From positions 1 through 64,000 of the forward strand of contig CAIMFY010000066.1 in the NCBI GenBank assembly GCA_903840415.1: 64,000 nucleotides of DNA, in the 5' to 3' direction. Source of the stretch: an uncultured Opitutia bacterium. Lineage in GTDB: Bacteria; Verrucomicrobiota; Verrucomicrobiia; Opitutales; Opitutaceae. The notes below the pieces were generated by a model. It was not told the DNA's origin and did not search any database. It was given only the letters and a program-made list of their open reading frames with translations. Positions 1-64,000 of this stretch are shown piece after piece (within the stretch, counting starts at the first letter, position 1; every line of letters starts with the position of its first letter). Both the position numbers and the translations under genes were made by a program.

Positions 1-54
1 CAAGCCCGTGCTGCGAGCTTCCTAATATTAAGATTCAGAAATCTTCTTCAAGAT

Positions 55-83
55 TTGACACTCGGACTCATGTCACTTATGCT
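55..83 (+). promoter_or_regulatory. Sigma70-like promoter of the abiE operon
   Basis: A perfect -35 hexamer TTGACA lies at 55-60. The hexamer TATGCT at 78-83, 17 bases further on, matches four of six -10 consensus positions. Transcription would begin near base 90, only about five bases before the ATG at 95, so the message would be nearly leaderless. The -10 box lies inside the palindrome at 62-113. Inferred from sequence pattern only. Confidence 0.55.
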
Positions 84-113
84 CGTTAACGAGCATGAGT
101 GACATGAGTCCGA
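62..113. promoter_or_regulatory. 52-bp near-perfect palindrome, likely AbiEi operator
   Basis: The two 26-base arms meet at GTT|AAC between 87 and 88 and differ at a single position (T on the left, C on the right). The palindrome covers the probable -10 box and the antitoxin start codon at 95, plus the second in-frame ATG at 104. AbiEi-family antitoxins are known to repress their own operon by binding inverted repeats upstream, so this is the natural operator. It could also fold into a hairpin in the RNA that hides the start codon. Confidence 0.65.
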
Positions 114-1087
114 AACCACCTAGCTTAGAACGCCAAAAAAACGCGTTCCAGTCCGAACTCTTGCGCCGCGTATCGGCCGCCACTGAAGACTTTCCCACGG
201 TTCGCTGCTGGTCCTCCCACAAACTCCGCAGCCTCCTCGGCAGCCTGCGGTCATCCCTCCTCGACCAACGGGTCGTGACTTCCTCGTTTCCCCGCACCGA
301 CGGCCTGCTCGCGTGGTTGATCGACGCCGGCCTGGTTCATCCCCTGCTGGTTGAGCCTGGCGTCTCCGCCAAAGCGGAAGACACCTTCTACTTGGTCGAA
401 GTCGGCTCCGGCCCGCAGTCCACCGTCAGCCCCTTCGAGTTGCTCCAAGCCTTCCAGCCCCAAGGCATCGTGAGCTTTTTCAGCGCGCTTTCCTTCCACG
501 CCCTCACGACACAGACGCCACCGTTCCATCACAGCGTCGCGCTCACGCCCCGTCCGCCCGCCGTCCCCCGCGAGCGCGCCGCCCCGGAAATTGAAACGGC
601 CTCCGTGCCTTCCGCCAGCGCCGCCCGCCGCGACTCGCTCGGTAGCCACGCCTTCACCTACGGCGGTACCCGCTATTTTTCCACGAAGCGCTTCCGCGAT
701 CTCGTGCCCGGCGTGCAAACCCAGATCCTCGATCCCCGGATCAATCTTCGCGTGACCGACATTGAGCAGACCCTGCTCGATACCCTCATGCATCCCGAGG
801 CTAGCGGTGGTCAGAGCGTAATCTTCGAGACTTGGGCGCAAGGCCTTGGCCGCGCCCGCCCCGAGCGCATGGCCGGCTACGTCGAGTCCATCGCGCTCCC
901 CGTGCTGACCCGCCGCCTTGGTGCGCTGCTCAACCTTACCGGAGCCGTCGCTCCCGCGCCCCTTCGCTCCGTCCTGGAGCAGACCCGGCGTCTCCTCGTG
1001 GTCGACTCCACCCCGCAGGTGCCGCTCTTCCGCGGCCAGTCCGGCACTCGCCTCGATCCCGAGTGGAACGTCCTTACGCCCGCCTGA
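95..1087 (+). CDS. abiEi: AbiEi-family type IV antitoxin / transcriptional regulator
   Basis: A 330-residue protein placed directly before an AbiEii nucleotidyltransferase; order, spacing and size match AbiE toxin-antitoxin pairs, which give phage abortive infection. The N-terminal part (about residues 15-90) looks like the winged-helix DNA-binding region. Residues 185-240 carry the motif stretch seen in these antitoxins, including YFSTKRFRDLVPG and DIEQTLLDTLMHPE. Known AbiEi proteins both repress the operon and neutralise the toxin without direct binding. The start at 95 sits inside the palindrome, and the ATG at 104 is an alternative. The gene ends 3 bases before the toxin gene. Confidence 0.75.
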   Translation: MSDMSPKPPSLERQKNAFQSELLRRVSAATEDFPTVRCWSSHKLRSLLGSLRSSLLDQRVVTSSFPRTDGLLAWLIDAGLVHPLLVEPGVSAKAEDTFYLVEVGSGPQSTVSPFELLQAFQPQGIVSFFSALSFHALTTQTPPFHHSVALTPRPPAVPRERAAPEIETASVPSASAARRDSLGSHAFTYGGTRYFSTKRFRDLVPGVQTQILDPRINLRVTDIEQTLLDTLMHPEASGGQSVIFETWAQGLGRARPERMAGYVESIALPVLTRRLGALLNLTGAVAPAPLRSVLEQTRRLLVVDSTPQVPLFRGQSGTRLDPEWNVLTPA

Positions 1088-1090
1088 CCC

Positions 1091-1972
1091 ATGCGACCTG
1101 AACAATTCGAGCGGTGGAAATCCGACGCCCTCGGCGAGGTCTTCGCCGCGATCGCCGCCTCCGAACCCCTCCGCGCCGCCCTGATCTTCAAAGGCGCCCG
1201 CGTCCTCAATCTCCGCCTCGATCTCGAACGCCAGTCGCTCGATCTCGACAGCAGCCTCGCGACGGAATTCGCACTCGAAACCGCCGACCTCAAGGCGCAG
1301 GCCGATTTTCTCCAGTCCGCCCTCGGCACGGCCCTCGACCGTTACTTCTCCGGTCAGCGCGTCGTTCGCTACACCGTCGAGCGTGTCACCCTCAAATCCC
1401 GCGAGCACCCGCTCGACTGGGACAGTCACGCCGCCTCCATCCGACTCCGCGACGGGCAGTTTGCCGGAGTGCTTGGCCTCCCCGTCCTCGAAATCGACAT
1501 CAGCGCGCCTGAACAGCTCTCGGCCCACGCCGTCAGCGATCTCCCCATCGGCGAGCACACCGTTCGCGCCTACACCCTCGAACGCATCGCCGGCGAGAAA
1601 CTCCGCGCCTTCCTGAGTACGCTGCCCGCCTACCGCCAGAAAGTGAAGAAGCCGGGAGAAGCGATCCGCGTCAAAGATCTCTACGATCTCGTCCGTATCC
1701 ACCGCTCGCGCCCGCTCTCCGATCAAGAATTCTGGCGCAAGGCCGCCGAGGATTTCCGACTCGCCTGCGCCTCCCGCTACATCGACTGCGACGGCCTCGA
1801 CACCTTCCGCCAGAACTGGCCCGCCACCCAGCAAGCCTTCACCTCCGATCCGACCCTGCCCAAGGACGTCACCTTCGCCGAAGTCGAGGCCATGCTCGCC
1901 GCCATCGTCGAATTCCTGCTGCGGGAAAAGATTCTCCCTTTGTCCTTCCCGCTTCCGCCTCCGCAGGGTTAG
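1091..1972 (+). CDS. abiEii: AbiEii-type nucleotidyltransferase toxin
   Basis: A 293-residue protein of the AbiEii/AbiGii nucleotidyltransferase family, the toxin of type IV AbiE systems. Near residues 33-57 it has the family's phosphate-binding and acidic motif region (FKGARVLNLRLDLE followed by SLDLDSS); the usual KGGTAL is KGARVL here. Downstream are the family motifs ERIAGEKLRAFL (about 164-175) and RVKDLYDLVRIH (about 195-206). Known members bind GTP and are bacteriostatic; a relative modifies tRNA. It is cotranscribed with the antitoxin. The changed glycine motif could mean altered activity. Confidence 0.75.
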   Translation: MRPEQFERWKSDALGEVFAAIAASEPLRAALIFKGARVLNLRLDLERQSLDLDSSLATEFALETADLKAQADFLQSALGTALDRYFSGQRVVRYTVERVTLKSREHPLDWDSHAASIRLRDGQFAGVLGLPVLEIDISAPEQLSAHAVSDLPIGEHTVRAYTLERIAGEKLRAFLSTLPAYRQKVKKPGEAIRVKDLYDLVRIHRSRPLSDQEFWRKAAEDFRLACASRYIDCDGLDTFRQNWPATQQAFTSDPTLPKDVTFAEVEAMLAAIVEFLLREKILPLSFPLPPPQG

Positions 1973-2748
1973 CCCTCCGAGGAAACAGCCAGAGTTCCAC
2001 CTGCCCAGAACAGCCGCCCTCCGACTCGGCGGTCAAGGTGGAGGCGACGCAGGAGCACGACCTTGACGGCCGAAGTCACAATTGGGCGGCGGGCAGGTGA
2101 ATCGTCTCGTCCCGGCCAACGCCGGCCAATCCGGTTCCCCTCTCCGGCAAATGTTGCGCGCCGAAATTTGATCCAGACGAACGGGAAATTCCGTTTCACT
2201 ATCATATAACCCGGCTGTCGGCTCGACCGCTCAAACCCCAATCGGCCACCATCCTCATAGGTAGGTTTGTCCATAAGTTGACGGGAGTACGGTCGCAGCG
2301 TGTCATTAACGCAAAAACCGACTAACGAGAATTAACTCAAGCAGAGACCATTCCGCCAGAGGCAACCGGCTTTTTTTCCGGTCGATCCTCTAAAGTGTAA
2401 AACGAGATGCATTTTATCTGAGCGGACATGGTTAGAATCGGGCATCCATAATACAGCGGACAAGGGCAAACCGCGCAACAACGCGAGCGCTGCGTCCTGA
2501 CCAAAGACAGAATGTGCGGCCAATCCCACAAGAAGTGCGCGGCCTGAGATAGGGTTTAAGCGCACTCTTACCTACGCTTTAGACATGCGTGAAAGAAGCG
2601 AATAAACTTAAATGAAGATCAGAGAATCTGCTACCGCGGGCGCGACCATTCTTTCGACGGTCACACTACTCGATGGCTTCGTATTACTGCACGCAGCCAC
2701 GCCGAAAACGTTTATGACAAAGGACCGTAATGAGTTCTTTAAATAACG
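1973..2748. other. 776-bp gap without convincing genes
   Basis: The gap between the AbiE operon and the Mrr-type nuclease gene is more AT-rich than its flanks. Short minus-strand open frames exist (for example 2332-2565) but their translations resemble no family and have no recognisable ribosome site. No tRNA, clear terminator or transposase relic was recognised. It may hold promoters for 2749 or remnants of an older insertion. Confidence 0.5.
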
Positions 2749-3597
2749 ATGGCGCGACGCAGACGGAATCAGGGGTCCGACTTACCTGAACTCATCGCGA
2801 AGTTCGTCGGGTTTGGAATTATTCTGCTCTCGCTGGCAATAGGCGGAGTCACCGGGTTCCCCAAAGTACTTGGAGCCCTCTCAAGCCTAGTGCTGATGTT
2901 GATAGGAGTAGCTCTGGCTATCGGCGTTGTGGGCTTGGTCGTCTACCTCGCGGTGAAGCGGTGGCCTAGAAGCGCCACCGACGGATGGCCGAAAACGGAC
3001 ATCACGGAAACAAGTGTTGCGGTTTCCGCGAACCACTTGCTGCCGCCCTTAATCAAGCCCACATCGTCGGCGGTCAGCGTCGCGAAGGCGTTGGGCGAAA
3101 TCGACTGGTTTCAGTTTGAGAAGTTTTGCGCGGCCTTGCTCCGAACCGAAGGCTTCGACGTTGAGCGCAAAGGTGGGGCCCAGCCGGATGGGGGTGTCGA
3201 TCTCATAGCGACAAAAGGTGAGGAACGCCTGCTGGTGCAGTGTAAACATTGGCGCACGTGGATGGTTCAGGAGAAGGTCATCCGGGAGATGCTAGGCAGC
3301 ATGACCCATTTCGGTGTCACCCGCGGAGCGATTTACACGCTCAAAGGATGGACATCGCCGGCGGGTGATTTCGCGAGGCAACACCAGATCGCACTCGTTG
3401 ACGAGGCAGAGCTGGTGCGGCGGGCGCTCGCCCGGCTTTCGGCCGACCAACTCGACCAACTACTCAAGTCACGCGAGCACCATTGCCCGAAATGCGAGTC
3501 TCCAATGATCTGGCGGGAAGGCGACTTTACTCCGTTCTGGGGCTGCTCGACTTATCCCCGCTGTCGTGGAAAACTGAATCACGCGGGGGCGCGGTAA
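2749..3597 (+). CDS. Membrane-anchored Mrr-type restriction endonuclease with zinc ribbon
   Basis: This 282-residue protein has three parts. Two hydrophobic helices lie near residues 17-34 and 39-67. An Mrr-like PD-(D/E)xK nuclease domain spans about 115-225, with D151 in GGVDLIA and Q164-C-K166 in LLVQCKHW as the catalytic set. A topoisomerase-type zinc ribbon at 246-272 carries four cysteines (C246, C249, C266, C272). Mrr-family enzymes cut modified or foreign DNA; membrane-tethered forms with a C-terminal ribbon are widespread but poorly characterised. A small membrane protein follows 24 bases later, probably cotranscribed. The setting beside AbiE suggests a defence role. Confidence 0.75.
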   Translation: MARRRRNQGSDLPELIAKFVGFGIILLSLAIGGVTGFPKVLGALSSLVLMLIGVALAIGVVGLVVYLAVKRWPRSATDGWPKTDITETSVAVSANHLLPPLIKPTSSAVSVAKALGEIDWFQFEKFCAALLRTEGFDVERKGGAQPDGGVDLIATKGEERLLVQCKHWRTWMVQEKVIREMLGSMTHFGVTRGAIYTLKGWTSPAGDFARQHQIALVDEAELVRRALARLSADQLDQLLKSREHHCPKCESPMIWREGDFTPFWGCSTYPRCRGKLNHAGAR

Positions 3598-3621
3598 AAC
3601 CTTGAATTGCCAACAAATGCC

Positions 3622-4068
3622 ATGAATGACCGCACTGAAATGCTGTTCCGACTTTATGAAGAGGCGATGGAGCATGTTCGTCATCTTGAGGAACAGCGTT
3701 CTCAATTTGCATCAGTGTTAGTCGCCATCTCAGGCGGCGTGGTGGCGTTCGGACTCGCAGAAGGAAAACTCCACCCAGAGTTTTATCCCGGCATCCTTCT
3801 TGCCGGCATCGGCGCCTTCGGCTTTTTTCTAAGCTGGAAGCAGAATGAGAAGATTAATTACCACCGAATAGTCGCCATTCGCCACCGAGAGCTAATTGCA
3901 GCGGATCCTGCTATCGTGGCCGACAAGCTCGAAATTATGAGGGCAGATGAAGACCGAATTAACGAGCGCCGATACTGTTATGTGTCGTCTGTTCCGGTGG
4001 GACTATTCTGGTCGTTGATCTATGCGATGATACTTGGATTTGGCATTTTCGTGATAAGTTCTGCTTAG
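3622..4068 (+). CDS. Small three-helix membrane protein of unknown function
   Basis: A 148-residue protein starting at the ATG at 3622; the frame could extend to a TTG at 3607. It has an amphipathic, probably coiled N-terminus (residues 1-28), two hydrophobic helices near 31-47 and 53-72, a charged cytoplasmic loop of about 50 residues, and a third helix near 126-146. No family was recognised. It follows the membrane nuclease gene closely, so both may act at the membrane as a pair. The topology resembles small membrane effector or accessory proteins, but nothing in the sequence proves a role. Confidence 0.6.
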   Translation: MNDRTEMLFRLYEEAMEHVRHLEEQRSQFASVLVAISGGVVAFGLAEGKLHPEFYPGILLAGIGAFGFFLSWKQNEKINYHRIVAIRHRELIAADPAIVADKLEIMRADEDRINERRYCYVSSVPVGLFWSLIYAMILGFGIFVISSA

Positions 4069-4134
4069 AATGCCGGGACGAACCTGTCCCGAACGATGTC
4101 GCTTCTCACGGAGCGGCGCATCGGCCACACGGTG

Positions 4135-4320
4135 ACGAATGAAACCAGTAGACCGGCGTTCCGCTCAGATCGATCACCCCGCGCTTGAGCTGAACGATGT
4201 CCCACGGGTGCGGCAGGGCGTTCAGCCGCTGGATTTCATGCCCGCGCAGCCCGTCAATAGCTGGAGCACCTTTCAGAGCCGCGTCTCTAGGGGCAGATCG
4301 CCGCTCTGCGAACCACGGAG
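4135..4320 (-). pseudogene. Possible relic of a tyrosine recombinase or other gene
   Basis: The minus strand here reads openly with the phrase DGLRGHEIQRL followed by WDIVQLKRGVID. This loosely resembles the start of a phage-integrase catalytic domain (GLR..E...L..DvD...g.I). No start, no downstream catalytic residues (H-x-x-R, Tyr) and no full-length frame are present. The rest of the 4069-4408 gap shows nothing else. It is a weak match and may be chance. Confidence 0.2.
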
Positions 4321-4408
4321 CGCAGCCTGCCCTGCCGCGGAAATGGCGTTGAGCGGTCGAGTGTCCCGTGAAGTTATCGACCGGCGCTCACGTCCTGGGG
4401 AAACCGCG

Positions 4409-4645
4409 CTAAAGCTCGGGATGCTGCTTTTCCAGCGCGGCGAAAAACTTGGCTACCGGGATCTCCAATGCACGGCACAGGGCGAACACAGTGGGCAGGG
4501 TGGGGCTGCGCTGGCCACGTTCTAGGTGGCCGACCGCGTTCAGGTGCAGGCCGGCTTTCGTCGCCAGAGTCATCTGGCTCCAGCCCCTAGCCTCACGGAG
4601 TCTGGTGAGGGTTTGCCCAAAGGCGTGGGGTAGTCGGTTTGACAC
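4409..4645 (-). CDS. XRE-family helix-turn-helix regulator
   Basis: A small (78-residue) single-domain DNA-binding protein. Its body is a classic HTH_3 fold: LTRLREARGWSQMTLATKAGLHLNAVGHLERGQRSP, then a C-terminal helix ending in AKFFAALEKQ. The GTG at 4645 is taken as start; a TTG at 4663 would add six residues. It is monocistronic and has no obvious partner gene. Such orphan XRE proteins commonly control mobile-element genes, and this one lies within the accessory segment. Confidence 0.75.
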   Translation of the reverse strand: MSNRLPHAFGQTLTRLREARGWSQMTLATKAGLHLNAVGHLERGQRSPTLPTVFALCRALEIPVAKFFAALEKQHPEL

Positions 4646-4753
4646 CCTGATATCATACCGCAAAGGCCCCCGCGCCGGCTACACACAAGACAACACACAC
4701 AAGACAGTGCATTTTGTCTTGCGCGGATTTGCCCGGGCCGGCAAATCCGAGCC

Positions 4754-4920
4754 ATGCCTCGTCGTTCACCACGCCTTTGCCTCCACTGCGGACGGGCATT
4801 TGCCGTGGACCCCCGTGTGGGGTCGGAGCAGCGCTATTGCGCCCGGCCTGGGTGTGCTCACGCGAGCCGGCTCGCGGCTCAGCGCAAATGGCGCCGTAGC
4901 CCGAAGGGCTGCGGTCCCCC
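4754..4920 (+). pseudogene. Truncated CxxC zinc-binding protein fragment
   Basis: The frame begins MPRRSPRLCLHCGRAF and has C-x-x-C, then YCARPGCAHASR and RKWRR. This is the pattern of small CxxC...C...C proteins found beside transposases and recombinases, whose usual form continues with repeated basic segments. Here the recognisable part ends after about 55 residues, where the frame runs antisense into the regulator at 4927-5175. The 3' part seems to have been lost, perhaps when the recombinase cassette was inserted. Confidence 0.4.
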
Positions 4921-4926
4921 CGTCAC

Positions 4927-5175
4927 TCACCCCAAAACGATCGCTGGTGGCACGCGCAGCGCCGCGGCAAGGAGCCGCAGCTCAATGTCGGTGATTTCAC
5001 GCTCGCCGCGCTCGATGCGCTTGACGGCGTCGCGACTGATGCTCCAGCCCACGGCCGCGGCGCGCCCCGCCAAATCTTCCTGCGTCAAATCCTGCTGCTG
5101 GCGCAAGCGCTTCACGGTGGTCCCGATCGAGTTGCGATCGGTGCGTTGGCGGGCGACGTGACGGGGACGAGACAT
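4927..5175 (-). CDS. XRE-family regulator divergent from the recombinase cassette
   Basis: An 82-residue helix-turn-helix protein with TVKRLRQQQDLTQEDLAGRA, then SISRDAVKRIERGEREITD, both typical of Cro/C1-type HTH_3 domains. The start MSRPRH at 5175 is preferred; the frame extends to 5292 but that would overlap the divergent promoter region. It faces away from the recombinase gene starting at 5294, and the 118-bp gap holds a perfect 16-bp palindrome. It probably represses the recombinase operon and itself. Confidence 0.75.
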   Translation of the reverse strand: MSRPRHVARQRTDRNSIGTTVKRLRQQQDLTQEDLAGRAAAVGWSISRDAVKRIERGEREITDIELRLLAAALRVPPAIVLG

Positions 5176-5194
5176 GGGCAACAAGTAGCCCAAA

Positions 5195-5250
5195 ACTATA
5201 GCCGAATGCTTATGAGAAGAGGGGCGACATGTCGCCCATTTATGTTGACA
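5195..5250. promoter_or_regulatory. Divergent control region with 16-bp perfect palindrome
   Basis: The sequence GGGCGACATGTCGCCC at 5222-5237 is a perfect palindrome. To its right is a -35-like TTGACA at 5245-5250 pointing to the recombinase gene, but the matching -10 is weak. To its left, on the minus strand, TATAGT at 5195-5200 could be the -10 of the XRE gene. The palindrome would overlap both promoters and is the best candidate for the XRE operator. Confidence 0.5.
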
Positions 5251-5293
5251 CATCGAGCGCGATGGCAAATCTCGCTTCACCGTGTGATTCACT

Positions 5294-6859
5294 ATGAACG
5301 CCGCCGCCCCTGATCTCCTTCCGGCTTCGCCCTCGACGGGGCCGACCCTGCTCCCGGCCGCCGCCTACGTCCGCATGTCGACCGACCACCAGCAATACTC
5401 CACCGAGCACCAGCTCGAGCGGATCAAGGAATACGCGGCCCGTCGCGGCCTGACGGTCACCGAGGTGTTCGCCGACGAGGGCCGGAGCGGCCTCAGCGTC
5501 CGCGGGCGCGAGAACCTCCAGCGTCTGCTCGCGGTCGTCGCGTCCGGCGCCGCGCCCTTCTCGGCCATCCTCGTCTACGATGTGAGCCGGTGGGGCCGCT
5601 TCCAGGATGCCGACGAGAGCGGCTACTACGAATACCTCTGCCGCCGCGCCGGCCTCGCTGTCCACTACTGCGCCGAACAATTCGAAAACGACGGCAGCCC
5701 CACCGCGAACATCATGAAGAGCGTGAAACGCTCGATGGCCGGCGAATACAGCCGCGAACTCTCGGTTAAGGTCTCGCAGGGGATGTGCCGGCTGGCACAG
5801 CGCGGATTCAAGCAGGGCGGCTCCGCCGGCTACGGCCTGCGCCGCCGGGTGATCGGCACCGACGGCCGCCCGAAGGGTGTGCTCGAGGACGGCGAACAGA
5901 AGTTCCTCGCCATGGATCGCGTCGTGCTGGAGCTGGGGCCCGAGGAAGAACTGCGGATTGTCCGTGAGATCTTCGAGGCCTACGCGGATCGCGGGGTGGG
6001 GTGCGACCGCATCGCCGCCGATCTGAACAGCCGGCAGATCCCGCGCCTTCGCGGCGGCCCGTGGACCGGGGTGCGCGTGCGCACCGTCCTCCGCAACGAA
6101 AACTACATCGGGAACCTGGTCTACCGCCGCACGCTGTGCACCCTCCATCAACGCCCGGTGCCCAATCCGCCGGACCGGTGGATCCGCGCCGACGGCGTGC
6201 TGCCCGCCATCATCGATGCCGGGCTGTTCGCCCGCGCGCAGCAACTCCGGCAGAAACGGGCCGCCGGCCACACCGAAGGCGAACTGCTCGACGCCCTGCG
6301 CGATCTCTGGCACCGGCGGGGCCGCCTGTCCGCACCCGGCATCGACGCCGATCCCGGGATGCCCCACAGCTCGACCTATGTCCTCCGGTTCGGCGGCCTG
6401 GTCCCCGCCTACCGCCGGATCGGCTATGCGTTTCGCCGCAACGTGTGCTTCATCACCGTCCGCCGCCAGCTGCGGACCTGCCGCGCCGAGTTCTTCCAGG
6501 CGCTGCTCGCCTCGTTCGCGGCCCGCGGCGTGCCCGTGGCGCACGACGCCGCGCGGGACACCGTGACCATTGCCGGGGAGCTGACGCTAGCCGTCGTTTT
6601 CAGCCGCGGCCGCCGCACCCGCGACCGGACGCTGCGCTGGCCCGCGCGGACGGTCCTGACGGCCGACCTCACGCTTATAGCGCGGCTGCAGGAATCCACC
6701 GCAGTGATCATGGACTACTATCTGTTTTCCCGGCTCGACCCGACGCCCGCCGTGATCCTCCGCCCGAAGAACCACCTCCAGCTCGATGCCTACCGCAGCG
6801 ACAACCTCGAACCGCTGTTCGCCGTGACCGAACGCATCCACGTGGAGGGCGCCGCATGA
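5294..6859 (+). CDS. Large serine recombinase
   Basis: A 521-residue site-specific recombinase. The resolvase domain (about 22-165) has AYVRMSTDHQ with the nucleophile Ser29, the DEGRSG segment and YDVSRWGRF. The recombinase DNA-binding domain (about 175-300) has GYGLRRR and VRTVLRNENYIGNLVYRR. The usual cysteine zinc ribbon of large serine integrases is absent. Instead, residues about 325-380 carry STYVLRFGGLVPAYRRIGY, like the repeat associated with HNH homing endonucleases. It heads a three-gene operon with two ParB-like proteins (ATGA overlaps). It likely moves the element that carries it; the attachment sites were not found. Confidence 0.85.
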   Translation: MNAAAPDLLPASPSTGPTLLPAAAYVRMSTDHQQYSTEHQLERIKEYAARRGLTVTEVFADEGRSGLSVRGRENLQRLLAVVASGAAPFSAILVYDVSRWGRFQDADESGYYEYLCRRAGLAVHYCAEQFENDGSPTANIMKSVKRSMAGEYSRELSVKVSQGMCRLAQRGFKQGGSAGYGLRRRVIGTDGRPKGVLEDGEQKFLAMDRVVLELGPEEELRIVREIFEAYADRGVGCDRIAADLNSRQIPRLRGGPWTGVRVRTVLRNENYIGNLVYRRTLCTLHQRPVPNPPDRWIRADGVLPAIIDAGLFARAQQLRQKRAAGHTEGELLDALRDLWHRRGRLSAPGIDADPGMPHSSTYVLRFGGLVPAYRRIGYAFRRNVCFITVRRQLRTCRAEFFQALLASFAARGVPVAHDAARDTVTIAGELTLAVVFSRGRRTRDRTLRWPARTVLTADLTLIARLQESTAVIMDYYLFSRLDPTPAVILRPKNHLQLDAYRSDNLEPLFAVTERIHVEGAA

Positions 6860-7737
6860 ACGCCGCGCAAGTTCAACTCCTGCCCATCGACCGCATCCGG
6901 ATCGTGAACCCCCGTGTCCGCGACCCCGTGGCCTTTCAAGCGGTCGTCGACAGCATCGCCGGCCTCGGCCTGAAGAAACCGATCACCGTCACCCGCCGCG
7001 CCCCCGTCGCCAACGAACCCGCCGAATACGACCTGGTGTGCGGTCAAGGCCGCCTCGAAGCCTACCTCTCCCTCGGCGCCCATGAAATCCCCGCCCTCGT
7101 CTGCGATTTCTCCCGCTCGGACGGCCTGCTCGCCAGCCTGATCGAAAACATCGCCCGCCGCCGCGTGCGCCCCCTGGACCAAATCAAGTTGATCCAGTGG
7201 ATGAAAACCCAGGGTGACGACGCCCCCGCCATCGCCCGCAAGACCGGCCTCTCCGCCGACTACGTCCGCCACCTCTTCACCCTCTTGGACCGCGGCGAGG
7301 AACGCCTACTGGAAGGCGTGCTCCACGGCGAGATCCCCATCTCGATCGCGATCCAGATCGCCGCCGCCACCGACGACGACGCCCAGCGCCTCCTGGTCGA
7401 GGCCTTCGAACGCCAGGAACTCACCCAAAAGTCCGTCGCCGCCTTCCGCCGCATCCTCGACCGCCGGCGTCACTTCGGCCTCCGCCGCGAAAGCCGGGAC
7501 AACGCCCCCGCCACGCCCCGCGCCACCGCCGATTCCCTCATCGACGCCTACAAGCGCGAAGCCCAGCGCCAGACGCTCCTCGTGAAAAAAGCCAAGCTCT
7601 GCGAAACCCGCCTCTTCGCCCTCGCCGCCGCGTTCAAAAAACTCCTCGCCGACGAGGACTACGTGACGCTCCTCCGCGCCGAGCAGATGGAAACCATGCC
7701 GAAGTTCCTCCTCGCTCCCCGGGAGCCCCACCCATGA
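6856..7737 (+). CDS. ParB-like nuclease-fold protein (first of two)
   Basis: A 293-residue protein starting at the ATG that overlaps the recombinase stop by 4 bases. The N-terminal ParB/Srx domain (about 8-100) has the signature DLVCGQGRLEAYLSLG and LIENIARRRVRPLDQIKLI. A helix-turn-helix follows (IARKTGLSADYVRHLFTLL, about 123-142), then a helical C-terminal part. ParB proteins bind DNA and, in chromosomal and plasmid forms, CTP; here no ParA is encoded, so segregation is unlikely to be its only role. Translational coupling to the recombinase points to a shared job, perhaps directing or regulating recombination. Confidence 0.8.
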   Translation: MNAAQVQLLPIDRIRIVNPRVRDPVAFQAVVDSIAGLGLKKPITVTRRAPVANEPAEYDLVCGQGRLEAYLSLGAHEIPALVCDFSRSDGLLASLIENIARRRVRPLDQIKLIQWMKTQGDDAPAIARKTGLSADYVRHLFTLLDRGEERLLEGVLHGEIPISIAIQIAAATDDDAQRLLVEAFERQELTQKSVAAFRRILDRRRHFGLRRESRDNAPATPRATADSLIDAYKREAQRQTLLVKKAKLCETRLFALAAAFKKLLADEDYVTLLRAEQMETMPKFLLAPREPHP

Positions 7738-8609
7738 GCGCCGTGTCCCCCGCCTTCGCGTTCCAAGGCCTGACCCTGCCGCTCACCGCCCTCCGGCCCA
7801 TCCGGCAGTTCAAACCCTGCGACGGCGCCTTCGGCAAATACCGCTCCATCCTCGCCTCCATCCGCGAAGTCGGCGTCATTGAGCCCCTGATGGTGATCCC
7901 CGAGCCCAATAGCCCGGACACCTATTTCCTCCTCGACGGCCACCTCCGCCTCAAAGCCCTCCAGGAGCTCAACCGCACCGAAGCCTTCTGCCTCCTCGCC
8001 CGCGACAACGACGCCTTCACCTACAACGACAAGGTCAACCGCCTCTCCGTCATCCAGGAACACGCGATGATCCGCCGCGCCATCGAACAAGGCGTCACCC
8101 CTGACGCGATCGCCCGGGCCCTCGCCGTCGATCCCAAACTCATCCTGGGCAAGGTCAACCTCCTCGACGGCACCCACCCCGAAGCCGTCCGCCTCCTCCA
8201 GGACCGCCCCATCGCCGCCACCGCCCTCCGGCTCCTCCGCCGGGTCAAACCCTCCCGCCAGATCGAGATGGCCCAGCTGATGGTCGCGAGCGACAACTAC
8301 TCCAACGCCTACGCCCGCGCCCTCCTCGTCGGCACGCCCGCCCCTCTGCACGCCGGCCGCAAACCCACCCGCCTGACCCGCGGCCTTTCTCCCGCCGAAG
8401 TCACCCGCCTCGAAACCGAGATGGAGCACCTCGAATCGGACGTGCGCTCCCACCAGGATACCTTCGGCGAGAACTCCCTCCGCCTCAACGCCGGCCAGCG
8501 CTACGTGAAGCGGCTCCTGGAAAACTCCAAGATCAAGCGGTTCCTCGCGAACCGCTACGCGGAGCTGCTGGAGGAATTCGAGGCCCTCGCGGCGCTCGAA
8601 ACCATCTGA
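7734..8609 (+). CDS. ParB/RepB-like partition-type protein (second of two)
   Basis: A 291-residue protein overlapping the previous gene by 4 bases. The ParB N-terminal domain (about 12-110) has FLLDGHLRLKALQEL. The remainder matches the plasmid partition RepB C-terminal type: AIARALAVDPKLILGKVNLL, then ALRLLRRVKPSRQIEMAQLM. It differs strongly from its neighbour, so the pair is not a recent duplication. The trio of serine recombinase, ParB and RepB-C protein recurs, as far as I know, in unrelated proteobacteria; its function is not established. Confidence 0.8.
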   Translation: MSAVSPAFAFQGLTLPLTALRPIRQFKPCDGAFGKYRSILASIREVGVIEPLMVIPEPNSPDTYFLLDGHLRLKALQELNRTEAFCLLARDNDAFTYNDKVNRLSVIQEHAMIRRAIEQGVTPDAIARALAVDPKLILGKVNLLDGTHPEAVRLLQDRPIAATALRLLRRVKPSRQIEMAQLMVASDNYSNAYARALLVGTPAPLHAGRKPTRLTRGLSPAEVTRLETEMEHLESDVRSHQDTFGENSLRLNAGQRYVKRLLENSKIKRFLANRYAELLEEFEALAALETI

Positions 8610-8686
8610 GGCCGGGCGACCACTCCGCCGCGGACCCCACGTTCCGTCACCGCTCGCCGCCCTTCGTCCCACCCTCAAAACAATGT

Positions 8687-8702
8687 TTCAATTCAGATTG
8701 AA
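8687..8702. promoter_or_regulatory. Inverted repeat upstream of the GbsR/MarR-like regulator
   Basis: The arms TTCAAT and ATTGAA flank a TCAG loop in an AT-rich patch just before the regulator gene. Its size fits a dimeric winged-helix regulator site, so it may be an autoregulatory operator. No experimental or conserved support is available from one sequence. Confidence 0.3.
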
Positions 8703-8734
8703 CCTAGAGAATATTTCTGCCTCTCTCCCATTAC

Positions 8735-9310
8735 GTGGCATTCCTCACCTCCAGTCCACTGCCCAAACGAGCCCCGATTCCGACCGCCCCGGCGCTCTCC
8801 TGGCGGATGATTCGCGCCGATGGACGTCCGGCGAACGTGGTGGCGTTCGAGGAGTCGGTGGTGGCATTCTTTCTCGAGGCGGCGGAAATTTTGGGAGTCC
8901 CGAAGTCGCTCGCGGCGATCTACGGGGTCATTTTTGCGAGTCCCGAGCCCTTGAGTTTTTCCGAGGTGCAGGAGCGGTTGGATATCAGTGCCGGGTCAAT
9001 TAGCCAAGGACTGAGGGTCCTCCGAGAAGTGAATGCGCTGAAAGTAGTCCCGAACTCGGACTCCAAGCGGGAGTTGTTCGAACCTGACCTCGAACTTCGA
9101 AAGTTGATCGCGCATTACCTCGAGCAGCGGGTCGAAAAGCAGCTCGATTCGGGCCGGGGGCGTTTGCAGGCGATCGCTAAGGCGATTCCCGATGGGGCGG
9201 ATGGTTCGAGTAAGGTGCTGCGCACCCGCCTGAAGTCGTTGCAAGGTTGGCACGACAAAAGCCGACGTGTGCTCCCTATGGTAAAGGCCCTGTTGAAACT
9301 TACTTCGTGA
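8735..9310 (+). CDS. GbsR/MarR-like winged-helix transcription regulator
   Basis: Up to 191 residues from a GTG at 8735; the ATG at 8807 gives a 167-residue protein and may be the true start. The winged-helix part (about 50-115) contains AAIYGVIFASPEPLSFSEVQ, then LDISAGSISQGLRVLREVNALK, the recognition-helix pattern of GbsR-type MarR relatives. The C-terminus is helical and probably dimerises. It lies immediately upstream of the glycan cluster in the same orientation, so control of that cluster is plausible but unproven. Confidence 0.7.
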   Translation: MAFLTSSPLPKRAPIPTAPALSWRMIRADGRPANVVAFEESVVAFFLEAAEILGVPKSLAAIYGVIFASPEPLSFSEVQERLDISAGSISQGLRVLREVNALKVVPNSDSKRELFEPDLELRKLIAHYLEQRVEKQLDSGRGRLQAIAKAIPDGADGSSKVLRTRLKSLQGWHDKSRRVLPMVKALLKLTS

Positions 9311-9464
9311 AATCCGTGTTTCGTTTCGTCCCTTAGTTTTGTCAGTTATCGGGAATCGTGACCCGATCCAAAGTACATAGCCAGTCGCTTGAACTCGCTC
9401 TTCCAACGGGAAGCGATGGGGCGAAGCTTGGCCCTCATACAGAGTTGATTTTGTAACCTCAGCT

Positions 9465-10499
9465 ATGAACCCAGTTTTTGAACAGGTTAAGCTTGAACTC
9501 CGCCGCGAGCCACAGAAATGGCTCGTGACCGGTGCTGCTGGTTTCATTGGTTCTCACTTGGTCGAAAGCCTGCTTAGTTTGGACCAGCAGGTCGTGGGTT
9601 TGGACAACCTCTCGACGGGACACCGGACCAACTTAGCTGAAGTGGAATCACTGGTAACACCTGCCCAGTGGAATCGGTTTCGTTTTGAACAGGGGGATGT
9701 TACACGTCTGGCTGACTGCCACAGGGCCTGTGCGGGCGTAAGTCGGGTGCTGCATCAGGCTGCTCTCGGCTCCGTGCCTCGTTCCTTGGAAGATCCGCTC
9801 CGGTCACACGCTAGCAATGTCGACGGGTTCATAAACATGCTGGTGGCCGCTCGCGATGTCGGCGTGAGCCGGTTTGTTTATGCCTCCAGCAGTTCGGTCT
9901 ATGGAGATCATCCGGTGCTTCCGAAAGTTGAAGCCAACATTGGCCGACCGCTTTCACCCTATGCGGCGACGAAGTTTATCAATGAGGTGTACGCCAATGT
10001 GTTTTCCCGAAGTTATGGGCTTCCAGTGATTGGGTTGCGTTACTTCAATGTATTCGGACCCCGGCAGGATCCGAACGGAGCATACGCGGCGGTGATTCCT
10101 AAATGGTTTTCGGCCGCAGCACATGGCGCCCCAGTGATCATCAATGGTGACGGTGAAACGAGCCGGGATTTTTGCTATGTCGCCAATGCCGTTCAGGCAA
10201 ATCTGCTCGCGGCAATGACGACATCGCCGGAAGCGGTTGATCAAGTTTACAATGTTGCGGTTGGACGGCAGACGACGCTCAATGAGCTCTTTGGAAAGAT
10301 CCGTGATCGTGTGGTGAAAGTGAAACCATCGGCCGTCATTGTAGAACCGAAGTACCATTCTGAGCGTGCGGGGGATGTGCGACATTCGCTAGCCGACATC
10401 GGCCTCATTCAATCCAAACTTGGCTATTCGCCTACCCATGATATTGATCAGGGATTGGATTTAGGCGCCAATTGGTATCTTCAGCCATCTGCCCAATAG
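9465..10499 (+). CDS. wbpP: UDP-N-acetylglucosamine 4-epimerase, WbpP/TviC type
   Basis: A 344-residue extended SDR. The NAD motif [10 protein letters not shown] lies at about 22-31, followed by LDNLSTGH, the serine region [10 protein letters not shown] and the catalytic YAATK. The long N-terminal arm before the Rossmann motif and the residues [10 protein letters not shown] are characteristic of WbpP-type epimerases, which convert UDP-GlcNAc to UDP-GalNAc (or the uronic acid forms). It is followed 18 bases later by the matching nucleotide-sugar dehydrogenase, giving a two-step route to UDP-GalNAcA. Cytoplasmic. Confidence 0.85.
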
Positions 10500-10517
10500 C
10501 ATAATTTCGCCAATTTT

Positions 10518-11843
10518 GTGAACTCAACTCGCCCAATATTCGAGGATTTTGCTTCGGGTAAGGAATCGATTGTAGTGATTGGCCTTGGCTATGTGGGACT
10601 GCCGCTTGCTAATCTCTTTTCCCGAAAGTTTAAGGTCGTAGGTTTCGATATTAATCAGCAGCGGATTTGCGAGTTGAAGGCGGGAGTTGACCGCACCCGC
10701 GAACTTACTGAAGAGCAATTGAAGTTGTCATCGCTATCCTATAGCTCAGACCCGATATGCTTGGCTTCAGCACGTCTGATCATTGTTACCGTACCTACGC
10801 CGATCGATGACCATAAGAATCCTGACCTGACGCCGTTGGTTAAGGCCTCGACGATGATTGGGAAACATATCAAGGGCGGCACGACAGTGGTATATGAATC
10901 AACGGTCTATCCAGGCTGCACTGAAGAGGATTGTTTGCCGCTTATCGAAGATGAAAGTGGGCTGAAGTGGAAGGAGAGCTTCTTCGCTGGCTATTCCCCT
11001 GAGCGAATCAATCCAGGAGATAAAGAGCATACCGTCGATCGGATCAAAAAAGTCGTGTCGGGTGATTCTGCTGAGACGGCGGAACTACTGCGACAGGTTT
11101 ACGGCGCCGTTATCACCGCCGGTATTTTCGTCGCTGCGACCATCAAAACCGCCGAGGCTGCCAAGGTCATCGAGAACACCCAACGCGATCTGAACATCGC
11201 ATTGATGAACGAACTCGCGTTGATCTTCGACCGGATGGGTATAAGCACCAGCGACGTGCTTGAAGCTGCCGGCACCAAGTGGAATTTCTTACCATTCAAG
11301 CCCGGTCTCGTCGGCGGACATTGCATCGGCGTAGATCCCTATTATCTCACTTTCAAGGCGGAGAGTCTCGGCTATCACCCGCAAGTGATTCTCGCCGGCC
11401 GGCGGATCAACGATAGCATGGGCAAGTTCATTGCTGAAAAAACCGTCAAGTTGCTCATCGCGAATGACCGTCCGGTGAGATCTGCAAAAGCATTGATCCT
11501 AGGCTGGACCTTCAAGGAAGACGTGCCCGATATCCGCAACACTCGTGTCATTGATATCTATCGGGAACTGGAGAGCTACGGCATTGATGTCAGTTGCTAC
11601 GACCCGCAAGTCGATCCCGCTGAGGTAATTCACGAATGTGGCATCGAACTACTCGAGGCGGCCCCGCAATGTGGCCCGTACGATGCCGTTATTCTTGCCG
11701 TGAAGCATAGCGCATTGCTGGAGGCCTATTCTTGGGAGAAAATCGAATCGTTGGGTGGCCTGCGCCCGCCGGTCGTCATTGATGTGAAAGGGTTTTTCTC
11801 GAAGCAGCAGTATCACGTCGAGGCAGTTGTCTGGCAGTTATGA
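10518..11843 (+). CDS. wbpO: UDP-N-acetyl-hexosamine 6-dehydrogenase, WbpO/TviB type
   Basis: A 441-residue UDP-sugar dehydrogenase starting at GTG. The NAD-binding motif GLGYVGLPLA (about 23-32) is followed by TVPTPIDDHKNPDL, YESTVYPG and the catalytic cysteine region GGHCIGVDPYYL; the C-terminal UDP-binding domain ends near residue 430. WbpO/TviB enzymes oxidise UDP-GalNAc or UDP-GlcNAc to the 6-carboxylate by a two-step NAD-dependent oxidation. Together with the preceding epimerase it should supply UDP-GalNAcA for the glycan. Confidence 0.85.
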   Translation: MNSTRPIFEDFASGKESIVVIGLGYVGLPLANLFSRKFKVVGFDINQQRICELKAGVDRTRELTEEQLKLSSLSYSSDPICLASARLIIVTVPTPIDDHKNPDLTPLVKASTMIGKHIKGGTTVVYESTVYPGCTEEDCLPLIEDESGLKWKESFFAGYSPERINPGDKEHTVDRIKKVVSGDSAETAELLRQVYGAVITAGIFVAATIKTAEAAKVIENTQRDLNIALMNELALIFDRMGISTSDVLEAAGTKWNFLPFKPGLVGGHCIGVDPYYLTFKAESLGYHPQVILAGRRINDSMGKFIAEKTVKLLIANDRPVRSAKALILGWTFKEDVPDIRNTRVIDIYRELESYGIDVSCYDPQVDPAEVIHECGIELLEAAPQCGPYDAVILAVKHSALLEAYSWEKIESLGGLRPPVVIDVKGFFSKQQYHVEAVVWQL

Positions 11844-12226
11844 TGAGATCCATCCTATCACGGGCGATGTGGACCGTCTGCCTAGTCGGTGGTCTGCTTG
11901 GCGCGGCACGCTTCTCTTCGGAGTGGAGGAGGGCAGGGTCCCACGAACAGGCCGGCCGCAAGCTCGTTGGCGTTCCGGCCAGATGTGGCCCAGACCGCGA
12001 TGATTATCGAATAACGGAGGCGCGAAGCGCTGGGAGCGACAGCGCCGCACACCGGAGAAAATGTCGCCTGCACATACCGCCGCCTGGTGCAGCTTGAAAT
12101 CGATAGTACATAACACCTGCTCTTGGCCTTTGGTCGATTCCTATAGCCTCATTTTCAAGACCGAAGTCGAATTCTAACGGTTCCCGTTTCAACATATCTA
12201 ATTTACTAAGTTCACTCAAATCTCCA
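11844..12226. other. 383-bp gap, no supported gene
   Basis: Between wbpO and gmd the sequence shifts in composition: 11844-12110 is GC-rich while 12110-12226 is AT-rich. Short open frames on both strands (about 60-90 codons) give low-complexity or non-homologous translations. The GC-rich part has the feel of a degenerate transposon end or dispersed repeat, but no inverted terminal repeats or transposase were recognised. The AT-rich part probably holds the promoter or leader for gmd. Confidence 0.4.
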
Positions 12227-13240
12227 ATGAAACGCGCAATTATCACCGGCATCACAGGCCAAGATGGGTCCTATCTCGCCGAGTTGCTTCTGGACAAGGG
12301 CTATGAAGTTCACGGCATGGTTCGGCGGAGTAGTTCCTTTAACACCGGTCGCATCGACCATCTTCATGGCCCCAATCCCGAATTCCAGAACAAACGTCTT
12401 TTATTGCACTATGGTGATATTACGGATACGACCTCGGTGACCAACATAATGGAGATTGTGCAGCCGGACGAGATCTACAACCTGGCGGCGCAGAGCCACG
12501 TAAAGGTGTCATTTGAGGTGCCCCATTACACCGCTTCGGTCGATGCCCTTGGCACGCTGAATATTTTGGAAGCCATCCGGCAGAAGAAGCTAAAAACCCG
12601 GTTCTATCAGGCTTCAACCAGCGAACTCTACGGCAAGGTGCAGGCCATTCCCCAAACCGAGACAACGCCGTTCTATCCACGTAGTCCCTATGGTGTGGCC
12701 AAGCTTTACGGATTCTGGATCGTCAAGAATTACCGCGAAGCTTACGGTCTTTACGCCTGTAATGGCATTCTGTTTAACCATGAATCTCCACGCCGTGGAG
12801 AATCTTTCGTCACGCGCAAGATTACACTTGGGGTTGCGCGTATTCTGCACGGTCTCCAGCAAAAAATTATATTAGGCAATTTGGATGCCAAGCGAGATTG
12901 GGGCTATGCACCGGAATATGTCGAAGCTATGTGGCGCATGCTGCAAACCGAGACTCCGGAGGATCTAGTAATCGCCACAGGTGAGACCCACACCGTTCGG
13001 GAGTTTGTCGAAGAGGCTTTTTCGCTTGCCGGGTTGGATTGGCGCAAACACGTCGTCGTTGATGACTCCTACTTGCGTCCTAGCGAAGTAGAGCTTTTAG
13101 TTGGCGACGCTACAATGGCGAAGGCTAAGCTGGGTTGGGAACCGCGTGTCAAATTTAAGGAATTGGTTAAGCTCATGTTCGACGCGGACTGCAAGGTTGC
13201 GGCGCTAGAGTCCAGAATGTCGACTATTCGGAAGATTTGA
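12227..13240 (+). CDS. gmd: GDP-mannose 4,6-dehydratase
   Basis: A 337-residue SDR that converts GDP-mannose to GDP-4-keto-6-deoxymannose. The NADP motif [12 protein letters not shown] is at about 8-19, followed by [15 protein letters not shown], the TSELYG threonine/glutamate pair, the YGVAK catalytic tyrosine/lysine and [17 protein letters not shown]. The C-terminal part is of the shorter bacterial kind ([16 protein letters not shown]). A second paralogue follows directly. No dedicated reductase (Fcl, Rmd) is visible in the window. Confidence 0.88.
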
Positions 13241-13279
13241 CGGCCCCTGCGTCAATCTTGGCGAATCGAAATTTCTTCG

Positions 13280-14317
13280 ATGAAGACTGCACTAATAATT
13301 GGGATCAGCGGACAGGATGGCTCCTATCTCGCCGAGTATCTACTAGAGGCGGGCTATGCCGTTCATGGCTTGGTGCGGCGGGCGAGCATGTTTAATCGCT
13401 CGCGCATCGACCATTTGCGGCTCGCGACCGCTGAGCACCAAGATCGCCTTTTTTTGCACTATGGCGATCTGGTTGACGTCACATCACTCCGGCGCACTTT
13501 AAAGAAGATTGCCCCCCACGAGGTTTATCACTTGGCCGGACAGAGCCACGTCGGACTTAGTTTCGAAATACCGGAGGTCACCTGTCAGGAAAACGGCATG
13601 GCCACGCTTGGCCTGATTGAAATACTACGCGATCTTGATTCGCCCGTGCGTCTATATAATGCATCCAGTTCGGAAATATTCGGTGCCCCCCCGGCTTCTC
13701 CGCAGAACGAAGAAACTTCCATGAATCCCGTTAATCCCTACGGCTGTGCAAAGGCTTTCGGCACGCAGCTCTGCCGGGTTTACCGGCAGTCCTACGGGCT
13801 CTTTGTGTGCAACGGAATCGCTTATAATCACGAGTCCCCCCGCCGCGGGGAAAATTTTGTTACTCGCAAGATTTCGCTCGGCGCCGCCCGAATCAAGTTG
13901 GGACAGCAGACCGTGTTGGAACTCGGCAATCTCGATGCCCGTCGCGATTGGGGCTATGCGCCAGAATATGTAAATGCCATGTGGCTAATGTTGCAGGCGG
14001 AAACACCGCGTGACTATGTGCTCGCCACCGGTGGCACCTGCTCGATTCGTGATTTTGCCATCGCGGCCTTCGATGAGCTTCGCCTAGGCTTGCGTTTTGA
14101 GGGCAGAGGCGTGGACGAAATCGGCCGCCGCACCGACACGGGTGAAGTTGTGGTGAGGGTGGCTGCGCGGTACTTCAGGCCTGCGGAATCCTTGGAACTT
14201 GTCGGCGATGCTTCGCTCGTGCGGCAGACGCTTGGTTGGACGCCGAAGATTACGGGGTCTGGATTGGCCCGCCTGATGGCGAAAGCGGATTTCGAGTTAC
14301 TTGCGGCCGACCTGTGA
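13280..14317 (+). CDS. Second GDP-mannose 4,6-dehydratase-like SDR
   Basis: A 345-residue paralogue of the preceding gene: [46 protein letters not shown] and [17 protein letters not shown] are all present. Unlike its neighbour it keeps the longer insertion GRGVDEIGRRTDTGEVVV before RYFRPAE, as in the E. coli Gmd type. So the two are diverged, not a fresh tandem copy. It may be a second GDP-mannose dehydratase or act on another GDP-sugar; catalytic residues look intact. Confidence 0.75.
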   Translation: MKTALIIGISGQDGSYLAEYLLEAGYAVHGLVRRASMFNRSRIDHLRLATAEHQDRLFLHYGDLVDVTSLRRTLKKIAPHEVYHLAGQSHVGLSFEIPEVTCQENGMATLGLIEILRDLDSPVRLYNASSSEIFGAPPASPQNEETSMNPVNPYGCAKAFGTQLCRVYRQSYGLFVCNGIAYNHESPRRGENFVTRKISLGAARIKLGQQTVLELGNLDARRDWGYAPEYVNAMWLMLQAETPRDYVLATGGTCSIRDFAIAAFDELRLGLRFEGRGVDEIGRRTDTGEVVVRVAARYFRPAESLELVGDASLVRQTLGWTPKITGSGLARLMAKADFELLAADL

Positions 14318-14343
14318 CTTGAGGATCAGATTGATAAAAGCCA

Positions 14344-15183
14344 ATGAATCTTAAGAACACGGTAAAGAGTATCGTTCGCTCACGGGGTTTTGATTTGATA
14401 CGATACGATCCTGCCTTTATAAGACACAGGCAGGAGGTCCGAGTCGGTGAGATAGAAATTGTATTCTGGATCGCCAACCTGACCGGGCATAAGTGGTATT
14501 CCGGCGGAAAATACTTCGATCACGTTGAGTCGATTGAATTGCTGAAGCTGATTCGACCCGGCATGCGGGTGCTGGAGATCGGCTGCAATCACGGCTTGTT
14601 CTCGTGTTTGATGGCCAAAGCAACCGGTCCCGCGGGGTCGGTTGTGGCTGTGGATTGTGTCGCAGAAAATGTAATGATTTCATCGGCCAACGCCTATGCT
14701 AATCGACTTAGCAATCTGACGGTGCTTCAATATGCGGTGACTGAGTGGGCAGAGGGGAAAGTTCAGGTGGATTCAGGCGCCAACGGCTTTGTCGTCTCCA
14801 CTCCGGGGATGGGTGACACAGAAGGCTCGGAGTCGATCAGTATTGATGAATTAAGCGCGAAGTATGGCCCCTTCGACCTATTGAAAATAGATGTCGAGGG
14901 TTATGAAGCCTGTATTCTGCGTGGCGCGCAGCAGACGCTCTGCAGTATTTCCGCCCTAGCGCTAGAAATCCATGGCGGTGGTGCCGGTCTGGAGCGCTAT
15001 GATTCTTCGCCAGGCGAAGTTGTAAAATTAATCAAACCATATGGGTTTGAAGGAGTCTGCTTTAATGCGGCCGATACCTCAACGCGTTTCCGATTTACTG
15101 AGGTGCCTCTCGTGAAATTTGACTTGGAACTTGTGCCGGACTCGCATCGCAACGTTTTCCTGCGAAAACTGGCTTCCCGGTAA
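14344..15183 (+). CDS. FkbM-family methyltransferase
   Basis: A 279-residue SAM-dependent methyltransferase. Motif I reads VLEIGCNHGLFSCLMAK (about 76-92), followed by an acidic strand VVAVD and the FkbM core FDLLKIDVEGYEACILRGA (about 178-196). FkbM enzymes O-methylate sugars or polyketides; in glycan clusters they usually cap or decorate residues. A second FkbM gene lies at 22579. The sugar target cannot be read from sequence. Confidence 0.8.
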   Translation: MNLKNTVKSIVRSRGFDLIRYDPAFIRHRQEVRVGEIEIVFWIANLTGHKWYSGGKYFDHVESIELLKLIRPGMRVLEIGCNHGLFSCLMAKATGPAGSVVAVDCVAENVMISSANAYANRLSNLTVLQYAVTEWAEGKVQVDSGANGFVVSTPGMGDTEGSESISIDELSAKYGPFDLLKIDVEGYEACILRGAQQTLCSISALALEIHGGGAGLERYDSSPGEVVKLIKPYGFEGVCFNAADTSTRFRFTEVPLVKFDLELVPDSHRNVFLRKLASR

Positions 15184-15303
15184 AATCTCGTGGCCATCCC
15201 GCGATCAGCGGCGATTGCTAGGCCCGCGATTTGGTGGCGCGGGGATATCATTTGAAAGAAATCGCATTTAGTGACCGCAGCAAATTGGAAAGTGCCAAGC
15301 ATT

Positions 15304-17244
15304 ATGGATATTAAGAGCAGGGAAATTGAAGAGAAGGTCTTCGGTAAGGCGCTGTTGACGAGATTTGTGGAAGAGCGTTTGTTGGCGCTCTTTTCGGAGG
15401 GGAAACTTTCCGGCACTTTGCATACGTGCATTGGCCAAGAACTTGTGGGGGCGGTGCTGGCCGAATTTCTCCAGCCCGGTGACTGTGTTTTCTCGAATCA
15501 TCGGGGACATGGACATTTTCTTTCCACGGTTGATGACCCGGAGGGACTGATCGCTGAATTGATGGGTCGCGAAACGGGCGTATGTGGTGGCCTCGGAGGC
15601 AGCCAGCACCTGTGCAGTCATGGTTTTTTTTCCAATGGAATTCAGGGAGGGATTGTCCCGGTAGCAACCGGGATTGCCTTCGCCAAGAAACTTGAGTCCA
15701 AAAATGGCATCTCGACTGTCTTCATCGGCGATGGGACCCTAGGGGAAGGCGCAATTTATGAAGCTTTCAATGTGGCGGCCAAATGGGGTCTCCCACTTCT
15801 CGTGGTCATGGAGGATAACGGCATAGCGCAATCCACTCTCCAGCACGAAACGTTTGCGGGTTCGATCGCAGCACGGGCGGAAGGTTTTGGCCTTGGTTAC
15901 GTCCAGGCAGACACTTGGGATTGGCGGGGCTTGCTCGAAAAAGCGGGTCGCATTGTCAGCGATGTAAGGAACAGGCGACGTCCCTCCCTGTTACACGTCC
16001 GCACCTATCGGCTGAAGGCGCATTCCAAGGGGGACGATACCCGGCCGCGCAGCGAAATTGAGACATTTGAGGCCCGGGATCCGGTCAACCTGTTTATCAA
16101 TGATGCGACAAGCGTTCCCATCGTTGCGCGGGTCCGGGATCGCGTAGCCGCCGCGGTTGTTGCGGCCGAAAACTCAGAGTTTGCTGTCTATCATCCACCC
16201 AAATCGGAGCCAATGGGCCCTGCGTTTTGGAATAAGACGGCGGTTAAAAAAGAACGGCTCGGTCGCGCCCTCAACCGTTGTTTTGGCGACGTTATGACGC
16301 AGCATGAAGAGATAATTATGATCGGTGAAGATATTGAGTCGCCATACGGCGGCGCATTCAAGATCACTATGGGCCTTTCCGATAGTTTTAAGGGACGGGT
16401 TCGCAATACCGCGATCTCGGAATCCGCAATTGTCGGCATCGGCACGGGCCTCGCATTGATGGGGAGGCGCCCGGTCATCGAAATCATGTTTGGCGACTTT
16501 CTGGGACTGGCGTTTGACCAGTTGATCAACGGCGCCGCGAAATTCGGCCGGATGTATAACGGGAAGGTGACTGTGGATATGGTGGTTCGCACACCCATGG
16601 GGGGGCGGCGTGGATATGGGCCTACACACAGCCAGAGTTTAGAACGTCATTTCCTCGGTGTGCCGGGACTTAGGGTACTTGCGCTCAATAACCTTCTGGA
16701 TCCCATTGCGCTTTATGGCCCACTATTCACAGAACATAATGGACCTACATTGGTGATCGAAAACAAAATTGCATATGGAAGCGAGCTCCGCGCGGAATTT
16801 ACACCGGGATTCGCGGCCTATTCGTCGCAGGAGCGCTTTGCCACGGTATGGTTGAAGCCCGAGGCACGGGTGATCGATGTTACATTGCTAGGCTATGGCG
16901 GGATGAGCGACACCCTTGTGTCTGCGGCGGAACGCCTATTCGAGGAGCATGACCTGATTGCCCAAGTTCTTTGCCCGATGCAGTTATATCCTTTTGATGT
17001 AAGACCGATATTGCCCGTGATCCTGAATTCCCAGCGCTTGATCGTGGTAGAAGAAGGGCAGGGCTTTGCCAGTTTTGGGGCCGAGGTTGTCGCACAAATT
17101 GCCGAGACTGCCCCCTCCTTCCGAAACCGGTTACATCGCATAGCACCGCCTGCGGACATTATTCCGTCCAGCGGTCGAATGGAGAAAAGCATGCTGCCTT
17201 CGCTTGAGGAAATAATCACCCGCTCGGTTGAATTCTGTGCATGA
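15304..17244 (+). CDS. Fused E1 alpha/beta thiamine-diphosphate 2-oxo acid dehydrogenase
   Basis: A 646-residue protein from the ATG at 15304 (a GTG at 15271 would add 11). The N-terminal half is an E1 alpha with the TPP motif GDGTLGEGAIYEAFN ending in EDN. The C-terminal half is an E1 beta beginning near residue 320 (IGEDIESPYGGAF), with FGDFLGLAFDQL, GGRRGYGPTHSQ and a transketolase C-domain. Fused E1 chains occur in branched-chain and acetoin-type complexes. It decarboxylates a 2-oxo acid and hands the acyl group to a lipoyl-E2, encoded next with a 4-base overlap. No E3 is encoded nearby, so a housekeeping enzyme would serve. Location in a glycan cluster implies an acyl donor for sugar modification. 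Confidence 0.8.
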   Translation: MDIKSREIEEKVFGKALLTRFVEERLLALFSEGKLSGTLHTCIGQELVGAVLAEFLQPGDCVFSNHRGHGHFLSTVDDPEGLIAELMGRETGVCGGLGGSQHLCSHGFFSNGIQGGIVPVATGIAFAKKLESKNGISTVFIGDGTLGEGAIYEAFNVAAKWGLPLLVVMEDNGIAQSTLQHETFAGSIAARAEGFGLGYVQADTWDWRGLLEKAGRIVSDVRNRRRPSLLHVRTYRLKAHSKGDDTRPRSEIETFEARDPVNLFINDATSVPIVARVRDRVAAAVVAAENSEFAVYHPPKSEPMGPAFWNKTAVKKERLGRALNRCFGDVMTQHEEIIMIGEDIESPYGGAFKITMGLSDSFKGRVRNTAISESAIVGIGTGLALMGRRPVIEIMFGDFLGLAFDQLINGAAKFGRMYNGKVTVDMVVRTPMGGRRGYGPTHSQSLERHFLGVPGLRVLALNNLLDPIALYGPLFTEHNGPTLVIENKIAYGSELRAEFTPGFAAYSSQERFATVWLKPEARVIDVTLLGYGGMSDTLVSAAERLFEEHDLIAQVLCPMQLYPFDVRPILPVILNSQRLIVVEEGQGFASFGAEVVAQIAETAPSFRNRLHRIAPPADIIPSSGRMEKSMLPSLEEIITRSVEFCA

Positions 17245-18605
17245 AAACAGTCATTTCAGTCCCGACGATCAACGCCAATGACGAGGTGGTTGTAATTGTG
17301 CGATGGCATGTGGCAGACGGTATGCAAATCGAGGCAGGGGTGCCGCTTGTTGACGTGGAAACCACTAAGGCCGTCGCCACCGTGCAGGCGGACCATTCTG
17401 GATGGGTCAGGCGCTGTTGCATCGAAGGTGACGAACTCCCGGTCGGGGCAGACCTCGCATGGGTTTTCAGCAAAGAGGATGAGCTTCCGCCCGTGGTTGA
17501 CAAAGCTGAGGCGAAACCCGCCGACAGCCCCAAGGCCCTGCCGACGCGGGAGGCTCCACGGCCTAACGGACTTCCGACAACGCCTATGGCTGACTTAACG
17601 CCTAGCGAAGTTCCACCGGCATTCTCGACGACAAGATTCTCCCCATTGGCCGAGGAGTTGGCGACCCGGATGCTTGTGGATCTTGACGCGCTGAAGAAAG
17701 AGAATCTCGGCCTCATCACCAGTGCAATGGTGCGGGCTTGGGTCGGGCAAAGCGGGGCTCTAGCAGACCCAGCCTCGCCGCCCGCCGCGGCGGCAGACGG
17801 CATCCGGCGCGAGCGAATTCCGGCGGGCAAGCGCGCGGAGATTGACGCGCTGCGTCAAGGAGCGGGAGAGCACCTGAACAGTTCACTTACGATCTACCTC
17901 AATTCGCGGGAGATCCGCGCTCGCGCCGAGGAGTCTGGTTACGGACTGCTTCCCCTGGTGATCGCGGAACTCTCTCCACTGCTGAAAGGGAATCCGAAAT
18001 TCACTGCTTTTGCCGAAGGTAACGAAATCGGATTCCACAATGCTGTTCACCTGGGGGTGGCGATCGATCTCGGCGACGGACTTCGGGTAGTGACGATCCG
18101 CGACGCCGACCAGCTGGATGCAGCTGCAATCAGCGAGCGCCTGGCGGATCTCACCCTCGACTACATGGGAAAAGTGTTAACGGCCGGTTCGGTGCAGGGC
18201 GCGACCTTTACCGTTACCGATCTCACGGGGCTGGACATACTCCACTTTAAGCCGCTTATCAATGGGCGGCAGTCAGCGATCCTCGGAATAGGAGCTGATT
18301 CGGCGCAAGCCGGTCATCCGATGACGTTGACGATTACGTTTGATCATCGCGTACTCACGGGCCGCGAAGTGGGTGAATTGCTGCAGGCACTTCGTGGTCG
18401 ATTGCTGGCTCATGCGATTGCGCCCTCGGCGGCAGGGACCGAACAGGACAAGGCAAACCTGCCTTGCTGTGATGTCTGCTTGACGGACCTTGCGAGCTAC
18501 TACGAGGAATTTGGCCAGCAAACGTATGCGCATATGCTGCAATACATGCGGCGTGACGGCAGCAGCGGGCTAATTTGCCACCGCTGCCAGGCGGGCTATT
18601 TATAA
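17241..18605 (+). CDS. Lipoyl-bearing E2 acyltransferase with altered active site and zinc-ribbon tail
   Basis: This 454-residue protein has a lipoyl domain (1-78, lipoyl lysine K43 in VETTKAVAT), a linker and a degenerate subunit-binding domain (about 133-168, SPLAEELATRMLVDLDAL). The catalytic domain spans about 190-392. The catalytic histidine H369 is kept in DHRVLTG, but the usual aspartate of DHRxxDG is threonine (T373). An extra tail (about 405-454) has C410-x-x-C413 and C446-x-x-C449, probably zinc-binding. It overlaps the E1 gene and lies 3 bases before the ACP/AcpS gene. The acyl acceptor may be the neighbouring carrier domain rather than CoA; that is inference. Confidence 0.75.
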   Translation: MKTVISVPTINANDEVVVIVRWHVADGMQIEAGVPLVDVETTKAVATVQADHSGWVRRCCIEGDELPVGADLAWVFSKEDELPPVVDKAEAKPADSPKALPTREAPRPNGLPTTPMADLTPSEVPPAFSTTRFSPLAEELATRMLVDLDALKKENLGLITSAMVRAWVGQSGALADPASPPAAAADGIRRERIPAGKRAEIDALRQGAGEHLNSSLTIYLNSREIRARAEESGYGLLPLVIAELSPLLKGNPKFTAFAEGNEIGFHNAVHLGVAIDLGDGLRVVTIRDADQLDAAAISERLADLTLDYMGKVLTAGSVQGATFTVTDLTGLDILHFKPLINGRQSAILGIGADSAQAGHPMTLTITFDHRVLTGREVGELLQALRGRLLAHAIAPSAAGTEQDKANLPCCDVCLTDLASYYEEFGQQTYAHMLQYMRRDGSSGLICHRCQAGYL

Positions 18606-18608
18606 TCC

Positions 18609-19283
18609 ATGCATCCCGCCCTGTCAGTCATCGCACAAATCGGTCGCACGGACGCCGCATCGTTGCGCCCGGAGCATACGCTCAATAGCCTGAAAATAAA
18701 CAAGTCACTCGGGCTTGGCTTGCTGCGCAGCGCACTCGAGCGCCGTTTTCAGCGCAAGCTGCCGGTGATCACGTGGAAGACGACAATTCAAGAACTACTG
18801 GACGCGACAGATGGAGCGGGTGAGGCGCGGCCGGCTCTGCCCGTCGCGCATGGTGTTACTGGTGAAGGCCAGCATCCGGGCTTCGCTGCCAGGCTGGCGA
18901 AAGAACCAAGAGCGGAAGGGTTCGAACTTGGGCACGGTGTAGATATTCAGGAGATATCCGCGCTTCCGGAGACGGCGGATAAATGGGAGGAATACCCATT
19001 TTACGCGGGTCACTTCTCCGCCGACGAGATGGCGGCGGCGCGGGGGAAACCGGATGTGCGCGCCCATCTTGCCGGAATTTGGAGCGCAAAGGAGGCGGTT
19101 AAGAAGTCTGACCCCGAATTGGCGGCGCTTGAGTTCTCCGATATTGCCATTTCGCAGGACCCCAATGGTCGCCCCGAGGTTCAAATCGCTCACCAGAGAT
19201 TGCGGGACCGCTTTGCTGTCATTGTTTCGATCAGCCATAGTTCCCTCTACGCAATTGCGAGCGCCATCACACGGCGGCGGTGA
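18609..19283 (+). CDS. ACP-like domain fused to holo-ACP synthase (AcpS-type)
   Basis: This 224-residue protein has two parts. Residues 1-68 have the helix pattern of an acyl carrier protein (LRPEHTLNSLKINKSLGLGLL then TTIQELL), with Ser33 at the phosphopantetheine position but NKSLG instead of DSL. Residues about 107-222 are a 4'-phosphopantetheinyl transferase of AcpS type: GHGVDIQEI (D112), GIWSAKEAVKK (E162) and SISHSSLYAIA (H210). It could prime its own carrier domain with coenzyme A's pantetheine arm. Placement between E2 and an acyltransferase gene suggests a protein-bound acyl intermediate. Confidence 0.65.
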   Translation: MHPALSVIAQIGRTDAASLRPEHTLNSLKINKSLGLGLLRSALERRFQRKLPVITWKTTIQELLDATDGAGEARPALPVAHGVTGEGQHPGFAARLAKEPRAEGFELGHGVDIQEISALPETADKWEEYPFYAGHFSADEMAAARGKPDVRAHLAGIWSAKEAVKKSDPELAALEFSDIAISQDPNGRPEVQIAHQRLRDRFAVIVSISHSSLYAIASAITRRR

Positions 19284-19284
19284 T

Positions 19285-19839
19285 ATGAACACTTTCAAGA
19301 CGAATCTCCGCCGGGTTGCCTCGGGGGCATTAATGTATGCCTGCAATCATGTGGTTAATCGAATTCCCCTACATTCATGGCGGATTCACATTTACCAGAA
19401 GATCTACGGTTTTGACTTGGATCACGGGTCGACCATCCTGCTCGGCGTCAAATTCTACGGCTCGAAACGGTTCAGCCTGGGCAAAGGCAGCGTAATAAAT
19501 GATGGATGCCGCCTTGATAATCGCGCCGGCATAACCATTGGGAATAGCGTTTCGCTTTCCTCCGAAGTCGCCGTGATTACCGCGGACCATAACGTGCAGG
19601 ATAGCGCCTTCGAACCGAGCCTCAGGTCCGTAAGCATCGGGGATTTCGTGTATGTCGGAATTCGTGCAACGATCCTCCCCGGGGTGACAATTGGTACCGG
19701 GGCAGTCGTTGCCGCGTCTTCCCTGGTGACGGCCGATATTCCTCCCTTTTCGATCGTTGCCGGAAATCCGGCGAAAATCATCGGGTGGAGGAGCAAAGAC
19801 CTGAGCTACACATTGGATTACCGCCCATATTTTCAATAA
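19285..19839 (+). CDS. Left-handed beta-helix (hexapeptide) acyltransferase
   Basis: A 184-residue acyltransferase of the LbetaH family, starting at the ATG one base after the AcpS stop. Hexapeptide rungs run from about 60 to 165 (GSVINDGCRLDNRAGITIGN, VSIGDFVYVGIRATILPGVTIGTGAVV), with the catalytic histidine in ITADHNV and the closing GNPAKIIGW. It resembles WbbJ/WcaF-type sugar O-acyltransferases. As the last gene of the E1-E2-ACP/AcpS series it is the likely transferase that places the acyl group on a sugar. Confidence 0.8.
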   Translation: MNTFKTNLRRVASGALMYACNHVVNRIPLHSWRIHIYQKIYGFDLDHGSTILLGVKFYGSKRFSLGKGSVINDGCRLDNRAGITIGNSVSLSSEVAVITADHNVQDSAFEPSLRSVSIGDFVYVGIRATILPGVTIGTGAVVAASSLVTADIPPFSIVAGNPAKIIGWRSKDLSYTLDYRPYFQ

Positions 19840-19846
19840 CTGATAA

Positions 19847-21058
19847 ATGCGATTCGTATACATAGATGAAAACTTTAGCGATGCAGGGGGGCATAATGCC
19901 GACTACGCACTCGGCATTCTAAGTGCGTGCGAAAAGCGCGAGCACTCATGCGCCATTTACGCAAACAGGCGCCTAGATTCCTCGTTTCTCAGTTTCAGCG
20001 GCATTATCCCCGTTTTTAGCATCAAGACCTCAACGCTGCATCAGATCGGCCTTGGGCGCGGACTGGGGCGGTTGGGTCAAGCGATGCGCCTAGCCTATAG
20101 CAATATCTCCCATGGTTTGGATCTGCTCAGGAAGGTCAATATTGGCAAGGATTGCTCGTTGGTGCTAATTGCGGGCATATCGCCCCGGGTAACTTTGGCG
20201 TATTTAGTTTGGTTCGCCTATTTGTCACTGATTGGAATGCGAACCAACATAGCGATATTGCTTCATGATCAGGCACCAGGTTTTGCCGGTCTTGAGTTGA
20301 GGCTGTTGCGGATGGCTGGATTCCGGCAGAAAATAGATTTTGCCGCACAGTCTCCCTCAATAGCTGAACAATTCCGGATTAGATTCCATGAACCCATCTG
20401 CATAATGCCGATGCCGATGGTGGATCATTCGCGCAGGAAGCCTTCGGCGGAGGGAGCCGGCCAAATTCGCAAGGAGAAAATAAACGTGCTTTATCTTGGC
20501 CTCGCTTCTTCCGCGAAAGGCTTTGGTTTCTTGGTCGATACTCTCACTTCGTGCAGAGCCATTGACGCCTTGGGGGGTGCTTTGAAATTCACCATTCAGT
20601 ATAACCCAGTTAAGGGGGATGAGTTGGCCAAGCAAGCTGGTGAGCGCCTGTCGGCGGCTGCCGAGAGTTGCCACATGATTACTGTTCTCAGAGGGCCCTT
20701 GGCGAAGGATGCCTATGAGACACAACTTGTTATGGCTGACGTTATGATATTGCCCTATGATCCGAGGTGTTATCGATATATCCAATCTGGAATCATTACG
20801 CAGGCCATTGCGGCCGGGAAGCCACTGATTGTCTCCGCGGACAGTAATTTGGAAAAAGAGATGCAACTTCACGGTTCGGGAATAAGTTTTGAATATGGAT
20901 CGCCCGCATCGTTCATGGATGCCCTGTGCCATCTCGTGGACAACCTAGATGACTTTTCCGGCAAAGCAGCGCTGAAGTCGGCCGCCTATCTCCAAATGCA
21001 CGGCCCCGCGGCCTATGTGGCAAAAATGGAAGCAATGGCAACCGGTCGCCCAGAATGA
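19847..21058 (+). CDS. Glycosyltransferase, GT-B fold (family 4-like)
   Basis: A 403-residue protein beginning MRFVYIDENFSDAGGHNADY, an N-terminal GT-B start with a glycine-rich acceptor loop. The C-terminal half has INVLYLGLASSAKGFGFLV (about 211-229), the donor-site region ADVMILPYDPRCYRYIQSG, then QAIAAGKPLIVS. Sequence is more diverged than typical GT4 enzymes, so donor and linkage are unknown. It sits between the acyltransferase and Wzx flippase genes and presumably adds one sugar of the repeat unit on the cytoplasmic face. Confidence 0.65.
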   Translation: MRFVYIDENFSDAGGHNADYALGILSACEKREHSCAIYANRRLDSSFLSFSGIIPVFSIKTSTLHQIGLGRGLGRLGQAMRLAYSNISHGLDLLRKVNIGKDCSLVLIAGISPRVTLAYLVWFAYLSLIGMRTNIAILLHDQAPGFAGLELRLLRMAGFRQKIDFAAQSPSIAEQFRIRFHEPICIMPMPMVDHSRRKPSAEGAGQIRKEKINVLYLGLASSAKGFGFLVDTLTSCRAIDALGGALKFTIQYNPVKGDELAKQAGERLSAAAESCHMITVLRGPLAKDAYETQLVMADVMILPYDPRCYRYIQSGIITQAIAAGKPLIVSADSNLEKEMQLHGSGISFEYGSPASFMDALCHLVDNLDDFSGKAALKSAAYLQMHGPAAYVAKMEAMATGRPE

Positions 21059-21086
21059 GAATGGCGGCAAAGTTAGTTGGCGGCAA

Positions 21087-22574
21087 ATGATGGATAATAT
21101 CCTCAAACGCCTCTTGAAAGGCACGTTTTGGTCGGTGGCGGCCACTGGGTTATCCTCGGTTTTCAATCTGCTGGCAGGGGTGATTTGTGCTCGGACCCTA
21201 GGGAAGGAAGTATTTGGCCAAATGGGTGTGCTGCAGAGCACGGTCGGATTTGTCGGCCTGCTGGCGGGTCTCGGCTTGGGCACCACTGCGACGCGATTTG
21301 TATCTCGGTATCTTCTTTCTGATCCCGCCAGATGCGGCCGTTTGCTCGGCGGCATACTGCTCATGGCTGCCTCGACAATATTTGCCGGCTCGCTGCTGTT
21401 ACTGCTGGGCGCCCGAGTCGTCGCTGCCAACTGGCTGCAAAGTCCGGGGTTGGAAACCCCGGTGAGAATTTGTGCGGCCTGGGTATTTGCCCTTGCTGCA
21501 GGAGAGTTGATCATGGCGGCGCTGGCCGGTCTCGAGTCATTTCGGGCGGTTGCGGCGCAAAGTTTCATCAGGGGAAGCTTGGTTTTTGTGGGAACAGTCG
21601 CTGGACTTAGGTGGGGACTGGAGGGGGCCCTTGTCGGTTGGTCGTTTGGCCTGGCCGCCAGCGGCCTTGTCTTGCTGCGAGTCCTCTGGCGGGAATGCGC
21701 CCGGCACGGAATTCGTATCAGCTACATAAAATCGGCAGAGGACGTGCGATCCGTGCTTGGCTACGCGTTGCCCACATTGATCAGCGGCCTAGCCTCTGCC
21801 CCCTTCGTTTGGTTCGCCAACACGATTATTGTAAGGAATCCCGGTGGGTATGAGCAAATGGCACTGTTAACCGTAGTCTACCAATGGCGCGGCGTATTCA
21901 CCTATTTACCAGTCAGCGTTTCTAGGGTAGTCCTGCCATTGCTGAGTTCGAGCGATACGGCCAGCGTATCCCATGCTGGCCAGGCCTTTGCGATCAGCAA
22001 TCTCGTGAATCAGTTTGTCGTTTGGGGCGGCGGAATCGTGCTGCTTTGCCTTTCCGGCGTTTTGCTCTCGTTCTATGGCGAGGGGTTTCAATCCGGCCGT
22101 GTAGCCTTCACGCTGGTACTCGGTGGAACCATGGTCGGATTTGCCGGGAATTCGCTTGGTAGCCTGATCCTGGCGCGGGGCTTACTCTGGTTGGGCATAG
22201 CGGGTAATTTGTTAACCGGTCTTAGCCTAGTGGTTTGTGTGCTGCTGATCAGTCACCAGCGCGGGGCGGTGGCGGTGGGGATCGGTACGATGATCGGCTA
22301 TACCCTCAATTTGTCCCTTTGCGTGACGGTGTTAACCTGGCGCAAAGAAATCTCTGCCCAGATCGGATGGAGAATATTTGGCGCGGCCATGGCGGCCGTG
22401 ATTATTGTGCTAGCCATGGCGCAGGCATCCCCACTGGTGGCCGCCGCGGCGGGCGTCCTTATTCTTCCGGCATCACTGGTAGCCGTTTTTCAAGTATTCG
22501 CGAAGCCTGAGGGGTTTTCGCTTTCCTCATTATTATCTTTTACTCGGAAATCCGAGCCCCGCACGGCGGTCTGA
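21087..22574 (+). CDS. wzx: Wzx-type lipid-linked oligosaccharide flippase
   Basis: A 495-residue polytopic protein with about 12-14 hydrophobic helices and the family start region LKRLLKGTFWSVAATGLSSVFNLL, typical of the polysaccharide transporter (MOP/MATE-like) superfamily. The start MMDN at 21087 is chosen; an ATG at 21015 exists but overlaps the previous gene by 44 bases. Wzx flips undecaprenyl-diphosphate-linked units to the periplasm, where the Wzy at 25853 can polymerise them. It lies in the middle of the glycosyltransferase genes. Confidence 0.85.
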   Translation: MMDNILKRLLKGTFWSVAATGLSSVFNLLAGVICARTLGKEVFGQMGVLQSTVGFVGLLAGLGLGTTATRFVSRYLLSDPARCGRLLGGILLMAASTIFAGSLLLLLGARVVAANWLQSPGLETPVRICAAWVFALAAGELIMAALAGLESFRAVAAQSFIRGSLVFVGTVAGLRWGLEGALVGWSFGLAASGLVLLRVLWRECARHGIRISYIKSAEDVRSVLGYALPTLISGLASAPFVWFANTIIVRNPGGYEQMALLTVVYQWRGVFTYLPVSVSRVVLPLLSSSDTASVSHAGQAFAISNLVNQFVVWGGGIVLLCLSGVLLSFYGEGFQSGRVAFTLVLGGTMVGFAGNSLGSLILARGLLWLGIAGNLLTGLSLVVCVLLISHQRGAVAVGIGTMIGYTLNLSLCVTVLTWRKEISAQIGWRIFGAAMAAVIIVLAMAQASPLVAAAAGVLILPASLVAVFQVFAKPEGFSLSSLLSFTRKSEPRTAV

Positions 22575-22578
22575 TATT

Positions 22579-23424
22579 ATGATATTACAATTGAAAATAT
22601 TCATCGCCAAATGGACTAGCGGAATCGTGCCTTACAAGTGTATCAACGATCACTGGTATCGACTCCCGTTCGGCGTGTCCCGGGCTTTCGCGCCCTGGAA
22701 GAAGCATATTCTGGAGCCCTACGAACTGGACGCGATCAGGAAATATGGGGCAAAGGATGGCGTGTACCTTGATATTGGAGCGAATGTCGGCCTGCTAACT
22801 CTGGCCATGCGGGAGTGGGCCGGAACTGCAGCCCGGATTTATGCGGTGGAACCAAATCCCCATGCGTTTGAACTGCTGGGTGGGGTCTTACGCTTGAACC
22901 GGATGAACCCGGCCGGCACTTGGGCCCTCGCCATCTCAGATTACTGTGGCACTACCAAGTTCCAAGTTTCCCAAAGGGACTCTTTGGGGGTTATGTCTTC
23001 TCTGAGGCGCAACGATCCCCTGGCGTCCGAGGTGGAAGTGCCCTGCATGACCATTGATGCACTGTGTCGGCAGTGGGACAGATTGGATTATATCAAAATT
23101 GATGTCGAAGGAGCCGAGATTTTGGTCCTGACGGGTGCGCAGGCGACCCTCATCCGACTGCGCCCGGTGGTTCAAGTTGAAGTGCACGGCCCGTTTCTTG
23201 GCGCTTTCGGCCACAGCGTCGGTCAACTTTTCGACCTGATGAGTGGGCTCGGCTACGTGGCGATCAATGCCGTGACATCGGAAGTAACGAACGCTGCTGC
23301 CTTCAATACGGATACAGCCCTCGATGCGAGGCACCCCTTGACGCGCGAAAACATGCGATATTCGGGCTACGGCCATGTGGTATTCAGACCGGGAGCGGAC
23401 AATCCCGGAGGCTCCGATGCCTGA
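22579..23424 (+). CDS. FkbM-family methyltransferase
   Basis: A 281-residue SAM-dependent methyltransferase. Motif I is GVYLDIGANVGLLTLAMR (about 60-77), followed by YAVEPNP, the acidic motif and the FkbM signature DYIKIDVEGAEILVLTGA. It starts 4 bases after wzx and its end overlaps the next glycosyltransferase by 8 bases, so the genes are cotranscribed. It probably O-methylates a sugar of the repeat unit. It is only distantly like the FkbM protein at 14344, suggesting separate targets. Confidence 0.8.
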   Translation: MILQLKIFIAKWTSGIVPYKCINDHWYRLPFGVSRAFAPWKKHILEPYELDAIRKYGAKDGVYLDIGANVGLLTLAMREWAGTAARIYAVEPNPHAFELLGGVLRLNRMNPAGTWALAISDYCGTTKFQVSQRDSLGVMSSLRRNDPLASEVEVPCMTIDALCRQWDRLDYIKIDVEGAEILVLTGAQATLIRLRPVVQVEVHGPFLGAFGHSVGQLFDLMSGLGYVAINAVTSEVTNAAAFNTDTALDARHPLTRENMRYSGYGHVVFRPGADNPGGSDA

Positions 23425-24598
23425 GCAGATGCCCGGTCTTCCGCGGCTGCTGGTCATTGCGTGTTATCCCCCGGAAGGCGGGGGCGGAGGAGGGGTGATC
23501 ATGCGCTCACTGTTAAAGGAATATCCAGATGAAAGCATTATGTGGCTGGCCCTGCGCCCAGATCGGTCGAAGCGCAAGAAATGGTATCGCCCGGAAGTTT
23601 CCCGCTGGATTATGCCCTTCTATGTGCCGGCTAAAGTCGGGAGGCTGATTGGGCTCGCGGCGGCGGGAAGAATCGAGGCACTGCTCGAAAGGGTGGCGGT
23701 TGTTTTTGCGCAATTTGCCGTCAGAAAACACAAGCCGAGTGACATCTTGGTAGTCGCGGATTTCTTCACGATTCGCTCGGCGAGTATCATTATCAATAAA
23801 TTCCCGGCGCGCAGGTTTCACCTCACGGTGCACGATGACCCGTTGATTACGGCGCGGATGATTGGATCGGGCGTCAATTTACAGAAGCTAGAGGAGGCAT
23901 TTGCTGCGCTTTGCCGGCGAGCAGTGACCGTCGACTGTGTTTCGGCCAGGATGGCCCTGAAATATAAGACTGAATATGGTATTCAGTCACAGATAATCAC
24001 GCGATGCGCGGAGGATTCATACCTTGCACAGCTTAAATTAAAAGCAGTTCGTCCGAAAAGCGATGAAATCAACATGATCCTGTGTGGTTGGGGCGATTGC
24101 CCGCCCCCCTGGCCAGACAACCTTATGGAGGCCCTGCGGTTCGTCAGAAACCAACTCAAGGTGAATTTTCATGTCTTTGATCCCAAGTTTCTGAAGTATC
24201 AAGGGTGCGGATGGGTATTTTTCCATGAGCACATGCCAGAGATCGAGTTTGATGCACTGCTCGCGGAAATGGATATCAGCTACGCGCCGGACCCGTTTAC
24301 GGAAGAGGGCCGGCGCTTCGCCGCGATGTCCTTGTCGACTAAAGTGGTGACCAGCCTTTGCGCCGGCTTGCCATTTGTTTACCATGGCCCGTATGATTCG
24401 ACTGTGGGCGATCTGGTGCGCGAGGATCCATTGTTGGGCCTCATCGTAGAGAGCCAGTCCCCGAACGACCTTGCGCAGGGGATCCTTGCAATTTGGGAAA
24501 ACTACACTGCGCGAGTCGCCGCCTGCAGGACCTTTGCGCAGGAGCATTATTCAGCCAGCGTGATAAGGAGGAAGTTCCTTTCTAGGTTCGAGCATTAA
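23417..24598 (+). CDS. Probable glycosyltransferase (GT-B fold)
   Basis: A 393-residue protein from the ATG at 23417; the frame can extend to 23375. It opens with LLVIACYPPEGGGGGGVIMRSLL, a glycine-rich GT4-style N-terminal loop, and has a C-terminal donor half with EMDISYAPDPF, then VTSLCAGLPFVYHGPYDSTVGDLV. The match to any defined GT family is weak, so donor and acceptor cannot be assigned. Position between FkbM and another glycosyltransferase supports a role in assembling the same oligosaccharide. Confidence 0.6.
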   Translation: MPEQMPGLPRLLVIACYPPEGGGGGGVIMRSLLKEYPDESIMWLALRPDRSKRKKWYRPEVSRWIMPFYVPAKVGRLIGLAAAGRIEALLERVAVVFAQFAVRKHKPSDILVVADFFTIRSASIIINKFPARRFHLTVHDDPLITARMIGSGVNLQKLEEAFAALCRRAVTVDCVSARMALKYKTEYGIQSQIITRCAEDSYLAQLKLKAVRPKSDEINMILCGWGDCPPPWPDNLMEALRFVRNQLKVNFHVFDPKFLKYQGCGWVFFHEHMPEIEFDALLAEMDISYAPDPFTEEGRRFAAMSLSTKVVTSLCAGLPFVYHGPYDSTVGDLVREDPLLGLIVESQSPNDLAQGILAIWENYTARVAACRTFAQEHYSASVIRRKFLSRFEH

Positions 24599-24647
24599 CT
24601 GTACTGAAAAGCACGCTCCGCTAAGTCATTCAGAGGCTGTTTCCTAC

Positions 24648-25856
24648 ATGCGCATCCTTCTAGCCAGTGCGTACGATCCCTTGAACCAAACGCAAGGGCA
24701 AGGCGTTATTATTAAGCATACGCTAAATGCCGGAATGGCAGGCCATCCGAGCGAAGGGATCGAGATCGGTTTATCGTTGTTTCGCGATGGCGCCCGCAGA
24801 CCCAAGAACGAAATGGTTACGCATTTTACTAATATACGCAAGGAGCAGTATCAGCCCGCGCCTAGTTTGAACAGGCTTTCATTGATCCGTGATTTGTTAA
24901 ACCTACCATTGACACGCTCGGAGCGTGACTATGTTTCACGAATTGCTGATATCGCCAAGAAATACGATATCGTGTTGTGGTTTGGCTCCCCTTACGATCC
25001 GGTAACGCACCGAATTGCCCATGAGATAGAGTGCCCGGTCCTTTGCCACGTAAACGATTCGATTTCTCTGCACGAGGAGCGTCGCGAAGGGCGAGGAGCA
25101 ATTTTACGGCGGGTAATTGCCGCAAGGGTGGAAGGGGAAATGCTGCGGAATGCCGGGTTTGCGGCGATAGTTTATGTCGGCGCAGTTGATGCGGAAAAGG
25201 CCCAGACTATTCTTCAGGGCGCGGAAACAATCACTGCTGTGTCGCGCATTCCATTGGGAGTTGATACAGATTATTTCCGTCCACGCGCTGGAAGACCGGC
25301 TAAGCGAAAGACAATCTTGTTCGCAGGCTCAATGTGCTACGCCCCGAATATTGACGCCGCTAGGCGCTTGGTCCTTGAGATTTTGCCACTTGTCCAATGC
25401 AGCCCACTTGTGCGCATTGTGGGCCACAGCCCGCCAAAAGAAGTTCAAGTTCTGGCAAATCGCGGGGATGGCACTAGTATCGTGGTCACAGGGAGGGTTG
25501 AAGATATCAGCGAGGAGTATCGGAATGCCGATCTGCTTGTCGCGCCCCTTGAGCGCGGGGCTGGGATGCAATTTAAGGTGCTGGATGCACTGGCTTCAGG
25601 AGTACCCGTTGTGACATCGCCACTAGTCGCCGGTGGGATAGGTCCGCAAGTGCCGGGGTTGTTTGTCTGCCGCAGTGCTGCGGAATATGCGGCAAAAATC
25701 GACCAGCTGCTGCAGTCTGATCAATTCAGGCTCGACAGAGGTGTAGCTGGTAGAGCGCACGTCGAGAGATATTATACTTGGGCGAAACGAACGCGCAGCC
25801 TATTAGACCTGCTTGGAGCGACAATCGTAAGAAAACGACCAAGGGCAATAAAGTGA
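24648..25856 (+). CDS. Glycosyltransferase family 4-like protein
   Basis: A 402-residue GT-B enzyme. The N-terminal domain starts MRILLASAYDPLNQTQGQG. The C-terminal donor domain begins near residue 220 (KRKTILFAGSMCYAPNIDAA) and holds ADLLVAPLERGAGMQFKVLDALASGVPVV, the typical GT4 donor-site region. The IPLGVDTDYFRP linker before it is also a GT4 mark. The stop overlaps the GTG start of the polymerase gene. Sugar specificity is unknown. Confidence 0.8.
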   Translation: MRILLASAYDPLNQTQGQGVIIKHTLNAGMAGHPSEGIEIGLSLFRDGARRPKNEMVTHFTNIRKEQYQPAPSLNRLSLIRDLLNLPLTRSERDYVSRIADIAKKYDIVLWFGSPYDPVTHRIAHEIECPVLCHVNDSISLHEERREGRGAILRRVIAARVEGEMLRNAGFAAIVYVGAVDAEKAQTILQGAETITAVSRIPLGVDTDYFRPRAGRPAKRKTILFAGSMCYAPNIDAARRLVLEILPLVQCSPLVRIVGHSPPKEVQVLANRGDGTSIVVTGRVEDISEEYRNADLLVAPLERGAGMQFKVLDALASGVPVVTSPLVAGGIGPQVPGLFVCRSAAEYAAKIDQLLQSDQFRLDRGVAGRAHVERYYTWAKRTRSLLDLLGATIVRKRPRAIK

Positions 25857-27178
25857 GTATTCTTTGGTATATTGGGTTTCTCGCTCTCTTCGTGATTATT
25901 GGGGGCTTCAGCCTGCTCTTCCGCAATCTAGTAACCCATCGAGGTACCGGGCTTCAACTGAACCCTCCGACGATCCTAATAGGCAGCTATTTTCTTTATT
26001 CGACCTCCTTGCCGGTATCGCGACTATTCTTCGGAAGTAGTAGCAGTGAGTTTGATCTGGTTTCGTTAAAGTTGCACCTATTCGGATTCTTGGGAATTGC
26101 GCTCGGGGCGATTGCCTCAGTTGTCGTTACTCGACGAATGGAAAAAAATAGTATTGGCGGGAAAAGCATCACCGCGCCGCAATTCTCCGGTTCGATATCA
26201 TTACGAACAGGATTGTTTGGTGCGCTTCTGTTATTGTTGGCTGGGAGATATTTTTGGATGGCAATGGAAAGCTTGAATTTTTCAATCGCTAACGTCCTCC
26301 AACCCTATGGATTTGAGGGGTTGGAGGGAGGCGGGACGACTGACCTCTCAAATATTTTTGTATACTTCGGACTGTACAGTGCTCTGGTGTTTGGGGTGAC
26401 TTGGGATAGGCATATCCGTCAACTGCCGAAGTCACTCAGTGTGGCGATCTATATGCTTGTTATCATTCTTATGACATTTTGGATATTACGGGGGTCCCGT
26501 AATATGGTCACGATCCTCGGGCTGCCAGTAATCGCCGCGATTTATAACAACAAAAGGCTATCCGTAATTAAGACCATCGCTGTCGGATTTGCTATCAGTA
26601 TTCTATTCTACATGCTTGCGGGAGTCCGCAATATCGGACTTTCAAATGCGTCCCGTGGGGATTTCGTTGAAGCGGTGAAAATGATTGATCCGATGAACGG
26701 CGAATTTGGAACCAGCTACGGTGTTTTGGATCATGCGCTGGGCTTTTCGGATTCGGAGAATCTTTTGCTAGGAAAAAGCTATACCGTTGACCTGGCGCTC
26801 AACATGGTTCCGCGCTCGTGGTGGCCGAATCGTCCCGATAACCTAGCTGTTGCGTTTTCCAAACGTTACTTTAACACCGATCTTCTTACCGAAGGACTGG
26901 GGTTTACACCGGTGCTTGAGGCTTATCTTAACTTCGGGCAGTTTGGTATTATTGTGATGTTCGCGATGTTCTTCGGCATCGTCACAATCTTGGAGGATCG
27001 CCGGCAACTTAGTGACATTAGGGGTATCATGCTGATGGCGTTTGCTTTGCCGATGCTTGTGAATTGGAATCGCATCGATATGAGTACGGCATTTAAGATG
27101 TATTCCGGTTATATAGCAATGGCCTTTCTGCTTCCTAAGATATTGATAAGGGGGAATCCGGGGCGACGCACCCCATGA
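25853..27178 (+). CDS. wzy: Wzy-type O-antigen/oligosaccharide repeat-unit polymerase
   Basis: A 441-residue integral membrane protein starting at the GTG that overlaps the previous stop. It has about 10-12 hydrophobic helices and a large periplasmic loop near residues 265-345 with DPMNGEFGTSYGVLDHAL and NMVPRSWWPNRPDN, as in OPS polymerases of the O-antigen polysaccharide polymerase family. Wzy links flipped repeat units at the periplasmic face. The coding sequence is among the most AT-rich of the cluster, as is usual for wzy. Confidence 0.75.
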   Translation: MSILWYIGFLALFVIIGGFSLLFRNLVTHRGTGLQLNPPTILIGSYFLYSTSLPVSRLFFGSSSSEFDLVSLKLHLFGFLGIALGAIASVVVTRRMEKNSIGGKSITAPQFSGSISLRTGLFGALLLLLAGRYFWMAMESLNFSIANVLQPYGFEGLEGGGTTDLSNIFVYFGLYSALVFGVTWDRHIRQLPKSLSVAIYMLVIILMTFWILRGSRNMVTILGLPVIAAIYNNKRLSVIKTIAVGFAISILFYMLAGVRNIGLSNASRGDFVEAVKMIDPMNGEFGTSYGVLDHALGFSDSENLLLGKSYTVDLALNMVPRSWWPNRPDNLAVAFSKRYFNTDLLTEGLGFTPVLEAYLNFGQFGIIVMFAMFFGIVTILEDRRQLSDIRGIMLMAFALPMLVNWNRIDMSTAFKMYSGYIAMAFLLPKILIRGNPGRRTP

Positions 27179-28320
27179 GCAAGAACAGCGCGAAGAGTAT
27201 ATATTTTGTAACCAGCCTCAATGCTGGTGGTGCGGAACGCGTGCTTTGCAGTTACATCGAAAACGCGGCGGAGAGGCTTCAGGTGCAGGCGGTAATATGT
27301 TTGGTGTGGACGTCTGATCGTCGGCTCAAGGATAGACTTCAAAGAGTGTGTCCGATAATTGAATTAGCCGGTGATCCTGAACGTGGCTTTGGAAGGCAGG
27401 TATGGAGGGCGTTGAGCGTCTGTTGGCGTGAGCGAGCGGCAATGTTCCACGGATGGATGTATCACGGATGCGTGTTAGCGACGATGTTTTGGTGGCTAAC
27501 GGCATCGGGGAACGCCATGTTTTGGGCGATACATAGTTCCGGCATTGTTGCAGGAGAACGCAGATTGCTCCACTCGGCTGAGTTATTGGTACTGGGTGCC
27601 ATATGTCGGGTAACTGGTGCCAAAGTATTGTATTGCGGAGAAGATTCTCGCAAAGTGCATTTGGGAAAATGGCATTGGCCAACGAGAAATGCGGAAGTTC
27701 TTACAAATGGAATCGATATCACCAAATTTGTACCATCCGATCGGATTAAAGCGGAAGTCAGACGGGAGTTTGGGATTCCCGAACGTTCACTTATCTTGGG
27801 TTATGTCGGGCGCTGGCATCCAGACAAGGATGTGGGCGCACTCTGTCGTGCTCTGACGATTCTCGGGGCAGATATTCCTGACTTGGTTGTAATTTTTTGT
27901 GGGAAGGGACTTGAACTCCAGAATCGCGATTTTGCGGACGCGGTAGCCGCGGCTTCTAAGTCGCTTCGGTGTATCAGCCTTGGCGAAGTGTCTGACACCA
28001 GCCAGATGATCCCTGCGTTTGATTTTCTTTGCCTGTGTTCGCGGCGAGAAGCCTTTCCATTGGTGCTTTGTGAGGCGCTTTCCTGTGGTGTCCCCTGCGT
28101 AACCACGGATGTGGGTGACTGCCGGAGCATAATCAATGGGTTTGGACGCATCGTTCAGCCTGGCGATTTCCGCCAACTTGCACAGGCCATTGTCGAGTAT
28201 GCCGGAATTTTGCGACGTGGTTCAGCGATTGATACCAGGATGGCCACACGGGAATGGGCCGAAAAAGCGTTCGACGAGAAGATTGTGACTCAACGATATC
28301 TCTCTGTCCTGGAAGTCTAA
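27175..28320 (+). CDS. Glycosyltransferase family 4
   Basis: A 381-residue GT4 enzyme overlapping wzy by 4 bases. It starts with FVTSLNAGGAERVLCSYIEN, the common GT4 acceptor loop. Its C-terminal domain has ILGYVGRWHPDKDVGALCRAL (about 202-222) and FDFLCLCSRREAFPLVLCEALSCGVPCVTTDVGD, with the E-x7-E-like donor signature. Such proteins are usually retaining transferases acting on lipid-linked acceptors. Which sugar it adds is unknown. Confidence 0.85.
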   Translation: MSKNSAKSIYFVTSLNAGGAERVLCSYIENAAERLQVQAVICLVWTSDRRLKDRLQRVCPIIELAGDPERGFGRQVWRALSVCWRERAAMFHGWMYHGCVLATMFWWLTASGNAMFWAIHSSGIVAGERRLLHSAELLVLGAICRVTGAKVLYCGEDSRKVHLGKWHWPTRNAEVLTNGIDITKFVPSDRIKAEVRREFGIPERSLILGYVGRWHPDKDVGALCRALTILGADIPDLVVIFCGKGLELQNRDFADAVAAASKSLRCISLGEVSDTSQMIPAFDFLCLCSRREAFPLVLCEALSCGVPCVTTDVGDCRSIINGFGRIVQPGDFRQLAQAIVEYAGILRRGSAIDTRMATREWAEKAFDEKIVTQRYLSVLEV

Positions 28321-28360
28321 TCCCATATCATCGCGATTTATATCAAATGGAAAAGCAGCG

Positions 28361-29572
28361 ATGAGCGCGCAGTTGGGAGTGCCTCGAGGAAAAGCGTTAA
28401 CGGAGGAGCGACGAAGAGTGGTGATGGTCGTAGCGGGTTTGGATCTATCGCTGTTGAACTTCCGCGGATCGTTGCTGCGAGCGATGGGGCAGGCCGGACA
28501 TACAGTGGTTGGGGTAGCGCCAGCGGAAACACCCGGGGTGCCGCAGGCACTTGCAGAAATGGGGGTGCGTTTTGTGCCTTTGGCTTTGGCCCGGGCTGGG
28601 CTCAATCCTCTAGCCGACGGGCTTAGTCTGCTTCGGCTCAAAGGGCTCGTTCAAGAGGGCCGTCCGGATGTCGTGCTCAGCTATACCATTAAGCCGGTAA
28701 TTTTTGGATCACTAGCGGCTAGTTGGGCGAGAGTTCCTCGCATATATGCGCTCATCACAGGACTGGGAGCAGCTTTTCATACAACTGGCTTAAAGGGTTG
28801 GTTGCTGCGACTCATGGCTGTCACGATGTATCGAGTGGCACTTGCGCGTTGCACGAAGGTTCTCGTGCAAAACGGGGAAATCGCTGATTTGTTTGTAAGG
28901 GAGAAAATCGTGGCGGCTGAGAAAGTAGTTGTCGTGTCGGGTTCGGGGGTGGATACGAATCATTTTCCTGCCGTACCTATGCCGTCCGGGGCGCCGGTTT
29001 TTCTCCTCCTTGCTAGAATGCTACACGATAAAGGCATTGCCGAATATGTCGCCGCCGCCCGCTTGGTCAGGGTAGAACTGCCAGAGGCAAGATTTCTGAT
29101 GGTCGGAGACATCGATCCGAATCCGGCGGCGATTTCCGCGCAACAATTGAACCAGTGGAAAGAGGAAGGGGTGGTCGAGCATCTTTCAGGTGTGTCCGAC
29201 GTCCGCCCTCTGCTGTCCGACTGCACTGTCTATGTCCTACCTTCTTACCACGAGGGCATGCCGCGTTCCGTGCTGGAGGCGATGGCCACGGGTCGCCCCA
29301 TCATCACTACCGATACCATCGGCTGCAAGGAGACGATCTGCAACAGTGGCGCTGTGGACCGTGATGGAATTCGCACCGGCGAGAACGGTTTGCTGGTTCC
29401 GGTGCGTAGCGTCGCTCCTTTGGCTGCGGCCATGTTAAGGCTAGCGAAGGATTCCGGCTTACGTGTGCAGATGGGAAGAAGGGGGCGGGAGATCGCCGAG
29501 CAACAGTTTGACGTTCGCTTGATAAACGGTCTGATGCTTTACGCTATGGACTTGGTTGGAGAGGAAGCTTGA
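28361..29572 (+). CDS. Glycosyltransferase family 4, PglA-like
   Basis: A 403-residue GT4 protein. LSYTIKPVIFGSLAA followed by ITGLGAAFHTTG (about 106-145) is typical of the branch that includes PglA, which adds GalNAc to undecaprenyl-linked bacillosamine, and related capsular transferases. The donor domain has LLARMLHDKGIAEYVAAARL and VLPSYHEGMPRSVLEAMATGRPIITTD. The cluster encodes enzymes for UDP-GalNAc (WbpP) and for bacillosamine, so the PglA role is consistent. The specificity remains an inference. Confidence 0.75.
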   Translation: MSAQLGVPRGKALTEERRRVVMVVAGLDLSLLNFRGSLLRAMGQAGHTVVGVAPAETPGVPQALAEMGVRFVPLALARAGLNPLADGLSLLRLKGLVQEGRPDVVLSYTIKPVIFGSLAASWARVPRIYALITGLGAAFHTTGLKGWLLRLMAVTMYRVALARCTKVLVQNGEIADLFVREKIVAAEKVVVVSGSGVDTNHFPAVPMPSGAPVFLLLARMLHDKGIAEYVAAARLVRVELPEARFLMVGDIDPNPAAISAQQLNQWKEEGVVEHLSGVSDVRPLLSDCTVYVLPSYHEGMPRSVLEAMATGRPIITTDTIGCKETICNSGAVDRDGIRTGENGLLVPVRSVAPLAAAMLRLAKDSGLRVQMGRRGREIAEQQFDVRLINGLMLYAMDLVGEEA

Positions 29573-29608
29573 AACTTGAAATGCTGACAGTGAACTTCAC
29601 CTGACCCT

Positions 29609-31570
29609 ATGTGCGGTATCGCCGGATTTTTGAATGACGGAGCCCTGCGACGGGACGGCGCCCGCGCCGTGCTGGAACGAATGACTAATGCGATCAGGCA
29701 TCGTGGGCCTGATAGTGAGGGTTACTGGCAGAGTGCGGATGGCCGGGTGAATTTCGGGCATCGGCGTTTGGCGATCATTGACCTCACTCCCTCCGGACAC
29801 CAACCAATGCTCACGCCTGATGGAGGTCGAGTGATCATATACAACGGGGAAATCTATAACTTTCCTGAGCTGAGAGACGATTTGGTCAAAAAAGGAGTAA
29901 GTTTTCGTGGGAGCTCAGATACGGAAGTGCTGTTAGAAGCATTGGCATGCTGGGGAGTTGAGCCAACCCTGAAGCGACTGAACGGGATGTTTGCTTTTGC
30001 ATATTGGGATCAACACGAGCGCAAACTCTGGCTGGCGCGCGACAGGTTTGGCGAGAAACCGCTTTATTATTCTTGGCAGAATGGGGTGTTCGTTTTCGGC
30101 TCCGAATTGAAGGCACTGGTCGAGCACCCGGCTTTTGTCCGGGAGATTGACCCGAACGTGCTGCCCTCCTACCTGCGTTTCAACTATGTGCCTTGGCCGC
30201 ATTGCATCCTTAAGAATGTCTCAAAGCTGACACCGGGTCATTATTTGGAGGTTGATTTGAGCGGTGAGGTCCGAGCGTCCAAACCCTATTGGCAACTGCA
30301 CGGATTGGTAAAAGACAGAGAGCTTGATCGCCGGGCAATAGATGATCCGTCGACGATTGATGAACTCGACCAACTCTTGTCGAAGGCCGTCAGGCAACGG
30401 ATGCTATCAGATGTGCCGTTGGGGGCTTTTCTCTCAGGTGGCATCGATTCGTCAACCGTCGTGGCTTTGATGCAGAAGCAAAGCTCCCGCCCGGTGAAAA
30501 CGTTCACCATTGGGTTTTGGGAAGACAGCTACAACGAGGCTGGTGATGCAGCCAAAGTGGCGAAACACTTGGGCACGGAGCATCATGAATACTATATCTC
30601 GAGTCAGGAGTGCGTTGATGTCATTGCACGAATGCCACGGATCTACGACGAGCCTTTTGCCGATTCTTCTCAGATTCCTACGACGCTTGTTTCCCAATTC
30701 ACCCAGAAGCATGTGACTGTGGCGCTTTCGGGAGATGCCGGGGACGAGATGTTTGGCGGATACAATCGCTACATCTGGAGCAAACGTCTCTGGCCCCTGC
30801 TCAATTCACTCCCGGTCGGGCTACGTGGATTGGGCCGCGATATGGCACATAGCCTAAGTCCAGCGCAATGGGACCGGATTTTCTCCGCTTTCAACCCCAT
30901 CGTACCCAACAAGTTTCAGGTTCGTGGTGCAGGCGAAAAAATGCACAAACTGGCGAATGCAGCCGGTGCGAGAGATACGGATGCTCTTTACCTAAGCTTT
31001 GTATCCCAGTGGCAGAATCCCGGGGAAACTATTTTCGAATCACAAGAAGCATTTTCGCTGCTTGATGACCCCCAAGCCTGTCCTGTCGGCATCGATTATG
31101 TGGAGAAGATGATGTATCTGGACCAGATGACCTACCTACCGTCAGATATTCTGTGCAAAGTGGATCGGGCGAGCATGTCTACCAGTCTCGAGGCGCGGGT
31201 TCCATTTCTAGACAATGATGTGGTACGCTTTGCCTGGTCTTTACCCACCTCGACCAAGTTGCACCGCGGCATCAGTAAATGGCCTTTGCGACAAGTGCTG
31301 AATCGCTATTTGCCGGCGAATCTATTTGAGCGGCCCAAGGCGGGATTTGGTATTCCCATCGGAGATTGGTTGCGTGGGCCTCTACGCGACTGGGCGGAAG
31401 AAATGTTGAGCGAGAAAAATTTAGTAGAAGGCGGTTATTTTAAACCCAAGGTAGTGCGCCAGCATTGGGCTGAGCACCTTTCGGGGCGGCGCAATCTGCA
31501 ACATTCACTCTGGTCGGTGCTGATGTTTCTAGCTTGGAAAAGAGAATGGATCGACCGGAGCCTGCATTAG
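29609..31570 (+). CDS. asnB: Glutamine-dependent asparagine synthetase family amidotransferase
   Basis: A 653-residue protein with the N-terminal nucleophile Cys2 in MCGIAGFLN, a class II glutaminase domain (1-190) with RGPDSEGYW and NGEIYNF, and a synthetase domain with the ATP loop LSGGIDSSTVVALM (about 269-282). In glycan clusters such AsnB-like proteins (WbpS type) amidate uronic acid sugars. The nearby UDP-GalNAcA pathway makes sugar-carboxamide formation likely, but true asparagine synthesis cannot be excluded from sequence. Confidence 0.82.
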   Translation: MCGIAGFLNDGALRRDGARAVLERMTNAIRHRGPDSEGYWQSADGRVNFGHRRLAIIDLTPSGHQPMLTPDGGRVIIYNGEIYNFPELRDDLVKKGVSFRGSSDTEVLLEALACWGVEPTLKRLNGMFAFAYWDQHERKLWLARDRFGEKPLYYSWQNGVFVFGSELKALVEHPAFVREIDPNVLPSYLRFNYVPWPHCILKNVSKLTPGHYLEVDLSGEVRASKPYWQLHGLVKDRELDRRAIDDPSTIDELDQLLSKAVRQRMLSDVPLGAFLSGGIDSSTVVALMQKQSSRPVKTFTIGFWEDSYNEAGDAAKVAKHLGTEHHEYYISSQECVDVIARMPRIYDEPFADSSQIPTTLVSQFTQKHVTVALSGDAGDEMFGGYNRYIWSKRLWPLLNSLPVGLRGLGRDMAHSLSPAQWDRIFSAFNPIVPNKFQVRGAGEKMHKLANAAGARDTDALYLSFVSQWQNPGETIFESQEAFSLLDDPQACPVGIDYVEKMMYLDQMTYLPSDILCKVDRASMSTSLEARVPFLDNDVVRFAWSLPTSTKLHRGISKWPLRQVLNRYLPANLFERPKAGFGIPIGDWLRGPLRDWAEEMLSEKNLVEGGYFKPKVVRQHWAEHLSGRRNLQHSLWSVLMFLAWKREWIDRSLH

Positions 31571-31639
31571 CAATAGAACTCAATTGCAGTCGCATCGGGC
31601 GACGCACTTTGATTAACATGCATCAAGCCTTGCGCGCAA

Positions 31640-31661
31640 AATGTTTGTGCATTCAAACATT
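31640..31661. promoter_or_regulatory. Inverted repeat upstream of the dehydrogenase/regulator operon
   Basis: Two perfect 8-base arms, AATGTTTG and CAAACATT, flank the loop TGCATT in the 139-bp gap after asnB. The gap leads into the operon beginning at 31710, which encodes its own winged-helix regulator (32734). The repeat is a candidate operator for that regulator. A weak hairpin terminator for asnB is the alternative, but no T-run follows. Confidence 0.4.
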
Positions 31662-31709
31662 GGTGCCTGAATCGGGAATCAAGAACTGTCTTACCTAAGC
31701 CGCAGTGGT

Positions 31710-32729
31710 ATGAAAGCGTTCATCATAAATAACCCGCAGGACTTCGAGTTTTGTGAGATTCCGGTTCCTGCATGTGGCGCGAGCGAGGTTCTCATTCGGG
31801 TTCTCACTGTCGGAATTTGTGGCAGCGATGTCGAAATCATGAACGGTGATCGGCCGAGGACGCATGTGCATTATCCAATTGTACCAGGTCACGAATGGGT
31901 CGGCCGGGTGGTCAGGGTGGGTCGAGACATTCAAGACCTACGCGTCGAGCAGTTGGTGGTCGTTGAAGGCATCATTCATTGCGGCCAATGTGCGAACTGC
32001 CTAAAGGGTGCTACCAATCTGTGTCTGAGTTCCTACGATGAGATCGGTTTCACCCGCAACGGCGCCTTCAGCGAATTTGTCGTGGCGCCGCGGCGGCTGG
32101 TGCACGCCGTCACGCTAGCGTCTGGCGTCCAGCTGCGTGAACTACCTCTGGTCGAGCCAAGCGCATGCGCGGTGAACGCTGGCATGCTGGCGGCGATCGA
32201 GGCGGGGCAGACTGTCGCTGTGGTTGGCGGTGGGACTGTGGGTCTGCTGGTGCTCCAATACGCCGCGCTGCATCGGCCGGGCCGGCTCGTGATGTTCGAT
32301 AAGGATCCAAGCCGGCTCTTCCTCGCCAAAGAACTCGGCGCGACCGAGTCGGCGAGCGCCGAGTCGGCTGCCGCGTATGCTGGCATGTTCGATGTGGTCA
32401 TCGAGGCCGCTGGGAGTCCGCGCGCCGTAGAATGCAGCTTTGCGCTCGCGCGCAAGGGCGGTCGAGTTGTGCTGCTGGGCATCGCTGGGCAGAACCGCAT
32501 GTGCGAGGTGGCGAGCGATATTTTCGTCCTGAACGGCCTACAGGTATTCGGCGTCTTCAGTTATACGAGCAAGGCGTTCCGCACGGCGGCGGAACTGATA
32601 AGTCAGGGGAAAATTAGGGGTGCGCCGCTGATCGACCGAGAAGTTCCGTTCGAGGAAACCGCGCGCGCCATAAAGGCCGTTGGGCGAGGGAATCTTGCCC
32701 GCCCCAAGATCATTGTTAATATGGAGTGA
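31710..32729 (+). CDS. Zinc-dependent medium-chain alcohol/sugar dehydrogenase
   Basis: A 339-residue MDR enzyme. Catalytic zinc ligands are C37 (GICGSD) and H61-E62 (GHEW); the structural zinc site is C91, C94, C97 and C105. The NAD(P) motif VVGGGTVGLLVLQ is near 173-185. The closest general type is polyol/threonine dehydrogenase-like. As first gene of the operon that continues with a regulator, acyltransferase, CoA transferase and alpha-galactosidase, it may oxidise or reduce a sugar-derived substrate. The substrate is not assignable. Confidence 0.8.
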   Translation: MKAFIINNPQDFEFCEIPVPACGASEVLIRVLTVGICGSDVEIMNGDRPRTHVHYPIVPGHEWVGRVVRVGRDIQDLRVEQLVVVEGIIHCGQCANCLKGATNLCLSSYDEIGFTRNGAFSEFVVAPRRLVHAVTLASGVQLRELPLVEPSACAVNAGMLAAIEAGQTVAVVGGGTVGLLVLQYAALHRPGRLVMFDKDPSRLFLAKELGATESASAESAAAYAGMFDVVIEAAGSPRAVECSFALARKGGRVVLLGIAGQNRMCEVASDIFVLNGLQVFGVFSYTSKAFRTAAELISQGKIRGAPLIDREVPFEETARAIKAVGRGNLARPKIIVNME

Positions 32730-32733
32730 ACAT

Positions 32734-33369
32734 ATGTCCCGCATACTACCGCACCGCATCTCCACTGAATTCGCGAAGGCCCGTTTCCTCTCTGATTCAT
32801 CGGCAACCATTGAGCTACTCCTGCTCGTCGTGATCGAGGAGAACATGCCGCTCGTGCTAGACCAGCTTCAAACTCTCTCGCTGCTCAGCCGGCCGCAGAT
32901 CACCGCAGCGTTGAAAAAACTCGAAGCGGATGGCGACATTAAGATCGAGAAGCTGGGGGACGAGACGTACTACCGCGTGACAGAACGCGGCACCGCCCGC
33001 TCGCGCTACATGTTCGTCGACTATTTTCACGAATTGAGGAAGATGGAGTCGTGTCTGACCGAGAGTCTTGTTGCTCGTCTCAGCAAGCTGGCGCAGGAGG
33101 GTATTCGGTCGGTTGCGGTCTATCCTGTGGGCGAGACGGCTGAGGTCGTTGCTGCGGCGCTTCCTGCCGCAGGGATGAGCCTTGCGATGGCGGTGGACGA
33201 TTCGCCGTCGGCATGGGACCGGAAATTCCATGGTCTCTCCGTGCGGCCAACCGCGGATCTCAAAGGCGCCCGGATCGATGGCGTGATACTCGCGACATGC
33301 GTGTTTCAGGAGCAGCTGCGTAAGCAGCTGGCGACACTCGGTATCGACGTGGTGATTATCCCGTTCTAA
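32734..33369 (+). CDS. Winged-helix regulator with C-terminal Rossmann-like sensor domain
   Basis: A 211-residue protein starting at ATG 32734. Residues about 18-90 form a MarR-like winged helix (LQTLSLLSRPQITAALKKLE, then IKIEKLGDETYYRVTERG). Residues about 120-211 alternate strands and helices (SVAVYPVGETAEVVAAAL, AMAVDDSPSAWDRKFHGLSV, DGVILATCVFQEQLRKQL), as in the nucleotide-sugar-binding domain of NeuD/PglD proteins. The gene lies 6 bases before a NeuD/PglD gene. It is probably a one-component regulator sensing a nucleotide-sugar or related ligand; the ligand is an inference. Confidence 0.65.
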   Translation: MSRILPHRISTEFAKARFLSDSSATIELLLLVVIEENMPLVLDQLQTLSLLSRPQITAALKKLEADGDIKIEKLGDETYYRVTERGTARSRYMFVDYFHELRKMESCLTESLVARLSKLAQEGIRSVAVYPVGETAEVVAAALPAAGMSLAMAVDDSPSAWDRKFHGLSVRPTADLKGARIDGVILATCVFQEQLRKQLATLGIDVVIIPF

Positions 33370-33375
33370 CCCTAC

Positions 33376-34029
33376 ATGAGGATTCTCATCTACGGCTGCG
33401 GGCAGAACGGGGCGCAGGTCTTCTACATTCTGAAGCACTCGCCGGAAATCGTGATTGTCGGTTTCCTCGACGGCGCGAAGGAGAGCCATGGTCAGGTTTA
33501 CTTGGGGTTGCCGGTTTTCGGCGACCTCGACCTCGTGCCTCAACTGATGAAGAGCCACGGGGTGACCGGTGGCATCGTAGCCATAGGCAACAATGCCGCG
33601 CGAGCGCGGCTCGATCGCCGGATGCGAGCTACGGGTTTGCGGATTGTGAGCGCGATCCATCCGAAGGCGCTCATCGACTCTCCGGCGCGGCTTGGCGAAG
33701 GCATCATTGTCGAGATGGGCGCGGCGATTCATCCCGAAGCGGTAATAGGCGATGGCGTCTTCATCGGCGGCCACGCACTCGTCGCGCATCATAGCAAAGT
33801 GGGCGAATTCTCGCTGCTGGGCGGCGGGGTGATCTTTGGAGGCCATGTCGCGGTGGGTCGCTACTCCTTGGTTGGCGTAGGCGTCTCAATCGGCCCGCAG
33901 CTCGTGATAGGCAACAACGTCATCGTTGGGGTCGGCGCGGCGGTCACGAAGAACCTGCCGGATAACGTGGTGGCTGTGGGTGTGCCAGCGAAGGTGATCC
34001 GCGAGCAGCCGCCGGCTTCTATTTCATGA
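33376..34029 (+). CDS. pglD: NeuD/PglD-family sugar acyltransferase
   Basis: A 217-residue protein with an N-terminal nucleotide-sugar-binding Rossmann-like domain (1-75, ILIYGCGQNGAQVFYIL, GFLDG) and a hexapeptide beta-helix (about 90-210) with HALVAHHSKVGEFSLLGGGVIFGGH and GVPAKVI. PglD N-acetylates the 4-amino group of UDP-4-amino sugars to finish UDP-diNAc-bacillosamine; NeuD O-acetylates sialic acids. PglF- and PglE-type genes lie about 5-7 kb downstream. It overlaps the CoA transferase gene by 4 bases, so a non-acetyl acyl donor is possible. Confidence 0.75.
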   Translation: MRILIYGCGQNGAQVFYILKHSPEIVIVGFLDGAKESHGQVYLGLPVFGDLDLVPQLMKSHGVTGGIVAIGNNAARARLDRRMRATGLRIVSAIHPKALIDSPARLGEGIIVEMGAAIHPEAVIGDGVFIGGHALVAHHSKVGEFSLLGGGVIFGGHVAVGRYSLVGVGVSIGPQLVIGNNVIVGVGAAVTKNLPDNVVAVGVPAKVIREQPPASIS

Positions 34030-35555
34030 AGGTCGTTTCGGCGAGGGAAGCGGTGCGGGAGATCAAGTCGGGCAGCACGCTAGGCGTGAGCGGATTCCGC
34101 TGGGCGGGTTGCAGCGAGGCGCTGTTCAAGGGACTTCACGACGAGTTTCGCGCGACGCAGCAGCCGCGCGATCTAACGCTAATGTTTTCAAGCGCGCCGG
34201 GCGACAACGTTAGCACCGGGCTCGCGTGGATCGCGCAGCGCGGTCTGCTCAAGCGCGTGATTGGCGGCTTTTGGGGGGTGACGCCGCAATTGATGAAGCT
34301 CGCGGTCGACGAGGAGATCGAGGCCTACAATCTGCCGCAGGGCCAGATTGCCCGGCTCTACGGAGCGATCGCCGCCGGTCAGCCAGGGCTGGTGACGGAG
34401 ATCGGACTCGAGACTTACATCGACCCCCGCCTCGAAGGCGGGCGCATCAACCGGCGTACGCCCGCCGATCTAATCGAGGTCGTGCAACTGCGAGGACGCG
34501 ACTATCTCCTCTACCAATCGCATCCTATCCATGCTGCGTTTATTCGTGGCACTGTTGCCGATTGCAGTGGGAATGTTAGCGTAGAGGAGGAGGCTGCGCT
34601 GGTAGAGTCGCTGCCGCTTGCATGCGCGGCGCACAACTCCGGCGGCAAGGTCTTCGTGCAGGTTAAGCGCCTCGTGCCTGATGGCCAGATCAGTCCGCAA
34701 CGCGTGGAAATCCCTGGACATCTCGTCGACTACGTCGTGGTTGCGGGAGACGTAGAAACTGATCACCGGCAGACGGTTCGCAGCTCGTTCGACCGTTCGC
34801 TCGTCGGGCAGGGTGATCCTGCTGAGGTGATCACGCCGTCAGAGCTGGCGGGTGAACGCCTGATCATCGCCTCGCGCGCGGCGCTAGAGCTGAAACCGGG
34901 CGACGTCGTGAATCTCGGGCAGGGAATTCCCAGCAGCATTCCCCAGGCGTTAGCCGGTCACCCGCTTGCGACCTCGATCTGTTTTACGCTTGAAAGTGGG
35001 GTAATCGGGGGCATTCCGCATCCCGTGCCAGATTTCGGTGTCGCAAGCCATCCGACGGCGATGGTCCGGATGGACGACCAGTTTATGTTCTATGACGGCG
35101 GTGGACTTGACGTCGCGTTTCTCGGCTTCGCCGAGGTCGATGCTGAAGGTAATGTCAATGTGAGCAAATTCGGCGGTCGCTTCATCGGCTGCGGCGGCTT
35201 TATGGATATCGCGCAGCCGGCGAAGCGACTCGTGTTTTGCGGCGGATTTCGCGCCGGCAAGCTAGATGCGCGCGTCGCGGGCAACCGTGTGACACTGCAA
35301 CATTCTGGGCAGTCGCCCAAATTCGTGGGGCAGATCCAACAGAAGACGTTTAGTGGTCCTTACGCGTGGCGCCACGGCCAGAAGGTGACCTACGTCACCG
35401 AACGCTGCGTGTTCGAACTCGGCGAGCGCGGACTGATCCTGACCGAGGTCGCGGATGGCATCGACGTGGAGCGTGATATTCTCGCTCAGATGGATTTCCG
35501 GCCGCAGCTTGCGTCCCCGTTGCGGGTAATGAAGGTTGCGATTCCCAATTCCTGA
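34026..35555 (+). CDS. Family I CoA transferase (propionate/acetate CoA-transferase-like)
   Basis: A 509-residue single-chain enzyme with fused alpha (1-250) and beta (270-509) halves. The catalytic glutamate is E323 in TLESGVIGGIP. VNLGQGIPSSIPQAL and FGEVDAEGNVN-like elements (FAEVDAEGNVNVSKFGGR) are typical of YdiF/Pct enzymes, which move CoA between carboxylic acids. In this operon it could make the acyl-CoA used by the overlapping NeuD/PglD acyltransferase. A catabolic role together with the alpha-galactosidase downstream is the alternative. Confidence 0.82.
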   Translation: MKVVSAREAVREIKSGSTLGVSGFRWAGCSEALFKGLHDEFRATQQPRDLTLMFSSAPGDNVSTGLAWIAQRGLLKRVIGGFWGVTPQLMKLAVDEEIEAYNLPQGQIARLYGAIAAGQPGLVTEIGLETYIDPRLEGGRINRRTPADLIEVVQLRGRDYLLYQSHPIHAAFIRGTVADCSGNVSVEEEAALVESLPLACAAHNSGGKVFVQVKRLVPDGQISPQRVEIPGHLVDYVVVAGDVETDHRQTVRSSFDRSLVGQGDPAEVITPSELAGERLIIASRAALELKPGDVVNLGQGIPSSIPQALAGHPLATSICFTLESGVIGGIPHPVPDFGVASHPTAMVRMDDQFMFYDGGGLDVAFLGFAEVDAEGNVNVSKFGGRFIGCGGFMDIAQPAKRLVFCGGFRAGKLDARVAGNRVTLQHSGQSPKFVGQIQQKTFSGPYAWRHGQKVTYVTERCVFELGERGLILTEVADGIDVERDILAQMDFRPQLASPLRVMKVAIPNS

Positions 35556-35576
35556 CTCGGCGGTTCGATTTGCGGC

Positions 35577-35765
35577 ATGCCAGTGACGATCCATATCCGC
35601 GCCGACGCTCGCGGACGGAAAGTCTTAATCGAACACGAACTGGGTGTCGCGGAGCTGTTTCCGGAGTTGGGGGGGCCGATTTACACACTTACCTACAAGC
35701 CCAAGGATTATCGATTCGAGCGCGTCGCGTCGATTAACTCCTCGGGGCAGGTGATTTCCCAATGA
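35577..35765 (+). CDS. Small protein of unknown function
   Basis: A 62-residue, mostly beta-strand protein (MPVTIHIRADARGRKVLIEH, then ELFPELGGPIYTLTYKPKDY). No family was recognised. It starts 21 bases after the CoA transferase and overlaps the alpha-galactosidase start by 4 bases (ATGA), so it is very likely translated. No signal peptide, cysteine cluster or membrane helix is visible. Confidence 0.55.
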   Translation: MPVTIHIRADARGRKVLIEHELGVAELFPELGGPIYTLTYKPKDYRFERVASINSSGQVISQ

Positions 35766-38071
35766 CCGTGACATCAGACGCAATAACGAATCCGGCAGTC
35801 GCTCAGCAGACTTTGCGCGCCGAGAGTTGCCCGCAAAGGCAACGCGTGAGGCTGTCATTTGCGCGGGCTGGGCAATTGCCGCTGGTGCTGGCGGACGTGA
35901 GTGCCGGGGCAGTGTTGGACGACGGCACGTTGGTCACGGCGGCGGGACGGACGACGTTCGAAGCACGTTTAGCGGTCCACAACGACAAATCCGTGCAGGA
36001 ACTCGTCGTGGAGTATGCCTCTACCGTGCCGGGACTCGGGTTGCGGCAGGTTTTTCGATACGCCGCAGTTGAAGCAGCTCTGCACGTGTATGTCGAACTT
36101 CGGAATAGCAGTGGGAAAACCGTTCGCGTGCGCCGGCTCGAACCGTTGGTGGCGCAAGGCCGATCCGCCCTCACCGGCAACCCTGACCTGCGCTGGATCA
36201 AGATGGCGTATTGCAGTGCCAACTCCCACAGCCCAGTCAGCAGGAGCGGTGTCATGGAGTCGATGGCGATGGGCGATACGATCGACAGTTGGTGGATGAC
36301 CGCGGCCTGGTCCGACTCCGTCCAGCTTCTCATGGTGCTCGGCTTCGCGACGTTTCGCCGCTTTGTCTGCCGATTCGAAGGGGCGGTGAGCGAGCGGCTG
36401 TGCGCCGTCAACTATTGCGAAGATTCGTCCTTGGATTCAGGGAAGTCGCTTTCGTCGGAGGAACTTTGCGTGCAAGTCGACCCGGACCCCCATGCGGCCT
36501 TGCTTCGATACGGGAGCCGTGTGGCGGAGGCGATGCAGGTGAAGGGGGGGCCGCGCCGGGAGCCGGTGTGCGCCTGGAGTTCGTGGGGGCACTATCTCGA
36601 AGCGATTGACGCCGCAACAATCGACGTGAACGTTGAATTGCTTTCGTCTCGGCCGACCAGCTTCGGCCCGGTGGAAGTGGTTTCCATCGACGAGGGCTGG
36701 GAGCAGAAGCTCGGTGGGCGGCGACCCAACACGACCTGGACGGCCGACTCGAACTTCGGCTCCATAGGTGATGTGATCGGGGCGATCCATGCGACAGGCC
36801 GGCGTGCCGGCGTGTGGCTCGCGCCGTTCGTCGTCAATGAAGGCGCCAAGTTGGCCATCGAGCATCCCGACTGGCTGGTTAAGGACGAACACGGCGCGCC
36901 AAAGCGCTACGCGATCGGGAAGGGCGTGTTCGCGCTCGATCCCTCGCATCCCGGCGCGCAGGTCCACCTGACCGAGACGATCCACCGGCTCACAGTCGAA
37001 TGGGGAGTGCGTTATCTGAAGCTGGATTTCCTCCGTTGCGTCGTGAGCCCCGAACCCGACCACCCCGAGCATGGGGTCGGCTGCCGCCGTCGGTTTTTTT
37101 CCGGTGCGACGAGTGTCGAGGCCTATCGCGTTGGGCTCGAAGTCATCCGGCGCGCGGCAGCGCGCGACACACATATAATGACTTGTGGTGATCCGCTCGG
37201 GCCGAGCATTGGGCTCACAGACTCGCGCCGGGTGGGTCACGACATCAGCCCGTTCTGGGGCGGCGACCTTAATGGAATCGTGGCGAGCGCGCGGAATGTA
37301 GCCGCGAACTACTTCTGGACGGGGGCGGTCTGGCACAACGATCCCGATTTCGTGCTGGTCGATGGTGAGCCAAACGAGGTTCGCGTGTGGGCTACGATCG
37401 TAGCGCTAAGCGGCGGTGACACGGTGCTCTCGGCGAATCTCCCTCGGCTGGTCCCATGGCAGGAAGATGTGCTCCGGAAAATTATCCCCCCGACCGGGGT
37501 GGCTGCGCGGCCGCTTGATCTGTTCGAGAGTGATCCACCTGTGCTGTGGCACCGGCCGGTCAATGCTGCTGCAGACACCTGGCATCTCGTGGCATTTTTC
37601 AATTGGGAAATGCATCCCCGTGAGCGCGTGGTAGCGTGGACGAGACTGGGGGAACCAGCCGATGCCAAGTTCGAAGTGTTTGAATTCTGGGGCCAGGAAT
37701 TCCGCGGGACTCACGCTGGGGAATTTCGGGCCACGCTGCCCGGCCGTTCGGTTGAGCTTTTTGCGATAAGGCGAGCGCATGCGCGGCCGGCGCTTGTGGG
37801 AACCGATGCCCATTTCACGCAAGGCGCGACGGAATTGGCGGGGATAACTTGGGACGAGGTTGAGAAAACATTGGACGTGGAGTTTTCGGGCCGGATCAAA
37901 CGTAGCGTCCGGCTTACTTTTCTCGTCCCGAACGGATTCATGCCCGCTGTCGCGCAGTCCGACCTGAACCACGAAAAGGTCGAATGGGATCCGCGCGGTC
38001 GGCTCCTTCGGCTGCAGACCAATTCAGCGAAAAACAAACGCTGTCGAATTGAGTTTGCTGACGCACGATAA
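35762..38071 (+). CDS. GH36-type alpha-galactosidase
   Basis: A 769-residue glycoside hydrolase of the melibiase/GH36 clan. An N-terminal beta-sandwich (about 25-260) precedes a TIM barrel with the substrate region SIDEGWEQ, the nucleophile D422 in YLKLDF and the acid/base D494 in SRRVGHDISPFW; a C-terminal beta domain ends the protein. No signal peptide is seen, so it should act in the cytoplasm on imported or intracellular galactosides. Its place at the end of an acyl-transfer operon inside a glycan cluster is unusual; it might trim glycan intermediates or belong to galactoside catabolism. Confidence 0.85.
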   Translation: MTVTSDAITNPAVAQQTLRAESCPQRQRVRLSFARAGQLPLVLADVSAGAVLDDGTLVTAAGRTTFEARLAVHNDKSVQELVVEYASTVPGLGLRQVFRYAAVEAALHVYVELRNSSGKTVRVRRLEPLVAQGRSALTGNPDLRWIKMAYCSANSHSPVSRSGVMESMAMGDTIDSWWMTAAWSDSVQLLMVLGFATFRRFVCRFEGAVSERLCAVNYCEDSSLDSGKSLSSEELCVQVDPDPHAALLRYGSRVAEAMQVKGGPRREPVCAWSSWGHYLEAIDAATIDVNVELLSSRPTSFGPVEVVSIDEGWEQKLGGRRPNTTWTADSNFGSIGDVIGAIHATGRRAGVWLAPFVVNEGAKLAIEHPDWLVKDEHGAPKRYAIGKGVFALDPSHPGAQVHLTETIHRLTVEWGVRYLKLDFLRCVVSPEPDHPEHGVGCRRRFFSGATSVEAYRVGLEVIRRAAARDTHIMTCGDPLGPSIGLTDSRRVGHDISPFWGGDLNGIVASARNVAANYFWTGAVWHNDPDFVLVDGEPNEVRVWATIVALSGGDTVLSANLPRLVPWQEDVLRKIIPPTGVAARPLDLFESDPPVLWHRPVNAAADTWHLVAFFNWEMHPRERVVAWTRLGEPADAKFEVFEFWGQEFRGTHAGEFRATLPGRSVELFAIRRAHARPALVGTDAHFTQGATELAGITWDEVEKTLDVEFSGRIKRSVRLTFLVPNGFMPAVAQSDLNHEKVEWDPRGRLLRLQTNSAKNKRCRIEFADAR

Positions 38072-38090
38072 GCCGGGGGGCTCGGGCGGC

Positions 38091-38813
38091 TCAGCCAGAA
38101 TCGACTTTCGCCCCTACGAAGATTCCCAAGGGTTCGAGCCGGAGCAGCAGTGCCTGAAAATCACGGTCGCGCAGCGCATCGGGAATCGGCAGATTGGTGC
38201 TGACGCGCACGAAGCACTGGTCGCTTCGCTGGTTGAAGCCAAAGCGCCAGAGGTCGGAGGCCAACGAAAGCCCGCGCTTGATTCTGGCCGGCCACCGTTC
38301 GTCCCAACCGAATTGGTCGAACGAAATCGGTCGCCCACCCACGAGGTGCCAGAACATGACATGCTGGACGTTACCGCTTTTCTCGAACGTGCCCAATTCG
38401 GCCGGAATCATCGGCCGGTCGCCCGCGCGCAAAGCAACGGCGTGTTCCCGCTGGGAGCGATTCCAGCCTGCGACCACCCAGCAGGTATCGGGTGTATGCG
38501 CGCCGGCCTCGCTATAGCTGGCCTTTCCGGGATTCCAGTACGCCGCATATACGCCCACCTGCAGAGAACCGTGTTGGTAGTTTCGGAAAACCGCCTCGTC
38601 GTAGCGGAGCACCTTATTCACCTGGTTCTGCAGCGCTTCGGTTTCGGCGATCGGCAGGGTCCGGACGTTCCAACCGGCAAGCTCCTCCGGTATCGCCACC
38701 GCCAGCCTGATGGTGAGTGTGTGGCGGGTCGGATAAATCCACGGGATCACGACCTGTAGCATCACTCCACAGGCGAGCAGCCCCGCTAGGAGAAGCATCG
38801 GGGATCGGCGCAT
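38091..38813 (-). CDS. EpsI-like exosortase-associated protein
   Basis: A 240-residue protein with an N-terminal signal anchor (MLLLAGLLACGVMLQVVIPW) and a periplasmic EpsI-type domain: IPEELAGWNV (about 41-50), VGVYAAYW and the conserved AHTPDTCWVVAGW. In Gram-negative glycan loci EpsI is usually fused to or encoded beside an exosortase (EpsH). No exosortase lies in the window, so this gene is either an orphan or works with one elsewhere. It faces the alpha-galactosidase gene convergently (19-bp gap). The start MRRSPM at 38813 is chosen because it places the signal anchor at the N-terminus. Confidence 0.7.
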   Translation of the reverse strand: MRRSPMLLLAGLLACGVMLQVVIPWIYPTRHTLTIRLAVAIPEELAGWNVRTLPIAETEALQNQVNKVLRYDEAVFRNYQHGSLQVGVYAAYWNPGKASYSEAGAHTPDTCWVVAGWNRSQREHAVALRAGDRPMIPAELGTFEKSGNVQHVMFWHLVGGRPISFDQFGWDERWPARIKRGLSLASDLWRFGFNQRSDQCFVRVSTNLPIPDALRDRDFQALLLRLEPLGIFVGAKVDSG

Positions 38814-38931
38814 GTTCTGACCCTGTCGCGTGATCTCGCGACCGCAAATCGAATCTCGAAAGACGGCACGGGCGAAAGAATGAACCGTGTTTGCGCTTTC
38901 GATTCGGCGGCGAATAATCAACACTAGTTGA

Positions 38932-40068
38932 ATGACCAAACGTCGAATCTACCTTTCATCTCCTCACTTGGGGGCGGATGAATTCGAGTTGGTGCGCGAA
39001 GCGTTCGCGACCAACTGGATTGCGCCGCTGGGACCACACGTAGATGCTTTCGAGCGTGAGTTTGAGACTCTCGTCGGGAGTCGGCATGCCGCGGCCCTTT
39101 CGTCCGGAACGGCGGCGGTGCATCTTTCGCTGCGGCTCCTTGGGCTAAAGTCAGGCGAGGAAGTTTTTTGTTCCTCGCTGACGTTCAGTGCCAGCGCCAA
39201 CCCGATTGTCTATGAGGGTGGTAAACCGGTTTTCATCGATTGCGACCGCGCGAGTTGGAACATGGATCCGGCGCGGCTCGCTGAGGCGCTTGCCGATCGT
39301 GAAAAGAAGGACCGGCTTCCGAAGGCCGTGATTCTTGTGCACCTTTATGGGCAGAGTGCGGACATCGATGCGATTGCGGCTCTTTGCACGAAGTATGGGG
39401 TTACTTTGATTGAAGATGCAGCGGAGGCGCTCGGAGCTACCTATAAGGGCATTTCTCCAGGCACCCGTGGGCGGATGGGGATCTATTCGTTCAATGGAAA
39501 CAAAATCATCACGACGTCCGGTGGCGGGATGCTCGTGTCCGCCGAAAGCGCTTTGATTGAAAAGGCGCGGTTCCTCGCCACCCAGTCGCGTGATCCAGCG
39601 CCGCACTACCAGCATTCTGAGATAGGTTTCAACTACCGGATGAGCAACGTGCTTGCGGCCATTGGTCGGGGTCAGTTGCGCGTCCTTGCGGACAGGGTCA
39701 ACGCCCGGCGCGCCAATTGCGAATTCTACCAAAGGGCGTTTTCAGATCTACCGGGCATCGAGTTCATGCCCGAGGCCCCTTGGGGGCGCAGCACGCGTTG
39801 GCTGACGTGTGTCATCATCGAACCGAAAAAGTTCGGGGTCGACCGCGAGGCCGTGCGGCTTGCACTGGCCGCAGAAAATATCGAGGCCCGACCGGTTTGG
39901 AAACCGATGCATTTGCAGCCGGTCTTTGCGGGCTGCGACACATTTGGCGGTGAAGTGGCGGAAGACCTATTTAACCGAGGTCTCTGCCTTCCGTCGGGCT
40001 CAAATCTGACAACGGAAGAACTCGAGCGGGTGGCGAATGCGGTTCGGCGCTGCGCACGAGCGGCCTGA
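38932..40068 (+). CDS. pglE: PLP-dependent sugar aminotransferase, PglE-like
   Basis: A 378-residue DegT/DnrJ/EryC1/StrS-family enzyme. The PLP lysine is K191 in YSFNGNKIITTSGGGM; EDAAEALGATYKG and RPVWKPMH are further family marks. These motifs, with the opening SSPHLGADEFELVREAF, closely match PglE-type enzymes, which aminate the 4-keto sugar made by PglF to give UDP-4-amino-4,6-dideoxy-GlcNAc. A perosamine synthetase acting on GDP-4-keto-6-deoxymannose (from the gmd genes) is the main alternative. It is followed 17 bases later by the PglC-like gene. Confidence 0.82.
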   Translation: MTKRRIYLSSPHLGADEFELVREAFATNWIAPLGPHVDAFEREFETLVGSRHAAALSSGTAAVHLSLRLLGLKSGEEVFCSSLTFSASANPIVYEGGKPVFIDCDRASWNMDPARLAEALADREKKDRLPKAVILVHLYGQSADIDAIAALCTKYGVTLIEDAAEALGATYKGISPGTRGRMGIYSFNGNKIITTSGGGMLVSAESALIEKARFLATQSRDPAPHYQHSEIGFNYRMSNVLAAIGRGQLRVLADRVNARRANCEFYQRAFSDLPGIEFMPEAPWGRSTRWLTCVIIEPKKFGVDREAVRLALAAENIEARPVWKPMHLQPVFAGCDTFGGEVAEDLFNRGLCLPSGSNLTTEELERVANAVRRCARAA

Positions 40069-40085
40069 GGAGCGAGGGTGTTTCA

Positions 40086-40718
40086 ATGCTCAAGCGCGCT
40101 TTCGATTTATTGGTGGTGATACTGGTGGCCCCACTCTGGGTCCCGATTCTCGGCGTTGTGGCGCTCTTCGTACGCCTCAAACTTGGTTCGCCGGTTTTTT
40201 TCCGGCAAAAGCGCCCGGGACTTCGGGCCGAGGTGTTCGAACTGATCAAGTTTCGTACCATGCGCGACGCCCGAAATTCGTCCGGCTTGCTCCTGCCCGA
40301 TTCAGAACGGCTCACATCCTTTGGCCGGTGGCTGCGGGCGACGTCCCTCGATGAATTGCCGGAACTATGGAATGTCATCCGCGGCGAGATGAGCCTGGTT
40401 GGTCCGCGCCCGCTGCTGGTTGCGTATTTGCCGCGCTATAATCTCCGGCAAGCCCGTCGGCATGAGGTGCGTCCAGGAATCACGGGACTCACCCAGGTGA
40501 GTGGACGCAATGCCCTCACTTGGGAGGAGAAGTTCGAGCGGGATGTGCATTACGTCGAAACCCAGAGTTTCTGGCTCGACCTGAAAATCCTCCTGCGCAC
40601 GTTAGGGGTCGTTTTCATCCGCGAGGGTATCAACGCCGCAGGCGACGCCACGATGCCTGAGTTTCTCCCGTCTTCCAGCATTCCGCGCCCGGCCGATCCA
40701 TCGGTAGCGCACAACTGA
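40086..40718 (+). CDS. pglC: Phosphoglycosyl transferase, PglC-like (initiating sugar transferase)
   Basis: A 210-residue monotopic phosphoglycosyl transferase. A single N-terminal membrane helix (about 7-28) is followed by the family core: KFRTMRDAR, LRATSLDELPELWNVIRGEMSLVGPRP and RPGITGLTQVSGRN. This short form without the WcaJ-type N-terminal helices matches PglC, which transfers phospho-bacillosamine from the UDP-sugar to undecaprenyl phosphate. It should start synthesis of the lipid-linked glycan. Neighbours PglE-like and PglF-like support bacillosamine as first sugar. Confidence 0.88.
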   Translation: MLKRAFDLLVVILVAPLWVPILGVVALFVRLKLGSPVFFRQKRPGLRAEVFELIKFRTMRDARNSSGLLLPDSERLTSFGRWLRATSLDELPELWNVIRGEMSLVGPRPLLVAYLPRYNLRQARRHEVRPGITGLTQVSGRNALTWEEKFERDVHYVETQSFWLDLKILLRTLGVVFIREGINAAGDATMPEFLPSSSIPRPADPSVAHN

Positions 40719-40729
40719 TTTCCGCAAAC

Positions 40730-42595
40730 GTGCCTTTTTCACCATCTGTACTTCCGCTAAATCGCCGGGCTTTTGCCATCGCGGCAATCTACGCGGCGAT
40801 TCTGGTGGCCAGTTTCTACCTGGCCTATGAAGTGCGCTTCGATTTTGTCGTGCCGGAGCAGTATCAGCACGACCGTTTGCGGCTGATTGGCTTGTCGGTT
40901 GGTCTCAAGTTGGTCGCGCTCATTTTGGTGGGGCAACTCGGCAGCATGCTGACCTATTTCAGCATACCGGATTTGATCCGGGTCGTATCAGCGATGACGG
41001 GCTCGAGTGTCCTTTTGTTTCTGCTTCGCTTTTTCGGCGAGGGGTTTGCCTCTCCCCGTGGCGCTCTGCTGACCGACTATCTGATTTCGGTGGCAGGTAT
41101 TTGCGCGATGCGACTCGGAACACGGCTGTATCGTGAGCGCATTACGGTCGGGCGAAAGGCTGAGCATGTTCCGCAACAGCGGATTGCGATCGTTGGGGCA
41201 GGCGATGCTGGCGCATCAATTGCGCACGAATTTGCGAATTCACCGGCGCGGGGCTTCAAGCCGGTGCTGTTTTTTGACGACGATGCGGAAAAGCACGGCA
41301 AGCAAGTGCACGGCGTTCCCGTTTTGGGTGCGCCAGAGATGATCTCCCGGCTGAATCCGCCACCCGACATAACAAAGGTGGTCATCGCCATGCCGTCGGC
41401 GACAGCGAAGCGCATTCGTGAGGTGGTGCAGCTTATGACCGAGCGAGGCTACAAAGTGGAAACGCTGCCTTCGCTGGAGGAATTGGCATCGGGTCGAGTG
41501 ACGGCCACGCGCATTCGCCCGGTGGAAATCCAGGATCTTCTCGGGCGGGACCCCGTGACCCTCGACAAGGAGGCAATTCGTCAACTGGTGGCAGGCAAAG
41601 TGGTCATGGTCACGGGTGCCGGGGGGAGCATCGGTTCGGAACTGTGTCGGCAAATCGCGGCGCTCAATCCGAAGCGTCTAGTCATGGTGGATCAGTCGGA
41701 AGGCTCATTATTTCTGATCGAACAGGAACTTGCGGAGACCGGACTTGGTTCGACGGCCATGCCGATTGTGGCCGACATCCTGAACACCGAGCGGATGGAG
41801 TTCGTCTACTCCCGCTTCCACCCGGCGATAATCTTTCACGCCGCCGCGCACAAACACGTGTTCATGATGGAGCGGCAACCTCGCGAGGCGATTCGCAACA
41901 ATGTGATGGGCACACGGGTTGTCGCGGAACTTGCCGCCAAGCACGGAGCCGAGGCATTCATCCTGATTTCGACCGACAAGGCGATCAATCCGACGAGTGT
42001 GATGGGTGCCACCAAGCGGCTCGCGGAAATTCAACTTCAGGCGCTCCATGCCGATGGCGGAAAGGGAACGAAATTCATGGCCGTGCGCTTTGGAAACGTC
42101 CTGGGTTCTTCCGGCAGCGTAGTGCCGATCTTCAAGCGGCAGATTGCGAATGGCGGTCCGGTGACGGTGACTCATCCCGACGTGACCCGTTACTTCATGA
42201 CGATACCCGAGGCCGTCGCGCTGGTGCTGCAAAGTGCCGTGCTCGGGAAGGGCGGGGAGATATTCGTTCTCAACATGGGGAAGCCGGTGAAGATCGTGGA
42301 ACTGGCACGGCAGATGATCGTACTAAGCGGGCTGCGGGTGGGCGACGATATCGAAATCCGATTCACCGGCTTGAAGCCCGGTGAAAAACTCTTCGAGGAA
42401 TTGCAGCACGTCGATGAAGAGCACACCGCCACTTCCCATCCGTACGTGATCCGGTTTGTCACGCGGTCGAGCGCGAACCTAAACGTGAAGGCCGAAGTGG
42501 AGGATCTGGAGAAAAACCTCTATGCGACGGAGAATAATGCGGTGAAGGAGCGACTCCGCTGTCTGATTCCGGAGTACACGCCGCACCTCGACTAG
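40730..42595 (+). CDS. pglF: Membrane-bound UDP-GlcNAc 4,6-dehydratase, PglF/WbpM/CapD-like
   Basis: A 621-residue protein from a GTG start. Four membrane helices (about 12-125) precede a CoA-binding-like Rossmann domain (about 145-255) and a catalytic SDR domain with VTGAGGSIGSELCRQI (about 289-304), HAAAHKHV, then STDKAINPTSVMGATKRLAE. The methionine in place of the usual catalytic tyrosine is normal for large PglF/WbpM enzymes. It makes UDP-4-keto-6-deoxy-GlcNAc, the substrate for the PglE-like aminotransferase. It ends the plus-strand glycan cluster. Confidence 0.88.
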   Translation: MPFSPSVLPLNRRAFAIAAIYAAILVASFYLAYEVRFDFVVPEQYQHDRLRLIGLSVGLKLVALILVGQLGSMLTYFSIPDLIRVVSAMTGSSVLLFLLRFFGEGFASPRGALLTDYLISVAGICAMRLGTRLYRERITVGRKAEHVPQQRIAIVGAGDAGASIAHEFANSPARGFKPVLFFDDDAEKHGKQVHGVPVLGAPEMISRLNPPPDITKVVIAMPSATAKRIREVVQLMTERGYKVETLPSLEELASGRVTATRIRPVEIQDLLGRDPVTLDKEAIRQLVAGKVVMVTGAGGSIGSELCRQIAALNPKRLVMVDQSEGSLFLIEQELAETGLGSTAMPIVADILNTERMEFVYSRFHPAIIFHAAAHKHVFMMERQPREAIRNNVMGTRVVAELAAKHGAEAFILISTDKAINPTSVMGATKRLAEIQLQALHADGGKGTKFMAVRFGNVLGSSGSVVPIFKRQIANGGPVTVTHPDVTRYFMTIPEAVALVLQSAVLGKGGEIFVLNMGKPVKIVELARQMIVLSGLRVGDDIEIRFTGLKPGEKLFEELQHVDEEHTATSHPYVIRFVTRSSANLNVKAEVEDLEKNLYATENNAVKERLRCLIPEYTPHLD

Positions 42596-42609
42596 GCGGG
42601 TGGTGGACT

Positions 42610-44127
42610 TCAACCCTTGAGGTTCTGCTCCTCGAACGTCGTCCAAAGTAAGGTGGCGATGGCGAGCGAGCACCAGAGCATGAGCACGGCGGGATTCTGG
42701 AATGGGAAATCCCACCACGAATAGCCGACGAGGAGCAGGATGCCGAACACCGCGCAGACGCTCATCGGATTGCGCCAAAAATATTGGCGGCTCAGAGCAA
42801 CGAGCCAATAGCTGGCGGCTGCGAAGATGAGAACCGTGCCGGGCAGCCCAAGTTCGATCGGGATTTCCACCAGGTCGTTGTGGGCGTGCTCCCAGAACAT
42901 GCGCCGCCCGTCGGGGAAGTAGTAGATTTCAGGATAGCGCTGCTGGTAGAGAGTGAAAAGGAATTCATAGGCGCCTGCGCCGGTCCCCGTGCCCCAATTG
43001 TCCTTCAGCATTTCAATTGATGCGGTCGTCGCGATTCCACGAGAGGTTAGCGAGAGATCTTGGTTTGTGATTCCTTGCCGAAGCCGCGTCCAAGCTTCAT
43101 GTGAACCCACTGTCTGGAGTCCCGTCTTGAGGAAGTAGCCGAAGATCAGCATGAGTGCCACGGCGACGATCGGCTTTCGCGTCGTATTGGGGACCGCGAG
43201 TTGGTGGATGAGAAACGCGCTGACGGCTCCGGCAAGGAAGACGAGCATCACGATTGTGGCGCCGCGGGCGTAGCTCACGAGAATGGTGCTTGCGACGCAG
43301 GTCGCAAGAAACGCGAAGACTCCGGCGGGGTTGGATTTTTCGAGGCGCCGCAGGCCTCGGAGATAGTGCCAGGCGGCCAATCCGCAGGTGACGAAGAGCG
43401 TGAGATCAAGGTAAGCGGCGGCGTGGTTCTTGTAGACGAAACTCGCGAAAACCGAGCCGTAGGGAAAATCGACGAACCAGAACATCTTTCCGTTCCACAT
43501 CAGCTTTTGCACGAGTCCGAAACCGGCGAGAGCGAGGCCGTTCAGGGCCACGGTGATGAAGAAAATCTGCACCGTACGCCGCCGGGTGAACCCGGTCCAA
43601 ATGGCGCAGACCGTCAGCCACGTTGCGGCGTAGATGATCATTTTTCGCCAAGGCCCGCCTAGGGCCCAAGGTACGCTCACGCCAGACGGCAGCCAATTTT
43701 GGTGAGGGATACCCTGCATCCACCATCCCCGGTCACTCTGAAAATACGCCCAGGATGGGTTACACGCCTGGATCGTGATATAGCCCAAGAGCAGAAGCCC
43801 GATCCAGAAGATCGGGAAGCCCCGAAGCCGGGGCCAGGGGAAAAGCCGAAACGAATTGGATCCAGATTCCTCGGGCGTGTAGCGCCGCGGGAGGAGCGCC
43901 ACTGCTAGGCTGATAATCGCGAGAATCAGGCTGATGACCTGGCTCCACGGGCGCATGCCTCCGATGGCCAAAGGGAGAAAGACTACGTGCAGTCCGATGA
44001 TGGAAAGTAGCAGCACCTCCATCGGGTGGATCTTGAGCCGCCGGGTCTTGGCGCGGAAATGCTCCAAAGGCTTTAATCGGTCCGGCAGATCGGAAGGAAG
44101 GGGCGTGTCCACGTGCAGTGGCAGCAT
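42610..44127 (-). CDS. Wzy_C-family ligase: O-antigen ligase or PglL-type oligosaccharyltransferase
   Basis: A 505-residue polytopic membrane protein (10-12 helices) with a large periplasmic loop holding GTGAGAYEFLF, then the conserved EHAHNDLVEIPIELGLPG near residues 395-412. This histidine/asparagine motif is shared by WaaL ligases and PglL/TfpO oligosaccharyltransferases, so sequence alone does not separate them. It is read from the same strand as the pilus/secretion operon and is its last gene, while its glycan source lies on the other side. The ATG at 44127 overlaps the preceding small gene by 55 bases; an internal ATG at 44022 avoids this. Confidence 0.75.
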   Translation of the reverse strand: MLPLHVDTPLPSDLPDRLKPLEHFRAKTRRLKIHPMEVLLLSIIGLHVVFLPLAIGGMRPWSQVISLILAIISLAVALLPRRYTPEESGSNSFRLFPWPRLRGFPIFWIGLLLLGYITIQACNPSWAYFQSDRGWWMQGIPHQNWLPSGVSVPWALGGPWRKMIIYAATWLTVCAIWTGFTRRRTVQIFFITVALNGLALAGFGLVQKLMWNGKMFWFVDFPYGSVFASFVYKNHAAAYLDLTLFVTCGLAAWHYLRGLRRLEKSNPAGVFAFLATCVASTILVSYARGATIVMLVFLAGAVSAFLIHQLAVPNTTRKPIVAVALMLIFGYFLKTGLQTVGSHEAWTRLRQGITNQDLSLTSRGIATTASIEMLKDNWGTGTGAGAYEFLFTLYQQRYPEIYYFPDGRRMFWEHAHNDLVEIPIELGLPGTVLIFAAASYWLVALSRQYFWRNPMSVCAVFGILLLVGYSWWDFPFQNPAVLMLWCSLAIATLLWTTFEEQNLKG

Positions 44128-44267
44128 GGGCAATCGACGCGTTGCTTGAAGCGAAATCTTTCAGCGGCACCCGAGAAGCCAATCGCTCGCGCTACTACCG
44201 CCTCCGCCTTGGCCGGCAAACCCAAGCCGCCGCCGGTCACGATGACGCCGAACGCTCGCGCATTCAT
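44073..44267 (-). CDS. Possible small gene with a cysteine cluster
   Basis: A 64-residue frame whose ATG overlaps the preceding stop in the ATGA manner used throughout this operon. The middle is glycine/alanine-rich and mildly hydrophobic (VIVTGGGLGLPAKAEAVVARA), and the end holds CPCCHC. No homology was recognised. It overlaps the start of the ligase gene by 55 bases if the latter begins at 44127. The coupling pattern is the only real support. Confidence 0.35.
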   Translation of the reverse strand: MNARAFGVIVTGGGLGLPAKAEAVVARAIGFSGAAERFRFKQRVDCPCCHCTWTRPFLPICRTD

Positions 44268-44533
44268 GGCCAGCGATACCCCAGCCGTTCCTTGCGGGTA
44301 AGCGGCAGACCCTCTCCGAGTGGAGCCTGAGAGGGCTTCATCGCGGCCTGTTCGACGGCGAGCCGCTCGCGCACCCAGCGCCGCGCCTCCGACACCCGGG
44401 CCAGCGCCGCGCGCACGGCTTCGTGCGCGGGCGTGTTTTTGAGACAATCGAAGTTCGCGGAAACTTTCAGCGCGAACTCCGCCTGGCCGAGGTGGTCGTC
44501 GAGGTGCGACCGCGTGGACGGAGCGACGATCAT
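44264..44533 (-). CDS. Small hypothetical protein of the secretion operon
   Basis: An 89-residue, mostly helical and charged protein (EAVRAALARVSEARRWVRERL near residues 38-58) with no signal peptide or membrane helix. No family recognised. It begins 4 bases after the upstream stop, so it is part of the operon. Its soluble, arginine-rich character fits a small accessory or DNA-associated protein, but that is a guess. Confidence 0.5.
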   Translation of the reverse strand: MIVAPSTRSHLDDHLGQAEFALKVSANFDCLKNTPAHEAVRAALARVSEARRWVRERLAVEQAAMKPSQAPLGEGLPLTRKERLGYRWP

Positions 44534-44537
44534 CGCT

Positions 44538-44975
44538 TTAGGCCGCGACTTTGGCCCCGGCGGTCGGTGGCGTTGGCGTCTGTACGGGATTGGCGAATTC
44601 CCTCCGAGCCTGCCGGTCCTTTTCGCGGAGTGCGGCGCTCACGAACGCCTTGTCCTTCATGTAGGGATTTACGCCCTCCAGATCGCGATCGATGCGGGCC
44701 TTCGCCTCCACGGTCTGTTCGTTGTAGAACGCGCGCGCCTGTGGCAGTTGCTTCTGGATGAGCCGCATCTCGTTTTCGTGCTTCTGCTGGTCGCGATAGA
44801 GAAACGTCTCGATCGCGCGCTCGGGATTTTCCTTCACGAGCCGCGTGTAATACGTGACGTCGTCGGGGTTCGCTTTCTTGTGCGCCTCAATCTTCTTCTT
44901 CACCTCGGGATTGTCCCGGAAGACGAGCGGCTTTGGTTTCGTTGCGTCGGTTTTTTCTTTTTGGTCGATGGCCAT
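44538..44975 (-). CDS. Charged helical protein of unknown function
   Basis: A 145-residue, lysine/glutamate-rich soluble protein (PEVKKKIEAHKKANPDDVTYY, then long helices over about residues 50-125) ending in an alanine/proline tail. No known domain was recognised. Gap of 12 bases from the upstream gene and 4 bases to the downstream one places it firmly in the operon. The lack of cysteines and of a secretion signal suggests a cytoplasmic role. Confidence 0.55.
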   Translation of the reverse strand: MAIDQKEKTDATKPKPLVFRDNPEVKKKIEAHKKANPDDVTYYTRLVKENPERAIETFLYRDQQKHENEMRLIQKQLPQARAFYNEQTVEAKARIDRDLEGVNPYMKDKAFVSAALREKDRQARREFANPVQTPTPPTAGAKVAA

Positions 44976-44987
44976 ATGCGTGTTGGT

Positions 44988-45278
44988 TTAGGCCGCCTCT
45001 TGGTGTGCGGGCGGTGTCGGCACCGGGCGGAAGTTCCGCCCAAAGGGTTCGGTGAGCACGGGGTTGAACGGCGGCTCGGCTGGGCCTTGGACGAGGCGCA
45101 ACGCGAGGTCGAATTGCGCGCAGATGTCGGCGCATTCGTGACGGGCCAAGGCGAATGCCATCAGGCTCTTCGCTTCGATCTTCGGGTTTGCTGCAGTGAA
45201 GCGTCCGTTCAACTGGTCAGCCGCGGAGAAAAACTCGGCTGCGACTGTTTCGGGGAGTTGGAGGGTCAGGGTGATCAT
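44988..45278 (-). CDS. Small hypothetical protein
   Basis: A 96-residue protein starting MITLTLQLPETVAAEFFSAAD, where the first strand followed by a helix recalls ribbon-helix-helix-like small proteins without matching one firmly. Its ATG overlaps the stop of the PilO-like gene by 4 bases. A much longer open frame to 45725 on the same strand is a by-product of high GC content. Function unknown. Confidence 0.5.
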   Translation of the reverse strand: MITLTLQLPETVAAEFFSAADQLNGRFTAANPKIEAKSLMAFALARHECADICAQFDLALRLVQGPAEPPFNPVLTEPFGRNFRPVPTPPAHQEAA

Positions 45279-46000
45279 ATTGGTTTTGGCTGGTTGTTTT
45301 TTTGTTTGTGACTGCGCCGGCCCTGAAACCCGGAGGATCGGGACCGGAATGAAGCGCCGCTCGTCCCGGGAGCCGGAGGTTCGGCGGAGGCGGACGGGCG
45401 GCGGTGCGAAGTGAAGGCCCCGATCTTTCGGGTCGTGGCCGGACCTTCCGCCGGGGCGACGGTCGGCGGGACGCGGCTCGGGGCGGCCCGCTGTCCGGCG
45501 CGGGACGGTGCGACCGCGACGATGAACCGGAGACCAATCGCGACCCGCGTGAATCTCCGGTCCCGTGCCGCCCCATCGGCGAGGATCTCGACGGACTCGA
45601 TGATGACCCCTGGTTGCGCAGCTAATTCGGCAACGAGGGCTCCGTAGGCGGGCCATTCCTCGATCCGCGGTGCGACCCGCTGAAGCGTGACGCGGCTGCG
45701 CGGATCGCCCGGCTCCCAAGTCCAACGCCAGCTAGCGCCCTGCCTTTGCTGCAACGCAGCCAACCTTTCGGGAGTCCACGCGATTCGGGTAAGTCCGCGT
45801 TGTTGCTCGCGAAGACCATCGCGCATGTCGTCGTTGTTGCCCTGAAGCAGCGTGCGCTCGTTGGTCAACGCGGCGAATTCTGCTCGGACGGGTGGGGCGT
45901 GCGGTGCGTGATGCGCCATCCACCACGAGATGCCGAACAGCAGAACAGTTCCGCCGAAGGCGAACCAAGCGCCACGCGAGATGGAGAACCGGTTGGTCAC
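45275..46000 (-). CDS. PilO-like inner-membrane pilus assembly protein
   Basis: A 241-residue protein starting at a GTG that overlaps the PilM/N stop. One N-terminal membrane helix (about 9-27, AWFAFGGTVLLFGISWWM) is followed by a coiled region and an alpha/beta domain (about 80-165), ending in a Pro/Arg/Ser-rich tail. Its position right after the PilM/N protein and its topology are those of PilO, which joins PilN and PilP in the alignment complex of type IV pili. Sequence similarity itself is weak. Confidence 0.55.
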   Translation of the reverse strand: MTNRFSISRGAWFAFGGTVLLFGISWWMAHHAPHAPPVRAEFAALTNERTLLQGNNDDMRDGLREQQRGLTRIAWTPERLAALQQRQGASWRWTWEPGDPRSRVTLQRVAPRIEEWPAYGALVAELAAQPGVIIESVEILADGAARDRRFTRVAIGLRFIVAVAPSRAGQRAAPSRVPPTVAPAEGPATTRKIGAFTSHRRPSASAEPPAPGTSGASFRSRSSGFQGRRSHKQKNNQPKPI

Positions 46001-47238
46001 GGCCGAAATCCTCCGATCAGGCTGAAGGACCCGGACGGGCCGGGTTTGGCATCCGCCGTCCACGGCGCGCCCGCCGGCGCCAGCCGTGTTCGCCATTGAT
46101 CCAATGCGCTCTGCCCCGCGCCCGGCGCGACCCAGCCGGCGAGCGCCAGACTCCGACCGGTGATGCGCAGTGACGAGAGCGTGACCTGGGCCGGTAGGGT
46201 GGTGGAAATCTTCTCCAGAAAAGCGCCGCAGGGCGGCCCCGCCGCGCCACCGTCGAGCGAGCGGCGCAGTGCCGCGATTTCGGCGGCGTTCTCGCGCAGA
46301 TGCGCGACCTCGCCACGCAGCGCGGTCAGCCGGACCTGATGGTCTTTGACGGCAACCTGCGCCGTACGGTGGTCGCGAGTGTAGGCCACACCCGACCACC
46401 CGGCCGCGATCAAAAAGGCGACACTCGCCGCGATCAACACACGCTGCGCGGTGACGATCGGTGTCCGCGGTAACAGTTGGGCGGGATGATAGCGGGGCAT
46501 TGTCACCGGTCGGGCGAGTGCCTCGGCCAATGTCACCTGTTCAACTCCAGGGTGGCGCTCGACTCCCACAAAAGCTCCGAGTGCGGTGGCGGTTTCCTCG
46601 TCCGCGCAGACAAGCAGCGCTGGTTCCTCGGCGTTGCGCGTGAGCACCTCACCGAGCCATTGGCCCACTTCGGCGATCGCCGACTCGCCGTGCCATCGCA
46701 AAGCCGCGCGGACACCATCGGCAGGATGACGATAGGCAAAGGCCCGTTGGGCTTGCAGCGCCACCACGGTGATCGCTCCCGATTCACTCCACTCGCTGGG
46801 CAGCATGTGCAGGAATGTCGCCAGCGGCCATGCCGAGTCGACGGCCAGCCCGCGTTGGGCAAGCTGGGTGGCGAGCGCCAGCAGTCCGGGCTGGGTTTCG
46901 AAATGCAGGAGGGTCGTGAAGTCGCCGGGTGTCGGCAGCACGGACTCATGACTCCACGCACAACCCGGATTGCGCAGCGAAGGGAATTCCCCGGCCAGGG
47001 CCGCGGCCAGCGTCGCCCGGTCGCCTTGGGGACACGCCACGGCGACCGTTTCGAGCGCATCCGGCTGGAAAATCAGCCGGAGGCGGACGGGCTTCGGCTC
47101 TTCCGCGTAATGCGCGACGAGCACCTCGACCGCCTGCTCAAGGTTGGAGAATTGCAACGACGCCCCAGTGCCGGCGAACCACCAGCGATCGCCCCACAGC
47201 AGCACGGTGCGCGGCTCAGATGGACGTGAGATATACAT
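45997..47238 (-). CDS. PilM-PilN-like fusion protein
   Basis: A 413-residue protein. The first about 255 residues are soluble with no clear motif but in the place and size of a degenerate PilM (actin-like) domain. A single membrane helix follows (about 263-285, VLIAASVAFLIAAGWSGVAY). A coiled segment (about 290-325) and a PilN-like periplasmic domain (FLEKISTTLPAQVTLSSLRI, then LALAGW) complete it. PilN domains dimerise with PilO. The ATG at 47238 is chosen because it gives a 23-base overlap with the prepilin gene instead of a longer one. Confidence 0.55.
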   Translation of the reverse strand: MYISRPSEPRTVLLWGDRWWFAGTGASLQFSNLEQAVEVLVAHYAEEPKPVRLRLIFQPDALETVAVACPQGDRATLAAALAGEFPSLRNPGCAWSHESVLPTPGDFTTLLHFETQPGLLALATQLAQRGLAVDSAWPLATFLHMLPSEWSESGAITVVALQAQRAFAYRHPADGVRAALRWHGESAIAEVGQWLGEVLTRNAEEPALLVCADEETATALGAFVGVERHPGVEQVTLAEALARPVTMPRYHPAQLLPRTPIVTAQRVLIAASVAFLIAAGWSGVAYTRDHRTAQVAVKDHQVRLTALRGEVAHLRENAAEIAALRRSLDGGAAGPPCGAFLEKISTTLPAQVTLSSLRITGRSLALAGWVAPGAGQSALDQWRTRLAPAGAPWTADAKPGPSGSFSLIGGFRP

Positions 47239-47971
47239 AAACGTCGGTGACTCCGTTGGCGGGGGCGGCATACGCGACGACGCCGCTGTCGGACGCGGCG
47301 CCTTCCACGGGCGCGAGCTGCGCGCCGTTCATCGAGAGGGCCAGTTCAAACGCGTCCTTGGCGGGACACGCGGGAATCACCAGATACGCGACAACGTAGT
47401 TCGCATTGATGTTCGTCACGCCATCCAGCCGGAAATTCGCCCCGAGCGCGGCCGACGGCGCGAGCGCCGAATTGGCCGTACGCGCTTCGACGCGGGTGAC
47501 GGTTGACCAGTTGCGCTGCGGCGCGGCGTCCGGCGTCATCACGAAGCCGAGCGCGGCCTGGCTCCAGGCAACTTCATTGCCGGTGCCGGTGGACGTGTAG
47601 GACTGCGTGCCCATGCGCACCGCCAGCGGCTTCTCGATCTTGCCGGTGGCCAGCAGCACGGTGTCGAGCCGGGCCGCATTGCCTTTCGCGACGTCAGTGG
47701 CACCGGTCAGAGCGGCGCCGGAGGTTGGAATGCCGGTGCCCTCGGTACGCGGCAGGCTGCCGTTGCCGCCGGGCATCGAGAGATAGTCGGTCAGCGCGGT
47801 CTTGAGCGTATCGACGGTTTTTTCGACCTGCTGAATGCGAGCGTTGCGCAGCGCATCGAAGCCCTTCGGCAAGAGCAGACCGACCAGCACGCTGACGATC
47901 GCAAGCACGAGCACGAGTTCGAGCAGGGAGTAGCCCTGCGTGTAGAAACGTTTATTTTTGGCATTTTTCAT
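47216..47971 (-). CDS. Type IV prepilin-like protein
   Basis: A 251-residue pilin with a class III signal: a short basic leader ends in QG, then YSLLELVLVLAIVSVLVGLLLP, with the essential Glu5 of the mature protein. The mature protein begins with tyrosine instead of the usual methylated phenylalanine. A coiled helix (ARIQQVEKTVDTLKTALTDYL) and a beta-rich globular domain follow. At about 235 mature residues it is large for a major pilin but fits a type IVb or minor pilin. A prepilin peptidase is not encoded in the window. Confidence 0.8.
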   Translation of the reverse strand: MKNAKNKRFYTQGYSLLELVLVLAIVSVLVGLLLPKGFDALRNARIQQVEKTVDTLKTALTDYLSMPGGNGSLPRTEGTGIPTSGAALTGATDVAKGNAARLDTVLLATGKIEKPLAVRMGTQSYTSTGTGNEVAWSQAALGFVMTPDAAPQRNWSTVTRVEARTANSALAPSAALGANFRLDGVTNINANYVVAYLVIPACPAKDAFELALSMNGAQLAPVEGAASDSGVVAYAAPANGVTDVYVYLTSI

Positions 47972-48010
47972 ATGGTTTTGGGTTATGGGCCGGATGGCCC
48001 GGTGAAAAAA

Positions 48011-49210
48011 TCAGAGAACGCGGGCGACCTGTTCGATGGTGGTGAGCCCCTGCGCCGCGGCGGCGAGGCCGTGCTGCCAGAGGGTCGCGCCACCTTCGCG
48101 TTCGCGGAGCGCCGCCAGATCGGCGAGCGGCGCGTTCGCTGCGATCAGGGGCAGAAACTTCTCGGCCGGGATCACCTCGTGAATCGCGAGACGGCCTTGA
48201 AACCCCCGTGACCGGCACGCGGGACAGCCCACGGGCCGGCAAAATTGGGCATCGGGAATCCGGTGCAGTTCGCTCAGTCGGATGTTAGCGGGATGCGGCT
48301 CCTTGCATTCGGTGCAGAGCCGGCGCACGAGCCGCTGGGCCGCGACCAATCGCAGCGACGCGGCCAATAGAAAGCTTTCCACGCCTAGGTCGCGCAGCCG
48401 CGGAATGGCCGCCAGCGCGTCGTTGGTGTGGAGGGTCGAGAGGACGAGGTGCCCGGTCAGCGCCGCGCGAATCGCGAGCTGCGCTGTTTCCGCATCGCGG
48501 GTCTCACCGACCAGCAAAACATCGGGATTTTGCCGCAGCAGCGCGCGGAGCGACGTGGCGAACGTCAGCCCGATTTTTTCGCGTATCTCCGTCTGCCGGA
48601 TGCCGGGGAATTCGTATTCCACGGGATCTTCGAGCGTGTGAATGACGCGACCCTCGTGATCGAGCGCATGGAGCGCCGCGTGCAACGTGGTGGTCTTCCC
48701 GGAACCGGTCGGCCCGGTCAGATACACCAAACCGGCCGGGCCGGCCAGTGAGGCGCGGAGCGCCTCAGCTTGCGACGGTGCGAGCCCGAGTTGGGCAAAA
48801 TCCTGGCTCGGCATTGTCTGGTCGAGGAGCCGAATCACGAGACTCTCGCCGTGAACGGTGGGCAGCGTGCTTAGGCGCAGGTGAAACCGACGGCCCCGCT
48901 CCCGGAGCACGGCGCGTCCATCCTGGGGCAGGCGTTTTTCCGTGATGTCCATCCCGCCGAAAATCTTGCCTCGGGCGAGCAGTGCCTCGCGCTGGGCGAC
49001 CGGCAGCCGAACGTGCCCATGCATTTCGCCGTCCAGCCGGAAACGCACGACGAGACCGTCCTCCTTGGGTTCGAAATGAACGTCGCTTGCGCCTTCGGTG
49101 GCGGCGGCCCGCAGGATCGCTTCAAACGTGCGTGTCGGATCGCCGCTGATTTCAGCGACCGCTTTGGTCGGAACGGACCGGCTGCGGAAACTCTGGAGAA
49201 GATCGAGCAT
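48011..49210 (-). CDS. PilB/GspE-family secretion ATPase
   Basis: A 399-residue hexameric secretion ATPase. The N2-like domain has ASDVHFEPKEDGLVVRFRLDG (about 41-61). The Walker A is GPTGSGKTTT (about 166-175), with the Asp box TLEDPVEYE, Walker B LLVGETRD, the His box TLHTND and a zinc-binding set (CTEC and CPAC). The N-terminal MshEN/N1 domain is missing, making it shorter than most PilB. It would power assembly of the pilus encoded around it. VirB11, a member of the same superfamily, is absent from the window. Confidence 0.88.
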   Translation of the reverse strand: MLDLLQSFRSRSVPTKAVAEISGDPTRTFEAILRAAATEGASDVHFEPKEDGLVVRFRLDGEMHGHVRLPVAQREALLARGKIFGGMDITEKRLPQDGRAVLRERGRRFHLRLSTLPTVHGESLVIRLLDQTMPSQDFAQLGLAPSQAEALRASLAGPAGLVYLTGPTGSGKTTTLHAALHALDHEGRVIHTLEDPVEYEFPGIRQTEIREKIGLTFATSLRALLRQNPDVLLVGETRDAETAQLAIRAALTGHLVLSTLHTNDALAAIPRLRDLGVESFLLAASLRLVAAQRLVRRLCTECKEPHPANIRLSELHRIPDAQFCRPVGCPACRSRGFQGRLAIHEVIPAEKFLPLIAANAPLADLAALREREGGATLWQHGLAAAAQGLTTIEQVARVL

Positions 49211-49212
49211 GG

Positions 49213-50613
49213 TTAGCGGACGAGTCGGGGCGTCAGGAAGATCACGAGCTCCGTGCGTGCGCGGAGGTTTGCCTTGCTGCGGAACGCCGCACCGATGAGG
49301 GGCAGTTTGCCGAGCACCGGAATCCGTCGTTCGGTTTCACCGGTTTCCTCCGAGATAAGGCCGCCGATGATCGCGGTTTCGCCGTCGCGGAGCCGCACGA
49401 TGGTCGAGGCCTGTTTCACCTCGGTGACGGGAGCGGTCTGCCGCCCATCCGGACTGGTCACGATGGCCTGCAAGCGCGTAATCGCGGGCAGCACGTCGAG
49501 CGTGATCATCCGGTCGCCGTCGATCTGGGGAGTAACCGCGAGGATCGTCCCGATGGTGATGGTCGAAACGGAAAAGTTTTCCTGCGTCTGATTGAACGCG
49601 GTCGTGGCGCCTGGCTGCTGCAACGTCGTCGTTTGTTGCAGGCGAAAAAACGGGCGGTCCTCTCCGACTTTGATGAAGGCCGTCTGATTGTTGAGCGCCC
49701 GCAGGCGCGGCTGGGCGACCGTTTTTACTTCGCCTTGTTGCTTGAGGGCCTGAATGACGGCGGAGGCCCGCCCGAGGCCAAGGGTGGCGGCGAAATTGTT
49801 GGCGCTGAGAACGGTGCCGCCGACTCCGGTCACATCGAGTGGGGAATTCGCCTGCACCCGCACGCCGCCGAGCGTGGTCGCCGCGAGTTCCCAATCGACG
49901 CCGAGCTTCTGTTCGTCGCGCAGTGTCACCTCGACCAAGCGCGCCTCGATTTCGACCTGTTGCGTGATCCGGCGGTTCACCAATTCAATGAACGCGCGGA
50001 TGGACTCGTGCCGTTTGACCGGCGCGGTGATCTGCGCGACCCCGCTAAACCGGTTCAGCACCAGACTGTCGCCATCCTTCAGCATGGTCCGCAGCTCCGT
50101 CTCCAAGGTCGTCCAAAAGGTGTTCTGGTTTTCCTGGGAGATCGAAACCTGGGTCGCGTCGGACGCGGTGTTGCCGTTGGCGAGGTTCTGCTGATGCGCT
50201 CCATTCTGAATCCCGTTGAAATTCCCTCCGCTGCCGCCGGTGGCGCCGCCCAGCGTGATCGATGCGCTCCCCGAGCCGCTGCGGGTGAGCTGCGGATAGT
50301 CGATCGCGTAGAGCACGGTCTTGAGTCGCCGCACTAGGAACCCGCCCGGTGCCTCCTCAAAATAATAGCCGCCCGGGGCAGTCAGCGCCGTGAGCGCGGT
50401 GCGTAGCGTGCCCGCGGGGATTTCTGCGGTGATGTCGCCGGTCACGTCGGGCTCAGTGAGGATGGTGGTGTGGGAGGTGCGGCCGAGTGCCCGCAGCGCG
50501 GCGGGCAGCGGCGTCTTCTCGAAGTGCAGCTGGGCAACGGGCCGGTCGAGTGTCGGATCGTCATTTGCGAGTGCGCAGGCGACCGTTAGGAGGAAGGCGA
50601 GGAAAGTTCTCAT
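49213..50613 (-). CDS. Outer-membrane secretin (PilQ/MshL-like)
   Basis: A 466-residue secretin with a signal peptide (MRTFLAFLLTVACALA). STN/N0-like region (about 28-95) and N-domain (RLKTVLYAIDYPQL) precede the C-terminal secretin domain, with VEIEARLVEV (about 222-231) and the closing IPVLGKLPLIGAAFR, then LVIFLTPRLV. It forms the outer-membrane channel for the pilus. No lipobox is seen. Closest in plan to the secretins of MSHA and R64/Bfp-type pili. Confidence 0.88.
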   Translation of the reverse strand: MRTFLAFLLTVACALANDDPTLDRPVAQLHFEKTPLPAALRALGRTSHTTILTEPDVTGDITAEIPAGTLRTALTALTAPGGYYFEEAPGGFLVRRLKTVLYAIDYPQLTRSGSGSASITLGGATGGSGGNFNGIQNGAHQQNLANGNTASDATQVSISQENQNTFWTTLETELRTMLKDGDSLVLNRFSGVAQITAPVKRHESIRAFIELVNRRITQQVEIEARLVEVTLRDEQKLGVDWELAATTLGGVRVQANSPLDVTGVGGTVLSANNFAATLGLGRASAVIQALKQQGEVKTVAQPRLRALNNQTAFIKVGEDRPFFRLQQTTTLQQPGATTAFNQTQENFSVSTITIGTILAVTPQIDGDRMITLDVLPAITRLQAIVTSPDGRQTAPVTEVKQASTIVRLRDGETAIIGGLISEETGETERRIPVLGKLPLIGAAFRSKANLRARTELVIFLTPRLVR

Positions 50614-50625
50614 GAGTTGGCGGGG

Positions 50626-53343
50626 TCAGGGTTTTTCGAGCACGAGCGAAGTTGGGCCATCAGCCGCCTCGCGCTGGAGCAGCGTGCGCGCTGCGGCGCG
50701 GTATTTGAGGACAGCGGGCGCGACGGCGTTGAACGTGCGGGTGACCGCGGAAGCCGGCAGATAGGTGGCGTCGCCGGGTTGGCTCGCCTGAATCGTCACG
50801 GCGCCGGAACCGGTGAGTTGCAGTTGGCCGCCGTTCATGGTCGCCGGACCGCTCAGGACCGCATAGCTCACGGCCAGCCCTGAGGTCGCCGTCGCCCCCG
50901 GCGGGAACGCGGTCGAGTCCAGGCTGCGATTGGCGAGCGTGGGGAACGAAATCGTTTGCGCCGTCTTACCGATGAACTGTGCCTGCACCGTGCGCGCAGC
51001 GGTCATCGTGATCGCGATAGATGGAACGCTGCCGGTCGCGTCGCCCGCCCAGCCGACGAATCTGGACACAGGGTCCGGCGCCGCCGAGAGCGTTACGACC
51101 GTGCCGTAGGGATAGCTGCCGCCGGCCGTCACGCTCCCACCGCCCGCGGCGCTGGTCGTAAGTGCGAAGAATTTCAGCGAGAAATTCGCCTGCACCGACT
51201 TGTTGCGGTCGAGCGTTACGCTCGCCGGATTGCCCAGCCCCGCAGCATCGCCACTCCATCCGGAAAAATCGTGAATCGCATCTGCCGTGGCGGAGATTAC
51301 GACGACAGTGCCCGAATTGTAGGTGCCGCCGGGCGAGAGGGCGCCGCCCGCGCCCGCACTGGTGGTAAGCGTGTATTGCACCGGCGGCGGCGGGTTCACC
51401 GTTACGGTCTGAGAAATGACCGGCGAGGTCGCGCCGTTGGAATCCACCGCCTGGGCCGTGTAGGTGATGTTGAGCGGTCCGGCATCTGCGGCGGGATTGC
51501 CTGAGTCACCGTCGGTCCCATTGCCGCCGCCTGCGAACGCATAGGGCTGGCCATTGCGCCAGACGTTCACCTGCGTGAGATTTCCGTCCTGATCGTGGCC
51601 GTGGGCCGAGACCGTGTAGCTCTGCCCGCTCGCCACCGTGCCCGGGGCCGAATTCCAGGAGATGGTTGGGGCGTGATTGACCGGCGGCGGTGCGCTCACC
51701 GTCACCGTCTGTGAGATGGTCGTGGAAGTCGCGCCGCTCGAGTCAACGGACTGTGCGGTGTAGGTGATAGTTTGCGGACCGGTGTCCATGGAGGGATTGC
51801 TAGCGTCGCCGTCGGTGCCGTTGCCGCCGCCCGCAAACGCATACGGCGATCCGTTCCGCCAGACGTTCACCTGCGTGAGATTTCCGTCCTGATCGTGGCC
51901 GTGGGCCGAGACCGTGTAGTTCTGCCCGCTCGCTACCGTGCCCGGGGCCGAATTCCAGGAGATGGTTGGGGCGTGATTGACCGGCGGCGGCGCGCTCACC
52001 GTCACCGTCTGTGAGATGGCCGCGGAAGTTTCGCCGTTCGAATCAACGGATTGTGCGGTGTAGGTGACAGTCTGCGGGCCGGTGTCCGTGGAGGAATTAG
52101 CGGAGTCGCTGTCGGTGCCGTTGCCGCCGCCTGCGAACGCGTAGGGCGATCCGTTCCGCCAGACGTTCACTTGCGTGAGATTTCCATCCTGGTCGTGCCC
52201 GTGCGCGGAGATAGTGTAGCTTTGTCCACTCGCAACGGTGCCGGGCGCCGTGTTCCAGGAAATGGTCGGTGCATGGTTCACTGGGGGCGGCGCGCTCACC
52301 GCCACCGTTTGCGAAATTGTCCCGGAGGTCGCGCCATTGGAGTCTACAGCCTGTGCAGTGTAGGTGATGGTCTGCGGGCCGGAGTCAGTGGAGGGATTGC
52401 CGGAGTCCCCGTCGGTGCCGTTGCCCCCGCCCGCAAACGCAAAAGGCTGACCGTTTTTCCAGACATTAACCTGGGTGAGGTTGCCGTCATCGTCATGCCC
52501 GTGCGCCGAGATCGTGTAGCTCTGTCCGTCCGCCACCGTGCCGGGCGCGGTATTCCAGGAAATCACCGGTGCGCGATTCACCGGTGGCGGCGCGGAGATC
52601 GTAACTGTCTGGGAAATCGTCGCCGAGGTGGCGCCGGCGGAATCGACGGCCTGTGCCGTGAACGTCACCGATTGCGGGCCGGCGTCGCTTGACGGGTTTC
52701 CCGAATCGCCATCGGTGCCATTGCCACCGCCAGCGAATGCGAAGGGTTGACCGTTCTTCCACACATTAACCTGTGCGAGATTTCCGTCCTGATCGTGTCC
52801 GTGCGCGGTAATTGTGTAGCCCTGTCCGTTCGCCACACTGCTCGGTGTGCTTGTCCACGAAATTGTCGGCGCGGTGTTGGCGGGAGCATCGACCCAACTG
52901 ATCGTGGCCTGCGCGTCGGCTCCGCCGACCGCGTTTTCACCGTCCACATAAGCGGACGAGCTGACGCCGATGCTTGAGCCAACATTTGTTGAACCATAAT
53001 ACCAGTTATCGCCGGCACCCTTCGTCACGGTGATCGAGATCGACGCACCGATCGACATCGGGTCGGCCCCGGGATCGACTGTCTGCTCGTCGCGCCACGG
53101 GCCGATCACAGCTTCGGCGTGCCCACGATAGGCTCGGCCTCCGCCTTGCTGCGACGCGCCATACGCACCCGCGTAGACACTGATTGTGATCGAAGATGCG
53201 TTGTAGCCGTTGAAATTAACCGTGCCCGAGCCTTGCGCTCCGCCGGCGGACACACTGTCGGTGTAGATTATGGCGTTCCCAGCAAGAGTCCTTGTGGCAA
53301 GGCAAATAAGGATGGTTAGGAGGAGAGGAAAAGTGTTTTTCAT
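50626..53343 (-). CDS. Secreted repeat adhesin-like protein encoded within the pilus operon
   Basis: This 905-residue exported protein begins with a signal peptide (MKNTFPLLLTILICLATRTLA). After a unique N-terminal domain (about 22-155) come five 100-residue Ig/cadherin-like repeats (about 155-655), each with HGHDQDGNL and FAGGGNGTDGDS segments that look like calcium sites. Two InlB B-repeat-like modules follow (about 660-800, GTYNSGTVV... FSGWSGDA and FVGWAGDA), then a C-terminal region with LANRSLDSTAFPPGA. No pilin signal or anchor is seen. Lying between prepilin and secretin genes, it may sit at the pilus tip or on the surface to bind partner cells. Confidence 0.75.
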   Translation of the reverse strand: MKNTFPLLLTILICLATRTLAGNAIIYTDSVSAGGAQGSGTVNFNGYNASSITISVYAGAYGASQQGGGRAYRGHAEAVIGPWRDEQTVDPGADPMSIGASISITVTKGAGDNWYYGSTNVGSSIGVSSSAYVDGENAVGGADAQATISWVDAPANTAPTISWTSTPSSVANGQGYTITAHGHDQDGNLAQVNVWKNGQPFAFAGGGNGTDGDSGNPSSDAGPQSVTFTAQAVDSAGATSATISQTVTISAPPPVNRAPVISWNTAPGTVADGQSYTISAHGHDDDGNLTQVNVWKNGQPFAFAGGGNGTDGDSGNPSTDSGPQTITYTAQAVDSNGATSGTISQTVAVSAPPPVNHAPTISWNTAPGTVASGQSYTISAHGHDQDGNLTQVNVWRNGSPYAFAGGGNGTDSDSANSSTDTGPQTVTYTAQSVDSNGETSAAISQTVTVSAPPPVNHAPTISWNSAPGTVASGQNYTVSAHGHDQDGNLTQVNVWRNGSPYAFAGGGNGTDGDASNPSMDTGPQTITYTAQSVDSSGATSTTISQTVTVSAPPPVNHAPTISWNSAPGTVASGQSYTVSAHGHDQDGNLTQVNVWRNGQPYAFAGGGNGTDGDSGNPAADAGPLNITYTAQAVDSNGATSPVISQTVTVNPPPPVQYTLTTSAGAGGALSPGGTYNSGTVVVISATADAIHDFSGWSGDAAGLGNPASVTLDRNKSVQANFSLKFFALTTSAAGGGSVTAGGSYPYGTVVTLSAAPDPVSRFVGWAGDATGSVPSIAITMTAARTVQAQFIGKTAQTISFPTLANRSLDSTAFPPGATATSGLAVSYAVLSGPATMNGGQLQLTGSGAVTIQASQPGDATYLPASAVTRTFNAVAPAVLKYRAAARTLLQREAADGPTSLVLEKP
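51387..52886 (-). repeat. Five tandem 300-bp coding repeats
   Basis: The repeats recur at an exact 300-base spacing; comparable landmarks lie near 51676, 51976, 52276 and 52576. Copies around 51580-51660 and 51880-51960 are nearly identical, while the outer copies have drifted. Each encodes one 100-residue beta-sandwich repeat of the adhesin. The exact period and high identity of inner copies suggest recent homogenisation and possible copy-number variation by recombination. Confidence 0.85.
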
Positions 53344-54269
53344 TGGAGGGTGACGGCATCGTTGGCCGAGAGCTGGAAGCGCAGCGCCTCCACTCCGGGC
53401 CACGTCGTGCCGCGGTTAAGGATGATGAGCCGGCCGCCGAGAATTTCCGGCGTGACGTTGGCTCCGGAGTTGGCCGGAGCGGCGAACGCCTGCGGGGTGT
53501 TGTTGAACGACAGCCACGCATTTTCCGTCGCGTGGTTGTTGTTCACGGTGAATCGGAATTTCGGCAGCGAGATGCGCCGCACGCAGAGCCGGTAAACCTG
53601 AGTGAGTCCGCCGCTGCCTTGAGTCCAGGCGGCTGCCTGTGTCGGCGTCAGCCGGCCCGACCAATACGCAGGCAGCGTGGCGCTGCGGCTTTCCCAATCG
53701 TTGTTCCAGATCGCGTCGAACCAGGCGGCGCTCGGGTCGTAGGCCGGCAGCGCGAGCTGCGCGCTGCGCGCCGTGAGGCTCACGAGCAGGAATCGCTGCT
53801 GGCCGGTTTCGCTGGGCGCCGCGAAGAGCAGCCGCGGGTTGCCGGCGGCGTTAAACGCAATCAGCGCGAGCGCGGGTTGGACGGAAGCGGTCGGCGGGCT
53901 TCCGATCTGCGGAGTCACCCCGCGCAGCCGGGCGAGCTTGGCGAACCAATCTGTCGCGGACGTGGTCGTGTAAGACGCACTCGTAGACGTGGAGAATGCC
54001 GTCGGCGAATCGCCCGCGCCAATCGTGCCCGGCAGCGCCGCGATATTCAGGTTGGTCAGGTCGGTCGCCTGGAACGAGGCCGTGACCGTGCGGGCCAGTT
54101 CGTCCATGGCGCGCGTCTCCGCTTCCCGCTGGCCCCGGAGAATGATGTCCTGCACCGACGGCGTGAGCGCGGTGGCGAGGAGGGCTAGCACGAAAAGGAC
54201 GAGCACGACTTCGAGCAGCGAGAAGGCGCGCCGGCGCCGGTAGTGATGGGCTGGAACGAGGAACGCCAT
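53340..54269 (-). CDS. Type IV prepilin-like protein
   Basis: A 309-residue prepilin with an arginine-rich leader and processing site RRRRA before FSLLEVVLVLFVLALLATA; the residue before the cleavage point is alanine rather than glycine. The mature part is about 290 residues with a beta-rich C-terminus. It overlaps the adhesin gene by 4 bases. With its large size it is more likely a minor or tip pilin than the main fibre subunit. The adjacent adhesin may be its partner. Confidence 0.75.
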   Translation of the reverse strand: MAFLVPAHHYRRRRAFSLLEVVLVLFVLALLATALTPSVQDIILRGQREAETRAMDELARTVTASFQATDLTNLNIAALPGTIGAGDSPTAFSTSTSASYTTTSATDWFAKLARLRGVTPQIGSPPTASVQPALALIAFNAAGNPRLLFAAPSETGQQRFLLVSLTARSAQLALPAYDPSAAWFDAIWNNDWESRSATLPAYWSGRLTPTQAAAWTQGSGGLTQVYRLCVRRISLPKFRFTVNNNHATENAWLSFNNTPQAFAAPANSGANVTPEILGGRLIILNRGTTWPGVEALRFQLSANDAVTLQ

Positions 54270-54271
54270 GG

Positions 54272-55474
54272 TTAGCGGGCGTTCACTCCGCCAAGGAGCG
54301 AGAACAGCGGGAGGAAGAACGAGAGTGCGATCAGGCCGACGATGCCGGTGAGGGTCGCGAGGAGTGCGGGCTCCAGCAGCGCGAGCGCGGTCGCGAGCCG
54401 TTCGCGGGCACGGCTCGCCGCGTAGTCCTCGATGTGCCGTAGCGCCGCCCCGAGTTGCCCGGTGGTTTCCCCGGACTTGAGGGCGGGTACGATAAATCCG
54501 GGGAACGCGTGTTTCTTCGGCAACGCGGCGTAAAGCGGCTGGCCCACGGCGACACGCTCCCGCGCGGAGAGAAGCTGGCGCGCCATCACGGCGTTGCCGG
54601 TCAGCTCCGCCCCGGTCCGCAGTGCTTCAAGGAGCGGAATTCCCGCCTCATGCAGCAGCCGGCAATGGGCGGCGAATCGCGCGGTGGCGAGATGCCGGAC
54701 GACCTCGCCGAGCACGGGCAGATGAAGCAGCGCGACGTCCCGCGCGTAACGGACCCGCGGCGAACGTGCCACGGCTCCCGCGATTGCTCCAGCGCCACCC
54801 AACAGCGCCAAGATCACCGGCCATCCGTGCCGGACGAGTTCGCTCGCGGCGATGAGCGCGACCGTGACGGCCGGCAAGGCGAGGTGCAGCGACGCGAAAA
54901 TCTCGGCGAACTGTGGCACCACGCCGCCGAGCAGGAACCCGACCAGCGCGGTGGTGGCGATCAGGACTACGACCGGATAGATGAGCGCCCGTCGCGCGGT
55001 GCGACGCAGTTCCGCGTTGGCGCTCAAATGCGCGGCCAGCGCGCGAATCGCCTCGGGGAGTTGGGCGGACGCTTCGCCCGCGGCGACGACGGCGGCGAGG
55101 TGTGGCGGAAATTGTTTTTCGAAAAAACGGCAGGCGACGTGGATCGGTGTGCCCTGGGCGACCTCGCCGTGGATCTTCTCCAGCATGAGGCGCATCGCAC
55201 CCGGCGGTGCGTCGGCGGCGAGTTGCCCAAGAGCACTGTCGGCGTTTACGCCGGCGCGGAGCTGAAGCTCCAACTGATGCAGGAGCCCGATGAACTCCGG
55301 CGTGAGTAGAACCAGGCGCGACAGCTTCCGGTCTGTCGGGAGTTCCCTGATCCGCACGGGCCAAAGCGATTTGGCGCGAAGGTGGACCCGCAAGATCGCC
55401 TCGTTGGGCGACTCCTCTCGGAGAAACCGACGGATGCCCGCGCGGTCGATGGCGTTGATGGCAAAAGCGGGCAT
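54272..55474 (-). CDS. PilC/GspF-family inner-membrane platform protein
   Basis: A 400-residue integral membrane protein with two T2SSF domains (about 60-180 and 265-385) and three membrane helices: about 163-183, 212-235 and 375-397. Family marks include LHQLELQLRAGVNADSAL, then HLPVLGEVVRHLATARFA and LKSGETTGQLG. PilC anchors the assembly ATPase and rotates to add pilins. The start MPAFAIN lies 1 base after the stop of the upstream lipoprotein gene. Confidence 0.85.
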   Translation of the reverse strand: MPAFAINAIDRAGIRRFLREESPNEAILRVHLRAKSLWPVRIRELPTDRKLSRLVLLTPEFIGLLHQLELQLRAGVNADSALGQLAADAPPGAMRLMLEKIHGEVAQGTPIHVACRFFEKQFPPHLAAVVAAGEASAQLPEAIRALAAHLSANAELRRTARRALIYPVVVLIATTALVGFLLGGVVPQFAEIFASLHLALPAVTVALIAASELVRHGWPVILALLGGAGAIAGAVARSPRVRYARDVALLHLPVLGEVVRHLATARFAAHCRLLHEAGIPLLEALRTGAELTGNAVMARQLLSARERVAVGQPLYAALPKKHAFPGFIVPALKSGETTGQLGAALRHIEDYAASRARERLATALALLEPALLATLTGIVGLIALSFFLPLFSLLGGVNAR

Positions 55475-55475
55475 G

Positions 55476-56135
55476 TCAGAGCGGGAGCCGCACGCGGATC
55501 GGCTTCTCGGCGACGGGCAGCCGCAACAGCAGCCCGCTGTGCCGCAGGAGCACCGCGTCCGCCTCGATGCGCTCGACCGCGAGGGACTCGACAATCTCGC
55601 CGACCTGCACGAGGCGGTCATTGATCACCGCACAGGCGATTGGTCCCGCAACAATGCCGCCGACGTGCAGGGTCACTTCACGCATGGCGTCGGGCGGCAC
55701 CGTGCGCACCGTAAAAGGGTTCACGGGCTCGCCGGGTTTCTCGGCGACGATAACGGCCACGAGGTCGATGACGTTGTCGGCGTTCGGAGCCAGAGTCGGT
55801 TCCGGCGGCGGTGCCGGTGACACCGGGGCCGGACGCGGCTGCGGCGACGGCTCAGGCGGGGGCGGGATGACGGCCGGGGGTGGCGCGGCGCCGTTCGTGC
55901 CGGCAAGCTTTGCCGTCAGTGCGTCGTTCTGACTGATGAGCGCCTCGATGTATTGCGCCTGTTGGCGAATCTTCTGTTCGAGCCCGCCGGAAGCGGACAC
56001 GGGTGGCGCCGCCGCTGGGCTTGGCGGTGGAGCGATGGCGGCCGCGGGCTTGGCTGGTGCGGGCAGCACGCTCGGAGCCGGCTTGGACTGGCAGCCGGCA
56101 AGTCCGATGACGATTGATACGAGGAGGTATTTCAT
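55476..56135 (-). CDS. Proline-rich lipoprotein, possible PilP-like
   Basis: A 219-residue lipoprotein: lipobox LAGC at residues 12-15 after a hydrophobic signal, then a Pro/Ala-rich linker (17-55), a coiled segment (EQKIRQQAQYIEALISQNDAL, given over about 52-72), a second Pro-rich stretch and a beta-rich C-terminal domain (about 115-219). The C-terminal domain, with MREVTLHVGGIVAGPIACAV then AVLLRHSGLLLRLP, resembles the PilP/GspC periplasmic fold. Placed between VirB10 and PilC, it could physically join the two machines. Confidence 0.6.
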   Translation of the reverse strand: MKYLLVSIVIGLAGCQSKPAPSVLPAPAKPAAAIAPPPSPAAAPPVSASGGLEQKIRQQAQYIEALISQNDALTAKLAGTNGAAPPPAVIPPPPEPSPQPRPAPVSPAPPPEPTLAPNADNVIDLVAVIVAEKPGEPVNPFTVRTVPPDAMREVTLHVGGIVAGPIACAVINDRLVQVGEIVESLAVERIEADAVLLRHSGLLLRLPVAEKPIRVRLPL

Positions 56136-57124
56136 GGGCGGGAGGGAGCGGTTGCGTGCGCAAGCACCGGGCTGCGCCGGGCCTGGCTCCGGTCGAGGGT
56201 TTGGGTGAGATAAAGGTAGAAGGGCTTGCCCGCCGGCACGCGGAGGTAGAAGCCGTCGCGGGCGATTGACTCGCGGATCGCCTGGGCCTGCTCGCGCAGT
56301 ACCGCACCGGTGCCCGCGAGAACGGCATTGCGCGCGGTCGTGGTCGGAATCGACGACTCGCCGAGCAACCCGGCCGTCGGCCTTGTCTCCTGCAACGCCG
56401 CCGTGGCGGTCGCGAGGAAAGTGGTGGCGAAGAGTTTCAGTTCGCGGTCGTTGTCGGTCTTGACGATCTGGCCGCGCAGTCCGGCGGAACCGTCGTGCTC
56501 GCCCCATTCCCGCGTATCGGCGTTCCACTCGCGATCCAGCGCGAGGCCCTGCACCGCCAACTCGGTGCCGTTGTCCCGGTCCGGCGTGCGCCACACAATC
56601 TTCCAATCGCCCTGGACGGCCAACCGTTCGCGGGCGCGATCGAGGGAGGCGTGACCGTGGACTTCGGCGCCGGCCGGGATGACGAGCTGCCCGTCGTGCC
56701 ACACATCTTCGGTGACAAGACCGATGACCGGGGTCTCAAGTCGGTTGGATTCGAGCGCGACGACGGTTTCGCAGGGAATGAGCCGACCGTAGGGAGCCGA
56801 CGGCGCCGCCGGTGTCGGCGGGATTTCGAGCGGAGCCGACACAATTAACAGCGGCAGTACGTGCGGCGCATCCGTCTTCGCGACCGGCGCGGTTGCGCCC
56901 GTAGCCGGAGTCACCGGCGGCGCGGGTGGCTTCACGAACCGCACCCCTTCCCGGGTGAGTGTCTTCGGCAAGGCCGGCGACGGCGCGGGTTTTGCCGTCG
57001 GCAAGGCTGGCGCGGGGGTTTGCCGGTTCTGCCACCGCACGGCGAGCACGCCCAGCAGGAGCACGGCGCCGACGAGCAGAACCTGGCCGGTGCCCGAGCT
57101 AAGAAAGTCGCGGTCGAATTTCAT
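56132..57124 (-). CDS. virB10: VirB10/TrbI-family T4SS core protein
   Basis: A 330-residue protein. One membrane helix near residues 14-30 (QVLLVGAVLLLGVLAVRW), a long Pro/Ala-rich periplasmic stretch (about 34-115), and a C-terminal beta-barrel domain with IPCETVVALESN, LVTEDVWHDGQLVIPAGAEV and GKPFYLYLTQTLD. VirB10 spans both membranes and senses ATP use by the inner-membrane ATPases. It overlaps VirB9 and the lipoprotein gene by 4 bases each. Confidence 0.8.
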   Translation of the reverse strand: MKFDRDFLSSGTGQVLLVGAVLLLGVLAVRWQNRQTPAPALPTAKPAPSPALPKTLTREGVRFVKPPAPPVTPATGATAPVAKTDAPHVLPLLIVSAPLEIPPTPAAPSAPYGRLIPCETVVALESNRLETPVIGLVTEDVWHDGQLVIPAGAEVHGHASLDRARERLAVQGDWKIVWRTPDRDNGTELAVQGLALDREWNADTREWGEHDGSAGLRGQIVKTDNDRELKLFATTFLATATAALQETRPTAGLLGESSIPTTTARNAVLAGTGAVLREQAQAIRESIARDGFYLRVPAGKPFYLYLTQTLDRSQARRSPVLAHATAPSRP

Positions 57125-57927
57125 GAGCTGGGGACGATGACCGAGAATGTTTCCCGGACGGAAAGATTGGCCCGGCCGGCCGGACCGCCGGCGATTACCA
57201 GATAGGCGTAGGAGATCCCGCGGGCCGGAATCGCGCCCGTAGCCTCGGCGAACGCGGCAGGGAAGAATTCGCGGTCAAGCCGGATGGCGAGCCCCTGCGG
57301 ATCGTAGGGCACAGCTACACCGAGCGTGTTTTCCAGTCGCACTCGGAAAACCAGCGCGTCCTCCGCCTCGAACCGGGTGATGGATCCAATCGTCGCGGTA
57401 AAATTCCGGTAGGTGGTGACGCTGCCCGGCTGTGCGCGATCCGTGAAAACTTGCATCCCCGAAGACTGAGCCGCCGGGCGGTCCTGCTGCCGGGCGCGTT
57501 CGCTTAGCGCCCGCAGAATCTCCAATGAGAGTTTCCGCGGTGGGCCGCCGTTGAGCGGTTCGTCCAAGAACACGACAGCGCGGTCGGCTTCGGCGGCGGT
57601 GGCAAGACTGAGCGCATAGACTCGTCCGCGAAAGAGGATGTTGAGCGCGCCTGCGGCGTTTTCCTTGAGCGCGCGCAATGAAAAATACTCCGCGCCCGCC
57701 TCGTGCGATAGGAGCACCGCTGGGTTGTCCTCGATCCGGGTGGAGACGTTCGCGCCGACGATGGCCTTCAGTGCGCCCGGGAATACGCACGTGGTTGGTT
57801 CCTCTCGGGACAGGCGCACGGTGTAAAGCGAGCGCTCGTCGAGCGGGTAGATCCTTTTGGGCGCGGCGGCGACGTGGATCGCCGCGACAGTCTGAAGCAG
57901 GATCAGGACGAAACGTCGTAGGTCCAT
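57121..57927 (-). CDS. virB9: VirB9/TrbG-like T4SS protein
   Basis: A 268-residue exported protein with a signal peptide (VLILLQTVAAIHVAAA) and a mostly beta structure. Placement directly upstream of VirB10 and downstream of VirB8 gives the standard B8-B9-B10 order. Short matches such as IYPLDERSLYTVRLSREEPTT in the first domain are compatible with the VirB9 family, but similarity is weak. It would form the outer-membrane core ring with VirB10. Confidence 0.65.
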   Translation of the reverse strand: MDLRRFVLILLQTVAAIHVAAAPKRIYPLDERSLYTVRLSREEPTTCVFPGALKAIVGANVSTRIEDNPAVLLSHEAGAEYFSLRALKENAAGALNILFRGRVYALSLATAAEADRAVVFLDEPLNGGPPRKLSLEILRALSERARQQDRPAAQSSGMQVFTDRAQPGSVTTYRNFTATIGSITRFEAEDALVFRVRLENTLGVAVPYDPQGLAIRLDREFFPAAFAEATGAIPARGISYAYLVIAGGPAGRANLSVRETFSVIVPSS

Positions 57928-58559
57928 ACGGCAAGGGGATAGCGGCCGTTGGCCGCTAGGTTAGGGTTGCGCGCGAACTGGAATCGCACGGTGAACGGCG
58001 CCGCTTCGCCGAAAACCTGTCCGCCGACGAGGCCGGTGCGGACCAACTGGCCCTCGGCCTGCACGATCACGACGTTCTCCCGGGTTTCGAGGACGGTGAG
58101 CTTCAGCACCTCCGGTTTTTGATGGAGCGCCTTCGCGGTAAACTCCTCGGCACTCACGCTCAACTCGGCCCGCGCTTTTCGCGCGGCGTCGGGCAGGAAG
58201 AGTTTGTCGAGCAGCTCCGGGAAATCCAAACCCGCCGGATTGCGCTGGAACAACGCGAGACACGCCAGCAGCGCGTGCTGCTCGTGCAATTTTGTCGCTT
58301 CCTCGAAGCCGAGCAGCGGGCTCACGTGAAACGTGCCGCTGGGATCGAGCACAATCACCCGCTCGCGTTCGCGGTAGGCGCGGATGACAAGGAAAGGCTG
58401 CAACGCGCAGAGCGTCACGGCGATCAACGCGACGAGACACCACAAGCGCGCCGCCATCGCGTGATCGGCGAAGAGTTCAAGCGGGCGCCACGCCCGGCGC
58501 GGCCGGCTGGCCGGGTCGGGTCGCACATGGGGCGCGGCCGTTTCACGAAGATTCGTCAT
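57903..58559 (-). CDS. virB8: VirB8-like T4SS inner-membrane protein
   Basis: A 218-residue protein with a cytoplasmic N-terminus of about 35 residues, one membrane helix (about 37-58, RLWCLVALIAVTLCALQPFLV) and a periplasmic NTF2-like domain. Helix-rich residues 85-135 are followed by strands (VLKLTVLETRENVVIVQAEG). Topology, size and position between VirB6 and VirB9 genes fit VirB8. It overlaps VirB9 by 25 bases. Confidence 0.65.
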   Translation of the reverse strand: MTNLRETAAPHVRPDPASRPRRAWRPLELFADHAMAARLWCLVALIAVTLCALQPFLVIRAYRERERVIVLDPSGTFHVSPLLGFEEATKLHEQHALLACLALFQRNPAGLDFPELLDKLFLPDAARKARAELSVSAEEFTAKALHQKPEVLKLTVLETRENVVIVQAEGQLVRTGLVGGQVFGEAAPFTVRFQFARNPNLAANGRYPLAVWTYDVSS

Positions 58560-58565
58560 GATGGT

Positions 58566-59624
58566 TCAGATGGAGGTTTGCGGAGCGGGTAGCTTAGCCA
58601 TGCCGAGGGTCGCGGCGGCTCGGGCGTCGCCGCTGGGATCGGCGGCCGCCGGAGCGGCCACCGGTGGTGGCGGTGGTGCGATCGGTGGAGGCGGCGGGGG
58701 CATTCCGGATCCGCCACTTCCGGCGTTCCCGCCGCCCGTCTTGGCCGCCGCTTGGGCCGCAACGGCGGGGGCGGATGCGCCTCCCGTCTTGATGGTCTTC
58801 ATCACTGCGGCGATTTGCTGGAGGGCAAAGAGCTGTTGGAGCGCGGTGCCTCCGCCGCCAGAGATGGGCGACCCGGAGCAGATGAGTCCCTGCATCAGGA
58901 ACGGCGTCGCGACCGTGCCGATGATGATCCAGAGCGCCGCGAGGAGTCCGCCGAGCAGGCTGCCGAACGAGGCCGCGTCAATCTGGCCGGGCGTTAGGTC
59001 GTAGGCCGTGGCGAGATTATCCGCATAGGCCGTGAGCAGGTGGTAGGCGACCAACTCGGTGACTGCGAAGCCGACCGGCCAGGCGAGGACCGCGAGCGTC
59101 TGCTGCACGTAGCGCGTCGCGAGCTGCGCCTGCGAGGGTATCATAAAGAGCCCGAGCGCGATCGGCAGAAACAGGTAGCACAGGAGTTTCAGGACGAACT
59201 GCAGGACGAGAAACGGCAGTTGGAGCAGACTCCCGATCAGCACCACGAGCTTGGTCGCGCCGTAAAGAACTGCCTGGTAAACCGTCTCGCCGATCCGCCG
59301 CAGGCTAAACTCGGTGCTGCTGCCGCTGACCGTCTCGCGCAGGCGCGCTGCGGTCCGCATCGGGTGCTCCGTGTAGCCTTCCTGCACCGTGTCGGCCACG
59401 GTCAGGAAAACCCGCTCGGTGAAGCCGAACCAATACGGCAGCGTGGCGACCAAGCCCACGATCACGGTCGCACGAATGAGCGGCCGGGTGATGCCCTCGA
59501 CGTCCGCACGGGCCTGCTGGATTTGCACCAAAAACCCGACCACGCAGACGAAGAACACGATCACGCGGAGCGTATCGGTCAGCGAGAGAATGCTCTCCCT
59601 CAGTCCTGGAGCGAAGTTTTCCAT
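58566..59624 (-). CDS. virB6: VirB6/TrbL-like polytopic T4SS protein
   Basis: A 352-residue protein with about six hydrophobic helices (near 18-35, 48-66, 118-160, 180-200 and 222-245) and a cytoplasmic or periplasmic tail rich in Ala, Gly and Pro (about 285-352). This matches VirB6/TrbL architecture, an inner-membrane channel component. Its ATG overlaps the preceding stop by one base (TGATG). The tail's proline run PPPPPPIAPPPPP is notable. Confidence 0.75.
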   Translation of the reverse strand: MENFAPGLRESILSLTDTLRVIVFFVCVVGFLVQIQQARADVEGITRPLIRATVIVGLVATLPYWFGFTERVFLTVADTVQEGYTEHPMRTAARLRETVSGSSTEFSLRRIGETVYQAVLYGATKLVVLIGSLLQLPFLVLQFVLKLLCYLFLPIALGLFMIPSQAQLATRYVQQTLAVLAWPVGFAVTELVAYHLLTAYADNLATAYDLTPGQIDAASFGSLLGGLLAALWIIIGTVATPFLMQGLICSGSPISGGGGTALQQLFALQQIAAVMKTIKTGGASAPAVAAQAAAKTGGGNAGSGGSGMPPPPPPIAPPPPPVAAPAAADPSGDARAAATLGMAKLPAPQTSI

Positions 59625-59905
59625 CAGTTGCGACCCTCCTGCGGGCGCTGCCGCAATTCTTCCTGCCGGAGTTTTTCCATCAGGCGTTTCGTCGTCGCCG
59701 GGTCGGACGTGTAATCGGTCCGGCTGTCGGGCTTAATTCCGGCCTGCCACACATCCATCGGCTTTGACGCCGTCGGCGGCGGTGCGGGCAGATCGGAGAC
59801 CGGCGGCACCGTGACTGCCGTCCGAACGGCGTAGCGGAGCGCAAGCCATCCGCACCCCGCGAGACCGATGACGAACGCCGCGATGATGAGGTGCATTCGC
59901 TTCAT
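59624..59905 (-). CDS. Small lipoprotein or membrane-anchored T4SS accessory
   Basis: A 93-residue protein with N-terminal hydrophobic segment and the lipobox-like LAGC (residues 15-18), though further hydrophobic residues follow the cysteine. The rest is Pro-rich then charged (TTKRLMEKLRQEELRQRPQE). Location between VirB5 and VirB6 genes suggests a VirB7-like or entry-exclusion-type accessory. Sequence gives no firmer clue. Confidence 0.55.
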   Translation of the reverse strand: MKRMHLIIAAFVIGLAGCGWLALRYAVRTAVTVPPVSDLPAPPPTASKPMDVWQAGIKPDSRTDYTSDPATTKRLMEKLRQEELRQRPQEGRN

Positions 59906-60717
59906 GGCCGCGCGTAATTGGTCGGCGTCACCTTCACGGACTGCTGCCACGCTCCGACGACGGCCAGGGTCTGGCGCTCCTCGGCGATCTGCTTCTCCAA
60001 AAAATCCTGCCGCTCCTTCGCCGCCTGATTCTCGTTGAGAATCTGCTGCGTCTGGAGTTTGTCCGCCTCGTCGCGCCGCTGCGCGTCGAGATGGGCGAGC
60101 TGACCCGCGAGGACGGCGAGTTTGGCGTTGTGCTTGTCTACTTCGGCTTGCGTCGAGGCGCTGCGAAGTTGTTCGAGGGTCGAGGCGAGTTCGCCCTGCA
60201 TGGCGACCGATCGCGCTCCGGTCTCCGCGTGAACGGCAGCCAGATTGTCCGCCTGCCTTTCGACGGCGGCGTAACGCCGGTAGAGCGGTTCCTGCCGCAT
60301 AAAATCCCGACCCAACGCCGTGCGATCGTCGAGCTTTTGGTAGATGCCTTCAGAGGTCCGCCGCAGCGAGTCGATGGCGTTCGCGAGCCGGCGGGTTGCC
60401 GAAAGGGTGTCGCCATAGGTGCGTGCGAGGTCGGTCGCGCCAAGGTCGCGCAGCGCCATGCCGGCCCCGGCCGCCGTGGGGTCTCCCATCACATCGCGAA
60501 TGCGCTGTTGCACGGCGAGCTGGGACTCGAGTTCGCGGAGCTGCCGGTTGAGCTGCTCAAGTTGCGCCGCCCATTGCCGCAAGATCTCGAGGTGGTTGGC
60601 GGCCTGACCGACCTGCACGGCAGAATTGACCGCGGTGTTGACCGGATCGTTGACGATCCATTGCGCACTGGCTGACGCGGCGAAGGAAATGAAGAGGAGG
60701 ACGTGTTTCAGTTTCAT
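59902..60717 (-). CDS. virB5: VirB5/TrbJ-like periplasmic T4SS protein
   Basis: A 271-residue protein with a signal peptide (MKLKHVLLFISFAASASA, cleavage before QW) and a long helical body with coiled-coil character (about 35-75 and 150-245). FNVDP-like start WIVNDPVNTAVNSAVQVGQA and QLEQLNRQLRELES match TrbJ/VirB5-type minor pilus proteins. Such proteins sit at the conjugative pilus tip or base. Confidence 0.7.
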   Translation of the reverse strand: MKLKHVLLFISFAASASAQWIVNDPVNTAVNSAVQVGQAANHLEILRQWAAQLEQLNRQLRELESQLAVQQRIRDVMGDPTAAGAGMALRDLGATDLARTYGDTLSATRRLANAIDSLRRTSEGIYQKLDDRTALGRDFMRQEPLYRRYAAVERQADNLAAVHAETGARSVAMQGELASTLEQLRSASTQAEVDKHNAKLAVLAGQLAHLDAQRRDEADKLQTQQILNENQAAKERQDFLEKQIAEERQTLAVVGAWQQSVKVTPTNYARP

Positions 60718-60917
60718 GGCGTGGCGGGGTTGGGTTCCACCGGCGTCTGCCGGCGTTGTTGGTTTTGGATGAGCCAGTACTGCTCCTTTACGGCCTGCCG
60801 GTAGCCGCGCTCGTAGCCGCGTGCCTCGGCGGCGGCCTCGTGTTCGGCCAGGCGGGTCGGAGTGGCGCAGCCGGAAAGCGCAAGGCAGAGCAATGGGATC
60901 AGGCAGTACGGGCGCAT
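60714..60917 (-). CDS. Small lipoprotein (VirB7/TrbK-like position)
   Basis: A 67-residue lipoprotein with the lipobox LSGC at residues 14-17 and a charged helical mature part (HEAAAEARGYERGYRQAVKE). The ATG at 60917 overlaps the end of the VirB4 gene by 19 bases. Small lipoproteins here act as VirB7 core parts or as TrbK-type entry-exclusion factors; the sequence does not decide. Confidence 0.6.
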   Translation of the reverse strand: MRPYCLIPLLCLALSGCATPTRLAEHEAAAEARGYERGYRQAVKEQYWLIQNQQRRQTPVEPNPATP

Positions 60918-63811
60918 GGCTCCTCCTGGAAATGGCGCAGGGTGCCGCATTGCGGCGGCTGCGCGGCGGGGGTGAAGTAACAGAGGGACGAGTGTCGCTG
61001 GTCGGCGGCGAGTTGCTCGGGCAGCGGGTAGCGCTGGATGGCGTCGAGGGCCGTCTCAGGCAGCGGTAGATCGCGCGCGAGGTCGGCCAGATCGCCGCGG
61101 TCATTCTGGCGCATGAGGAAAAACTGCTTCGCATTGCCGATTACGGCGGCGCGGACACGCGAGCCCTTGAAGCGCGCATACTGCTGGATCACGGACACGG
61201 CCCAGCAGTTGTGCTTGCGGAGCTGCGCGTAGCTCTCCGCGACAATCTGCTCTCCGCCCGGAGTGTCGAGAAACCGGGCCAGCTCCTCGAACAGGATCCG
61301 TTTCCTTTGCGCCCGGGGCAGTGCGAGGATGTGCTGGCGGCCGAGTCCGTTGATGAGCAGTCCAGCGGCAGTCTTTAGCTCGACCGCCTGCTCGGGAATG
61401 AAACCCAGCTCGAAGTGCGCGATCTTCCGTTGGAGCGAAACGTTGGTCACGCCGTCAAACAGGCGGCCATACTGGCCGTCGGCCGTCCACGCCCGCAGCA
61501 GCGTGGCGAGCCGGTCGATCTCGTCGCGGTTGTGTTCGGGCAGCCGCGCGTAGGCGAGCAGCTCAACCAGCGCCCCGTGCGTCGGGAATTCCTCCGGGGT
61601 GTAGAACGCGCACGCCGTCTGCGCAACTAGCCGCTCGGTCGCGGGATCTTGGGCGAACCTCGTGATCGCCTCTTCCGTCAGCCCGGCGACAAACGCGAGC
61701 GCCTCGTCCTCGCGGCTCGCTCGACGGTCGCGCAAATCTACAAACGCCTCCAGCGGCGTCGCACCATCGAGCTTGAGGCGCCAGCCGTGGACCGCGCAGG
61801 CGAGCCGGCGCACGTCCTCCGCCTCAGCCGGATGGCGCCGCGACCAATCGGTAAATGCATCCCGGTAGAGCTGGTGCAGGTATTGCGTTAGCTGGGCCTG
61901 TCGCAGTGCAAGTTCCTGCGCGTTGTCAGGCTGCCCCACCATTCGCGCGAGGAGCGCCACGGCGGTGGCGAGGTGCAGTTGGGTGAGCGGGAGCCGCTGG
62001 GTGTCGAGGTAGTTGAGGGTCAGCGCTGCGTCCGGGTGGATTACGATGGGGGTTTCGCCCATCGCCACGGTGAAGTTTTTATAGGAAAACCCCTCCTCAA
62101 TCAGCAGGGAGTGGCTAAAGAAATCTGCGGTCTGAAACAGTAGGTCCTCGATAAAAGCCGATTTACCGGCACCGGTCATGCCGATTAGCACCGCGTGCTG
62201 CGGCGACCCGCCCACTGCCGCACTCACGCCAACCAGATTGCCATGACTGCCGTCGTAGATCGCTTCGGCCTGATCCAAGGCTCCGACGAAAGTCGCGGAG
62301 AAGGGGAGCAGGTCTGCGAGATAGGTGTCCTCGGCATACAGCTCGCGGTGGTGGTAGGACGAATGCGTCCAGCCGGGCCATGACGCGAAGAAGAGTTTCT
62401 TGGCCGTGGTCGGCAACGCGCACTCGAAGCACTGCGCGCCGTCCATCGCGTTTACGGCCGCCTGCACCGCTGCGACCTTCTCGCGAAGTGCCTCGGGCGT
62501 CGGCGCCCACATGCGCAGCAAATAGCTCACGTGGAACGGCCGGGCAAATCCACCCGCGAGGGCCTCCACCTTGCGCTCCTTTTTGCGGAGCGCGACGAGC
62601 AGCGACGCCCTAGGCTTTTCGGCGTATTCGCCGCGGAGGCGCTCGGTGGCTTTCTCCTCCCGGCGGATTTCCTGCCGGCCCGCGACCGGCGTCACATTTA
62701 CCGTGATGGCGTAGTCGAGAAACGGCAGCCCGGTCAGGTGCGTGACGATGCCCGGTCGAGTCCGCTGCGGCCAGCGACTCAGGGCGAGCACGGCATGGTA
62801 ATGCCCGTCGAGGAAGAATCCGCCTCCGCGCTGGCCGACACCCTCGCTGTGCCAGCAGTTTTCCTGGATCGTCAACTCCGGGTCGAACAGCTCGGCGGGT
62901 GCGTCCGCGGTGCGTCGCGCGTGGCTCGGGTTGAGAAACCGCCGCAGGCAGGCGCAGTGCTCGGCGTCCGCCATCGGATGCACCGGCGTCTCCGGACCGA
63001 ACACCGTTCGCAGCGTGCCCGCGAACTCTTCGAACTGGCTGCCGAGTTCCTGCAACACAGCCGTGTAGTGTTCGCGAAGTCCCTCCTTGCCGCGGACGTT
63101 GCCGGCATAGGCCTCGATTTCGATCGAGAGAAAGACGGCGAGATGCTCGCGCCGCAGGGTGCCGTCCAGGGTTCGCGGCCAGTAGCGGGTGAAGCGCTCA
63201 TTGCGGACGGCGCGAAGGGTGGGGTTGGACACCTCCTGGGTCCGTGCATGGTAGGCGAGGAGCGCCTGCCGGTAGTCGGAATCCGGCCACCACTGAATCT
63301 GCAGCCTCCTGCTGGGTGAGGCCAGGGCGAGAAGCGCCCGGACCCGGTCTTGGAAGGCATTGAGCTGCTCGAAACTTGCACCCCTCAGATCCGGCGGCTC
63401 CAGCCGGAAGCCTTTCGCGACCAATCCGCCGCGTTCCGGTGAACCGAAGACCAGCATTCCATCGACCATCTGGCCGTCCGGGGCCGCCGAGTGGGTCTTC
63501 GTATGGGTTATGGGTTCGCCTTCTCGCGTGAAATTCGCGCCGCCGAGCAGCTCGTCCAGCTTGTCTCGATCATAGCCGGCCGGCTTGCCCTGGCGAAAAC
63601 CTAAAACCCATACTAGCGACCCAATCGCAGGAAATGCCGCCACCGCTCCGGCCAGCGGATAGGCCATGCCAGCAAACCCGAGTCCGGCGAACAGCACGAC
63701 TCCGGCAATCAATCCTCCGACCACGGGAAGATAGAGATTGCCGTCGAGTCCGAAGACCCGGCCGGCGGAATCGTCCGCCGCATTGGTGTCAGTGAAGCGC
63801 AGCTCGTTCAT
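60899..63811 (-). CDS. virB4: VirB4-family T4SS ATPase with VirB3-like N-terminal membrane segment
   Basis: A 970-residue protein from the ATG at 63811 (a TTG at 63823 is an alternative). Residues about 20-70 form two membrane helices (LYLPVVGGLIAGVVLFAGLG, then YPLAGAVAAFPAIGSLVWVL), as in VirB3, often fused to VirB4. The CagE/TrbE N-terminal region spans about 160-480. The ATPase domain has Walker A LIGMTGAGKSAF (near residue 530) and RILFEELARFLDTPGG, then SVIQQY, near 830-885. It powers substrate transfer and pilus biogenesis and is the clearest T4SS marker in the window. Confidence 0.88.
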   Translation of the reverse strand: MNELRFTDTNAADDSAGRVFGLDGNLYLPVVGGLIAGVVLFAGLGFAGMAYPLAGAVAAFPAIGSLVWVLGFRQGKPAGYDRDKLDELLGGANFTREGEPITHTKTHSAAPDGQMVDGMLVFGSPERGGLVAKGFRLEPPDLRGASFEQLNAFQDRVRALLALASPSRRLQIQWWPDSDYRQALLAYHARTQEVSNPTLRAVRNERFTRYWPRTLDGTLRREHLAVFLSIEIEAYAGNVRGKEGLREHYTAVLQELGSQFEEFAGTLRTVFGPETPVHPMADAEHCACLRRFLNPSHARRTADAPAELFDPELTIQENCWHSEGVGQRGGGFFLDGHYHAVLALSRWPQRTRPGIVTHLTGLPFLDYAITVNVTPVAGRQEIRREEKATERLRGEYAEKPRASLLVALRKKERKVEALAGGFARPFHVSYLLRMWAPTPEALREKVAAVQAAVNAMDGAQCFECALPTTAKKLFFASWPGWTHSSYHHRELYAEDTYLADLLPFSATFVGALDQAEAIYDGSHGNLVGVSAAVGGSPQHAVLIGMTGAGKSAFIEDLLFQTADFFSHSLLIEEGFSYKNFTVAMGETPIVIHPDAALTLNYLDTQRLPLTQLHLATAVALLARMVGQPDNAQELALRQAQLTQYLHQLYRDAFTDWSRRHPAEAEDVRRLACAVHGWRLKLDGATPLEAFVDLRDRRASREDEALAFVAGLTEEAITRFAQDPATERLVAQTACAFYTPEEFPTHGALVELLAYARLPEHNRDEIDRLATLLRAWTADGQYGRLFDGVTNVSLQRKIAHFELGFIPEQAVELKTAAGLLINGLGRQHILALPRAQRKRILFEELARFLDTPGGEQIVAESYAQLRKHNCWAVSVIQQYARFKGSRVRAAVIGNAKQFFLMRQNDRGDLADLARDLPLPETALDAIQRYPLPEQLAADQRHSSLCYFTPAAQPPQCGTLRHFQEEPCARTA

Positions 63812-63825
63812 GGCTTTTATCAAAA

Positions 63826-64000
63826 CTAAAACCGAGGTGTCAGGACGGCGTCCTGCATCCCGAAGATCGTAAACAGCGCCGCCATGATGGCACCGGCGGC
63901 GGCGATGATTATCCCCGCCAAAATGCCGCCCTTTCCTTCGCTATCTCCTTTGGAAATGGCGTTGGCCCCGCCCCAAATCTTGATGATGCCCCAGAAAAAC
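63826..64000 (-). CDS. VirB2-like pilin, C-terminal part
   Basis: The frame runs off the window edge at 64000 and ends at the TAG at 63826-63828. The visible 57 residues include GGILAGIIIAAAGAIMAALF, a membrane helix, then TIFGMQDAVLTPRF. A small hydrophobic protein directly upstream of VirB4 (14-base gap) is the place of VirB2/VirB3. Since VirB4 already carries a VirB3-like segment, VirB2 is the better call, but only part is seen. Confidence 0.5.
   Translation of the reverse strand, partial: FFWGIIKIWGGANAISKGDSEGKGGILAGIIIAAAGAIMAALFTIFGMQDAVLTPRF

Follow-up and report, generated by a model that had tools for sequence, protein, structure and literature searches.

NapB/NapD and QncN/QncL, which are among the described enzymes closest to the locus reported here, were reportedly studied by Peng et al. 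in 2012. In excerpts of the published accounts, NRPS cassettes of this kind are described as using a ketose phosphate as the source of a C2 unit (PMC6335953, PMC7570522), and SclQ1-4, with the PPTase SclP, are proposed to turn a ketose phosphate into a glycolic acid unit (PMC6335953). In the pepteridine system of Photorhabdus, E1 and E2-T-C proteins are proposed to load the acyl group onto a carrier domain rather than onto CoA, with an alpha-keto acid as the suggested donor in the excerpted account (PMC5384830). A search of open-licence titles and abstract openings found, among the matches listed, nothing that describes lipoyl-hexapeptide fusions or such a module in glycan clusters. The initial annotation of the present locus knew of no well-described pathway with this set of four genes; the front half has been described, however, SclQ1-4 and SclP forming nearly this set but lacking the sugar acyltransferase.

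The window analysed is the whole 64,000-nt stretch (positions 1 to 64,000 of contig CAIMFY010000066.1) from an uncultured Opitutia bacterium. The four adjacent genes first annotated were borne out by their positions, common strand, Pfam domains and tight spacing (Table 1): the last 4 bases of E1 are also the first 4 of E2, E2 is followed after 3 bases by the gene for the fused ACP-AcpS protein (18609-19283, 224 aa), and the hexapeptide gene begins after 1 further base. An in-frame GTG at 15271 is a possible alternative start of E1. The module apparently lies inside a Wzx/Wzy-type glycan cluster; of the downstream glycosyltransferase-like genes, that at 19847 is weak and that at 23375 has no Pfam match. 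Among the neighbouring window proteins scanned there were glycan genes and no NRPS or PKS family, and no E3 was found among the scanned neighbours of the module; genes for Lpd, LipA and an LplA/B-type protein are present elsewhere in the genome.

Table 1. Features of the module and its glycan setting in the window
Feature	Positions	Strand	Size or evidence
Epimerase, UDP-sugar dehydrogenase, two GDP-mannose-4,6-dehydratase-like genes, FkbM methyltransferase	9465..15183	+	Upstream of module
Fused E1 (alpha+beta), ThDP-dependent, two-component-transketolase type	15304..17244	+	646 aa
E2: lipoyl domain, acyltransferase domain and C-terminal CxxC...CxxC tail	17241..18605	+	454 aa
ACP domain of third protein, putative pantetheine site Ser33	18609..18827	+	Profile and predicted fold
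AcpS-type phosphopantetheinyl transferase domain of the same third protein	18915..19283	+	Pfam, residues, fold
Hexapeptide (left-handed beta-helix) acyltransferase, WcaF/maltose-O-acetyltransferase-like	19285..19839	+	184 aa, Hexapep
Glycosyltransferase-like genes, Wzx-like flippase, FkbM methyltransferase, weak Wzy-like polymerase	19847..29572	+	Downstream of module

The fused E1 matches E1_dh (6.9e-41), Transket_pyr (6.6e-24) and Transketolase_C (1e-12) in Pfam and is 47.6% identical to RenH over query residues 1-643. The best NCBIfam models for PDH E1 and E2 fell below their equivalog cut-offs (205/394 bits and 102/552 bits). In a quick 93-row E1 tree, which flags two long-branched E1s of this genome and uneven amino acid composition, the window E1, RenH, three NRPS/PKS-type E1s (S. 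cattleyicolor, Streptomyces NBC_01136 and P. polymyxa) and those of the named loci form one group of 85 (SH-aLRT 100), from which the only 8 ordinary E1s compared, mostly assigned by annotation, are split. The position of Gly452, which is that of the E1-beta His before (x)PGLKV, is Gly in 85/85 members of the group; it is His in 6/8 ordinary E1s and in all five solved oxo-acid E1-beta chains shown. Since two of the eight ordinary E1s also lack the His, one being the genome's own PDH-like E1 with Asn, loss of the His alone is no proof of a ketose donor. Gln101, Ser110 and Tyr438 were found in 85/85 E1s of the group and in 0/8 ordinary ones. Acetoin dehydrogenase was considered as an identity and rejected, the aco-annotated E1 of Thermus and that of C. 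difficile lying outside the group and keeping the His. The initial annotation had made an oxo acid the first substrate, to be predicted from E1 phylogeny. Because the E1 groups with RenH and the NRPS-cassette E1s (of the kind described as acting on a ketose phosphate) and the beta-His is Gly throughout, an oxo-acid donor is unsupported and probably wrong; phylogenetic bracketing points to a ketose donor and a glycolyl group. Relatives within the E1 group are rare in the phylum (4/387 genomes at E ≤ 1e-100, that of the window included), and two are only 36% identical.

The E2 matches Biotin_lipoyl (2.1e-8, residues 5-72) and 2-oxoacid_dh (1.3e-30), with the lipoyl Lys43 in ETTKA, His369 in DHRVLTG and the CxxC...CxxC tail at Cys410-Cys449. 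The lipoyl Lys is kept in 74/74 and the His of DHR in 50/50 proteins; the Asp of DHRxxDG, replaced by Thr in the window E2, is kept in only 11/50 relatives. A peripheral subunit-binding domain gave no Pfam match at E ≤ 1, and residues ~132-167 resemble one by eye. RenI of the renieramycin plasmids is 33.5% identical to the E2 (E 6e-62), the best other match being 2e-17 among the 30 of 338 listed.

In the third protein, the AcpS domain matches ACPS in Pfam (2.4e-9) and the AcpS fold in its predicted structure (Z 17.1), and it carries the residues Asp112 (34/34) and Glu162 and Lys166 (33/33 readable proteins); fold and metal/catalytic residues together identify it as AcpS-type. The ACP domain alone had no Pfam match, and PP-binding was matched in 2/34 carrier proteins at E ≤ 5 (best 0.011), while 4PPT_N, the N-terminal domain of Sfp-type transferases, matched 17/31 whole carrier proteins at E ≤ 0.1. 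Because matches to the AcpS domain took up the initial structural searches, the N-terminal domain was predicted alone; it gave a helical ACP fold, Ser lying where helix II starts (Foldseek probability 1.00), the best match having E 0.005 and none reaching E 0.001. Its profile picked up ACPs in the PDB only weakly (best E 0.0045; of 21 listings at E ≤ 10, 15 bear the name ACP), and a profile comparison against four cassette-type ACPs gave an intermediate result (probability 51.5, E 0.00015). Ser33 is invariant in the carrier proteins (34/34); the Asp before Ser in the DSL motif is absent, this residue being Lys32 in the window and Asp in 0/34. A first ACP-AcpS alignment held 31 of the 34 proteins, L057, L097 and L104 being excluded for doubtful starts or a contig end, and a second held all 34. 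Searches with the carrier in 57 genomes and in 387 genomes of the phylum gave matches outside the window that cover the AcpS domain only, and a plasmid search gave three AcpS-domain matches.

Hexapeptide enzymes of this family are normally acetyl-CoA-dependent. The hexapeptide protein of the module belongs to this superfamily (Hexapep 7.5e-8), scored below the NCBIfam cut-off for WcaF (83.2/192 bits) and is likely the final sugar acyltransferase; its resemblance to acetyl-CoA enzymes counts against the chain favoured below.

The neighbourhood search proposed with the initial annotation showed that the set recurs. The 80 named related loci span 18 phyla by their labels; L075 and L087 come from one MAG, and genes were called by simple ORF rules, with counts in high-GC loci possibly low. 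In 33/80 loci, E1, E2 and ACP-AcpS follow in this order, and in 22 of these 33 loci, here called carrier-type, a hexapeptide gene on the same strand lies no more than 2 kb away. A chance neighbourhood was rejected because the gene order recurs. Such a hexapeptide gene is present in 2/13 loci with E2 and without AcpS and in 0/10 loci without a lipoyl gene in the fetched DNA, three of which end just after E1. Homologues are not consistently without the carrier or the acyltransferase, yet these 23/80 loci depart from the full set. In L034 and L035, the closest relatives of the window E1, the hexapeptide matches are on the opposite strand. In a further 21/80 loci, E1 is followed by a single fusion protein that combines a lipoyl domain with a hexapeptide sugar acyltransferase, all 21 matching both Biotin_lipoyl and Hexapep. 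Among what can be read directly from the sequences (domains, residues, gene order, recurrence and these fusions in relatives), the fusion is the strongest evidence for a sugar as the probable destination of the acyl group. Together with the 22/33 hexapeptide genes, it supports the dedicated chain over lipoyl and carrier to a sugar that had been annotated, shorn of its oxo-acid start.

With single window proteins as queries (E ≤ 1e-10), any window-type glycan gene was found near 17/33 carrier-type and 16/21 fusion loci (in part the fused protein itself) and near 2/13, 1/10 and 1/3 loci of the remaining types, and a glycosyltransferase in only 1/33 carrier-type loci. Because this tally is insensitive to diverse glycosyltransferases, neighbours were also scanned with Pfam: all 110 listed ORFs from 32/33 carrier-type loci (L108 yielded none) gave raw counts, with no background control, of 18 Hexapep, 11 Glycos_transf_1, 9 Glycos_transf_2 and 11 Epimerase. 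A second neighbour set comprised 63/71 ORFs, 8 overlapping or doubtful short frames having been removed by eye.

We favour, with moderate confidence, a dedicated line from a ketose phosphate by way of glycolyl-lipoyl and glycolyl-ACP to an apparently Wzx/Wzy-type polysaccharide. The ThDP of the fused E1 would pick up the C2 unit of a ketose phosphate (e.g., xylulose 5-phosphate), and oxidation of that unit by lipoyl-Lys43 of E2 would give glycolyl-S-lipoyl. The fused AcpS would equip Ser33 of the ACP domain with its pantetheine arm, the catalytic domain of E2 would pass the glycolyl group to this arm, and the hexapeptide transferase would take it off the carrier and attach it to a sugar hydroxyl in the growing glycan; the lipoyl arm would be reoxidised by a housekeeping dihydrolipoamide dehydrogenase. 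We infer that the ACP may be the direct donor to the hexapeptide enzyme and that the sugar may be O-acylated, and the activity, acyl group and acceptor of the module are likewise predicted.

The same chain could start instead from a 2-oxo acid, in which case the acyl-ACP serving the sugar would carry a branched-chain or some other acyl group. Pyruvate and branched-chain dehydrogenases are homologues of E1 and E2, and the excerpted source on pepteridine proposes that alpha-keto acids load the carrier there (PMC5384830), but the separation of the E1 from the 8 ordinary E1s, its grouping with RenH and the NRPS-cassette E1s, the Gly at the beta-His position and the three residues particular to its group make this donor unlikely. 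The E1 could also be a free transketolase-like enzyme that places the C2 unit on a keto-sugar, giving a branched sugar, or on another acceptor, with E2 and ACP serving otherwise. Six planctomycete E1s on one branch, one of them cut by a contig end, do stand without a lipoyl match in the fetched DNA; we nevertheless hold such an enzyme to be very improbable here, given that a lipoyl domain lies within 3 kb of E1 in 70/80 loci (joined in 67 to an E2 or hexapeptide domain and incomplete in 3) and that the E2 His and lipoyl Lys are kept throughout.

It is also conceivable, although distinctly unlikely, that E1, E2 and ACP feed a small polyketide or peptide and that the hexapeptide gene encodes an unrelated acetyl-CoA-dependent O-acetyltransferase of the polysaccharide. 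The usual acetyl-CoA dependence of the hexapeptide family agrees with this, as do three loci (L068, L077 and L082) that adjoin NRPS-like ORFs, judged by eye; it is opposed by the lack of NRPS/PKS families among the scanned window neighbours, by the recurrent hexapeptide gene near the module and by the lipoyl-hexapeptide fusions. The best reading remains that a known NRPS loading trick is put to polysaccharide use.

Whether CoA-free glycan acylation extends over many phyla (18 by the locus labels), with a transketolase-like E1 oxidising the C2 unit of a ketose phosphate onto lipoyl and glycolyl groups reaching sugars through ACP-AcpS or directly from lipoyl, is in our judgement evenly balanced. 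Direct delivery from lipoyl to sugar is suggested by the fusion of the lipoyl domain to an O- or N-acyltransferase, and in two loci genes for NeuB and CMP-sugar synthase adjoin the fusion, from which one would expect bacteria to make N-glycolyl nonulosonic acids with no hydroxylase involved. If true, the lipoyl chemistry of central metabolism would feed surface-glycan decoration directly, without acyl-CoA; genomes could predict glycolyl groups on polysaccharides as well as N-glycolyl sugars, and ACP and AcpS genes in glycan clusters would become testable. The NRPS loading trick, studied in a handful of antibiotics, would then also look like a single branch of a broad family that has its other branches in glycan clusters.

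Compared with known systems, the module shares with the pyruvate and branched-chain 2-oxo-acid dehydrogenases the E1 and E2 families and the lipoyl swinging arm, but has an adjoining ACP, Gly for the beta-His, Thr for the Asp of DHRxxDG and no E3 among its scanned neighbours. Its last enzyme resembles WcaF/maltose O-acetyltransferase and PglD/NeuD, left-handed beta-helix sugar acyltransferases whose known members use acetyl-CoA, whereas relatives found here bear their own lipoyl domain. RenH/RenI (renieramycin plasmid, Ca. Endohaliclona), whose setting we take to be NRPS, likewise comprise a fused E1 and an overlapping E2 with the motif FDHRVLTGRE; they differ in that no AcpS or hexapeptide profile match was found in the 28 kb fetched and in that RenI is without the CxxC...CxxC tail. 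In the pepteridine system, as far as the excerpted account goes, E1/E2 are likewise proposed to prime a carrier, but the acyl group, for which an alpha-keto acid is the proposed source, is transferred to a small molecule by an NRPS condensation domain rather than a hexapeptide enzyme (PMC5384830). Like cassettes of the Nap/Qnc/Scl/Ren type, the module has an E1 in the clade of cassette E1s with a lipoyl E2 and a dedicated ACP adjoining, although its scanned neighbours are glycan genes rather than an NRPS cluster; the Scl-like order ACP-E1alpha-E1beta-E2 is seen in a Streptomyces plasmid cassette whose E1 falls in the group of the window E1. The Nap, Qnc and Scl enzymes were set beside the module by their descriptions, and the link to tested enzymes therefore runs through published similarity and gene order. 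According to excerpts of those descriptions, NapB/NapD/NapC, QncN/QncL/QncM and SclQ1-4 share with it a ThDP E1, a lipoyl E2, an ACP and (in scl) a PPTase, with the same predicted chain from ketose to glycolyl-ACP. Their product enters a peptide within an NRPS cluster, whereas the module sits among glycan genes, joins ACP and AcpS in one protein, carries a CxxC...CxxC tail on its E2 and ends in a hexapeptide acyltransferase.

The four-gene module is real and recurrent. The coordinates at which the initial annotation had placed its genes were borne out, and the genes lie on the same strand and almost abut each other (see the table). They are surrounded by genes for an epimerase, a UDP-sugar dehydrogenase and FkbM methyltransferases, two GDP-mannose-dehydratase-like genes, glycosyltransferase-like genes, a Wzx-like gene and a weak Wzy-like gene. 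In 2-kb steps, the G+C content is 0.49-0.57 over 10-32 kb of the window and 0.55-0.69 elsewhere in it. To the left of the glycan genes (1091-8609) lie an AbiEii-like gene, an Mrr-type nuclease gene, a recombinase gene and two RepB/ParB-like genes. A 229-aa ORF at 32680-33369, between an alcohol dehydrogenase gene and a PglD-like gene, had no Pfam match at E <= 0.001.

Genes of the module and the E2 tail (window coordinates)
Feature	Position	Pfam	Remark
E1	ends 17244	E1_dh, Transket_pyr, Transketolase_C	
E2	17241-18605	Biotin_lipoyl, 2-oxoacid_dh	
Third gene (ACP-AcpS)	18609-19283	ACPS	
Fourth gene (hexapeptide)	starts 19285	Hexapep	
CxxC...CxxC tail	18468-18605		C-terminus of E2; also in 37 related E2s

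Relatives were sought in one genome per species with the window E1, aligned to RenH (the E1 of the renieramycin plasmid), as query; the best 80 of at least 557 relatives were kept, and these carry labels of 18 phyla, with two loci unplaced. Sorting by profiles gave 33 loci of the carrier type (E1, lipoyl-E2 and ACP-AcpS in line), 21 of the fusion type (with a lipoyl-hexapeptide fusion next after E1), 13 with E1 and E2 without AcpS, three with a lipoyl start only and 10 with no lipoyl match, among which L080, L100 and L103 stop just past E1. Biotin_lipoyl and Hexapep were both matched by all 21 fusions, and PglD_N additionally by 11. Two kinds of single-protein fusion, WcaF-like and PglD-like, lie directly 3′ of E1 (in L041, L044, L053, L058, L064, L065, L073, L081 and others). 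Six loci with no lipoyl match in the fetched DNA (L045, L047, L054, L063, L067 and L080, the last cut off by a contig end) form one planctomycete E1 branch (support 100). The Klebsiella pneumoniae MAG label of L042 is doubtful because its E1 groups with that of the Verrucomicrobia locus L091 at 100.

The third protein consists of an ACP domain fused to AcpS. Among 34 carrier homologues, 33 from named loci plus that of the window, the putative pantetheine site Ser33 is invariant and is in no case directly preceded by Asp; in the AcpS domain, Asp112 is kept in all 34, and Glu162 and Lys166 in all 33 that are readable (one contig ends). The AlphaFold model of the whole protein (mean pLDDT 88.9, pTM 0.59) found AcpS-type structures as its top matches (Foldseek E 6.4e-10; Z 17.1). 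The first domain modelled alone (pLDDT 88.0) matched acyl carrier proteins with a probability of ~1.00 and a TM of ~0.7, but with a best E of only 0.005; its sequence profile reached ACPs at E 0.0045 and weaker, and Pfam gave no significant PP-binding match in this domain. Outside the window, carrier matches were to the AcpS domain only (57 relatives; 387 genomes of the phylum). In the alignment, the ACP-AcpS proteins of L093, L102, L108, L109, L112 and other Bacteroidota carry a hydrophobic, membrane-anchor-like C-terminal stretch.

All 34 carrier-type E2s with AcpS, the window included, end in a CxxC...CxxC tail, which is also present in 4 of the 16 E2s without detected AcpS. This tail, for which we know of no name, is a new marker of carrier-type E2. 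It looks like a zinc-binding docking element, and the ACP-AcpS protein is possibly its docking partner. The lipoyl Lys is conserved in 74 of 74 proteins and the His of the E2 DHR in 50 of 50, with the Asp of DHRxxDG in just 11 of 50.

Of the 33 carrier-type loci, 22 have a same-strand hexapeptide gene no more than 2 kb away, as do 2 of 13 E2-only loci and none of the 10 no-lipoyl loci. In raw Pfam counts without a background control, where one protein may match several families, the 110 carrier-type neighbours (32 of 33 loci) included 18 Hexapep, 11 Glycos_transf_1, 9 Glycos_transf_2, 11 Epimerase, 10 Polysacc_synt_2 and 4 DegT matches. For the 21 fusion loci, the same raw, uncontrolled count over 63 neighbouring proteins came to 6 Glycos_transf_1, 5 Epimerase and 5 polysaccharide deacetylase matches, along with 2 NeuB and 2 CTP_transf_3. 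NeuB and CMP-sugar synthase genes adjoin the lipoyl-PglD fusion in L086 (2722-9820) and L107 (8840-14170), and these gene sets could possibly lead to an N-glycolyl nonulosonic acid.

The fusion label requires at least six changes across starred branches of the E1 tree and the carrier label at least nine, some changes being contig ends or missing genes. This suggests that the two back ends have been swapped for each other more than once. There is reason to believe that the hexapeptide enzyme of the window would be the receiver of the acyl group, mainly because both back ends finish, in many loci, at a sugar-acyltransferase fold. The actinomycete loci L068, L077 and L082 adjoin NRPS-like ORFs, as judged by eye, so the front end appears to serve peptides too. 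In the Ruminiclostridium locus L033 (11923-19095), judged by eye, the E2 belongs to a 2390-aa protein that continues past the E2 domain with what looks like the start of a ketosynthase.

The genome encodes a dihydrolipoamide dehydrogenase (above its family cut-off), LipA and an LplA/B-type protein, with no match to LipB in the genome, and a separate PDH-like E1/E2 set lies on a different contig. Given this supply and the separate set, the module does not have to serve central metabolism.

Among plasmid proteins, the window E1 matched RenH best (47.6% over query residues 1-643), and E2 matched RenI, the plasmid's E2, best (33.5%, E 6e-62; next best among the matches listed, 2e-17). The scl cassette of an NRPS cluster is proposed, from its resemblance to QncN/QncL/QncM, to convert a ketose phosphate into a glycolic acid unit (PMC6335953), and the dnacin paper makes a like proposal for NapB/NapD homologues (PMC7570522). 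An E1 tree of 93 rows, built by a quick method under LG+G4, sets 85 rows, RenH and three NRPS/PKS-type E1s among them, apart from eight ordinary E1s (SH-aLRT 100); within the large group RenH is nested and the three NRPS/PKS-type E1s, which are split, branch first (94). All 85 members of this group have Gly at position 452, where six of the eight ordinary E1s have His (the remaining two, Asn and Ala); the equivalent in five solved chains (1um9, 1ik6 and three human PDH sequences) is a His that we take to be catalytic. Gln101, Ser110 and Tyr438 are fixed in 85 of 85 and found in none of the eight. Because of these matches, the tree, the cassette proposals and the residues, we prefer, with moderate confidence, a ketose as the donor and glycolyl as the group. 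As read from its sequence, the module would be a new variant of the known NRPS glycolyl-loading cassette, adapted to glycan decoration.
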